Source: Nautilus pompilius
Lineage: Eukaryota > Mollusca > Cephalopoda > Nautilida > Nautilidae
Assembly: GCA_018389105.1 (NCBI GenBank)
Contig: JACATO010001057.1
Coordinates: 124,001 to 188,000 of the forward strand
Direction of reading: 5' to 3'
DNA length: 64,000 nucleotides
This document shows positions 1-64,000 of the stretch, piece by piece (position 1 is the first letter of the stretch; every line of letters starts with the position of its first letter). The notes under the pieces are model-generated. The model had not been told where the DNA came from. It made no database searches and saw only the letters and a program-made list of their open reading frames with translations. The position numbers were made by a program, and so were the translations under genes.

Positions 1-761
1 TCTCGCCATCGTCGATGACTTATTTGAGTTTCCTGCTCTATGGGTTTTTTTTTCTTTCGAAGAACCGATGCTCTCGTTGAGCAGATGACCGCCCATCCTG
101 CTGCTGCGCTGTTTTCGTGGCCATTGTTCCGACTCACTTCTGGAATTAAAAGTAACGGATCCATTCCTGCTCCAGACAAGGAGCGGGGCAAAACGATTTG
201 CGGTCAGTGCTCGATAGCAGATATCAGATGACTGTTCCACTTCTGGCCGACTCCGGCCAGTCCCCTGACAGGGACGGGCGGTACCTCTGCCGTAATGAAG
301 ATGCATCTCAAAAACATGTCAAACAGTAATGTAAGAGGGCGTCTGCTGATCGACGTACCACGATAATGTCAGGTGAAAAGCGGGTCCCGGAGGAGCCCGG
401 TACGAGGACCATCTCTTGCCAAATCTCCAGCCACTGCCAAAGGTTAACTTTACTGTAGCGCTACTTTCACTTTTAGATACGGCGAGTGACAGGGCCCGCT
501 GATAATTCTGTCTCCTCGTGCACTCTAGACAGCGCATCGGAGATCCACTGATAACCGAAGCATTTTAAACTCATCAAAAACTCATATAAATCTTTAGCTT
601 TCAATGCAGAACAAATCACCAACATTGAATACTTGATAGGTATCGTTCTGCTAGGCGGCCTCCGCGTATGGTTTTCTTGAAATACGATGAGCTTTTCCCC
701 AAGTGAGCGTCTGCTGACATTACTCACACTCTGGTTCTTCATTACGATACCGTGGCATCAT
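1..761. other. No gene recognised
   Basis: Moderately GC-rich single-copy-looking DNA. The open frames here are short and in competing phases; no domain or splice pattern supports them. Confidence 0.5.
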
Positions 762-1012
762 GCTTAGTAATAGTACGGCTACATTCTTGGTAATAGTACG
801 GCTACATTCTTGGTAATAGTACGGCTACATGCTTAGTAATAGTACGGCTACATTCTTAGTAATAGTACGGCTACATTCTTGGTAATAGTACGGCTACATT
901 CTTGGTAATAGTACGGCTACATTCTTGGTAATAGTACGGCTACATTCTGGTAATAGTACGGCTACATTCTTGGTAATAGTACAGCTACATTGTTTGTTAT
1001 AGTACGGTCTCA
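762..1012. repeat. 23-bp minisatellite, about 11 copies
   Basis: The core TAGTACGGCTACATTCTTGG recurs at 771, 794, 817, 840, 863, 886, 909, 932, 954 (22-bp spacing once), 977 and 1000. Copies are nearly identical except for the last two and scattered TGCTTAG variants. Confidence 0.95.
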
Positions 1013-1639
1013 TTCCCCCCCTTTTTTTGTTGTCTGTTTGCAGAGATCCGTAAAAATCGCAGACAATTTACAACCGGACTCGCAAAACAATTTGCATTGG
1101 TAAATGTATTTCTTCAACACCCCAACTTTCGGATTCTATGATTTACACCGTCTCAGTTGGTTCGCTGGCTTGGCAGTCTGCAAGACGATAGCGCCAGCCA
1201 CCTGGCAAGTTGGGCGTACCAGAGAGAGCGCGGAGAAAACGGTCTACGTGACTCGATTCCGCAACTCTCAGTGCGAGCCAAGCCTCTGTAAATACCTTCA
1301 AATCTGACTCCGAAGGAAAATGTATATATATAAGAACTCTCTACGATAAATTACCATGTAGATACTGAAGGGTCGAAAAGGAAGGTAAAACGTTTGGATG
1401 CTTTCATCCCGCGCTTCCAGACTACAAAGGCCGAGGGCGAAAACTTTCGAAAACGGGCTGGACATCCTTGGTTGTGTGTGTTTAGCGCTACAACATGGAA
1501 CAGTATTAATTAAGTTGGTCTGAAGGACTGGAGACTTCATATAGGCCTAGAGACTCTCTGCTCGTAACTCTGACTACCCACGCTGTAGTGGCAAATCTAT
1601 TAGCTTCGTGTTGCCTATGAACGTGACCTCGTAGTGCCG

Positions 1640-1810
1640 CGGTTATATCCGCTAAAAATGCGCCATGAGAGACCCAGCACTTCCGACTTCCACAGGGCAA
1701 CTCCACGGGCTGAGGAAGAACTAGAGGAAAGCACGCCAAACCGAACCGACTCTGACCGGGAATTGAACTGAGGCCCTCAGCCCTGGCAGTCCGGTAGCCT
1801 GAAAATGGCT
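1640..1810 (-). mobile_element. Possible SINE with tRNA-like head
   Basis: The minus strand has CAGTTCAATTCCCGG (a box B-like site, about 1771-1757), then GGTTCGGTTTGGCGTGC and TTCCTCTAGTTCTTCC. This parallels the box B to CTTCC spacing of the 30.4 kb SINE. The rest differs. Confidence 0.4.
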
Positions 1811-2689
1811 AGTAGGAATCACGCGGACTTTACAAGGTTTTTAAGCCGGACGTATATGCAGAACCTTTCCAGATAATCGTCGAAATGGAAGCAAATAAAA
1901 GCTGATTAAAACTATAAAGTATTGTTTATAATTTTGTCCATGCATTTAAAACTCTAAAAGCTTTTTAAATATGAATTATATAGGTATTGATGTTCGATCT
2001 TTATAATAAGCTCTAAAATGGAACTCGTATGAATCTTCATCCAAAACCCAATTACCTGATGTAGATCGGACGACATGGAATTTGCAGTGAATTTCAGCTT
2101 TCCGAAATAATTCCCTCTCAAAGTATTTAAAGGCAACAACACAAGCTAAATATTTAACGGTTTTACCAAGAAAAGGCCGATGGATGACTTCAATGGTTTT
2201 AGTGTAGGTCTTTGATCAAGCTATACCAACTCTAGTTTCTGCTCATCAAGGGATTCTTTCATTGCTGACGTGGCCAGCACAACGTTTGGAATTGCAAATA
2301 TCTAGTGTATCTTTTAAATAAAACAACAAAAACAACTAAGTCTCCTGAAGTTGTCTTAAACACGGTCCGACTAGTGCCGACCTCCCATTCATCCATGCAG
2401 ACACCTTTTATAAATAAGAGTTAGAACAGCGGCTTTACTGTCTGCGTGTAAAATCTCGAGGCGGCGTATTAAGAACATATTGAGGTATTATCTGTTCAGA
2501 AAGAAGAGGCTTCGTGCGGTTATCAGACCAAACGTAGTGGGGTTTTAATAGCCTAGAACTGATAGACAAGATTTCACTTTACCCCGATGTTCTAATCATA
2601 TTCATGACGCACCAATGTAGCATGCGTAATGTCTGCTATTCTCTCCAGGGAGAACAGTTATATTTATATATATGTCGAACCCCGACAGC

Positions 2690-3060
2690 GCGTTAGTCGA
2701 GACGGAAGGGATAAATACAGCAGAGAAGCAGGGTTATCTCTCCCGCGCGCCGGCCAGCGGCATCTCGCGCCGCCGAAAGCCGACAGAGCGGCTCCAGAGA
2801 GCGCCCGCTCAGCAAGCTAGAAGCGCCAGCTCTCGCCGAAGCAAGCCGCGCGCGCTCGCGAGAAAGCCTCGCGCTAATGCCGAAGCTGAGCTCTCGCGCC
2901 AGCGGAGCTCCCGCCTCAAGCCGCTGAGCTCCAGCGCGCTCCTCCGAAAGAAGCTCGCGAGCTCGCTCAATGAGAGAGCCCGCCGCAAGCGGCGCGCTGA
3001 GCTAAAGAGCGAGAAAGAATCAAGAAGCGTCTGCTCTCTCAATCGATCTCCTCAGCAAAG
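2690..3060. other. CpG-rich patch with repeated GCGAGCTC-like words
   Basis: The stretch is dense in CGCG, GCGAG, GAGCTC and AGCGGC words, unlike its AT-richer surroundings. Open frames run through it on both strands, but their Arg/Ser/Ala composition is that of the repeated words, so I do not call a gene. It could be an unmethylated CpG island or a degenerate satellite. It abuts the CT-rich tract. Confidence 0.5.
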
Positions 3061-3575
3061 AAGAGTCTCAGAGATTACTATCCCTCCTCAATCCATCTCT
3101 CTCACTCCCAATCCGCTCTCTCTCTCTCCCTCCCTCCTCAATCCGCTCTCGTCCCTCTCAAATCTATCCCATCTCTCTCCCCTCCCTCCTCATATCCTCT
3201 CTCTCTCCCTCCCTCCTCAATCCTCTCTCTCTCCCTCCCTCCTCAATCCTCTCTCTCTCTCTCCCTCCTCATCCTCTCTCTCCATCTCTCTCTCCTCAAT
3301 CCTCTCTCTCTCCCTCCCTCTCAATCCTCTCTCTCTCCCTCCTCAATCCTCTCTCTCCATCTCTCTTCCTCCTCAATCCTTCTCTCTCTCCCTCCTCAAT
3401 CCTCTCTCTCCTCCCTCCTCAATCCTCTCTCTCTCCCTCCCTCCTCAATCCCTCTCTCTCTCCCTCCCTCCTCAATCCTCTCTCTCTCTCCCTCCCAATC
3501 CTCTCTCTCTCTCCCTCCTCAATCCTCTCTCTCTCCATCTCTCTCCCTCCTCAATCCTACATCTCTCACTCTCTC
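3061..3575. repeat. Polypyrimidine minisatellite (CTCTCTCCCTCCTCAATC type)
   Basis: Irregular units of about 18-24 bp combine CTCTCT, CCCTCCCTCCT and CAATC. The plus strand is almost purely pyrimidine apart from the AA of each CAATC. It has mirror-repeat character suited to triplex (H-DNA) folding. A 335-codon open frame crosses it only because the repeat lacks stops. Confidence 0.9.
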
Positions 3576-6500
3576 CACTGCGTAGTTTTATTTTCGTCTG
3601 TCTGCTATTACATCATGTCTTTTCTTCGAACAGAACAAGGGTAGGGGGGCACAGGGTCGTGTCAATACCTCGACCTTGATCGGGTGATAAAACCCGAACG
3701 GAACACCAGAGGAAAACAACACAAACTGCCCCCCCCCCCACCTTGCACGTAAGGCCCAGGTGGAGCCGGTCGTCGCGCCTGCTGCACGCGTTGACAGCGA
3801 CGAGGCACACGCGTGAACCGATTGCCTTTCTAACTGAGTGGGGCGGCCCATCACTGAAGGTGCACTACGCCTACACCTTTCCGGTTTACTTTGGTTTTGT
3901 TCACCTGACACCCCACCAGCCCACTCGCCTAAAGTTGTCATACCTTTGTCATGATATATGATAGGGTGAGGCCGGCTAGACCCCGGAAGACGGCTGAGAC
4001 GCCCAGTTAGCCAGCGAACTGCCCCTTCCAACTCGGCGCAGAAATTGATTGATCTTCGTATAAATAAACATTTAAATAGGGGGCTGACTCGTGCACGCAG
4101 TAGGCTGGCAGGAGGGAGCCCTAAAACCGTCTCGGGCTGTGGGTCTGTAGCCCACTTAACCTGTAACCCTGGCTCCAGCACGCCGGGGTTAGGGGCGGCT
4201 CTGGGACCCGGAAATTCTCTCCGTCCGGGCGGCATAATAACGAAGATAGACTACGATTGGATAGCCAATAAATCTGCTTGGCTAATGACTTTAAAAATTG
4301 GGTTTTTAAAGGGAAGTTTAGTCCTTGGCGCTAATGGTGTGAGCATAATCAGACTGTAGGTTAATACAGACTCGGGTATTATGGCCGAGATCCGGACTGC
4401 ACATTTTCCTGATTGTCTAAAGAAGCAAAACCGTACAAGGGGTAGGATTTTCCCAGAAGTCCAACAGAGAACACCTATACAGTAGTCAGTATGTGCTTGG
4501 AGGGCGGGCAATGAAATCAGTAGGGGCGCAGAACCGCCTGGTCCTTGTTCGGTCCATAGAGGTGAACGGGATTTATCAGTAGTAAGGGAGTGCACTCTTG
4601 CCGCACTCCATCTACTGCATCATCAGCCACTCATCGATCCTACCGGACAAATACTCCGTGGAATACCCGTTTCTAATGTGGTCGCGGTTTTCTTTATTTT
4701 ACCCTCGTCCCCTCCTCCCTCCACACAGGTAACGAAGTTTCTAGAAACGAAATACGTGTAGACGAGGAAGCATCAAGATGGCGACTTCTCCTTATGGCGA
4801 TTTATTTTGCTTGTGTGGGCGAGTGAGAGAACTCGACAGCGCTGACTGCTCAAAGAGAATTCTGGAACACCCCCTCATCAGGTGGCGACTTTCGTGGTGG
4901 ATGCTCTCGGTTCCCTTGCTACGAGAACGGACGAAAAGCATTCATCGCGCCTGCCCCTGCGATTTAGCTCTTCTGCTGTGGCTTCTGCCCTTGTTCTCCA
5001 GACACTAGGGGGCGCTGTTCGAATGCATCACGCACGGTCTGCATCCACCGAATTATCTGTACGCAGACTTTACTTTAACTTAAAGAGGAAAAAACCCCAA
5101 AATGTTCTGACAAGAGAAAAGAGAATAACTCAATGAGTACAGCGACACCAGAGGTCGCGCCTGGCACTATCTTGTGTATCGACACCAGGGCCGCAGGCAT
5201 AAGTAAGGATAAAGCTGGCAGTGATTAACAGAACTATCAAACATAAAATCAAAAGACAGTTTAGCAGCAAGTCCTTGGTTCCTCAGCATCTAGCTGAAAA
5301 ATTAGGGGAAAGTCGGTCGACAACCTTACAGAATGCAAACCATCCATCACGTGGCCGGCAGACGGCGTCACTGACTTGTTTCACTCACGAGATGATGGCC
5401 GAACAGACCGGCTTGTCTGGTAGGTGGTGGTCCTACTAAATGACAGTTAAAGAGAGTCGTAAATAGCATTACCGTGCCAATAATTCTTAAAGCGGTAGAT
5501 TAAAACAAATTAGATATAAATATATAACCGATGGAAAAGAAAATAGTTTTTTTAAAGAAGATATTTTAAGGGCGACTCGTTGATAGCACCTGGTGCGTGT
5601 AGTCTAACAGCTGGTGGCCGCCATGCTGTGTGTGTGTGTGAACATACCTGTGCTTTAATTAGCAGAACGCGAGTCGTCCCCGGGCTGTTTACGCTAGAAC
5701 CAAGTAAGAAAAGGGGGAAAGGGGAACAATAAAGATAAATTTTACCTTTAAAAGACTGAAATTTTATGGAGATTTTTGCAACATCAGAAGGAATTTAATG
5801 GCGATATGCGAACAATTGGACCCCAACAACTAGAGAGGAGGAGAAGAAACAATTAACGGACCGGGAACAGCCGAAAACTAATATAATCATCAGAAATAAG
5901 ACAGATTTTTTTTTCTCTTTCTTAACGAAAGTAAAGAGCAGCCTTCACCGTTTCCTTTACCGTCACGTGACTACGAGAATGACGTCACTTTGGCAGACGA
6001 GCCAACACGAGAACTGGCCGCTGACGGGTTCGCTAAGTTTGAGCCAGGGAAACCCTTGCTACTTCCGGTAGGGGTTCGAATAAGAGGGCAGGACTACTAC
6101 TCGTTTTCGAACGCCCAAGATACGGCTGGTGCGGGGTCAGCGTCTCCCTCCCTTCGATAAGGACCCGCCGGGGTCCGAGAGCGGGGTGGAGTCTGATCAA
6201 ACTAACCCCTAAAATTAAAAAAACAAAACAAACAAACACACGAAGCAAACTGGATAAAATAAACAGGAAATAAAGTGTTGGGGTTTTTAGAACCCTAATC
6301 CCCCACTTACATTTTAATAAACGAGATGCTCAGGCTGAAGTAAGAGGTGCAGCAGCCCCAGGACCGGGGCATCTCTCTCTCTCTCTCTGTATCCCGATGA
6401 GAGCTCGGAATTGTTGATAATGTAACGTTACAAGCTGAGCGTCTTTCGTGTAGCCCTTAATTGCCAGCGCCTGGCCTGCTCAGATAATCAAGAAACGTGC

Positions 6501-8059
6501 TTCCGCTGACCCCTTTTTAGGTGTCGGTGTAGAGCCGCTGGCGAACATAAATAAGCCCAAGATCCACAACACACAGAGAGAAGACCCCCACACCCCCACC
6601 CGCCAGGGCATCGTTAGTATCAGCTAGAAATAGAAAGGTCGGGACGACGACGATTCGAACGGCTTCAGACGATGTTCCTACGAACCCGCATAATTTACTG
6701 CCGTCAGATGGTACTTCAGCCCACTCCCGTCTCTCTCTATCTCTCTGGTAGCACTGCAAACTTGGGGCGGCGGGCAGGAGGAGAAATATGCCGGGGCTGG
6801 TCGTGACGAATCCTGAAGGCTGGTGTAATGTATCTACAAGTTAGAGGGGCGCCGCCAACACCAAGCCCCGATATATGTCGTGGCTTCATTGTTCCCCGAG
6901 CACTTCGTTCAGCCCCTTCTCGAGGTTTCGGTTAATATAGCACAGTCCTGTCCCCGTGTCTTTGTGTGAGGGACAAGTGGTTCCCTGATCGAACAAAACG
7001 AAACCACCTAAGACCTTGGACGCATCCAGACTTTTCGCATAACGAAATCTTCGAGAGCTCACAAGGTTAGTACCTTATTGTCGCGTACCTCTCCAGAGGA
7101 ACCGGTGTTTAATATTTATAAAGTCTTACAACCGACGCACAGTGGCGCTTCGAGGTTATATGCAAACCATATGGAAATAATGTTATCCGATTTTTCTGTT
7201 GTAATATCCTAGCAAAAAAGAAATTTAAAAAAATCAGATTAATCGTGTATCAGAACACAAAATATTAATTGTGCCATTGTTAGGTTTTTAGATAATTAGG
7301 GACCAGAGAAATTAGCCCTTCTTGCCACTGGTTTGAACAACTGTCAGCTCAGGCCGAGCTTTTGTGAAGAAATGCCAATGGCTCACACCACCACTGCTCT
7401 AGCTGGCAGATAAAGGCAGCTCATAAAAGCAACACTCTACACGAATCAAGGCCGACATCCATTACTGCTCTTATTAAAGCTGGTTATTCTCAATGAACAA
7501 GTGTGGAGGAAACTAGAATCACCAGCTGATCGCAGCGCGAGTTTTTCTCCCACGTCTGAAAATGGAGAGTTCTGGCTGGAACTTCCGCTACGCCGCCCAG
7601 CGGAGGAACTCAGCAACTCGTACGATCTGCATGCGTCTGTGAAGGCGGGAGTCCGGGCGGCCAACACCAGTCGAACACTGCCAAGGAGGTTGGGTTGGTT
7701 GGGCGAATAGCGTCTACAAACCTCTCGCTAAGACTTGGGAACAAGGAAAAAAAAGGCAATTTGACCGGGCTAAACAGCATCATGGCCACACCTCAGGGCA
7801 ATGAGGTGGGGTTCTAGCCGGACAAAAGTGTCTCGGGAAAGTTTGGTCCGCCCTACAGTTGAGCGTGATTGTGAAAGACGGTGAAGGTCAGGGGTCGTTG
7901 CTTGGCTGTCGGTTTGAAATGGTTGGATACTCACAAAGGAAGAAATGTCACAATATTCTGCAATTCCATCAGGGGGGTCGTTTGATGGGTGATGGGTTTG
8001 TACTGCAAACCGAAATAGTGATCCGGGGGCGGGCTGCGAAGTCCAGCAGGCCACGCCTT
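3576..8059. other. GC-richer DNA without recognised gene
   Basis: It holds mixed-composition sequence with several G/C-rich patches (3.75-4.25, 5.9-6.2, 6.5-6.9 kb), short homopolymer runs and a (CT)n at 6371-6388. Overlapping open frames of 60-215 codons exist on both strands, but none shows a family motif or consistent splice joins. Confidence 0.5.
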
Positions 8060-8260
8060 GCCTGAGGACCATCCATGGTCCGGCTCCCTCATCTCCAGAT
8101 CTGAACCCCAATGAACTTGTGTGGTATGTGAACTAAATGAGAGTCATAGAAGAAGGTGCATCCAATGTCAGTCAGGTGAAGGTTACTGAACAAGATACCC
8201 AGAAAGATGGATATTTTGATGAGAAGAGATTGAAATGATAACAGCATCCCAACTGATGGT
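8060..8260 (+). pseudogene. Possible Tc1-like transposase fragment
   Basis: A plus-strand frame reads PAPSSPDLNPNELVWYVN (8074-8130), close to the Tc1/mariner 'PSPDLNPIELVWD' motif, followed by about 40 codons of plausible C-terminal text. Upstream DNA (7780-8060) gives no convincing match in one frame. The motif is short, so this is a modest-confidence call. Confidence 0.45.
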
Positions 8261-10329
8261 TCATCTAATTTCTCGTGTTTTTGCCTAAATATCTCGAGGA
8301 GAAAAAAACAGTAAGTTATATCGCCCGACTTTAATGCTCCGCGCGTATTATGGATATAATATCATAAATGCCCATTAAGTTTAATATTTTACTGGTCACA
8401 AAGGAAAAACAAAAGCAAAAACATTTTCCTATTCTACAAAACGTACAAAAGATGAACAAGAAATGCAGTAAATGAGCGGGTAATATTAGGCGGTGAAGAC
8501 AAGAAACAGTTCGGAGAACAACAGGGGGGGGGGTTTAGATCGAATGCCTTTCTCTTTACGTAGACGTACCTTTCGTAGCTTCATCTTGGAGGGAGTTTCA
8601 GACGATCATCACTTTCCTAATTAACGAAACTGTCTAAACACCGTTAAGGGGTTTGTGAAGACCATTTCACGGAGTTTGACGATGGAGGAGAGATATTATT
8701 ATAATCTCCTGTCTCTAGCGGAAAACACGTGATGGGGGACATCTTAATTTGTGAATGTCCAAGAAAAACGCTTTCCCTTTTCCTCCACCCTAATCCTGGC
8801 GGTTCTCCGATTCTTGTCGCAATTCTTCCTGGCAGAGAACAGGAACACGGTGAGCTCTGAAGACGCAGAAGTGGATCATTGCCCGAAAATCCTCCTTTTG
8901 GAATTATATTTGTTGTAAATCATTGCAATCTCTGTCTTCGTGTATGCAATAAAGCTACGGTATTCGAGCACCTGATGGCTATAAATTCACGAGCTCTTTT
9001 GAGCTGACGAACAAAAGAAGAAGAAAAAAGGGGGTTAGCTTCCCTTAACATTATCCCGACGTAGCTCTTCGCTTTCTAACCCTAGCGCCAAGATGGAACT
9101 GGCTTTGAATTCTCACTTAGAAGTAAAGCAATGTCTCCAGGATTTTCTGTTTAGTCTTTGTTTGTTCTAAATCCTCTCTCTTCCTAGTGACAACTTAGAA
9201 ATGTTGATAAACATTTATCTACCTCCTCTGTCCTCTGGACCGGCTGACTGAAGACGACTGAAATCGCTTTCTCGGAGGCCTGGATAATCAGAGGGTTTAC
9301 TGAGGAGCACAGCGCTGGTCTTGGGGAGGAGGTGAGAGGTCCGAACTCCAGAGAGAACAAGGACCGTAACATTGTAATTACTCGAGTCAACAAACCACCC
9401 TGAAGTCAGAAGAAACAAAATGTTACGATTAATAAGCTAGAAGATGCTCGTCCAAGAAAGAGGTGTGAAAGGACAGAAAAGATACTGTAAAGGGAAAGCT
9501 TTTAAACAGTTTGCCCAAAAAGATGGAAGCCGCTATTAATCACCGCCTCATAGGAAGAAATAGACTTCACAGCAGAGTAACCAATCATCAATCAGAGGAA
9601 TATATAAAACTACTAAAGTCAGCATAACAAATGTGTTAAGAAAAGTCCTAAAGTTTTTTGGATAAACATTTATAGAATGATGACAGCAAAAATTCCCATC
9701 TCTCTTTATCGATTGGCATAATCAGGGTCTGGGAGGTTGATGAGAAGATGTCAACTGGAATTGGTAGACGGAAAATATTGCTATTAGTAGGGAAACTGTT
9801 GAGATGAAATTACCATTCTTTCAGTAGGACAGTTAGTTATCGCAAGCATAGTTTTCCCCTGGTGTCAGAAATAGACCGACCACATTTGTTGACTCAGGCC
9901 AATGTTATTAATATATTCTTCTAGCGATATTTTCTCTAGATCGCCGCCTTGCTTTTTTTTAAAGTGTAGTGGTGACGTCAGAACTCGAGCGAATGCTTCT
10001 TGAAGGAGAATTATGGCATCCAGGGTGTCTGAAAAAGTGTGGATTCTTTGAAATGCGCCCACGCCCAGCCGAAGTTAATTTTGAAGATGTCGTACTTTTG
10101 AAATGCGCCCACGGTAGCGTAACTGTGTCGCTGCTCAGCCTTGGCATCCTCTATGCATCGTTAAAAGGTGAAAGCCATTTCAGTTATGGAATACAGACAG
10201 AACGATAGTCCTCTAGTGCTATATATGGGCAACTGTGCGTCCACCTCTTCTATTTATTTAGTTGACATACATACACTCCTTAAATAATCACGCCTCGACG
10301 AGAAGTTGGATTTTTTTCCCCACCTGTTT
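8261..10329. other. No gene recognised; one short direct repeat
   Basis: TTTGAAATGCGCCCACG occurs twice 50 bp apart (10048 and 10098). AATAAA lies at 8949. No coding signal. Confidence 0.5.
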
Positions 10330-11432
10330 CCCCGACTTACGTGTGAACAGGTAAGGGCCCCGACTGACGTGTGTACAGGTAAGGGCCCCGACTTACGTGT
10401 GAACAGGTAACGGCCCGACTTACGTGTGAACAGGTAAGGGCCCCGACTGACGTGTGAACAGATAAGGGCCCCGACTTACGTGTGAACAGGTAAGGGCCCC
10501 GACTGACGTGTGAACAGGTAAGGGCCCCGACTGACGTGTGAACAGGTAAGGGCCCCGACTGACGTGTGAACAGGTAAGGGCCCCGACTTACGTGTGAACA
10601 AGTAACGGCCCCGACTTACGTGTGAACAGGTAACGGCCCCGACTTACGTGTGAACAGGTAACGGCCCCGACTTACGTGTGAACAGGTAAGGGCCCCGACT
10701 TACGTGTGAACAGGTAACGGCCCCGACTTACGTGTGAACAGATAAGGGCCCCGACTTACGTGTGAACAGATAAGGGCCCCGACTGACGTGTGAACAGATA
10801 AGGGCCCCGACTGACGTGTGAACAGGTAAGGGCCCCGACTTACGTGTGAACAGGTAAGGGCCCCGACTGACGTGTGAACAGGTAAGGGCCCCGACTGACG
10901 TGTGAACAGATAAGGGCCCCGACTTACGTGTGAACAGGTAAGGGCCCCGACTGACGTGTGAACAGGTAAGGGCCCCGACTGACGTGTGAACAGGTAAGGG
11001 CCCCGACTGACGTGTGAACAGGTAAGGGCCCCGACTTACGTGTGAACAGGTAAGGGCCCCGACTGACGTGTGAACAGGTAAGGGCCCCGACTGACGTGTG
11101 AACAGATAAGGGCCCCGACTTACGTGTGAACAGGTAAGGGCCCCGACTTACGTGTGAACAGGTAAGGGCCCCGACTTACGTGTGAACAGGTAAGGGCCCC
11201 GACTTACGTGTGAACAGGTAAGGGCCCCGACTGACGTGTGAACAGGTAAGGGCCCCGACTGACGTGTGAACAGATAAGGGCCCCGACTTACGTGTGAACA
11301 GGTAAGGGCCCCGACTTACGTGTGAACAGGTAAGGGCCCCGACTGACGTGTGAACAGGTAAGGGCCCCGACTTACGTGTGAACAGGTAACGGCCCCGACT
11401 TACGTGTGAACAGATAAGGGCCCCGACTGACG
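10330..11432. repeat. 28-bp minisatellite, about 39 copies
   Basis: Each unit joins CCCCGACTTACGTGTGAA to CAGGTAAGGG. Variants alternate TTACG/TGACG, AGGTAAG/AGATAAG and AAGGG/AACGG. One unit lacks a C near 10414. The array is 1103 bp with very little decay, so it has been homogenised recently. Confidence 0.97.
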
Positions 11433-12082
11433 GGTTTTCAGGCCTGTTTACTCGAAGCTCAGCTCCGGCTTGCGCAATCGTTTCCAGAAAGGAAATGCTT
11501 TAAATAAGAGGCCAGGGATGGATGGAATCCTTGAGGATCGGCACACACACACACGTGAACAAAAATGTTAATCTGGGGGAAGTAATTATAGTTGTAACAA
11601 AACGTAAACCCGACGAGACCAACCTTTCCAGTCGGACGGGCCGCCGTCCCCTCCCCTTCGAGCTACGTGTTCACTGACACCTAGCGGTCGTAGTCCCAGT
11701 TACCCCCTCCCTCCCGCACCGCTACAATACGAAAATGGAGGCACGTCATTGGCTTTAAGGGATTTTCCGGTCCGTTTGTCGGTTGCATTTAGATACCCCA
11801 CCACCGCAAACCGCGCGAGTAGATTTATCTTTTAACCCTTGCGCGCCTACACGGCATACGTGACGCCGGTTCCAGAAGAGTCTCTCATTGGATGCGGAGA
11901 AATGGAGGGGTCTAGGGATCTTACGTACCCCCCGAAAGATGCGGTTTTAAAGGCACGGTCCTCATCGCTCGTTTGTTTTGTAAGCGTTGTCCTCCCGTAA
12001 GAATTACAATTTAATTATCATTCACCTGTTTAATATCCCTCCAATATTGCGCGAGTTACATTTTGTACGAAACAAGAAGTCC
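11433..12082. other. GC-rich flank with promoter-like words, no gene assigned
   Basis: CpG-rich with two ATTGG (inverted CCAAT) boxes near 11745 and 11887 and TACGTGACG near 11857. These are promoter-like but no adjacent gene is identified. It marks the shift to AT-rich DNA. Confidence 0.35.
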
Positions 12083-12337
12083 CTAATTAATCTTGTGTGT
12101 GGCTTCCTTAAACATCCCTCTGAGAATATTTCGGTCCTTCATACCAAGAAAGTATGTTAAGTCCTCATCGAATTTATCTACGTCTCCTCTTTGGAAATGG
12201 TCGCTTAGTCTGATGGCTTCATTGGAGAGAAAAACATGTTCACAATGCGGGACATTGGTAACTTCATTGGTGGGATGAGGAATGAATCCATCCACTGAAT
12301 ATTGTTGGCAATTCTTGGTCATAGTAATCAACCGCTA
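12083..12337 (-). CDS. Unidentified candidate exon, minus strand
   Basis: The minus strand has a possible acceptor TTTATTAG just before an open segment that reads (R)LITMTKNCQQYSVDGF, then HPTNEVTNVPHCEHVFLSNE and DVDKFDEDLTYFLGMKDRN, ending EATHKIN-stop at 12083. Composition is balanced (charged, aromatic, Cys/His), unlike random AT-rich frames, and ATTAAA lies about 50 bp downstream on the same strand. I do not recognise a family. It could be a terminal exon, a transposon scrap or chance. Confidence 0.3.
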
Positions 12338-12359
12338 ATAAATGCAGCCATTAACAACA

Positions 12360-12405
12360 CACAACAGTTACCGCTAGATTTGCGGTAATGGATGTTAGTG
12401 TTGTG
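12360..12405. repeat. Imperfect palindrome (hairpin)
   Basis: TTACCGC (12368-12374) pairs with GCGGTAA (12382-12388) around a 7-bp loop. Outside them CACAACA (12360-12366) pairs with TGTTGTG (12399-12405). Confidence 0.7.
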
Positions 12406-12519
12406 ATCAGACATTCGTTATGCGCATCTAAGTTATTCACCAATCAGCATGACTAATGATAAATAAAACTGAAATATGTTTAAAACCAGTCGTTAAAGGG
12501 TCAACATCAGGAATAGTTC

Positions 12520-12714
12520 TTAGAATACCAACTCATTAAGATTCCTTAATGTCTGCTCTCTTTCCAGTCCAGAGATAAACACCTCTCTGAAATACAAGTT
12601 TAGTGGATTCAAAATCCAGTCGTAGAATGTGTTAACAGGGGCTTTGGAGTCGCTGAGAGGGGTCATCTCAGTATTCTGTAGATTAAAATATTCCCAGGTT
12701 GGGAAACACAGCAC
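12520..12714 (-). CDS. Unidentified open segment, minus strand, upstream of 12.1-12.3 kb segment
   Basis: The minus strand reads PVNTFYDWILNPLNLYFREV then FISGLEREQTLRNLNELVF-stop. A possible donor TTG|GTATTC sits at its end, in position to splice towards the segment at 12337. Protein-like composition is the only support; no family is recognised. Confidence 0.22.
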   Translation of the reverse strand: MLCFPTWEYFNLQNTEMTPLSDSKAPVNTFYDWILNPLNLYFREVFISGLEREQTLRNLNELVF

Positions 12715-15700
12715 TAGACCAAGGAAGCTTCAAAGCCTTATATGACTCACTGATAGTCAGACTAATTAATAGCTGAGAAATAAGAAAAGATGGAGAGGGA
12801 CAAAAATCTGCAGTATGCGAAACTCCAACTCCTACTATCAAAGAACCATTTCTATGCAGGGTCAGGCGAAAATATCTGTAAGACAAACTAGTACTATATC
12901 TAATCACCCTAGTGAATCTTTAAACTCACTTAACTAATTATAGTACAATCTACCAAAGCAATACTGGCTCCATTGCTTATTGTATTATAATCTCTAAATT
13001 AATTAATTCTGTCAGTTAGAGATGCATGTATATGCAAGCATTCATTAAAAGGTAGCAAGGCCCTGGAGATTTCATCAGCAACTTATGCAACCAGCTTCTT
13101 CCTTAGTAGCAGTGACTGATGTGTAATCTGCAATTGTAGTCTGTAACTGTAGACATACCTGACGAGGTTGCACACTGCCCTGGTCACCATTAACAAGTGT
13201 TATTAATCCTGCTCTTCATGGAGCTGAGCACTTCTTGACCATCAGAACGTGTGACCACTCGTTAGCAGGGTGCTGGTCAAGATGCGTGGTGTTATGACAA
13301 GCAATGGACACATTACAGTAGCCATAAGCTTTTACTACTGAACAAGCAGACACACCTATTGCAAATTAACATTGTTGAACTTCAAAACTAAACCCCGATG
13401 ATAACAGTGGCAGGGAAAGATCACTGAAACATCTGTTAAGTAGTGAGTTCTGTTACTATTAATAGGTGAGCAGAAATCTACTTTCTGAAAGATGTTTTTT
13501 TATATAAGATAGCAAATACAAAACAGGAAGAAAAAAAAAGTGACACACATACATATGTGTGTGTGTGTGTGTGTATATGGGTGCCTGTAGTCAGTCTGTT
13601 AAGAATTTAAAATGCTCACCTGGCAAATCCTGTCATTTACAATGCATTACATTACCTGCTCTGCAGGTAAAGTTGGCAATGTGTCAACATGGGTTGAAAA
13701 GGAAAAAGAAATGTCAGGTGAATAAAGGTGCGACACAAGTTCAAATTTCATGAACTTTTTATAAGCAATATAAAGAAACTGAAAAGAAAAAAGTTACAAT
13801 CAATCTGAAAGTGTCAACACCAACCCAATTCTAAATATTGCCATTTTTTAAGGAATAAATAAATAAATAGAGTCAGCAAATGAAAAACAAACTTGGAAGC
13901 TCAAGTTTTCAACAAATAGCTATAAAATCCTTAAAAAAAAAAGGTCTATTAAAAATGATTTTGTGGCAATAGCAACAACAATGGAATGAGACTGAAGTAA
14001 TCATTACAACATCTTATGGAAATAAGGCTAATCTTTACATGGCAATTATAAATTATCTTTCACATTTAATGTCACGTAAAGATGTCTTTTGGTCCTTTTC
14101 AACTGTCATTAAAAATGGCTTTTCATAATAGCAATTATAAAGAATTAAAACGCCTACATGAGCATTTAGTCCTAGTTATTGCTACTTTTTCACTTTCTCT
14201 TGTAACCTTTTGGTTCTGTGCCAGTAAAAAAAGAAAGAAGAAACAGACAGTTGCTTTACTAATCTGAATTGTGAACCACAGCAGCAGGGAGGAAAAAAAA
14301 AAATAAAAACGCTGTGAAGACCTATTTTCCATATATATACATTAATCAACGTTGATTTGCTAGGTACATAGCTCCACAGCAGGTGGGAGGCCTTATGTAC
14401 ATACACATACCTGTCAATCCCTTGAGAAACATGTCAGTGTGATTGTTCTATTTCCTTGAGATTCAAGTGACCTTGATAGTTAAGCCTTTAAAAGTAAACA
14501 TTTACACTTGAAACATAATGCAAAAAATATATTTACAGATGCACACAAAAGACACAGAAACCCATTTATTTATCATATATATATATATATATACAGATAT
14601 TCATCAAAATGAACAATGCTAGTTGTAGAAGATATGTAGTTGTCAGTTCCCAGGCTTTTCGGTGACTCTCTCTATGAAAAAGGTTCTCTCAGTCTTTATT
14701 GCTGTGGGACAGATGTAGTAAGCCTTTAATTACCTGTCTCAAAGATGGGAACCTACCTGTTTTTATTGAGGTCTTCAAACAGAATTAATTTCACTGGTAG
14801 ATAGTCAAAAGGGGAAATTCTCTAGATAGGTACATTTTAAAAGCCAATTTGAATTTAAGAAATTACTAATCAACATTTAATTTACCACATACCTGAAAAA
14901 AGGTTTCTTTTTATAATAATTTGTATATTGCTAACATCGATCAATTCCAGTAAAGTGAATCATCTGATACATTCAAATATGTGCAAGTGATGTCATAACT
15001 GTCAAGACCTCAAACAATACGCATTTCATAGCTGTGTTAGAAGGGGCTTTTGTGATGCCACTTCTTTTTTTTATTCTCACTTAAAGAGTTCAAAAATGCA
15101 TCATCATCTCAAGTACAGATCTTTCTTTCTTCCTTATATAAATTTAATAATTAGTCATTGATAATTTAGCATTGAAACCAGATTATAAAATGGCAGTGAT
15201 ATAATAGCAGTTGCCTCTCATAAATCAAAATGGCCATTCACAAATTGCATTCAAACACCCAAGTTTCTGCATGTAGGAGCTGCTGTTCCCATAGAAACCA
15301 CCTTTTTTTAGGTAGCATGACCTGGTGTTAAAGAACATCCAAAGTGACCAGACAAATGTCGATATAATCTAAGATTGTGCGCACTTTGTTTTGGTGTTGA
15401 GCTGAGCCACACAACATTTTAAATCAGAAAAATAAGAGATTTGAATGAACATAATTTGTACTGAATGTTTTATGTGGTTACAACTGGAAGGTAAGTCCAA
15501 TGTGTAATCCTGCTATGTAATTGCTAATGTAGCAATAGCTACCTGAGCTAAACACTAGGTTTTGAGTTTCCAAATTAGAAAAGGTAGTAAAACAAAAGCA
15601 GACATGAGGGTTCAGGTAAAACTTATTTTTTTTTGTTTGTTTTCCATATTGAGATTTTCAGAAAATGGAATTTTCTCTCAATTCAGTAATAATTATAAAA

Positions 15701-17129
15701 AAAATGGCAGTACCATTAGGAGGAGAAATAATTAAAAATCTAAAAAATATTAATATTTACCTGAATGCTCAGTACGTTGTTTTCCCAGAGCACTGCAGAC
15801 TGATAGGGGTGACTTTTTTTTATTATATAATTCCAAAAAATATATAAACAACAAACATCTTCTAAAAATACATTTAGTAGGTCAATATTTATGAAGTTAC
15901 TTTACTGCGCTGTATGTTCGAAAACTAAAATATATACCAAAAAATCTCACTACATCAGTCAGCAAGTACAGTAACTGAAAGTAGAAAGTCAGTGTAGCTT
16001 CTTACCATTAAGTATTTTGTATTGTAATGCTGCATGTTTTACATTAAAGGCATCAATAATGAACAGACGGAAAGCAGGCTATGTATGTATACATTTTCCA
16101 CATAACTATCATACTGACAGGTGCTAACTTTAAACAATTCCAACTCTGCTAGTGACTATAGTTCCTTTTGTGTGTCTCATCTCTACCAGCCTACACAATG
16201 AGTCTTTTCCACTACTAATCAGAAGAGATCTAGTAGGTTCTCGTCCAAGTAAAGTTGCCAGTGTTCAGTACACTTGTATCATAGTTCAGAACACCTCTAC
16301 CAGGATGTTATCCACATTCCTCTCTCTCCCACAATCACCTTCTTGTCTAGAGCCAGCCTTTTGACAAAAGAAACGAAAACCTAAGTCTGGTCAGGGAGGA
16401 AAGACTGCATGTTATATTTGTTAAAGCAGAATTTCCATTAGGATTGATTACTTGTGAATTTTAATAGAAACATTCAAATAAAACCTGGGTGAAATATATA
16501 TCACCATAATGGTATCAGGGTTGAGTTTAATCTACCTGCCCACTGCATGCATTGACAAACGTCCAATTCAGTTATTCTTTTAACTGTAAAAAGGAGGTAT
16601 TTATAAATTAAAGAGTTAGTGCTGTAGCAGTAATTTACTTTGATAAGCATTTGCTGTATACAAATGTTAAAGCTGACAACACGACTCAACAAACCTCGTA
16701 GGTGCTGTTTCAGGCCCTTTTTAAAAAAAAAAAAAAATGAGTCAATTATTATTCATCTGATCTGATGTTTATAGATTTAAAGTGTATATACAGCATGTAA
16801 TGTCAGCAATAAGTTTGTGTTTGGGTAGCTGATAAAGCCAAAATGTCCTGACATTTGAAGTTTATTTTCTTGACAACTGCACGAGAAAAAATAAGAGTGC
16901 AGCCAGCTTACCACAATACGGTAGATGTCACTTTACAGAAACCTCTCTGTCACCAGCAAAAAGTTGTCATTATCGGAAAGTTGCCAATAAGCGAAAAGCT
17001 TCTGTAGTTGTGGAACCATAGCACTGGAATGTGCATTAAAAGTGTCTGGTCTGATGATATGTTGAAAATTAAAGATGAACCACCTAAAAATTCAGCTCTC
17101 TACAACGTGTGTGTAAAACAAAAAATGTA
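12715..17129. other. AT-rich DNA, no gene recognised
   Basis: Many A/T runs and scattered TA repeats (14574-14592). Open frames are short and Lys/Phe/Ile-rich, as expected by chance. Confidence 0.5.
13541..13575. repeat. CA/TG dinucleotide repeat
   Basis: ACACACATACAT runs into (TG)n and TATATG, a simple microsatellite that also creates a short open frame with no coding value. Confidence 0.9.
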
Positions 17130-17463
17130 GAAGGCACATACATATAGTACTGTACTACAATAGCTCCTAGAATGAGTAAGGCGAGTGAGGTGCATAATTT
17201 TAAAAGTAGAACTGTTTTTATACCAAAGATTCACTTTCTGAATAACAGGCCTCCATGCCATCTTGTAGGCACTTACAGCCCCAGTTTGTGCTGATCTCAC
17301 ACTTCTCCAAAGTTCCATTTCAATTCTTCAGAATGTGTGAAACAACAGATTTTGAAACATCAAAATTTTCTGCTACTTGCACTTGCTTAGCATAGAGTTC
17401 ATGCAGGGCATCCAGAACCAGAACTTTATTGGTGAGAGATGGGTCCACACATTTGGCAGCCAT
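17130..17463 (-). pseudogene. Tigger/pogo transposase N-terminal fragment (CENP-B-like HTH)
   Basis: From ATG 17463 the minus strand reads MAAKCVDPSLTNKVLVLDAL and VQVAENFDVSKSVVSHILKN. This is a helix-turn-helix of the CENP-B/pogo kind (Q-VA--F-VSKS-VS-ILKN). A stop follows, and further similarity continues in frame to about 17200. The catalytic part is not visible, so this is a truncated relic. Confidence 0.65.
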
Positions 17464-19989
17464 GACACACAACAGATTCATTCAGTTTGCTATAAAAGCT
17501 GCTTAAAGGGAAGTGACAGCTGTGTATCCAAACACACAGCAAGTGGCGATGGTATGTCAACCCTTAAAATGACACCTGTTTGTCTCCCTTGAATGCTTTG
17601 ATATGGCAATGTGTTGATAAGATGACCTCCATACTCCCACATATAGTTCACTGAAGTATGCCTGCTCAACATAAAAAATCAGATCAGGGTTTGTCAAGAA
17701 CTTCCTCTATTAATTGAGCTTCTGTAACCATCAAAGAGGCAAATCAATGCTAATGATCCTAATGTAACCTTTCCATTCCAGCACTGTATTAATTTATATA
17801 GAACAATAAACTATTTTATCCAAGCTGCCCTTGTGCTGGGTCTACAATAAAATTGTGCGATCATACATTTTTGTTGGATATGTAGTCTTTTTCAGTACCT
17901 AGTAACACACTCATTTAAGATGTTGTGTTTGTAATGTCCTAGAAATGATAAAGAAACACATTAAAAAAAAAAAAACAAATAATTTTTTAAGTTCTCTCTC
18001 CAAAACAAAACGATTTACCCTAACACAAAAAAACAAACTTTTCTCTTAAATGGATTAATTATAAATTAAAGGGCTCCCATACACACACACCACACACCAC
18101 ACACACTCACTCACTCACTCACTCACACACTCACTTTTATCCGGAATTTAGCCTGAACTAGAATTACATTAAGAGAAATTATTACATTAATCACAAGAAG
18201 ATATCAGGAAGATAGTTATAGATAAATGATGCTAAGCAACAAAATGCTTAGTAGATGATGTTAATAATTCACATCTACGCACAACAAACAATTTTAATTA
18301 ACATTAAATTTTAAAAAAAGGAAAAAAAATAAAATTTGATATGCAAATGTTGTTTCATAGAAAATAAAGACAATGAAAATCATCCAAATTTCCTTTACAC
18401 CTCTCTGAAGAGCTGATATTGCTTATTCAGAGAGGTTTACTAATCTTCATATGAAAGCGGCAGACAGCTGTGTACTAGGATCAGGTAAACAAAAGTGGTA
18501 GAGATGACAAGGCACAACTACATTAAATGACATGGCAGATTTTCATTTCTGTCATCAAAGAAGACTCTTGTCGTTTACAACAGTAATCTTACCACCTCAG
18601 ATCACCACAGGTATAACAAAAAGCAAATTTTCAGTCACAGCTAAAAGTAGCTAACTGTATTTCATTAGTAAAACCAAGCATTATTTCTTGTTAATTGTTC
18701 TGCACCATTTTTTTTTTTGTTTGTAAATTTGTTTGTCTCTTTTTTACATTACTTATATATATTTTAAAACAAGACATAATAATTCCTAATAAATTTTAAA
18801 AAAAAATTTTTTTATAGAAAAATCATTTGTCTGATTCTGGCTTGTTATAGGGTTTTATGTAAATGAACTCATTAAAAAATACTAACATTTGGAATATTAA
18901 AGACTGTTTAAATAATACCTTATTATAAGCTTGTTACAGTATATCAGAGAGGCAGGAAATTCACAATATACTAGTCACAGTTGTCCCTGTTCTCCAACTT
19001 TTAACTAGATGGATCCTTTGGAGGCAGAGGGTTAAATTAGCAATGCTACCACTAATCAATTCTCTGTCAAAACCCAACTTGATAAGTCTCAAAGAGGCGT
19101 TGAGGATAAAACCATGCTCACCTGGGCTACATGACTTCCAAATCATGTACACTGTTGTGATGGTTTCGCACTGAGTATAACCAGGTTTGGGAAGGTACTG
19201 GGATCGAAGTCTCAATAAAAGCCATTCCATGATACTAGACAAACAGTAGGGGGAAGAGGAGAAAATGAATAGAGAAAGAGGAAACAAGATCATTCAAAAT
19301 CATGCAAGTAAATACGAACCAAAAACAAGAACTCCAGAGTGGCCGAAAGAAATGGATGCAGATGAAGTCTTCAAGCCAGAGGCACAAGCCTTCTATATAA
19401 GAGATTATTAATGTCCAAGACAAGATCAAAGCAGCAAAGCAAAAGGTGGGGGTTATGATTTTATACAAGATCAGCCCAACTATTTTACTAGGGAGATAGT
19501 GAGAGTAAGATCTGAGGTACAGGTACTGTTGAATCTGAATTTTTTGGATAGAAGTAATACATTCATAAAAAATAGCTAAAGATCTAGTGTTTGTATCAGA
19601 TTTTTCCCTTGAAATGCTTCCTCTGATTGAGGAGTAAATACAGTATTTCAGATTTCAATAACCATAACTTAAACTACAGGTATGAATAAGCAGAAGGTAA
19701 AAGTCTGGAAGTGAAGAAATGAATGGACAATAGTTAGGACAATATATCCAAGTTCTGCTCGTGAATCCACAAGACAGTCAAAACACCACACATTGCACTG
19801 GCTACCAAAAACATTCAACCTGTCTACAAAAGAAATGATTATTTCTTTGGAACCAGACTGTGTTGGTGAAGATGCCGAAGTGACTTGACTTAAAGGGAAA
19901 TTCTTGATGGAATTGCAAGTATTTTGAGAAGAGCTCCTCACACTTGAATGAAGCTAGAAACAAAAGATATCACAAAGATCATCCAAGAG
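17464..19989. other. AT-rich DNA, no gene recognised
   Basis: Simple CA repeat at 18.08-18.14 kb. Short open frames at 18.96-19.94 kb may be worn 5' parts of the LINE relic or chance; no motif found. Confidence 0.45.
18080..18136. repeat. CACA / CACTCACT simple repeat
   Basis: (CA)n passes into (CACT)n, plus-strand 18080-18136. Confidence 0.9.
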
Positions 19990-21830
19990 GCAATTTTTAA
20001 AAGCTGAAGACAGGACTGAATATTAACCATATCAGGCAAAAGTCCAAATGGTCCACAACAGAATTACTTAAGCATGATTTATAGCTGAAACAGACTCTGG
20101 TGAAGACACTAACAATGATCTGAACGGGGAGTGTGCAGCTTTCATTAAAACTGAAAGACAGTGGACTTTCCAGATGCCTCAATGATGAAAACCGCAGAAA
20201 GGGATTGTAAAACTCTTCTTGAAAATGACTCTGGAAAAACTGTGGTAGCAGTAGACAATGATGCACAATACAGAAAGATAAATAGCATAAATATAAGCAA
20301 GGAAAGCAAAGGGAGGCTAACAGTAAGATTAGATAAAAGCTTGCATGACAGCATGACCAGTCCTTTACAACCTAAAAAATCTGAGAGCATCATAAGGCAC
20401 CAAAAAAAAAAAAAAAAGGCATCAGGTCCAGAGGGTATAAACAACAAGATACTGATCTATCCAGGTAAGAATGAGCAGAGTAATCTTGCTGACTCTTCAA
20501 TACTAACTGGAAGCAAGGATGCCCTACCACTTGCTGTAAAGGCAATAGTTAGCTTGTGCCTAAAAAAGAAACAAGACAGAAAGAAAGCAGCTAGCTACAG
20601 AATAATTAGCATCACCAGCTGCACATCATTCAAATCAATGAGAATGCTTCTGAGAAACAACCTTTCCAGTATTTGTAGACAGAGAACGCTTATGGCAGGG
20701 TCTGGAAGAGGGGAGTCCTCTCTGGAATGGGAGGGGAAATGTACAAATTGATTATAGCTTACTTAGAAGACAGCACTGTATGAGTTTACCTGGATAGTAC
20801 TAGGAGCAGAAAGTACAAGCCCAAACAAGGAATTCCCAAGCATAGTGTCTTGTCTCCAATATTGTTCTTGGTGTTTATTAACAACCTGATTGCTCAGAAC
20901 TGTTTCATTTTCTGATAATCCAAACATTAGAGCCTTCTCTTGAAATAAGAATGGTGCATGTGTTGCAGGAAGGCTTTAGGCATGGGTAGTGTCCATAAAA
21001 AAAAATAAAAATAACATTCGTGACCTTGACAAAAATCCATTTGTTGCAGAACTGTGAATTACAGATTTGCGCAGATGAATTAACCAAAAAATCTGTAAAG
21101 CGTAAAGAAAATAGAATGCCCTTTTTACTTCCAGGATAGATGCACAGAGTGGTTCATTCCTACAGGATGCCACTGTTAGAAGTACAAAGCAATGAATGGC
21201 ATGTGCAATAATAAAAGTCTTGGAGGGAAAAGGTATGGTCTTATGCTGTGATGCCAGATCAGTACTATATGCCATCAAATCCAAGACAATCTGGGCCAAC
21301 ACATACTGAGCCTTTTCACAGCTCTGAAAACCTTAAAGAGAAAGACAAGAAACTTGGTGGTACAGTGGGTCTTTGTACTGGAGTTAGGGGAAATGGATGC
21401 CAACAAAATGGACAAAGTTGGAAAACAAGAAAATCACTCATAACCTAAGATTACCTACAATAAAGGATGCAAACTGATGAAGATCATTGCCAAGACCATA
21501 CAAAGTATAGCACATTTGGAATACAGAATGAACAAAGATCTAATTCCTCAGCTGGACATATGTGACCAGGTTACTGCCTTCAGGGCACATGTTAAGAACA
21601 TTTTAAATATATGAAATACCAGTGCAAATATTGCAGGCAGCAGGAAGATATTGTAAATCATATCATCAATGAATGTAAAGTGCATAACCTAAGGTCATCA
21701 AGGCAGTGGACACCATCTTGGTGGACCAGTTGCTAGGGGAAGGGGCACCATTGCGATTTTCTATACCTTTGAGCCTGACCATACAGCTATGCTTTAGGGC
21801 AAAAATAACAACAAACAATCAATAATTTTA
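19990..21830 (+). pseudogene. LINE (Jockey/I-like) pol relic with RT and RNase H
   Basis: Reading across several frames: ASGPEGINNKIL (about 20420-20455) and SYRIISITSCTSFKSMRMLL (20590-20660) match early RT blocks. LEDSTV.VYLDSTRSRKYK then KQGIPKHSVLSPILFLVFIN (about 20765-20885) match the central RT block. IIKVLEGKGMVLCCDARSVL (about 21208-21270) matches an RNase H domain with its 'D(A/S)xSxL' site, and QCKYCRQQEDIVNHIINEC (21620-21680) is a C-terminal zinc-knuckle of the C-x2-C-H-C kind. RT plus RNase H plus terminal finger fits I-group or related LINEs. It is heavily mutated, and the endonuclease part was not recognised upstream. Confidence 0.7.
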
Positions 21831-22596
21831 GATACCTGACTTTTGCCAAGCCATAAAAAGCTTGACTTTCTATAGACAGACAAACATTTGAAAATGTCTT
21901 CCATGAAATCTTATACCTGTAAAAGAAAAAAAGAAGCAAGCCTCTTTAAAATATTTTGTCAGAATTTCTCATTTGTTGTACTCTCAAATATTTGATGATT
22001 CTAAAAACTTTGTGCTTCAATAATTACCAACTGCAGTTAAATAATTCCAATTGAAACGATATATCAAGTACATAGAATCTCAATAATTCTGTAAGACAGT
22101 CTTCTGTTTCTTGTCAGCCTTGGTATCAGACGGATTAGTTTACTTACAAAAATCAATGAACCATAATATCTATGATACAAACACATAAACAAGAGAGAAA
22201 ATGCAGATTAATTAAGAAAAACAATTTAAGTGGTAGACATTTACAGAAAATATTATTTTGCTTATGTTTCAGAGTTTTTCCGTCATTGTCTTCAGGATAA
22301 ACATGATAAGGTCTCTCTCTGGTTAAGGGTAAGTTTATGATGATTCCTACACCAAGTAAATTGTTGGAGAGAATTCCATCTCTGTAACAATGTCAGGATC
22401 AATCAATCAATTAATTAATTAATTAGCTTTGCCATCAAACAGTCCTCAGCAGACCTAATGTGAAAGCAATGACACGAGAAATTTCTGAAACATCAATAAA
22501 AACAAGGTTATTTAAGCAGCAATAACACCCCAGAAATTAAAATGGACATTGGATGGTCACTTAACTATTTTAATCTAAGTCAAGGAACCAAAATTC
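21831..22596. other. Intergenic AT-rich DNA downstream of MALSU1
   Basis: Apart from an (ATTA)n-like run (22410-22427), nothing recognisable. It begins just beyond the MALSU1 poly(A) signals. Confidence 0.5.
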
Positions 22597-22853
22597 TTTA
22601 TTTTGAAATCTACTGCACTATCATTCAGTGTATAAACAAATAACATTTGTCATCAAATTTCTCCATTCTTATTACAGTTTAATGCAGTAAATATACTCTA
22701 TATTAGAGGGCTTTACCAATACTGGTTATTGTTGTACTCTAAAATTGCAGCCATAAGTTTACAAAATGAAATAGCAAACATAAACCAAAAAATTGACCTT
22801 TGCAGCCAAATGTCTAAGCCTCTTTACTCTCCAGTCTTCCTCTACTGCTGGAA

Positions 22854-23005
22854 TCAGTGGTGATAATGGCTTTCCAAAAACGTGTATGAATAAGGATCTT
22901 CCTCTGTCTGACATTGATCGTCATATTTTTCTCCAACTGACCACAACATCTCCAAGTCATAGACTTCTCGGACTTTTGGCTTGAAAATGTGTAAGGAAAT
23001 ATTAC
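22854..23005 (-). CDS. MALSU1: MALSU1 exon 4 (C-terminus and stop)
   Basis: The acceptor is TATTTAG at 23006-23007 (minus). The exon completes a Gly codon and encodes NISLHIFKPKVREVYDLEML and WSVGEKYDDQ, the conserved end of the RsfS fold, followed by a poorly conserved tail ending HYHH-stop (TGA at 22856-22854). Candidate poly(A) signals on the minus strand are ATTAAA (22683-22678) and AATAAA (22602-22597), giving a 3' UTR of roughly 170-270 bp. Confidence 0.92.
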
Positions 23006-26000
23006 CTAAATAAACAAGGAAATAAATACATTTAAAAATTAAAAGCTTATTTGAAAAAAAGAACTGAAAGAATATATTTGCAAAACCGTGCTGACCTTCA
23101 AACAGTAACAGGGAAGGGCCAGTCAGCAAACATCAGAGCAACTGGCTGCTCAGTATTAATTGAAAGTGGGAGGAATGAATTATGGGAAAGTGTGTGGCTC
23201 TGGCTGTGCATAAACTTGGTTTACTGTTACATAAATAGGAAAAAATATGTATGGATAAACTCGAAATAAGAAACATTTTCTTAAAAAGGTCACTTAATAG
23301 AGAAAAAAAAATTAATTTGAGCTGGTTAATTAATACATACAAAAGCTCCAATAATTACGGATCAGTAGTCAAGGACCCAAGGGCATGCACCTTTATTAAG
23401 CAGAATATGACAGTGGATTTTAAAAAATGCACCTGCAGCAGCATAGTCAGGGTTGTTACAAATCCTTCATCCAACCGTATTAAACTGTAACAACAATTCC
23501 TTGTGTTCTATAGAAGAAACTCAAGAGAAAGCTATTCAAAGACTGAACTGAACTAAGGAAGTTTCTGAAAATAAACTGAGATTACTTCTGAAAAATCAAA
23601 CTCTAACAAATTAGAGAAAATTCAATAGATCCTTCAAACAACTAAAAAGAGAAAAAAAACTGAAAAAAAAACAACAACAAGTAGTTTAAAACAAGGTTGA
23701 TGGGGTTACTGTTTATAAGTATAGCTGTTGAGATAATTAACGATTTTTCAACTCTCAATTTTAGATTTAGAAGAAGAAAGCTAAGATGTAACCTTTCAAA
23801 TGTATGGAAGAACAATAAAATGGGTAGGGATGTGAAATTATCATCTCTGATTACTGATGTGCGTACAATAGGGCAGGTCGATGTTGACACAGGAGTGTGA
23901 GTAAGCAATCAGTAGTTGCATTTCCATGTATAATACGTTAAAATCACAAATATATGAGTTTAACTTGAATATCTTTTTGCGGATTTTGAAATAACTGTTT
24001 AATTTTACTTTTTCACTAGTGTTTTCGGTGCATGTAACCATTTTTTTTCAACTGTCCTTGTCTTGCTATGCTTTAAAAGTCAATGTTACGGACCACTGCG
24101 TGTCCAGCCCCCTATTATATATATATTATAGTTTAAGGACGGTTCTCTGTGTTTATTTTAGAAAATATACGGTGTATTGCCTTGCGCCGACGGCGGACTG
24201 GAATCTTGCTTATAGTGTCATTGCGAGGCCGTGTTTTGCATAGTAACTTACTCTGTAATAATAATTATTTTAGTGAGTGTTTCTATTATTATCATCGGAA
24301 AAAGGGGGGAGGATTATGAGTATATTACAAGCTGAAGACAAGAGTTTGTAACATCATTAATTTATATATCAGATTTTAATATTGAATTTAATTACATTTA
24401 AGGTTGTCTGAGATATTTTTGAAAAAATGCCGAAAGTGAAAACAACGCCGCTAACAAGAAAGAAAAGTGAAGAGAAATATGGCGGTGGTCCTTGTGATTT
24501 AGTGCTCACAGATCCCAGCACCTACAGACAATTGATTCAATATTATTATTATCTAGAATGTGCCGATCCCTGTGCAGATTTTTGGGCTAAAGTGCAGCAT
24601 GTTACCAGGGACTTGAAATCAATTTGGTTGTCTGTGAATCCAAGATTACCATTAATTCATGAAAAATCCATTGACAGAAAAGTTAAAGATCTCTTTGTGA
24701 CTGTGAAAGACATAAATCGCAAGCATGCTAAAGCAAATGCTAAGCGTAATCTGGATTCTAAGTTGGACAAACTCTTTGATATATCAGCCTGTTCCTGTCC
24801 TCTGGAAATTGTGCCTTGCAACGATTCTAGGATATATTGCAAAAAAGACAAATGCACAAAAGAACACATCATCTGCGTTTGTCCAGCAGCTGCAAAGGTG
24901 CCAATTGAAGAAAGAGCATATCTTCGAGATCAGCGTTCAAAAACAGGACCCAAGGGAGCATTTCAGATGTCTTCGGTGGACATATCTGCTGCCAAAAGAG
25001 ATAGGAGAGCTAAACTGAGAGAGCAACATGTCTTATCTCAGGAGGACATTGAATTAGCAGGACCTTCTACACAGCCTACAGATATCCCTGAACAATCAAA
25101 TTCTGAGGTTCGTGTTTTTTTTTTCTTTGCCTTAGTATATATGAACTAAACGATCATTACCTTGTATGCTATGTTAGTATTTCGAATCACAACTACTTCA
25201 TGCAAAAATTAATGCATTTTTTCTTGTATCTTAATCTGCTGAAGAAGTAATATTCCCTATCTAATCTTTTGTGATTCTTATATTTTCAGGGAGATGAATG
25301 GCAGCCTAACAGGAGGACTTCAGGAGACTACAACCTTCTCAAGTTTCCCAGATATGCTATGGAGCTTGTCAGAGCTGAATGTTCCTCCAGTCTTGGGGCA
25401 GCTCTTGGTAATGCCTTGCTCTATGACATCAAACACCTATTGAGGCCAGAGGTTGACATTAATCAAATCTTAATTGACAAGTGTAAGTTAGACAGGGCTA
25501 AATCAAAAGTAAGAGTAATTAGTGAAGAAGTTGAGTCAGAGACGAAGACACACCTCGTTTGCATGGGTGTAGATGGAAAGCTTGATGATAAAACCTTGAC
25601 ATATAAGGAAACAGAAGCGCAAGAAGGGGGAAATGTTCTCAAAAAGTGTGTTGCTACAGAACATCATCTCACATTCACATATGAAGATGGAAAATCTCCA
25701 GGCACCTATTTGACCCACAGAACAATACCTGTTGTAGGTGCTACTGGCGATGTTCTTGCTCAGGAAGCATTCAGTGTTCTTCAAGAATATGACAGCCTTG
25801 AGAGTATACATGCTATTCTTCTTGACAATACAGCAACAAACACTGGTTCTAAGAGTGGTTTGGTGGTAAAGCTAGAAGAAATTCTTGGGAGGAAGCTGCA
25901 CACAATTGGCTGTGCCCTTCATCAAAATGAACTTCCACTAAGAGCCCTATTTAAAAAACTGGATGGAACAACAACTGGCCCAAGAAGCTTCAATGGACCC

Positions 26001-29000
26001 CTTGGGAAAAGGTGCTTAGAAATATATTCATGGTGAACCACAAGTACAGTTTGAGCCAGTTCAAACACCAATTACTGATGAGTACATTCCAGATGAGGTA
26101 CTGAAGGATCTCAGTCATGATCAAAGGCTTCTCTATGAATATTGTAAGGGTATCGGAGTGGGAAGAGTAGATGATAGATGGGCAGCCTGGAAAATAGGTC
26201 CACTCAACCATGCACGATGGTTAACACTTGCTATACGACTTCTTTGTCTATACACACGAGACAACAGTCCAAACAAGAATCTGACAAAATTAATCCAATA
26301 CATCGTCAAGGTTTATGCTCCCTCATGGTTCAGCTTAAAGATGTCCTCTAAACTACATGATTCACCTCGCATTCTTTTCTCTACCATCAACCACTTGAAA
26401 CTGATTCAGTTTGATGATGTGAGACGCATTGTAAAACAAAATATTCAGGGGAATGCTTTCTGCCTGCTACCTGCAAACTTCCTTTACGCCATGGTGATGG
26501 TGAAAGATGATGATGACCAGATCAGAAATCTTGGACTTCACACAATTCTTACTCTCAGACGCAGGTATTGTTTGCAAAATTTGTTATTCTAGATATTTTT
26601 ATTTTCAAAATAATATATTAAGATTTGAACAGAATACTTAGGCAACGTCTGTGGAATTTTTATATTTCGAATTTTCAGAGCAAAAATAATAAGGAAATAG
26701 TTTTGATTATTAGGCCGATATTATTAATATACATTTTTTTTATTTCCAGAATGAACAGCAGCCAAGAAATGGAAAAGAAAATTCCTCCAGTGAACTGGGA
26801 CGCTGACACCTGGCCAGAGCTTATTGACCTTCCTGACGCTGGTACAATGGAGCCACCAACTACACAACACTTTTCTGATGAGGAAATCCAGACCTTCATC
26901 AACAAGAGCACAAAGCCGGATATTCCAAACCTACCATGTCATTCTCAGAGCGTTGAAAGGAGTGTAAAGTTAGTGACAGAAGCTTCTCATTCAGTGTATG
27001 GGTTTGAGGCCCGACACAGATCTATCCTTACGAAACTGCTGAGCAGGAAAATGCGTCCAGTGTTTATGTCAAAAGGACATTATTCTCAGTCATATGATCA
27101 TTTATATTCCTAGTTTTATTGGGTCATTATGGAAATATATTGTTCTCTTTTCCAAATGTTATGTAACTTATGATAAAAAATATAGAATATGAAATAAACT
27201 TGAAACACAATTAAACTTTAATCGCAAATCCGCAAGCGGAACATTAACCTAAAAGCCTAATTTTTTTTTTATTGTGTACTACTTGAATAGATGCAACTAC
27301 TGTATACTTACTCATATTACGATTTTTAAAAAAGTTGAAAATCGACCTGCCCTAGCGTACAAACATGACGGGTATTTAAATGAAAATTATGAGTCCAACA
27401 TACGAAACAGTTATCTGCCGCTTTGACATTTTACTGTTGATGAATTATGCCAGCAAAAAACAAAACAAAGAAAAATAAGCTGAATCATGTATCGAATCAA
27501 ATTATTAATTTCTAAGTTCTTTTTTTTCAAGCTACCCTTCAAGAGAAGATCTCTTGGGCTTCCTGTTCAGTAACTTTTCAAAATGCCTATCACCTTATAG
27601 CTGACTGTGACAATGGCCAAACTTCTCCAATTTCATTTTTCTATCCAGTTCATCCAGGCACAATTTCAGCAGGGTTCAGGAAGGGGAGATTAGCGAAATC
27701 ACAGCTATAAGTCCTTGTGATTCCCCCTCTGGTCAGGTATGTTCAGCGAGCCTAGGGTCGGTCACAGTGTGCTTCACATCATTATCTTGTTTAAAAGTTT
27801 ACACAGATCAAACAATGCCCAAGTGAAATTACATGACACTGAGGAATATTGTGATATTTATAGTGAGAATTCCATATATCTTCTGTGAAGTCATCAGCTA
27901 ATTCTCAAACTTTCATGTTTCCAACTCTCTCTTTCTTACATTTCTTCTAATATACTATACCCACTCAAAACCAAATAACTTAAACCACTTCTTGTCCTGG
28001 ATGTTAAGTCCAGACAGGTCACTTAGCCAATCAATCTAATCTCTCTTAATCATTTTGCTGCTGTTTTCTCAATGTATACTATATAATAGTTGTTGTTTTC
28101 TACATCATTTTACAGCAAGTTCAGCAGGCCTGTTTGGCCTACTGCAGTGAATCAGTTTACCATCTTCTTCTGGTGGTAGATGTAGAGATATTAACTGTTG
28201 CAGAACAATTGTGGCTACATGTGAAGAAAAGATTTGTTCTAGTCTATTAAATCAGCAACTTATTTTCTTGTTCTGTCATTTTTCTCTCTCTACCTTAGCC
28301 CTTTATATGATTTCATTCTATGATTGTTCATGCACTTTTTTGTATGGAATTATAATTTTAGCTGCCATTTCAATCTGCCAAACAGAGCAACATCAGCCAC
28401 CAGTAAAGAGGTCCATTAACATCTATACAAAAGCTCAGTGTGAGCCAACATTTCTCCACAGTAGTAGTAAATGAAAACACTATGCTTTCAGTACCAGCTA
28501 AGTCTAACAATCATAGAAATAACTTGCTCGATGATTCACAGGTGTGTAATTATGCAAAAAGATAATGTCAGAATTAATAGCTTATGTCCTGATAAATGGT
28601 TAAATTGTGGAGAGTGGGGGATAATATATTTTCATATTTTCATTAACAGTGAAGTGTTGAAAAAGCAGATCACTTATTTTTTGATATGATGGGTGGATAA
28701 TTTGGAACATCAGTGTGTCCCATTTACCCACTTTCCAACAGTTTAGCAGGAATCACTGAGCTGGAGGGGGGGGGTTTCGGTTTAACAGAAATTACAATTT
28801 CCTATGGAGATGAAGAGGAAAGTTTGGGGGGAGTATGTAGCTGTGCCTTTGAACTCATACATTTCCAGTTTTGATTTAAAAAGCTGAAAGTAAGAAAAAC
28901 AACAAATGTAACATTTTTAGAAATGAAATCTGTTAATGAGTGGAATAAATTACCGGCCAATAACTGGTGAACTAAACTTTTCCTGTGATTCCTGAATTTG

Positions 29001-32000
29001 TCAAATGGTGTAGGATTGTCTGTCAAAGTCAATAACAAAGTCTACCCCCCAATAGCCCTGTCCACCAGAAAAAAACCACAAAAAAACAATGAAAAGCCCT
29101 ATTTCTTACATCAGCAGAACTGTTATCTTTGCTTATATCAATACACGCCATCCCCAAGCAGGTGTTGACAGTCTCAGAACCAACCAATCAAGAATCCCTA
29201 TTAAAACCCTGTTCTTAGACAGGGAAGAAAACTGACACAAGAGCAAGAAACACCAAACCAAACCAAGTCAGTCCTTAGTGAGAATCACACTTGTCCAGTA
29301 AGCTAACCACTGCACTACCAATTTGCTTATATGCAGTTCCCTAATTAGAAGTAATACTATATTTTTAATGATGTGTTTGTTTTTTGCAGTGGTTATTCAT
29401 AAACATATACACATCTATAAGCCACAGACAATATATCTTGCTACTTTATTATTTAATTTACTCGCACAGCTAAACAGAGGAATCTTACTAGGGACTTCGT
29501 GCTTAATTATCTCAGGCAGCTTGGTGTAGTGAAGTAGCAGGTCTCTTGGCTAGCTTCTGTTGGAGGAGGGGTTTTGAGTGCCTGCTAGCTGCTGGGAAGG
29601 TGAGTTAAAAAAAATAGAAAGAAAGAAAAGAAGCAAGATACTTAGTTTGAACCCCTCAGGTCATCAGTGAGTAATGAATGTGCTGAGTAAGAAGATAAAA
29701 TTACTAGGTAACATTCCCTGGTGAGAAAACCAGTGGATAGATTCCTGTGTATATAATAAAACTCAAACAAAAGTAACAAGTATCAACCAAGGAAACAAGA
29801 TAAATGGCCATTGATATGATTCATAGTGCCACATTTATTCAATTCATTAACAATTCTGTCACTAAAACAATATATGCTAATATGTAACTGACTCCCAGCA
29901 CAGTGAATTTAAAAAGATGGTAGCAGTCAAATCTGAAACACATTTCAGGAGAGTTGGTTTTAAAGTGTTTCAGCACTTGACAATGGCGGAGACTAAATAC
30001 AAAAAAAGATGGTTTCTGACACAAGGTGAGGAATGCAAAGACAGTCAGCTTTGGCCAGTGTTGTCTCTTGGTAAAAAAAATGTGGATGAACCATGTTGAC
30101 AAATAAGAATGGTCTATGTCTATAAGAACCATTTTTCTGATAGGTTTTTTTTAGAAATCTTCTAAGTACAGATTTTACTGCAATACCTGCTTGTTAAATT
30201 CTCTTCTAAAATCTCTTAATACTCGCCATTTCTTCTCATGCCCATACATTGCTTATTTGAGTCTCTTACTATTACGCCTACCGATTGCTCTTACATAGAT
30301 CTACTCTCTGAATATCACAAGCACAGTGATCTCTCTTTCTGAGATGCTAAAAAAATTCCAGCCACAGCCTTAAACCTCAAATGTGACTGCAAAGATTTCT
30401 TTCAATCCAGCCAGACTAGGTGCCCACTGGCCAACTGGTTCAGGCTAGGGTTAAGTGGTTTGATTCCTGGTTGATGCCAGCTCGGTTTGGTGTACTTCCT
30501 TAGCTTGGTGTCTCTTTGTGCTTCTTTACCAGCCATACATCTAAAAACAAATAGTTCTAGCAGAGATTTCTCTGCTGAAGTCAAAAGTATCAAACCACTC
30601 ATAGGGCAGGCAGTACAAATTAAAAATAACTACAGCACCACGTCTCCCTCAACAGAGTTGTTTCCCTTACTGAGACTCGTGTACAACACAACAATCCAGC
30701 CAAAGACTCAATTCTCTGAAAATATACTTCCATGAATCGATCAAATGGTTCAACCAAATGTTTAGAATATTATTACACATTCTTCTTAAAATATTAAAAG
30801 ATATCTTCCCATTTGTGTAAACTAAGAAATTTTAAGGAAAAAACTAATTTCCTGTAAGTCTTGAGTCATTAAATTGCTCCTCTTCAAATCAATTCTACAA
30901 GAATGCTATGATTCAGAAATATTAATCATCCGAACCAATGAACAAGAGGAGGAGGAGGAGGAGGAGGAAAAAGGAAAAAATAATATAAATTTTAAGCATT
31001 TTCTTGAGAACAAATAGTTCTTTTTAAACAGTTTGATGTGTGGGTGATTAGAGAAGATAACTGATATCATGTCAGATCTGATACTGCATCTAAGTTAACT
31101 AGAGTGAGTTTTGTATTAAAAAAAAAAAAAGAAAATTCAGTAGCTAGATAACTGAAGGAAGTCTCATTATTACAGCTGTACGAGGACATTTTGTACAGCT
31201 GATTATAAGCAAAATCCTATGACTTAGGACCTGAATAAACTACCTAATTACTAAACAAGAGATGCAATACAAAATCCTTCAAATGATTTCTAAATTATAA
31301 AAAAAATTTCTGACAGTTTTTTTTTTTTGTCACATTCATGATATCATTCATAAATTTAAAATCTCATCCCTAAATTTCCAAATCATACATTAGATCTCCA
31401 AGAAAGATGGCACTATTTAATTCTATTTATCACCATTAAGAAGAGCACTTAGTAGAATATTTCTCTCCTGTAGTCAAGCTATATGACAGCAGTGGATAAT
31501 TTGATTGTACACATTCAGCATCTCACAAGAGAAAACCACTGGTTTCAGTTCCCTCAACCAACTGGAGAAGAGAGTACGGAGATCAGCCACATGCCTACAA
31601 TATAAAAACACTACTCATGGGTGCAGAGGCGTAGCAAGGGTTCTCAGCGCTCAGGGGCAGACCCTTTTGGTGCCCCCCCAACCTCTGAAATGTTTTGATT
31701 ATCTGTTTGTGACTCATTAATGACAATCACAAAGAATTAATCACCGCATTATAAAGAGCTAATTTAAAGTCACAATATAACATCTCACAATATCACAACT
31801 GTAAACCATCTTGATATTTATTTCATCCAGCATCATTCAAAGTCACACAGCTAGAGTAATCTCTCAATCATGCAGAATGCAGTCACCTGTGGTGTACATG
31901 TATTACAAAACAGATTGATGAAATGCTACTTATGTTTACAAATAAATTCTATTAGTTTACAGAAATGTGCATATACTTAACTAGATCTTGTACAGGTAGC

Positions 32001-35000
32001 ATCCTTGTATTCATTGTTACATTATATATGAACCTTTCGTGCTTTTGCTGCTGCAAATGAATCAATTAAACTATCAAAATTTAAGGTATTGAGTACGTCT
32101 TTTTCAATACTTAATATTGCCAAGTTACTCAGTCGTTCTGGAGTCAGTGAAGTTCTCAACTATGTCACAGTTAATTTCAGCTTGCCGAAAGACCTCTCAC
32201 ATCTAGCAATAGAAACCCCAATTGTTAACAAAATCTGCAATGCAATTCTTAAATTTGGGAAAACATCTTCACCATATGAAATTATAAATGGTAGCAAATC
32301 AGTTGCAACCTTTGGTTCAGGAAAAATGGTCTGTGTTCTTTTACTTATCAACATTTTACAGTCTTTAATTTCTCTGTACAATTCTGGTCCATCAATATCA
32401 CCTGGATAACTCTTTGCTAAGTCAGAACTTTTTTCTTGCAATTTTGCGTCTTCGAAATCTCCAGAAACAATATTTTGCACATTTAATAGGAATCCAAACC
32501 GTGAATCTAAATCTCGTAAGCGAGAAACCTTCCTGTTATTTCTGTAATCAAGCGATCAATAACATCCTTCATGATGCGACAAGTTTCCTGTTCAGCAGCC
32601 AATCCAGCATCAGCTGCATTCTCACCTTGCATTTGTTTACGAAATATTTTTCTTCTTTCAATGGTCAACCCCCATGTTTCACACTGATTCTTGCCTACTT
32701 TAAGTACTTCTTGACATGACGTTTCACGCGATTCTATCAATTTTTCTTTCAAAGAATCAAGATCACCAGCTGCTTCTCTAAAATTCATTTTTGGGCCTTG
32801 AAGACGTTTCTGCACTTAATTAATATATAAAAGATTTCTCCAAAAATGCAAAAGTACAAGAAAATCAAATGTAAGCATGCATTGCAGAATATTATGAGCA
32901 CAACATTTTGTTTCAGCCGGGTTACTATTCTCACTTAATTTCTCTAACAGTCCTAGCAATTCAGCCAGTTTTTCATGTACAACTTTTACTGCTTCTTCTC
33001 TTGCACTCCACTGTGTTTCTGATCCATGCTTGACAGAGATCTTAAGCTCCTGCTGCAGTTCGTCCCATCGAGTTGTTGAATGAGCAAAGAAATTATAAGT
33101 GGCTTCAATTATACAAAAAAGGTAATAACTGTTGTTTCCTGACTTGCATCATGAAGACATGCCAAGTTCAAACTATGGTTGTCACAGTTTATAAACACCG
33201 CTTTTGGATTTTTGTTCAGAATTCTTTGTTGAACGCCTGACAGATGCCCTGACATGACAGCAGCATTATCAGCCCGATGCAAGAGTGACCTCCCGGGTCC
33301 TTGGGGCCCCCGGTGTTGGGTGGACCGGGCCGCTTGTCGGCTCGATGAACATCTCTCAATCACGAGGAGGACTTGACAGAGAACTGGCCACTTGTCTTTA
33401 CTGGATGCAATGCCATTGAAAGAGCCTTGTTCGGAAGTCCAACTAGCTCAACAACAACAACAATCACTCAATAAAATTCCATCCACTTCTAATTTTGTGC
33501 TTATTGTTTTCTCAATATTGGCAGAGTCTTTTTCCTTTATCTGTATAAAGTCAATAAATGACTCTTTGACTTCTACTTTTCTTGTCTTAAAGTCAATGTC
33601 AACAAACCAAATCACTTGGGCCAATTGCTCACAATGGGCTAAATCAGGTGTGGAATCAAACAGAATACCATAGTATTTTTTTCTACGAATTGCTGACAAA
33701 CAATATTTTCGCACATGTGAAGCCATGAGATTTATAAGCTCATTTTGGATTTCAGGAGAAAGATAAGATGTTCAGGTTTGCTGGTTTTTAACACGCTCTA
33801 AATGCTCTTTCATTACTGGATCATACTTTGCTAATAACTGCAAAAGTGACAGGAAATTTCCAGGGTTTTCATTTGAAGTTATGCTCTCAGTATGACCACG
33901 AAATGCAAGACTCTGAGAAGCAAAATATTGTGTACAATCTAGCAACCATCGCAGTACTTCTCTCCATTTATATTTTTCTTGCTGAATTTGCCTTTGCAGC
34001 TCTTCATCAAAGCCACTTTGAAAATGAATTCAGCGCTCAGTTTCTTTCCAAGCAGCAAATGACTCACAATGAATGTCGCTATTTTCATGGGCATTTAACT
34101 TTTCATTTTTTTGTCCACTTAGAGAATCCACCCTGCTTTTTGAAAGCAGACAGACTACTGGATGTTATGCATGTAGATGAAAAAAGAAGACAACATGAGC
34201 AGTATGCTGCTTTATGTAGAGGTGAATATACCAACCAGGATCGATTAACCTCTTGTCCATTCAGAAGGCGTCGTTTTAACCAAAATGCAGTCATAGAACG
34301 CCCATCTTTGGCATCAAATGGACCCTCTTTATGTTGAAATTCATGTGTTTCAACTTTAACAATCTCGGTGCAATGTGCATGTGTTACAACTGCTGAGCCT
34401 GTTGTATCAAACTTCATAAAGCCAATATCCCTGTCTTAATATATTTATTAGGTCATCCTCTTTTAGCGTAGCAACACTATTCTTTAGATTTGTTTCTGAC
34501 AAAGTGCAATCCTCTTGTTTATTATTATTGTAGCTTTTAACAGGACAGAGAACAGTTTCTCCATTGTCTTATTTTTCAATGAAATAGCATGTTCACAATC
34601 TTGCACTTTGACCACTTTGCTGCCATCAGGGTGAACAGATGCAGGCTTACTTGTGTCATCACTTCCAGCAAGGTACGATCTCAACAATTTGCTTGATTCC
34701 ACCATCGAAGCTGCAAATTGTGCACCTCTTTTGTGTCCAAGTGCCCCACTTTCTTTTATTGACATAATGGACTAAAATAATAAATTAATAAATACTCACT
34801 ATATCCAGGCTCTTTTGCGCCACAGAGATCCAAATCCACTGTTCTGACTGACTGTTGCCAAAATGGCGAATTAGAATATAAACAGAAAGCGCGGATCTAT
34901 GAGAAGACAAGAGGATCGATAGTAACTCGGTCTCCTAATCGTAATGACTTACTAATGAGATTGTGTTTGTTTAATATTTTAAATTAGCTCCTATTCTCTA

Positions 35001-38000
35001 ATAATCAAACAAACACATATAAACTATATACGTTTGGAAAGCTTGGGAACTGTTCTATTTAATTACCCAAAAATAGCACCATCATAAAGTGTTTTCATTG
35101 AGTTATTAATGCAAACATGAGTTCCCACACAAAGCATTACCTAGTCATGCACATTAAATTCAACTTTTTGGCAGCATTTCTCTGAATATTACTCATAATT
35201 GATTATCAATATAAACAATGACATTTGAGGAAAGCTTACTGCAGAAAATATTTCTGATAATTCACAAACACATGCCAAATTTTACTTATTAACGGGTGTA
35301 ACACAACATTGAAGAAAGTCTTCGACAATGCATGGAGGCCTATAATTGTCATAATAAATCTCTCTCGTGATGTTCTAGGTACCCAGATTCTATAATCTGC
35401 AATTTAAATTCCCTGGATTACAAACATGATTTTGTAACAGTTATGTCCCTTACTCCAGCAAACTGTATTGAGTGCCTGAATATGCGTTTCCCTAATTTTG
35501 CAATTACTGTGGAAATTTCACGGGCGGAGGTGGCCAGTTATTAACTGACATTATAATTTATAGGCCAGAGGAAATTTTGCACCATTTCAGACCTGCATCC
35601 CATTGCCCCCCATTTTGCTACATCTCTGCATCTCTCTCCACAGGATTTTTTCCCGCGGGAGCCAAAATGATAAAAATTGTCTGCAGGGTAAATTACAGAG
35701 GGGGTGGAAATGGAAAAATAATGTCGTGTGGGGAATGTGCCTATGCTAAAAGTAAATGAACGTCAAAAAATAAAAAGTTACTGGTTTGGTGTTTGTTTGT
35801 TTTTTTTCCTATCAAAGTTATTTGATTTTGATTAATAATTTTTTTTACTTTAAAATATTTCTTGTGATTCATTTAGAATTTTTCAACATTAGTCTGCTTC
35901 CTTTGCTTCTGTGCTACCCCATCATCAGATCAAACAAAAACAAAAAAAAGCAAAAATAAATTTTATTCAATATTTTTATGCAATACAAATTTTAAACTGT
36001 CTCTGGACCTGTCCAAATTTATCCATTACTTCCTGAATAAGTTCTCCCTGTTGTCTGTAACTTTTGCACTATGAACACATCATACAAAGTCCAGACAAAC
36101 GATCATCTGCCATTATTGACCTCAGCCATGTTTTCATTCTTCTCATCGTGCTAAACGACCTTTCTGCTGCGCAAATTGTTACTGGTGATGTTAGAGCAAC
36201 ATGAATTGCTTGAGTAATGGAAGGGAATAGATCAGTGAATTCTAACAACTCAGCGAGTCCATTTTTAAATTTGCTATCACATTGTTCCCTCTTTTTGGAT
36301 CACATCTCAAACCAGGTGATAACTTCGGTTTTCAAGTTTTCAATTCCATACACTTAATTTATTTTTACAATTAAGTTTTTCAATTCTTCACATCCAGTGT
36401 GCACCATCTATACAGGAATAAGGCAAAAAAGACAGAAATTTTGTTGTTGTTGTTTTTTCTACAGCAAACCAGTGGCTCTCTAGTGATGAAACTTTAGCGA
36501 AAAGTTTGAATTCTTCTTTTGCTTTTTTGTCAGCATTCCTAAAACTCACTTATAAACTCCTGGACATGATCATACACTTTCATGGTATCAAGTGCAACAG
36601 CTTGGAGAGCTTTTGCTACAGATTTTAGAAATACCGAAGAACTAGAAATTACAGTCAGACAAAAAAATAAACATCACTGTGCTTGAAGCAGATTCTAATT
36701 GGTTTGCATCTTATTGTGTTTTACCTGAAGCTGTAGTGGCCAATGTGCCTAACTGATCAAAAGAGTGTTCAAAGTTGTCTGAAAAAAATCTAATACTTTT
36801 ATGTTTTGTAATCCAACGTGTTTTACATAGTAGTGGCAAATTTTGGACAAGACATCTTCTCTTTGGACTCACGCTGAAAAATTGTATGCTAACTTTGATT
36901 TACCAATTGTATTGTATATCTGAAGTACACAATTCAAGTTTCTCACAACCAGATTGAGTTTACGAGCAGTAAAATGGACAAACACAATTTTGGAATACCT
37001 ATGTTTTATTGTAACTTGCATGCCCCTTTCCTTTCCTGCCATCGTAGAGCACCCATCATATCCTTGGCCATGTAGTTTCTCTAGATTCAAGCCAAACTCT
37101 GTACACTGATCAGTGATAGTATTGACAATGGAAATAGCATCCAATTACGTAGTCTTGTGAATGCATGAAATTCCTCCCAGATAATATTTTCAGTGGTTGT
37201 TGTTGTTGTTGATGAAATGTACACCATGTGACAATTGCTCCTTTCCAGATATGTCAGCACTTTCATCAGCAACTATTGAAAATCCAGTGGAATTGTTTGC
37301 CAAAAAAAATCTATTTCTTCCCCTCTTCCCTGAGAGTTTCTTCACATAGACTGATTAGTTAATTTTCTACATGGACAGTTGTATAGCGAGCTTCAGCTGG
37401 AGTATTTTTGTCTCCTGATTCAATACGAAAATTAAACAGGCTTTGAACAGCTTTGCTCCCTTTACCACATAAAGCAATGTCATGTGTACAACAAAATAGA
37501 ATGGTCGACAATACTGGATATAATACTTTCTGGTTCTGTTCAACATCTTGCTTCAAAGCGCTGTTCAGTTAACATACAATGCTAAGTTCTAGTTTTTGCC
37601 TGATGGCCAAAAGTTAGTTGCATTCACCTGCAGGGTAAAAAATATGACTTCTTGCTCTCTCATGAAAGTCTTCATAAAGTCTTACCTTGTGAAAGGTGTG
37701 ATGGTAAAGGCTCCATGTGTTCCTCAGTAAAATGGCTGTGGAAAAGTCGTACAGTATTTCAAACTGTTCCTTTTAGGAGTATGGAATAACTAAGCCAAGG
37801 TGAATATTGATTTAGCCACACAAGACAGAAATTTTGTGCTCCTTTACATCCTTTTTAAAATAATAATTTACAGGTTAAGATTTTACATTAGTTTTACAGA
37901 TGAATTAACATGTAATCCAATATCACCAGAATAATTAGATTAATCAAATTTAACTGTGTTGCTGAATCTGGACCAGAGATAGTACAGCTTTGTCCGTAAG

Positions 38001-41000
38001 TTCCTGCCTCCTTCTCTGGTGTTTCTAATTTACTCTTTTCCGAAAACTTTCTGATGTCCATTTTTGAAAAATGAAGATTAACAAAACTAAAACAAATACA
38101 AGTGTAAACTGTACTTGACTTGACTGGGTCACTCGGCTACCAGATGGAGATTTCTCTGGCAATTTTTATAGCCTGATGGGATCTGAAAGTGGCTCCTAGC
38201 ACTGCTGATATAATCAAAGCACATTTATACTAACCAAATGGCAACCCCTTCATTTCTTAATTAACCTATCAGCTTGTTTCTCAAAACTTCAGAGAAAGAG
38301 AGAGAGAGATGGTTTAGCTATTTACTTTCAAAGTCTTATATTGTAATTTCTTGTATCGCTACTCTCTTGTTGGATTCTGATCTTTTGGCCTTTGGTTGGA
38401 TACAATCAGACTCCTTATTTCTTGACCAATCACCACACACCAGTGAGCATGGTGAATCAGGAAAAGAATAACACCAGCATTACATCACCACCAACTTTCA
38501 GGGTTGGGGGGGGGTTGCCTCCTTCTGCCCCTGCCAATGCCCATGGCTCTACTAAAACTTTCTGGTTTTTCGATCTGGGAAGAAACTAGAGCCCAGAGGG
38601 TATCCACTTGAAGAGAAGAGTGAAGAGAAGAAACCGTGCAAAGCCAAGCCAATATTTTCCTTTCTTCCATAAACAATTACCATATTTTTTATAATTCTGT
38701 CACTGGTCATTCACTCAATATCCATCATAAGAAAAACATTCGGTGTGTGTAACTAGTGGTCCAGCAGTCTCCCTGGTATAACAAGAGTTAAAATAAACTC
38801 CCTCAATAACAACTCATGATTCCATAAATTTAAGTCTGCAACTACCTAGTTTTTTTTGTTTTTTTTAATGGTTGGGATAAATTATCCTGTAAAATATTAT
38901 TCTTTTAGTTCTAAGGCAGTTTTATGAAGATAAAATGGTAACTGTAAGTTTCATTTATGTAAAGTCTGTTGTACTAGTGTTGTTAATGTTCACATGAAGA
39001 GGCCTTATCAAATGTTAAAGTGTTGGTAATCTGATCTATGTTAAGTAGAGCCACATTTTTGCAAATTTCTAAAATATATTCTAACTCCACCAATAGGTTG
39101 TCAGTACTGATATGTTTTGCTAAATACAGCTATATATTCAGGAAGCCTTGCAATGAGGGATTTTCAAATTAAACCCACCTGAAATAGCATTTCTGTAATG
39201 GTATCTGACCACTAGGTTTCAAGTGAGCATTCCTAGTAAATGCGAACTAGTTAGCTGTTCTTCCATGTCCAATAAGCTTCTGATGTCCTGTTCACACTTT
39301 GTATGTATGCACACATGCATGGACAGACAGACAGATCATGAGATTCTCACTATGTAAAGGAGAAAAGCGAGCTAGGGCAAGTTGTAAGTAAGAAAGGGCA
39401 AAAAACATCATAGGTTGTGATGTAGCCACTAAATATATCCTTCAATTCTTAGTTGTAACTAGATATGGAACATTCCAATTGGTGACTGTGTAAACACACT
39501 CTTTAAGGAGAAGTGGGATGGGGATGGAGTCAGTAATCTCCTTGCAGGATTGTGCTAATGTTTTGTTCAGGAAGGAAGTCAGCTTCAGCAGCAGCACTGC
39601 ATTGTTGAAATTTAACTATCAGTGGAAAGAACTCAGTTTTAGATTTCAGATGTCAGCAAACACATGAAATAGAAAGGCATAATTTAAAATGTTAATTATC
39701 AAGACTATCTTGAAAATGGAAACAGGAAGAATTTGATGAAATGATGATTAAAAATTGTCTTCAGAAACTGATGAAAGCCTGAAAGATGATACAGCTGTAG
39801 CACTGCCAATATGATTGTGCAAATATAAAAAGCTGTTGTTACAATGTTGGCTTTGTAGAGTCAACCTGGAAATATAAACTAAACAAAGAGTCTGGTCATC
39901 AGTCAGGTATCCTGTCTCTGTTAAAATGATGAGCAAGAAGCCTACTTCAACTTTCATATTATTTGTTTAGACATGAAGTAACTCTAGAGTATCATTTACT
40001 GCATACATCTTTAAAGAGATTAAATAAAACATAATTTTATTTGTTGCACAATACTGGCATATCAACAAAAACTAGCACATAATCTTTGTGAATGACACTA
40101 GCTAGCTGAAACCTACCATTGCTAAATTGAAAATAATTTATTTTCAATGTGTTTGCACAACGTCTAAATGACAGAGAATGCACCAATCATGAGTCAATGG
40201 AGATTACAAGCATCTTTAAATTTATTTGAGCAACATGTCACCATTTTGATAACCATGACAATCATTTACAAAGTGAAATCAGGGTAATAAAGATTAGCCT
40301 GTGTTCAGCATGTAATGAATATAAGTGAAGAAACTGGTCATATGGCATTAGAATTGATAAAAAACAGAGCAAGAAAATCAAATTTTAATGGAAAGTACCT
40401 CCATTTAAAGGCAAACTGAAACTGACATTCTGGTGACCAGGGCAGGTTATAGGGAGCATGGCTGCAGTCACCTTCTACTCCCATCATCAGTGAAGTTTAT
40501 TTGCTGATGGCTCAAAGCTATCCCATGCATAGCCACACAGTTTCAATGTTCAAGCAGTGGTGAATGGTAAAGTACCTTTCCTTATGCTCCCTGATAGGTT
40601 AAAAGCTACACCCTACCTTTGCGTTTATACTGTTGTCTAATATGCTGCTTCTCTGAAACCAAGTTATTAGTGATATCCTACAGGAGAGGTCTGAAGTTGA
40701 GCCTCATAGCTATTTATTAAAACTCAGGCAATGTGCTCACAGACAATGTTAAAAGTTTGGTATCAAATAGAGGTATAAGGAAGGTATGAATTTTCAAGTG
40801 AAAGTGAACTGGGTTCTAGATCAAGAAGTAGCTGTATTTGAAGCTATGAAAAATGATTTGCCCAATGAGGTACTAAACTACCTTTAGGACACATACATAG
40901 GTTGGCTGAGGAGGGTAGGCAGGCAACTGCTGAATACCGTTCCAAAATGTTCGTGGTTGTGTAGAAAATCTGCCTCACATAGATGACACCCTAGAGCAGC

Positions 41001-44000
41001 AGTAAACTGCAGAGATACACCCTCCCGTATATACATACATTGCTGAACAAAGATTATAGAAGCAAAGGAAAAACTGGGTATAAAATGAAAATAATGTGAT
41101 AGAATCACCTCTTGTGCAAAAACGAAATGCTTGATAGTAGTCGTGTGCTGATATAGTAAACTGTGATTGGTTGTCATGCAAGACGTCAGATAGTACCACC
41201 ACACCTGCAGAAGAGCTATAGAAGTATAGACAGTGATATCTTTGTAGTGGGTGAATATGGTGAATACTAAGGCTCCTGGAAATGAAAGATCATATGACAA
41301 GTGTATAGATATTAAAGTCTTAGTCTATGAAGGCTACTCCATGCAGCAGATTGTGACCCAACTTCATGTCTCAGAAGCTGCTGTAGGCAAAACTTGAAAA
41401 AAATATGCAAACCTTGTACTGTTGAAAATAGACACGGCTGAGGAAGAAAACCCAAACTTTCCAAAAGTAATGTCAAGTGCCACAAGGGTATATATTCTCC
41501 ATATGATAGACAACAAGCCAGTAAAGATCTTGTGAATGATCTAGCTGTAAGTACAGGTGTTAAAACTCTTTCAGGGACAGTAAGATACTCATTAGTGCAG
41601 AGGTCTCAATAGATGAGCAGCTGGCTAAAAAACATTGGTGGGAAGAGGAAGGGCTGCTGAAATAAAACAGTTGAATGACCAAACATGGAAGGAGGTGCTT
41701 TTTACAGATGAGTCCAACTTTAAACTGTTTGGCAATAATCAATGGCAGTTTGTTTGAAAGCAGACTGAGAAGCAGTACAGCAGTCAGTGTACAACACCTA
41801 CAGTGATGTATGGAGGTGAATCAATACAAGTTTGTGTTGCAAATTAACTAGAATTTTTGAAGATTTGCATAAAATCAAAGGCATACTGACTGCCAACTTG
41901 TAGAGACTGGTTGTTATCCATCTGCCATCTCTTCAGGAAGACATCTCATTGGGTGGAGATTCATCTTCCAACATGACAATGAACCCAACCATATAGCCAA
42001 TGTGATAAAAAAAAAACTATCGGGAAGGTAAAGAAGCTGATGGAACATTCACAATTGTTTCTTATCCTGCACAAAGTTCTGATGTAAACAGCATTAAGGC
42101 TATATGGGGTTATATGGCCACTGAGAGTCATGGGACAACCAAATTTTGAACAAAATTCCAGTCATACAATGATAACTTGTATGTGAACAGGAAAGCAAGG
42201 TGTCATCTTCTATATAAAACAAAGGGCTCACACATCAAATACCAATGCAACATAAAACATATTCATTTTGTACCTGAGATTTTGCCAGAATAAAAAGAAT
42301 GCCAATAATTAATGACTCACTGTTAGTTACTAACAACATTCCACCTAAATATTAACTGCAAACTAAAGCAGTCAGAATTACTGTAAAAACCATAAACAAA
42401 CAAGTAACAAACCATATGGCAAGTTTTCTCCCATTATTTTTGCTATAACTGTTTATTTTGGAACTTATAGTAAATTTTGAAAAATTATTGCAATACAATT
42501 TTGATTATATTTTGAAATACAGTGATAATTACTGATACAAGGCAATTCTTAACATGTAAGCTTTAGCTAAAATATTTGATTTCTATTGTGGCACAATGTT
42601 TTTTTAGCCAATGTCCAAGGATAGCTTGTAAGGAAAAGTGGTATATATAATAAACTTGCCACAATAATTTGGCTACCCACTGTTATTAAACTATTAGTTT
42701 GCTGTGGAAAATGACAAATAAAGACAAGGAATAGTGTGGAATTCTTTATGTTAAAATGTGGCTAAGCTATCTTTTGTATCACAAAAATCTCTACCCTGTT
42801 TGGAACTGAATCAATGAAATTTTGTATCTCAGTCTGCTCCAGATTCCCTGTATCTATCTTTTAATTCCATCATATTGGCAGATGTGGGTGGACATGTTGT
42901 TTTCAGCTGACAATTGAGATATTGTCACAGATGCTCAATCAGATTCATATCAAGGTTTTGGAGTACCAAGGGAAAAATGACTAGACTTCTCTTTCATGTT
43001 GTGGCCAGATGAGAGATGTGGCATTTAGCACCATCCCCCTGAAAAATATGAGAATCAGATCTCAGTATGGTACAATGGTAGGAGATGGGTCTCTTTCTTT
43101 CTCTCATTCCAAATTACAGAGCAGTCCATGTCACTCCTATCTCCATGTTTGACCATATGCTAAAGATATTTGAGTTGAAGATCTTCCTTAGGTCTTCTCC
43201 AAAACTAGATGTGACTTGCTGAAATCTAGATTTACTGGAGAAGAGTACATGTTGCTAATACTTGAGAGTTTTTCCAAACATCCTAGACCAGAAACTTTGA
43301 AGCATTTTATTCCATCTAAACAGGGGTTTCTTATGTGCTATATACCCATCATAAATAAGTTGGTGGTGATGACAATAGACCATTTTTTGGCTTATTTCTG
43401 TTGTATGAGGGATATCAGCAAGGAACCTTCATGATGATGTGTTGCTCTTTTCATGGTGTCACTGCTGAAGGCCTTCTAGGGCACTTTGGTACAGCAGTGA
43501 TATCTGTGATAATACTGGCTGCAGAGCCACAAGAAATGCTAGATCTTTGCTAATCTAACATTTACACTGAACAGCCTATAAAATGACCTTGAATAAAATT
43601 AAAATATTGAGAGATTTGCTATTTTATGGGATGTTGAGTCCATATACCTAGATACTCAATATATACAAAATCACACCTGAAATGTGTAAATTTGTAAAAA
43701 AAAAACATTAATTTATGGTGATGGCTGAGCTGATATCGCAGAGCACTGTAACTACATGTGCATATATAAGCTAACTTAGGACATGATGAACAAAAGGCAT
43801 CGCAGACGACAGAGCTGAGACAAACCCAGAAGAAATTTGGCTACATAATAGTAAAGACTTAGTGACAGAACAATAACCTACCTAGTGTATAGGTTTCAAA
43901 TTTACTATTAATAAGGACTTCCTACCATAAATTTATTTTTATCAGCTCTTTTATGTCGCACAAGCTGATGTCATCATCTCCCTATTTGAACTACAAGGAA

Positions 44001-47000
44001 GTGAAAATGTCAATTTTGATTACACAGGATAAACATTATTAATTTAATGTCTAGACCAGATAGCAGCCTACCTCCTACTAAAGAAACTACAAATTCACGC
44101 CATTCAGAACCTGAAATACTTATTGTTTGCTTGGTAATTAAGCAGAACTTCAAATTTATAAACTGTTTATTATTTTTAATGAAACTAATCTACTCTGTTT
44201 ACCAAATAACTAAACAATCCTAAATTCATTGGATACGATTTCGAGATAAAAGTTTACTTCGCTAAATATGGACACACACAGTCCAGTGGTAGACTAATGA
44301 ACTGCTGGGTTGGGAGCCTCCGGTCAGGGACTGACTCAGTTTGCCGTACCTCCCTAGTATGATTTTTTCTTGTTCTTCATCTCTAGCTGGGTGGGCTTCC
44401 TCCCACATCTAAAATATTAAGGGTTCTAGTAAGGCTTTTCCTGCAGAAGCTGAAAGTGGCAAATTCTTTGTGATTCAAGGCAGGCAACACTTTCTAACAG
44501 ACAACAATATTTCTCTTTCTATCAAACTCACTCATTACCAGGGTTGTCTCCCTTGTAGACTACAATGTACAAAAAAAAAGAAAAAAGTCTACACGTTGTG
44601 CTACAATAATACAAGAAATTTGTTTTACACAATAAAATAAAAAAAAACAGCAGTTAATTTAAAATAACGCTAGATTTGCATGCCTCAAATAATACTTAAC
44701 AACGAGTAAGAATACATTTTTTAAAGTTTCCCATAATGAATAAACAAGTTTCTGGTCAACCACTACTGCAAATCTGAACAAAACTAAAAATAAGGCGGCA
44801 CTGATGGAGCAAACGGACAAAATAAATGAAAACTACAAAGAAAAAACTGCCAAATGTTTTTAGCTGTTCATTTTCCGTTCACAATTTGTTGTTTAATGCA
44901 TACCAAACACTATTCGTGACCCATTAATCCATACTAATTTGTTTTAACTCCTTAGATTGATGAAGAAAAGTCAATGGTATAAATAATCAAGATTCCAACA
45001 GTGGTAAAGCAGCAATGGCCCGCCTCTCTAACAGATTACCCAGGTTTGTAAAGCTGTCAGTCACACCAACAGTTCTAATTTTTTTTAAAAAAATTTCCAC
45101 TAATTTTCCATTCTTATTTTTAGGTTGAACATTCGGTGCAAATACGATAATATAGTAGCTATTTATTAACAAACGTTATCTCTACCCTTGCATCTTTCCA
45201 TCAGCACTAAAATATTATGGTCAGATGAGTTAACTAACTAACTAATAATAATAATAATAATAATAGTGCACAGCCTCCTACCACAAAATAGTCAAACATA
45301 GTATTAATAGCAAACGTGTCTACAAGGGAGAGAATTCCCTAAAAGTCTCATTAGATTTGTAGGTATATGTATAGTTTGTGCAATTTTAAATTTCTTTACT
45401 GATAATTAGTAAAGAATGCTTAAAAATTTTATGTACTTTTTGTTATCATTTAAGAAAATAAATCTGTTGTGCCTAATGAAGTAAAGCTATAATTTATGAA
45501 AAGAATTAAGAGCTATTTTTTTGTAGAGATGCATAGTACAGAGTTATCTTACCAGTATGTCATCAGATTTATATATCAATATATTTAAAATATTTAAATT
45601 TTGAACTAAGATGTTTGGATGTAATAGGCTTAGGAACAAAAATCTATGATAAATGGATAAATTCATTTTCAATGACGAAATCTGTCCTAGTATGATATTT
45701 TTCTAAACATAAAACTGACATATCTTAGATTAATAGAGAACTTTCTAAGTCTATCATTGCCCTTGATGTTAAATAGGTTATAAGGTAAAGGCTTTAACCA
45801 TTTCTGTTTTGTGTGTGTGTGTGTGTTTTGGGAGATTAGCTCTCTCCTACCTTTCATATCTCAAACCTGCACATGAGCAGGCAACTAACTTCAACAGGGG
45901 ATAGAAACTATCTGAACTCTTCCAATTATGGTGGGAAGGAGAAAACTCACATAGAACAATTTGGTTCAGAGCAAGAAAATCTGCTAGACATCACACAGAA
46001 CCTGTATCTATGAACTGAACTATGGCCGCAAGCAACAATGTAGTCAAATAAACAATTAATTAATTTTTTAAAAATTACATTATTTCAGATTAATTTTTAC
46101 AAAAAAAAAACTGAAAATTACCTTTTAATGTAAAGAATTAATTATAACAAATATGCAAGAATTAATAGCATAATGAAGTTGAGTAATTATTATAAGCTTA
46201 ACCATAATTCTATTAGCACAAGTACAATCTTACTGCTTAATCTGACTTATGAATTTAATAAAAAGAATAAAGGTATACATTAATGACTGGGTGAATTATT
46301 CAGTGACAAACATTGTATCTTTTCAGCACAATTCACAATGTAGTGTTTCACACATCTATAAAAGTTATGTGCATCAAAAGATGCTACACACAGTTTCATT
46401 GCTGTTAAACATGCTAACAATACTTTTGGGCATTTTTAATATTTATAATAGTGAAAGGTATTAAGCTATTATGGACACCCACAAGTTGTACTACACATTA
46501 ACATAAACAAGAGACAGACATGGAAAAAATTTTCAACATCACTGGAAAAACCCACTGGCTTTGTTCAGAGCTATCAAATATTACAAACCTAGATCCATGG
46601 CTATCCAGTCACATGCCTCTATTCCATGTAGCCTTATAAAAGGGTCCCTTTCCAACTTCTTTCTTTTGTACTAAAAAGGAAAAGAGAACAAAATAAAATG
46701 CAGTTCCATCAGCAAAATCTTGCTGCCCATAATAAGTCAGGGAAGCACCATAAATTTACTTTCATTCGTGGACTTCAGGTAACATAGGACTGCACATCAC
46801 TGAAAGGTTGCTTTATTTGCTGACACATTCATCACAAGTATTTCAATGCCCCCTGAATAGCTCATCTTACTGACATATTTCAGGTGTTTCTAAAATGCTT
46901 TCAAATACTGTACCATATAAATAAAGTTCTGAAACCATTCATAAAGTTCTTGTAAAATAGTTGACAGAAACTTCAACTAAAAATTAGCAAAAGAGAATGA

Positions 47001-49339
47001 GGAGAATTTTCGTATAACTAAGGAAAAACGGTAAAAAAATAAAAGCCGTTCCATAGGTGAGAGAGAAATTTTATCTACCAAAATGTATTATGCATTTCAC
47101 AAATGACAGTAAATTGTGATTAGCCTTGATGAATTATGCCATGGATTCATATATATTATGAGACAGAATCTTATGTTGTTTCATTTGAAATATTCTGTTC
47201 TTAATCAGTTCTTCAATGTAAAATTATCCGGAGCTTTTCTCTAAGTGTTACACTGTTCTGTGACTTCCACCTTGAATCCTCACAGACAGACAGATAGCGA
47301 ATGTGTAGGGGAGCTAAGTAAGTATTATAATTGCTTGGAATAAAGAAGCCAAAGCAAGGTTTCATGCATGTTCATTCAGTTGAGCTGAATATAAACAGAC
47401 AAAAAATCCCAGTAATATATTACATATGCAAAATTTGAGGAAAGAACAAATAAAAATGAAGTGGACAGATTATGGTTTTATGATAAAAAGGTGAGAATGT
47501 GAAAAGTAAAATAAAACAAGCTATTGATAAAGTAATACCAAAAACAAAATGTTAAAAGGACCATGGGCACATGCCAGTAGGGTTAGAAAATTTAAACTGT
47601 AGTCAACAAACAAACTTGATGATGCTTATTAGAATTCTGTTGTTGTTGGAAAAAATAAAATTAAAACTATATTTAAAAGCTGATTTCTCTAGAGCTGGGT
47701 TAACCTCTCAAAAACCAGGTTGGCAGGCTTTTAAGATAAGACTTTGGTTTGCTGATAGTTCACTTTACAGCATAAGATTCTCTCATGTGAAATATAATGT
47801 TTATATATTCTAAAAGTAATCAGTTAGTGTATGAGATAGAATTAACTCAGACTCTATCTATGCAATTTTAATGATTCTGATACAAGCTTAGATGATCTGT
47901 AATCTTAAATCCTCCAAGACTAATTCATTATGATGATCATTATGACACAACCTAGAGTCTCTGAGGTCACTTAATGCATGAGAATGCAAATATTTAAAAA
48001 TGGATGTTATTTCACAGAGTTAACAACGTTCGTGAGTTTCTTCCCACATCTAAAATATATAGATTTATAGTAGGGTTTTCCGCGTACATCTGGTTGCGGT
48101 AACACCTGACAGGCTTACACCCTGGTCACTGCTCAAGAGCCACCAACCATACCTAGGTAACTATTTATTTGGTCCCCAAGGCTAATTAATGTCTTCCCCT
48201 TCTAGCTAACTGCTGGGAGATGTTCCTAGACCTCAAACATCAGGACAGGAGTTTGCCAAGAACAACAATAATGTTAATTTAAAATAAATATTATGCTATT
48301 GTCAAGAAAATTCTAGTTTAAAACTAAATAATCCTTGAATTAATAAATTAGACAAACTTTAAAAAATAGAAAAATTGACAAAAAAAAGAAAGTATAAAAA
48401 TGAAAATAATTCACAAGAATACAAAAAACCCATCACTATTTCAATGTTTCATTTATTCTGTTGAAAACGAGTTAGAGTTTTATATAAAAGGAAAGCTTTA
48501 ATGAATTTTATTTTTAGTTCCAAGTGTTATTTTTTTTTATAAATCCAGCTTTTTTGGCAGGCATAATTTCTCTAATTTACTTTAAACCTCAATACAAACT
48601 AAAGAACAAAAAAAGGAAGTTGAACTAAAGTTGATATTAAATAATCTTACCAGCCATTTGGTGTTTTCAGCAATTGCCCTGACATGTCTCATGGACATCC
48701 CACTAACCACAACAAGATAGTCAGTAAAGCTGATGTGATCAGGAACTTTTAGCACGCAAAGGTCTTTTGCTTTTTCTTCCTTAAGGACAGTCACAAGTTC
48801 TTCAATATCAAACACTCCAGATATACCTCCTGCAAACAAAAGAACATCTTCTCAAAACACAATTTCTTGTTTTGTTTTACCTTGAAATAAGCAGTCAGTT
48901 CAGTTATTCCCAGGGGATCACAGGTATAATATATATACTAGAATGTTCCATTAGTTGGGATACCTAATCCCCACCTAATAAACACAATTTAGGTGTATGG
49001 ACATATTTGAATAAAATAACGAGTGTACAGTAAACATTAGTGGAAAATTCCATTGTGAGGCATTTCGATAAAAATCCCACACTACACAGCCACCATCATC
49101 ATCCAGTTTAGTAGAGCATCAGAGTATACTCTCTCTCTCTCCCAACTTCGCCAAACACCTCTTTCAACACATATAACTGCTTTCTTTTACCTGTCAAAAG
49201 AAAAGAAAGGCATCTTAATTTGCCTATCGCTGCATTAAGCCAATGTGAATCGTACAAGCTCGGGAAATGGTCATGCCCCCAGAGGGTTCGTATTTTATTC
49301 CAACCTCACCCCAGATTACTCAAGAGGTATCATCAGAGA

Positions 49340-49370
<31 letters not shown>

Positions 49371-49384
49371 TGGAGAGAAGAGAT

Positions 49385-49417
<33 letters not shown>

Positions 49418-50969
49418 TGAGAGAGATGGAGAGGAGAGAGAGAGAGAGAGATGGAGAGAGAGAGAGGAGAGAGAGAGAGAGAGGAGAGATGTGGAGAGAG
49501 AGTGGAGAGAGGAGAGAGAGAGAGAGGATGGCGGAGAGGGATAAGGGAGGAGAGAGAGATTGGAGAGAGAGAGAGAGAGATTGTGGAGAGGTGAGAGAGG
49601 AGAGAGAGGAGAGAGAGAGAGAAGATGTGGAGGAGAGAGAGAGGAGAGAGAGAGAGGAGATTTGGAGGAGAGAGGAGGAGAGAGAGAGCGAGCGATGTTG
49701 GAGAGATGAGAGCGGAGAGAGAGAGAGAGAGGACGAGAGAGATAGAGAGGAGTGAATGATGTAGAGTCGAGAGAGAGGGGAGGGGAGTGAGAGAGAGGAG
49801 AGAGTTGTGAGAGGAGAGAGGAGAGAGGAGGAGAGAGCGAGCGAGTAGAGGCTTTGAGAGGATAGAGAGAGAGGATGGGAGAGAGAGTAGACGGAGAGAA
49901 GAGGTGATAGAGAGAGAGAGAGAGGAGAGAGAGTGAGCGAGATGGAGAGAGGGAGATGAGAGAGGAGAGGGAGCTGGGGAGGCGAGGAGAGAGAGGAGAG
50001 GAGCGCAGAGGAGAGTGGAGGGAGGAGAGAGCGGAGAGAGAGAGGATTTAGCGGGAAGAGAGAGAGGGAGGAGAGAGGAGATGATGAGGGAGAGGAGTAG
50101 AGAGAGAGAGAGGATGAGGAGAGAGGAGAGATGGAGAGAGGCCGAGACGGAGACCGAGCCGAGCGGAGAGATGTGATGCCGCGATGGAGATTCGAGAGAG
50201 AGAGAGCTGGAGAGAGAGATGAGAGATTGTGGGAGGCGATGAGAGAGATGCGGAGAGAGAGAGAGAGAGAGATGTGAGAGTATGGAGAGAGAGAGAGCGA
50301 GAATGGAGAGATGAGAGATGATGCGAGAAGAGAGCGAGATTGAGTTGTGGGGAGGAGAGAATGAGAGAGACGAGAGCAGGAGATCGAGAGAGAGAGGATG
50401 AGAGTAGAGAGAGGAGAGAGAGAGATGGGGAGAGAGAGCGATGAGAGAGAGAGAGAGAGAGAGAGAGATGTGCGGAGAGAGAAGAGATGGGCGAGAGGAG
50501 AGACGAGATGACCGACGACCGTTCAGCATTTCTGCTATAACGACGACATACTTTTCAGTTCTATCGGAGGCAGCCAAGCCTCCGTCTCCTCTTCCTCGCT
50601 CTCGTAGTCGATAAACTCCTCTACCTCTGCACCCCCATCAGCTTTCTCCGCAGCGTCGGGGTGTTTGATCCCCGTCTCCGCGCCTCCCACTCCGTCTGCT
50701 CCACTCTCCCCCCCTACCCCTGCGCCCTCGCCGGTCCCAGCAGCAGTCAGGGAGCCGTCGGTCGAGTACCAGTCGTTGCAGCTGCTGGCCTGGAGCTGCG
50801 TCGCCAAATGCTTCGTTGAGGGAAGGAATCGGGTTAGAAGGGAAAAATCCCGCCGGCAGGTAGAGCGGTAAGGACGACAGGGGCTGTCCTCCTTCCACCA
50901 CCGGCTGCTGGCGGGGTGCATAGCTCTGCTCTCCGAGACGACGACACGACACAGCCGCCTCAAGTTCAT
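22854..50969 (-). CDS. MALSU1: MALSU1, mitochondrial ribosome assembly factor (RsfS family), 4 exons
   Basis: Seen: four minus-strand exons (50969-50552, 48829-48651, 46670-46589, 23005-22854) join with GT-AG introns and matching phases 1, 0, 1 into 276 residues. Residues 1-139 are an arginine-rich, mitochondrial-presequence-like N-terminus followed by a Gly/Ala/Glu-rich acidic linker. Residues about 146-265 form the RsfS domain, with FTDYLVVVSGMSMRHVRAIAE (in two parts, 174-183 and 184-194), DWIAMDLGN (220-228) and the YDLEMLWS-like stretch near the end. Known: MALSU1 binds mitochondrial large-subunit protein uL14 during assembly and blocks premature subunit joining; bacterial RsfS does the same. 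Human MALSU1 is about 230 residues; the extra length here is in the N-terminal linker. The start at 50969 is chosen over an in-frame upstream ATG at 51068 because MNLRRLCRVVV looks like a presequence. Intron 3 is about 23.6 kb and full of transposons. Identity is secure from motifs; exact ends of the N-terminus are less so. Confidence 0.93.
23869..23882 (+). repeat. Left terminal inverted repeat of hAT-like element
   Basis: TAGGGCAGGTCGAT is identical to the reverse complement of the right end, and GCGTACAA immediately precedes it. Confidence 0.9.
24427..27113 (+). pseudogene. Transposase-like gene of the hAT-like element (one frame-disrupted site)
   Basis: Exon 1 (24427-25107) encodes a basic N-terminus and a cysteine cluster C122, C124, C131, C138, C143, H147, C150, C152, followed by 'VPxEERxYLRDQR'. 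Intron 25108-25289 (GT-AG, phase 0). Exon 2 (from 25290) has candidate RNase H-fold acidic residues D322 (in GVDGK) and D406 (ILLDNTATNTG) and a conserved CALHQNELPLR block. The frame is lost between about 26003 and 26034, where two 2-bp excesses would explain the shift. It resumes at about 26035 to 26564. Intron 26565-26749 (phase 2). Exon 4 (26750-27113) holds LPCHSQSVERSVKLVTEAS, with the likely third acidic residue (GAA 26955-26957), in the place of the hAT C-terminal motif. AATAAA is at 27193-27198. I recall unnamed relatives in other invertebrates but cannot name the family. It is either a recent pseudogene or carries a sequence error. Confidence 0.8.
27341..27354 (-). repeat. Right terminal inverted repeat of hAT-like element
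   Basis: ATCGACCTGCCCTA is the exact inverse of the left end and is followed by the second copy of GCGTACAA. Confidence 0.9.
29255..29335 (-). mobile_element. tRNA-like SINE head
   Basis: The minus strand reads TGGTAGTGCAGTGGTTAGCT, a near-consensus box A, then GTGTGATTCTCACTAAGG and TGGTTTGGTTTGGTG, the same head-to-body junction text as the SINE at 30.4 kb. No long body is recognised. Confidence 0.5.
30400..30715 (+). mobile_element. tRNA-derived SINE, same family as 44.3 kb copy
   Basis: It carries a good box B, GGTTTGATTCC (30457-30467), then GGTTTGGTGTACTTCC, CATCTAAAAACAAATAGTTC and the 3' part CAGAGTTGTTTCCCTTACTG with ACAA repeats. The order and text parallel the 44.3 kb copy. Confidence 0.65.
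30949..30969. repeat. GGA trinucleotide repeat
   Basis: (GGA)n of about seven units. Confidence 0.85.
32030..34765 (-). pseudogene. ZMYM1-like hAT transposase pseudogene
   Basis: On the minus strand, fragments appear in the expected order. The N-terminus is MSIKESGALGHKRGAQFAAS (34765 on). A TTF-type zinc-finger region follows (NRSWLVYSPLHKAAYCSCCL... with GGFSKWTK, 34417-34103). The DUF4371 core contains YYGILFDSTPDLAHCEQLAQ (33726-33448), then DNAAVMSGHLSGVQQRILN and INCDNHSLNLACLHDAS (33290-33109). The C-terminal hAT dimerisation domain SIARCERSFGKLKLTVT lies near 32190-32160 and ends in SFAAAKARK at about 32040. Stops and frame changes separate the pieces, and a 183-bp sequence is inserted at 33277-33459. 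It cannot make a full protein. Confidence 0.85.
33277..33459 (+). mobile_element. 183-bp nested retroposon-like insertion with CAA-repeat tail
   Basis: The host reading frame is LLSDC|RADNAAVMSG, with the Cys codon at 33460-33462 and the Arg codon at 33274-33276. The 183 bp between them break the frame's conserved text. The inserted DNA is GC-rich at its plus-strand start (CCCGGGTCCTTGGGGCCCCC) and ends in repeated CAA (about 33450-33462), like a 3' retroposon tail. Box A/B promoter motifs are not clear and no target duplication is obvious, so SINE is only the best guess. Confidence 0.5.
35985..37870 (-). pseudogene. Second hAT (DUF4371-type) transposase pseudogene
   Basis: The minus strand reads, with many stops, a TTF-like start (WLNQYSPWLSYS... 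near 37830-37760), then GFSIVADESADISGKEQLSHG (in pieces, 37290-37215), then LEKLHGQGYDGCSTMAGKERGMQ and VHFTARKLNLVVRN (37090-36935). The dimerisation domain ICAAERSFSTMRRMKTWLRS begins near 36180 and is followed by DDRLSGLCMM. This is the TTF/DUF4371/hAT-C layout of a different subfamily from the 32-35 kb copy. Its terminal repeats were not found. Confidence 0.8.
37871..41239. other. MALSU1 intron 3 segment, nothing recognised
   Basis: AT-rich. A poly-G run (38506-38514) within a GGTTGGGGG...CCCCTGCC stretch (38500-38550) may be a transposon end. No other structure. Confidence 0.4.
41240..42300 (+). pseudogene. Tc1/mariner transposase pseudogene
   Basis: An N-terminal helix-turn-helix (MQQIVTQLHVSEAAVGKT, about 41342-41395) is followed by WKEVLFTDESNFKLFGNNQW (41686-41745), the DES region of the DDE core with the Asp codon at about 41707. 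Then comes a frame-shifted remnant of the FQHDNEPNHIA block (about 41970-42005), where the second catalytic Asp sits. There are many stops and frame changes, so it is inactive. Confidence 0.8.
42770..43570 (-). pseudogene. Second Tc1/mariner transposase pseudogene, opposite strand
   Basis: The minus strand shows a degraded DDE transposase: GDGAKCHISH (about 43045-43015) and the C-terminal block LDMNLIEHLWQYLNCQLK (about 42957-42905), equivalent to the Tc1 'PDLNPIEHLW' motif, then MMELKDRYRE and the tail. Stops and shifts are frequent. It lies convergent to the copy at 41.2-42.3 kb and differs from it in sequence, so it is a separate old insertion. Confidence 0.7.
44281..44580 (+). mobile_element. 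tRNA-derived SINE
   Basis: A tRNA-like head (AGTGGTAGACTAATGA near 44285 as box A; GGTCAGGGACTGACTC as a worn box B) leads to a body with TTCCTCCCACATCTAAAATA (44398-44417) and AGGGTTGTCTCCCTTGTAGA (44540-44559), followed by an A-rich tail (44565-44590). The body elements recur at 30.4, 48.0 and 63.9 kb. Confidence 0.65.
45232..45266. repeat. AACT and AAT simple repeats
   Basis: TAACTAACTAACTAA is followed by (TAA)n. Confidence 0.9.
45815..46040 (-). mobile_element. Possible SINE of another family ending in an AC tract
   Basis: The minus strand has GAACCAAATTGTTCTATGTG, then TTTTCTCCTTCCCACCATAA, and terminates in a (CA)n run, shown as (GT)n at 45811-45826 on the plus strand. The layout resembles the other SINEs here but the sequence differs. 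Weak evidence. Confidence 0.3.
46589..46670 (-). CDS. MALSU1: MALSU1 exon 3 (short, found by phase and motif)
   Basis: An 82-bp exon encodes YKRKKLERDPFIR and the DWIAMDLG strand. The acceptor is CTTTTTAG at 46671-46672 (minus). The donor is the weaker form G|GTTTGT at 46588. Phase 0 in and phase 1 out match exons 2 and 4 exactly, and the residues match the part of the RsfS domain missing between them (basic loop, xRDPxx, DWxxxDxG). No other segment between 48650 and 23006 is needed to complete the domain. Confidence 0.88.
46671..48650. other. MALSU1 intron 2
   Basis: AT-rich intron with a SINE fragment at 48.0-48.26 kb. No other element recognised. Confidence 0.5.
48010..48260 (+). mobile_element. 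SINE fragment, same family
   Basis: TTCTTCCCACATCTAAAATA, then TAGTAGGGTTTTCC, match the shared body of the 44.3 kb SINE. The tRNA-like head is missing. It lies in MALSU1 intron 2. Confidence 0.5.
48651..48829 (-). CDS. MALSU1: MALSU1 exon 2 (first half of RsfS domain)
   Basis: The acceptor is TTTGTTTGCAG at 48830 and the donor is CTG|GTAAGA at 48650. The exon completes an Arg codon with exon 1 and encodes residues 141-199: the IEELVTVLKEEKAKDLCVL helix-strand unit and TDYLVVVSGMSMRHVRAIAE, the most conserved RsfS block. It ends in phase 0 after KWL. Confidence 0.93.
49333..50515. repeat. GA-rich microsatellite tract at the start of MALSU1 intron 1
   Basis: About 1.18 kb of (GA)n with GGA, GATG and GAGCGA interruptions on the plus strand. 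On the MALSU1 transcript this is a CU-rich stretch starting about 35 nt after the exon 1 donor. Long open frames crossing it on both strands (up to 414 codons, Ser/Leu or Arg/Glu only) are repeat artefacts. Confidence 0.95.
50552..50969 (-). CDS. MALSU1: MALSU1 exon 1 (presequence and acidic linker)
   Basis: The exon encodes residues 1-139 plus one base. It opens MNLRRLCRVVV with scattered Arg and Ser, as expected for a mitochondrial import signal, and then passes into a Gly/Ala/Asp/Glu-rich linker ending EEEETEAWLPPIELK. The donor reads AAAA|GTATGT at 50551. Reading through it gives only a few more codons to a stop. An alternative in-frame ATG lies 33 codons upstream at 51068, which would give a 177-residue open stretch; that start would bury the presequence and seems less likely. 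A GA-rich repeat begins about 35 bp beyond the donor. Confidence 0.85.
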
Positions 50970-51719
50970 GCCGGGCGGCAAACGGTTAACGAAAGGAAAG
51001 GCCCTGCTAAGGAGAACGTTCTGGAGCCCCCCCCGGCTTACACGAGCCCCTACTTCGCCGTACACCAAGTCATAATGCTAGATGCTGATGTAAAGGCTTC
51101 ACCGCGTTTCCTCAGAGGACCCTAATTAAGGAACTGAGGCGATCACCTCAGCAGGGATCCATCACAGTACCACACGCGGTGGAAGGTAAAAACGTACGAA
51201 TTACGATAGTCGTAGAACGAAATATTGATCAAATTACAACTTTAATTCTAAAAAAATATTGTATTTAATGCGGTTTTTAAAAATTAAAACACGAAAATGT
51301 TATAAACTTTAAATTGTTTTTGTTGTTTTTCTTAAAGTCGAGATAACAGCATCCACTTTCCCCGCCTTCACTACAAGAGAGTTCTCGGAGAAAGGGAGTT
51401 ATTATTATTTTGCCGAGGAAACCGACGTTGACGGGTCAATGGCTTTACATCGTCAGTCCTTCGGTTCAGCGTCAAACGGTGTACTGATGTAAATTTATTT
51501 ATTTATTTTTTTTTAATAGCTCAAATGGCTGCTTAATTCTTCAATACTCTACGCGGAAGGACTTTGGCTCTATGAGGAGGCCTGTTCCTGTTCACAAGCA
51601 AATCACCTGAATTCCTCCTGTGCTGGGGATGTTTGACGACGACGACCTTTGCTGTTTTGGTTGTTCCTCTGTTCTGAACCCTGATCCCCTCCTCCCCTCC
51701 CCCCCTCAATGCTTGCTGA
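50970..51719. promoter_or_regulatory. Shared divergent promoter interval, MALSU1/TMEM41A
   Basis: About 750 bp separate the two divergent ATGs. The MALSU1 side (50.55-51.19 kb) is rich in C, G and CpG compared with the AT-rich introns. The middle (51.24-51.35 kb) is AT-rich. The TMEM41A side has pyrimidine tracts (51680-51710) close to its ATG. No TATA box is well placed, which is usual for housekeeping bidirectional promoters. Transcription start sites cannot be fixed from sequence. Confidence 0.6.
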
Positions 51720-63376
<11,657 letters not shown>

Positions 63377-63465
63377 TGAGAACTCCAGTTGTTGTTTTAC
63401 TGTTTCAGGGCTTCCAGTCTGAATTAAATAAAAAATATATACCGGTGTATGCATTGTACATATTT

Positions 63466-63471
63466 AATAAA
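63466..63471 (+). terminator. TMEM41A: TMEM41A poly(A) signal
   Basis: AATAAA lies 90 bp after the stop codon and is followed by a T-rich stretch, so the 3' UTR is about 110 bp. Confidence 0.75.
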
Positions 63472-63884
63472 GATTTTTTTAAGCCGGTTCTAGTGTTTCA
63501 TTTGCTTGTTTGATTCTTATATATATAAATAAAAGAATCAAACAGATCACATAACCGTTGAAGTTTTCTGTAGCTTTCTATTGACATTTAATAAAAACAG
63601 ATGAGTACATTTGAACCACCAAAGTTGGTATTCTGATAGAAATTGAAATGGAGCTGGTTGAAAGTGTCAGCTATACCCACAGCAGACAAAACAAATCTAC
63701 CTCCTAATTTGTTTATTCACAGGTTTTGATGGTGGAAGAAATTAACTCTGATTAGCTTTATAATGGTTGGCCATCAGAAATGATTTGTAACTTAACGCTA
63801 AAGTTCAGAATGTAAGACTCCAGAGAAAACAAAAAAGCTACAAATCATCTTTCACTGGATCTGTAAAGGAAGGTGCAGTGAGTG

Positions 63885-64000
63885 CTAAGGTCGACAAGTG
63901 GCCGGAGTCCAAGTTCTGCCAGGGTCATCTTAGTGTGACAGGTGCCTTCCCAAATCTAAAATTAAAGGGACTTTAGCCCTGTCACCTATTCTACACAAGT
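63885..64000 (+). mobile_element. SINE fragment at window edge
   Basis: TTCCCAAATCTAAAATTAAA, then GGGACTTTAGCCCTGTC, resembles the SINE body seen at 44.4 kb. It runs off the window. Confidence 0.45.

Follow-up and report, generated by a model that had tools for sequence, protein, structure and literature searches.

The last intron of MALSU1, an animal mitochondrial-ribosome gene, raises the question of what has been inserted there and to which transposon family it belongs. Within the window (the whole stretch of 64 kb that was analysed), minus-strand MALSU1 exon pieces near 46607 and 22991, once joined, matched human MALSU1 (5ool_u, E=7.4e-12), and an additional RsfS-like exon was recognised by eye near 48851. 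These matches bear out the intron placement proposed in the initial annotation: the last MALSU1 intron, about 23 kb long, holds the element in antisense orientation to the gene. The element is likely to be one nearly complete DNA transposon of the cut-and-paste type that carries a DDE transposase gene.

The transposon spans positions 23869-27354 (3,486 bp), with the following structures at its ends:

23861..23868, unstranded: target-site duplication, left copy GCGTACAA, perfect 8-bp
23869..23882, plus strand: left terminal inverted repeat TAGGGCAGGTCGAT, 14 bp
23898..23921, plus strand: left subterminal inverted block (TGAGTAAG ... CAGTAGTTGCAT)
23977..23986, plus strand: left second subterminal block TTGCGGATTT; right-end register at +11 bp
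27226..27235, minus strand: right second subterminal block TTGCGGATTT (inverted)
27291..27314, minus strand: right subterminal inverted block
27341..27354, minus strand: right terminal inverted repeat (inverted TAGGGCAGGTCGAT), 14 bp
27355..27362, unstranded: target-site duplication, right copy GCGTACAA, perfect 8-bp

The terminal inverted repeats (TIRs) paired at 14/14 positions, with termini TAGGGCA...TGCCCTA, and the perfect 8-bp duplication is present on both sides, as had been noted from the letters alone for both the duplication and the 14-bp repeats starting with TAGGG. When the window was scanned for perfect inverted repeats of at least 12 bp that enclose 200-12,000 bp and have a perfect 8-bp duplication outside, this element was the single place in the 64 kb that passed. 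Its ends, the duplication and the scan back the earlier description of a DNA transposon that is nearly intact, duplicates 8 bp of its target and has hAT-style ends; the boundaries rest on one insertion, because a single one was available. The inner inverted block claimed previously was also found, with 12/12 identical positions for CAGTAGTTGCAT (23910-23921 and 27291-27302), and it falls within a 24-bp inverted repeat of 88% complementarity. Similarity between the ends extends beyond this block into a longer subterminal inverted repeat, in which 72/135 positions (53%) were identical when the ends were set in register at +11 bp, compared with a mean identity of 31% (SD 4.1%) across the remaining offsets examined.

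Duplications of 8 bp and YAGGG-type termini are hallmarks of hAT elements, and both were found here, with TAGGG...CCCTA ends and, at the one insertion, an 8-bp target-site duplication. The 14-bp TIRs and the length of 3,486 bp also agree with the hAT features given in the available part of PMC3942097 (2.5-5 kb, TIRs of 10-25 bp and an 8-bp duplication). By its ends, the element is hAT-like. Similar ends occur in hATm, a named family that has been proposed as the fourth beside Ac, Buster and Tip and for which the available text of PMC6004678 describes TAGGGTG/CACCCTA termini and duplications of 8 or 9 bp, with over 74 members in Repbase. That the element is an hATm member whose transposase is too divergent for the Pfam model is unlikely but by no means negligible: the TAGGG start (5/7 terminal bases) is common to both and the element has an 8-bp duplication, whereas terminus bases 6-7 differ (TAGGGTG vs TAGGGCA), the two hATm elements with TIR lengths stated in that text have 417 and 575 bp instead of 14 bp, and the hATm-6 transposase is reported there with PF05699, undetectable in the element protein.

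Between the subterminal repeats, the element carries a three-exon gene:

24427..25107, plus strand: exon 1, 227 codons; Cys/His cluster C122-C152; no BED match
25108..25289, plus strand: intron 1, 182 bp, GT-AG, phase 0
25290..26564, plus strand: exon 2, with C435-x2-H438, W538 and two residues of possible catalytic function, D322 and D406
26018-26036, plus strand: interval of exon 2 that contains its single frame break
26565..26749, plus strand: intron 2, 185 bp, GT-AG, phase 2
26750..27113, plus strand: exon 3, ending in a stop at 27111-27113; carries CHSQSVER and the candidate catalytic E722
27193..27198, plus strand: polyadenylation-like signal AATAAA, within the element

None of the four coding segments contains an internal stop, compared with 6-24 stops in the remaining five frames of each segment, and the frame break is the one interruption of a frame series that stays open for 772 codons on one strand. 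The two introns, described as clean in the initial annotation, are both GT-AG, and together with the stop codon and AATAAA they lie within the element bounds. The present copy could make the full protein only if the frame break were an error of the assembly. A short intron spanning the break was rejected on reading the sequence, since the candidates were shorter than 50 bp and did not restore the frame. Short homopolymers lie close to the break. In the translation we found the LDNTATNTG, CALHQNELPLR and CHSQSVER motifs listed earlier, as well as the eight-residue Cys/His cluster (C122-x-C-x6-C-x6-C-x4-C-x3-H-x2-C-x-C152), which is probably zinc-binding. The possible catalytic residues follow the order D322, D406, CxxH, W, E722.

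Searches of Pfam, NCBIfam, PHROGs and PDB with parts of the protein, and of Pfam with the spliced whole, gave no match, and thus no named, well-described family. In Pfam, the C-terminal dimerisation domain PF05699 was not matched by exon 3, the spliced C-terminal part or the whole protein, although the same method detected one piece of a further hAT within the window. Neither the BED zinc finger, in agreement with the absence claimed before, nor the THAP, P-element and MULE models of Pfam matched the element protein. Pattern scans of viral contigs and genome contigs, which record exact motif matches and could miss distant relatives, found no relative, and three candidate relatives were rejected as chance matches to unrelated ORFs. 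The whole spliced protein retrieved from phages just two records of one phage (E 4), and the second part of exon 2 (184 aa) retrieved from plasmids just three records (E 3-8), none of them a relative. AlphaFold models built from single sequences had a pLDDT of 36.6 for exon 2 translated across the frame break (424 aa) and of 36.8 for a second model (161 aa); at this pLDDT, the RNase H-like strand and helix order of the 161-aa model, with D322 and D406 located 2-4 residues past strands, was given no weight. In PDB, Foldseek had no match at E <= 0.001, and the best 50 of 472 rows contained no transposase. A literature search with the protein motifs and end sequences found no description of the element among the matches listed (titles and abstract starts); at least one of four end strings occurs in 472 papers, and the 15 of these that were listed had no title of apparent relevance. 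In the parts of the papers available, a protein-motif match in PMC4447460 was a chance one, from a row bearing the label phospholipase C gamma, and the elements of PMC2872659, which share a TAGGG string, are TTAA-flanked and unrelated.

Given that no catalogued family searched matches the transposase, the element probably represents a poorly described transposon branch rather than a wholly new one. Uncharacterised invertebrate proteins presumably carry motifs similar to those of the element protein, and the lineage is therefore probably already deposited in databases. These proteins count against a distinct lineage of superfamily level, with no link to hATs beyond convergent ends or a very ancient common origin. 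Such a lineage, which would account for the family models without a match and for an N-terminal Cys/His cluster that is not recognised as a BED finger, is improbable, as the ends, the duplication, the size and the D406 block lean to hAT.

The likeness of the protein to hATs was assessed against a second element:

32160-34435, minus strand: second hAT of the window, decayed; Pfam Dimer_Tnp_hAT in pieces, DUF4371 below the cut-off

Among the five motif blocks of the second hAT, one (D406) scored above shuffles at the expected place in the element protein. The score of this block was reached by 8/200 shuffled proteins, and by 31/1000 shuffles in local alignment; no counterpart of the D1, CxxH, RW and E blocks was detected at the expected places. 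When exons were compared with pieces of the second hAT, 0/24 comparisons reached the reporting bar (a score equalled by at most 6/300 shuffles). The two proteins share a DNxAxxxGxxSG block with a CxxH 28 residues on in the second hAT (hand count) and 29 in the element; they differ in that Pfam recognises pieces of the second hAT despite its decay, whereas the element protein is unrecognised. The divergent hAT branch proposed in the initial annotation fits the ends, the duplication, the size and the D406 block, whereas PF05699, BED and the other four blocks were undetected. It is plausible that the protein belongs to a hAT branch.

The intact ends and the single frame break suggest that the insertion is fairly recent. 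CpG observed/expected was 0.47 in the element and 0.17-0.18 in the flanks, with the element's parts lying between 0.23 in exon 2 and 1.01 in the non-coding part on the left. As an age clock, CpG content failed its control and does not show youth, because the decayed second hAT has a similar value (0.48).

We propose that insertion of the transposon into the last MALSU1 intron, which probably took place fairly recently, led to the duplication of the 8-bp target GCGTACAA. The most likely product of the transposon gene is a DDE transposase of the RNase H type, with the C-x2-H signature and a putative D322/D406/E722 triad. By analogy with Hermes and Kat1, the catalytic core would cut at the TAGGG ends, leaving hairpins on the flanking DNA, and would join the free 3' ends to the two target strands at points staggered by 8 bp. 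The subterminal blocks may be bound by the Cys/His cluster near the N-terminus, a role held by the BED finger in Hermes.

A statement in the available text of PMC10368747 predicts that all hATs carry a BED finger, which a true hAT transposase with neither BED nor a recognisable dimerisation domain would contradict. Such a transposase would also offer a natural test of whether another zinc module can take over the binding of subterminal repeats. It is doubtful, but conceivable, that the element stands for a separate C/DxxH DDE lineage of about superfamily rank, with hAT-like ends and a Cys/His module replacing BED at the subterminal repeats. In animal genomes, a family without a Pfam model is likely to be mistaken for host genes during annotation or to escape masking.

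Other superfamilies can be compared with the element. P elements have duplications near 8 bp and inner inverted repeats, and the ends of P and MuDR elements differ from hAT-like TAGGG termini. According to the parts available, the C/DxxH signature also occurs in P (PMC9587614), MuDR, Kolobok and Dada. Kolobok was rejected, as its duplication is the 4-bp TTAA (PMC9587614, in part) and not the 8-bp GCGTACAA. Origin from P or MuDR is very improbable: the P superfamily (P element, THAP9) resembles the element in its C/DxxH group, duplications of about 8 bp and inner inverted repeats, but the P, THAP and MULE models of Pfam gave no match and the TAGGG termini are hAT-like. The second aspartate (D2) and the glutamate are 316 residues apart in the element protein and 228 in the Drosophila P transposase (D303/E531; PMC8230255, in part), yet this distance is 518 in Kat1, a hAT.

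The preferred reading, a hAT-like DNA transposon, is best compared with the Ac, Buster and Tip groups of hATs (Hermes, Kat1, BuT2). The element differs from these in having an eight-residue Cys/His cluster instead of a detectable PF05699 or BED, and in that its resemblance to a hAT exceeds shuffles in the D406 block only. It shares with them the 8-bp duplication, short TIRs, the YAGGG terminus, a length of 3.5 kb, introns, subterminal repeats and, possibly, the D-D-CxxH-W-E series. Kat1, with D310, D377, C402/H405, W576 and E895 in the available part of PMC4763223, has its motifs in the same order (D, D, CxxH, W, E) as the candidate residues of the element protein, and the distance from D2 to the cysteine is 25 residues in Kat1 and 29 in the element.

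The transposon (the element, 3,486 bp, 23869-27354) is a real, well-bounded element, ordinary in kind. Both of its 8-bp duplications (23861-23868 and 27355-27362) and both of its 14-bp terminal inverted repeats are perfect, in agreement with the initial annotation. When the whole window was scanned for perfect inverted repeats, 12 bp or longer, that are bracketed by a perfect 8-bp duplication, this single place was retrieved. With up to three mismatches, the 14-bp end matched the window three times (the two element ends and one extra three-mismatch site), with 2.41 matches expected by chance. Since non-self matches of the element and its exons to the window by blastn (15-31 nt, E at least 0.19) and tblastn (E at least 2) were all short, a second copy is absent from the window.

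The element occupies the last intron of MALSU1, antisense to that gene. The initially proposed location in a MALSU1 intron was confirmed by human MALSU1 (5ool_u), which matched two joined minus-strand exon pieces flanking the element (E 7.4e-12).

22850-51077, minus strand: MALSU1 region, two exon pieces by similarity, others by eye
about 46607 and about 22991, minus strand: MALSU1 exon pieces, similarity to human MALSU1

Two more pieces were seen by eye only, an RsfS-like exon near 48851 and what may be the first exon (near 50535-51077), for which PDB and Pfam gave no supporting match. The same intron holds remains of a second transposon, a decayed hAT (32160-34435, minus strand) whose coding remains are interrupted by stops and frame changes.

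As initially described, the element gene has two clean introns (GT-AG, 182 and 185 bp), which separate three exons. Its conceptual protein has 773 positions, including one X at a single frame break placed within 26018-26036, and each of the four coding segments contains 0 internal stops, compared to 6-24 in its five alternative frames; AATAAA lies downstream at 27193. Because short homopolymers adjoin the frame break, it is possibly an assembly error. The perfect terminal repeats, the perfect duplication and the one frame break suggest that insertion was fairly recent. The CpG observed/expected ratio of the element (0.47 versus 0.17 and 0.18 in its flanks) failed as a sign of youth, as the ratio was 0.48 in the decayed second hAT and 0.23 in the element's exon 2 taken by itself. 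A block of about 12 kb (1-12000) showed GC near 48% and CpG ratios of 0.88-0.92; ten of the remaining 13 4-kb bins ranged from 0.11 to 0.31, the last three having values of 0.45, 0.48 and 0.66.

The inner inverted block reported initially was present as described, and it belongs to a longer pattern shared by both ends, with three common words:

TGAGTAAG: starts 30 bp from the left tip, 41 bp from the right tip
CAGTAGTTGCAT: starts 42 bp from the left tip, 53 bp from the right tip
TTGCGGATTT: starts 109 bp from the left tip, 120 bp from the right tip

The shift is a constant 11 bp for all three words, which may correspond to about one helical turn. At this shift the ends were identical at 72 of 135 positions (53%), compared to a mean of 31% (SD 4.1%) and a runner-up of 41% for the remaining shifts tested. 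In 97 control 250-bp pairs from the window the longest common word was 7-12 bp; because two of them reached 12 bp, as the element ends do, individual words carry little weight, and the strength of the evidence lies in the common register.

Repeats were also observed elsewhere in the window, in which no Rfam family reached the gathering score:

3081-3567 and 49335-50511: CT-rich and AG-rich low-complexity tracts, strong, opposite strand skew
10330-11432: tandem array, 28-bp unit, 39 copies, 95% matches
52486-52958: tandem array, 67-bp unit, 7 copies, 97% matches

Six of the 67-bp units contain a two-mismatch match to the inner block, probably by chance.

Against membership in hAT, the element's protein gave no match in Pfam, NCBIfam, PHROGs or PDB, the weak rows listed being unrelated families (best E 0.061). 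As a control, Pfam recognised the decayed second hAT piecewise, in two of four pieces scanned (Dimer_Tnp_hAT, E 1.2e-4; DUF4371, E 6.5e-6, below the curated cut-off). The transposase is unusual, and its family is not nameable from these four databases. Uncharacterised aphid, spider and hydra proteins presumably carry similar motifs, which makes it less likely that databases lack this lineage.

Candidate residues of the transposase are D322 (D1), D406 (D2), C435-x2-H438, W538 and E722. Five short blocks of the second hAT were scanned along the element's protein, with 200 shuffled proteins for comparison:

D2 block: best match at D406, equalled by 8/200 shuffles
D1 block: best match also at D406, 105/200
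CxxH block: best match elsewhere than expected, 178/200
RW block: best match elsewhere than expected, 193/200
E block: best match elsewhere than expected, 23/200

Since the D2 block alone stands out, at D406, sequence support for the putative hAT homology comes from a single block.

If it works as hATs do, the transposase would nick DNA, hairpin the flanks and join to the target with an 8-bp stagger. The eight-residue Cys/His cluster noted initially was recovered in the N-terminal part as CxCx6Cx6Cx4Cx3Hx2CxC. Because it is located where hATs have BED, it may read the subterminal blocks; in Hermes, subterminal repeats are reported to be bound by BED fingers (PMC10368747).

According to PMC4763223, the Kat1 residues are D310, D377 (D328 at one point), C402, W576 and E895, and the CxxH motif is required for hairpins. 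Positions given there yield spacings of 67 (D1-D2), 25 (D2-C), 199 (D2-W) and 518 (D2-E); those of the element's protein are 84, 29, 132 and 316. Since the Kat1 W576 mutant retained cleavage, W is not a strict marker.

The TAGGG end and the 8-bp duplication fit the proposed hAT branch; PF05699 was not found in the protein with Pfam, nor was BED, whose absence had been noted initially. Because neither was found, the element was not filed as hAT, and it is a hAT-like transposon of unassigned family. As described in PMC6004678, hATm elements have TAGGGTG termini and 8- or 9-bp duplications, with PF05699 in hATm-6; TAGGG and the 8-bp duplication are all that the element shares with hATm as described there.
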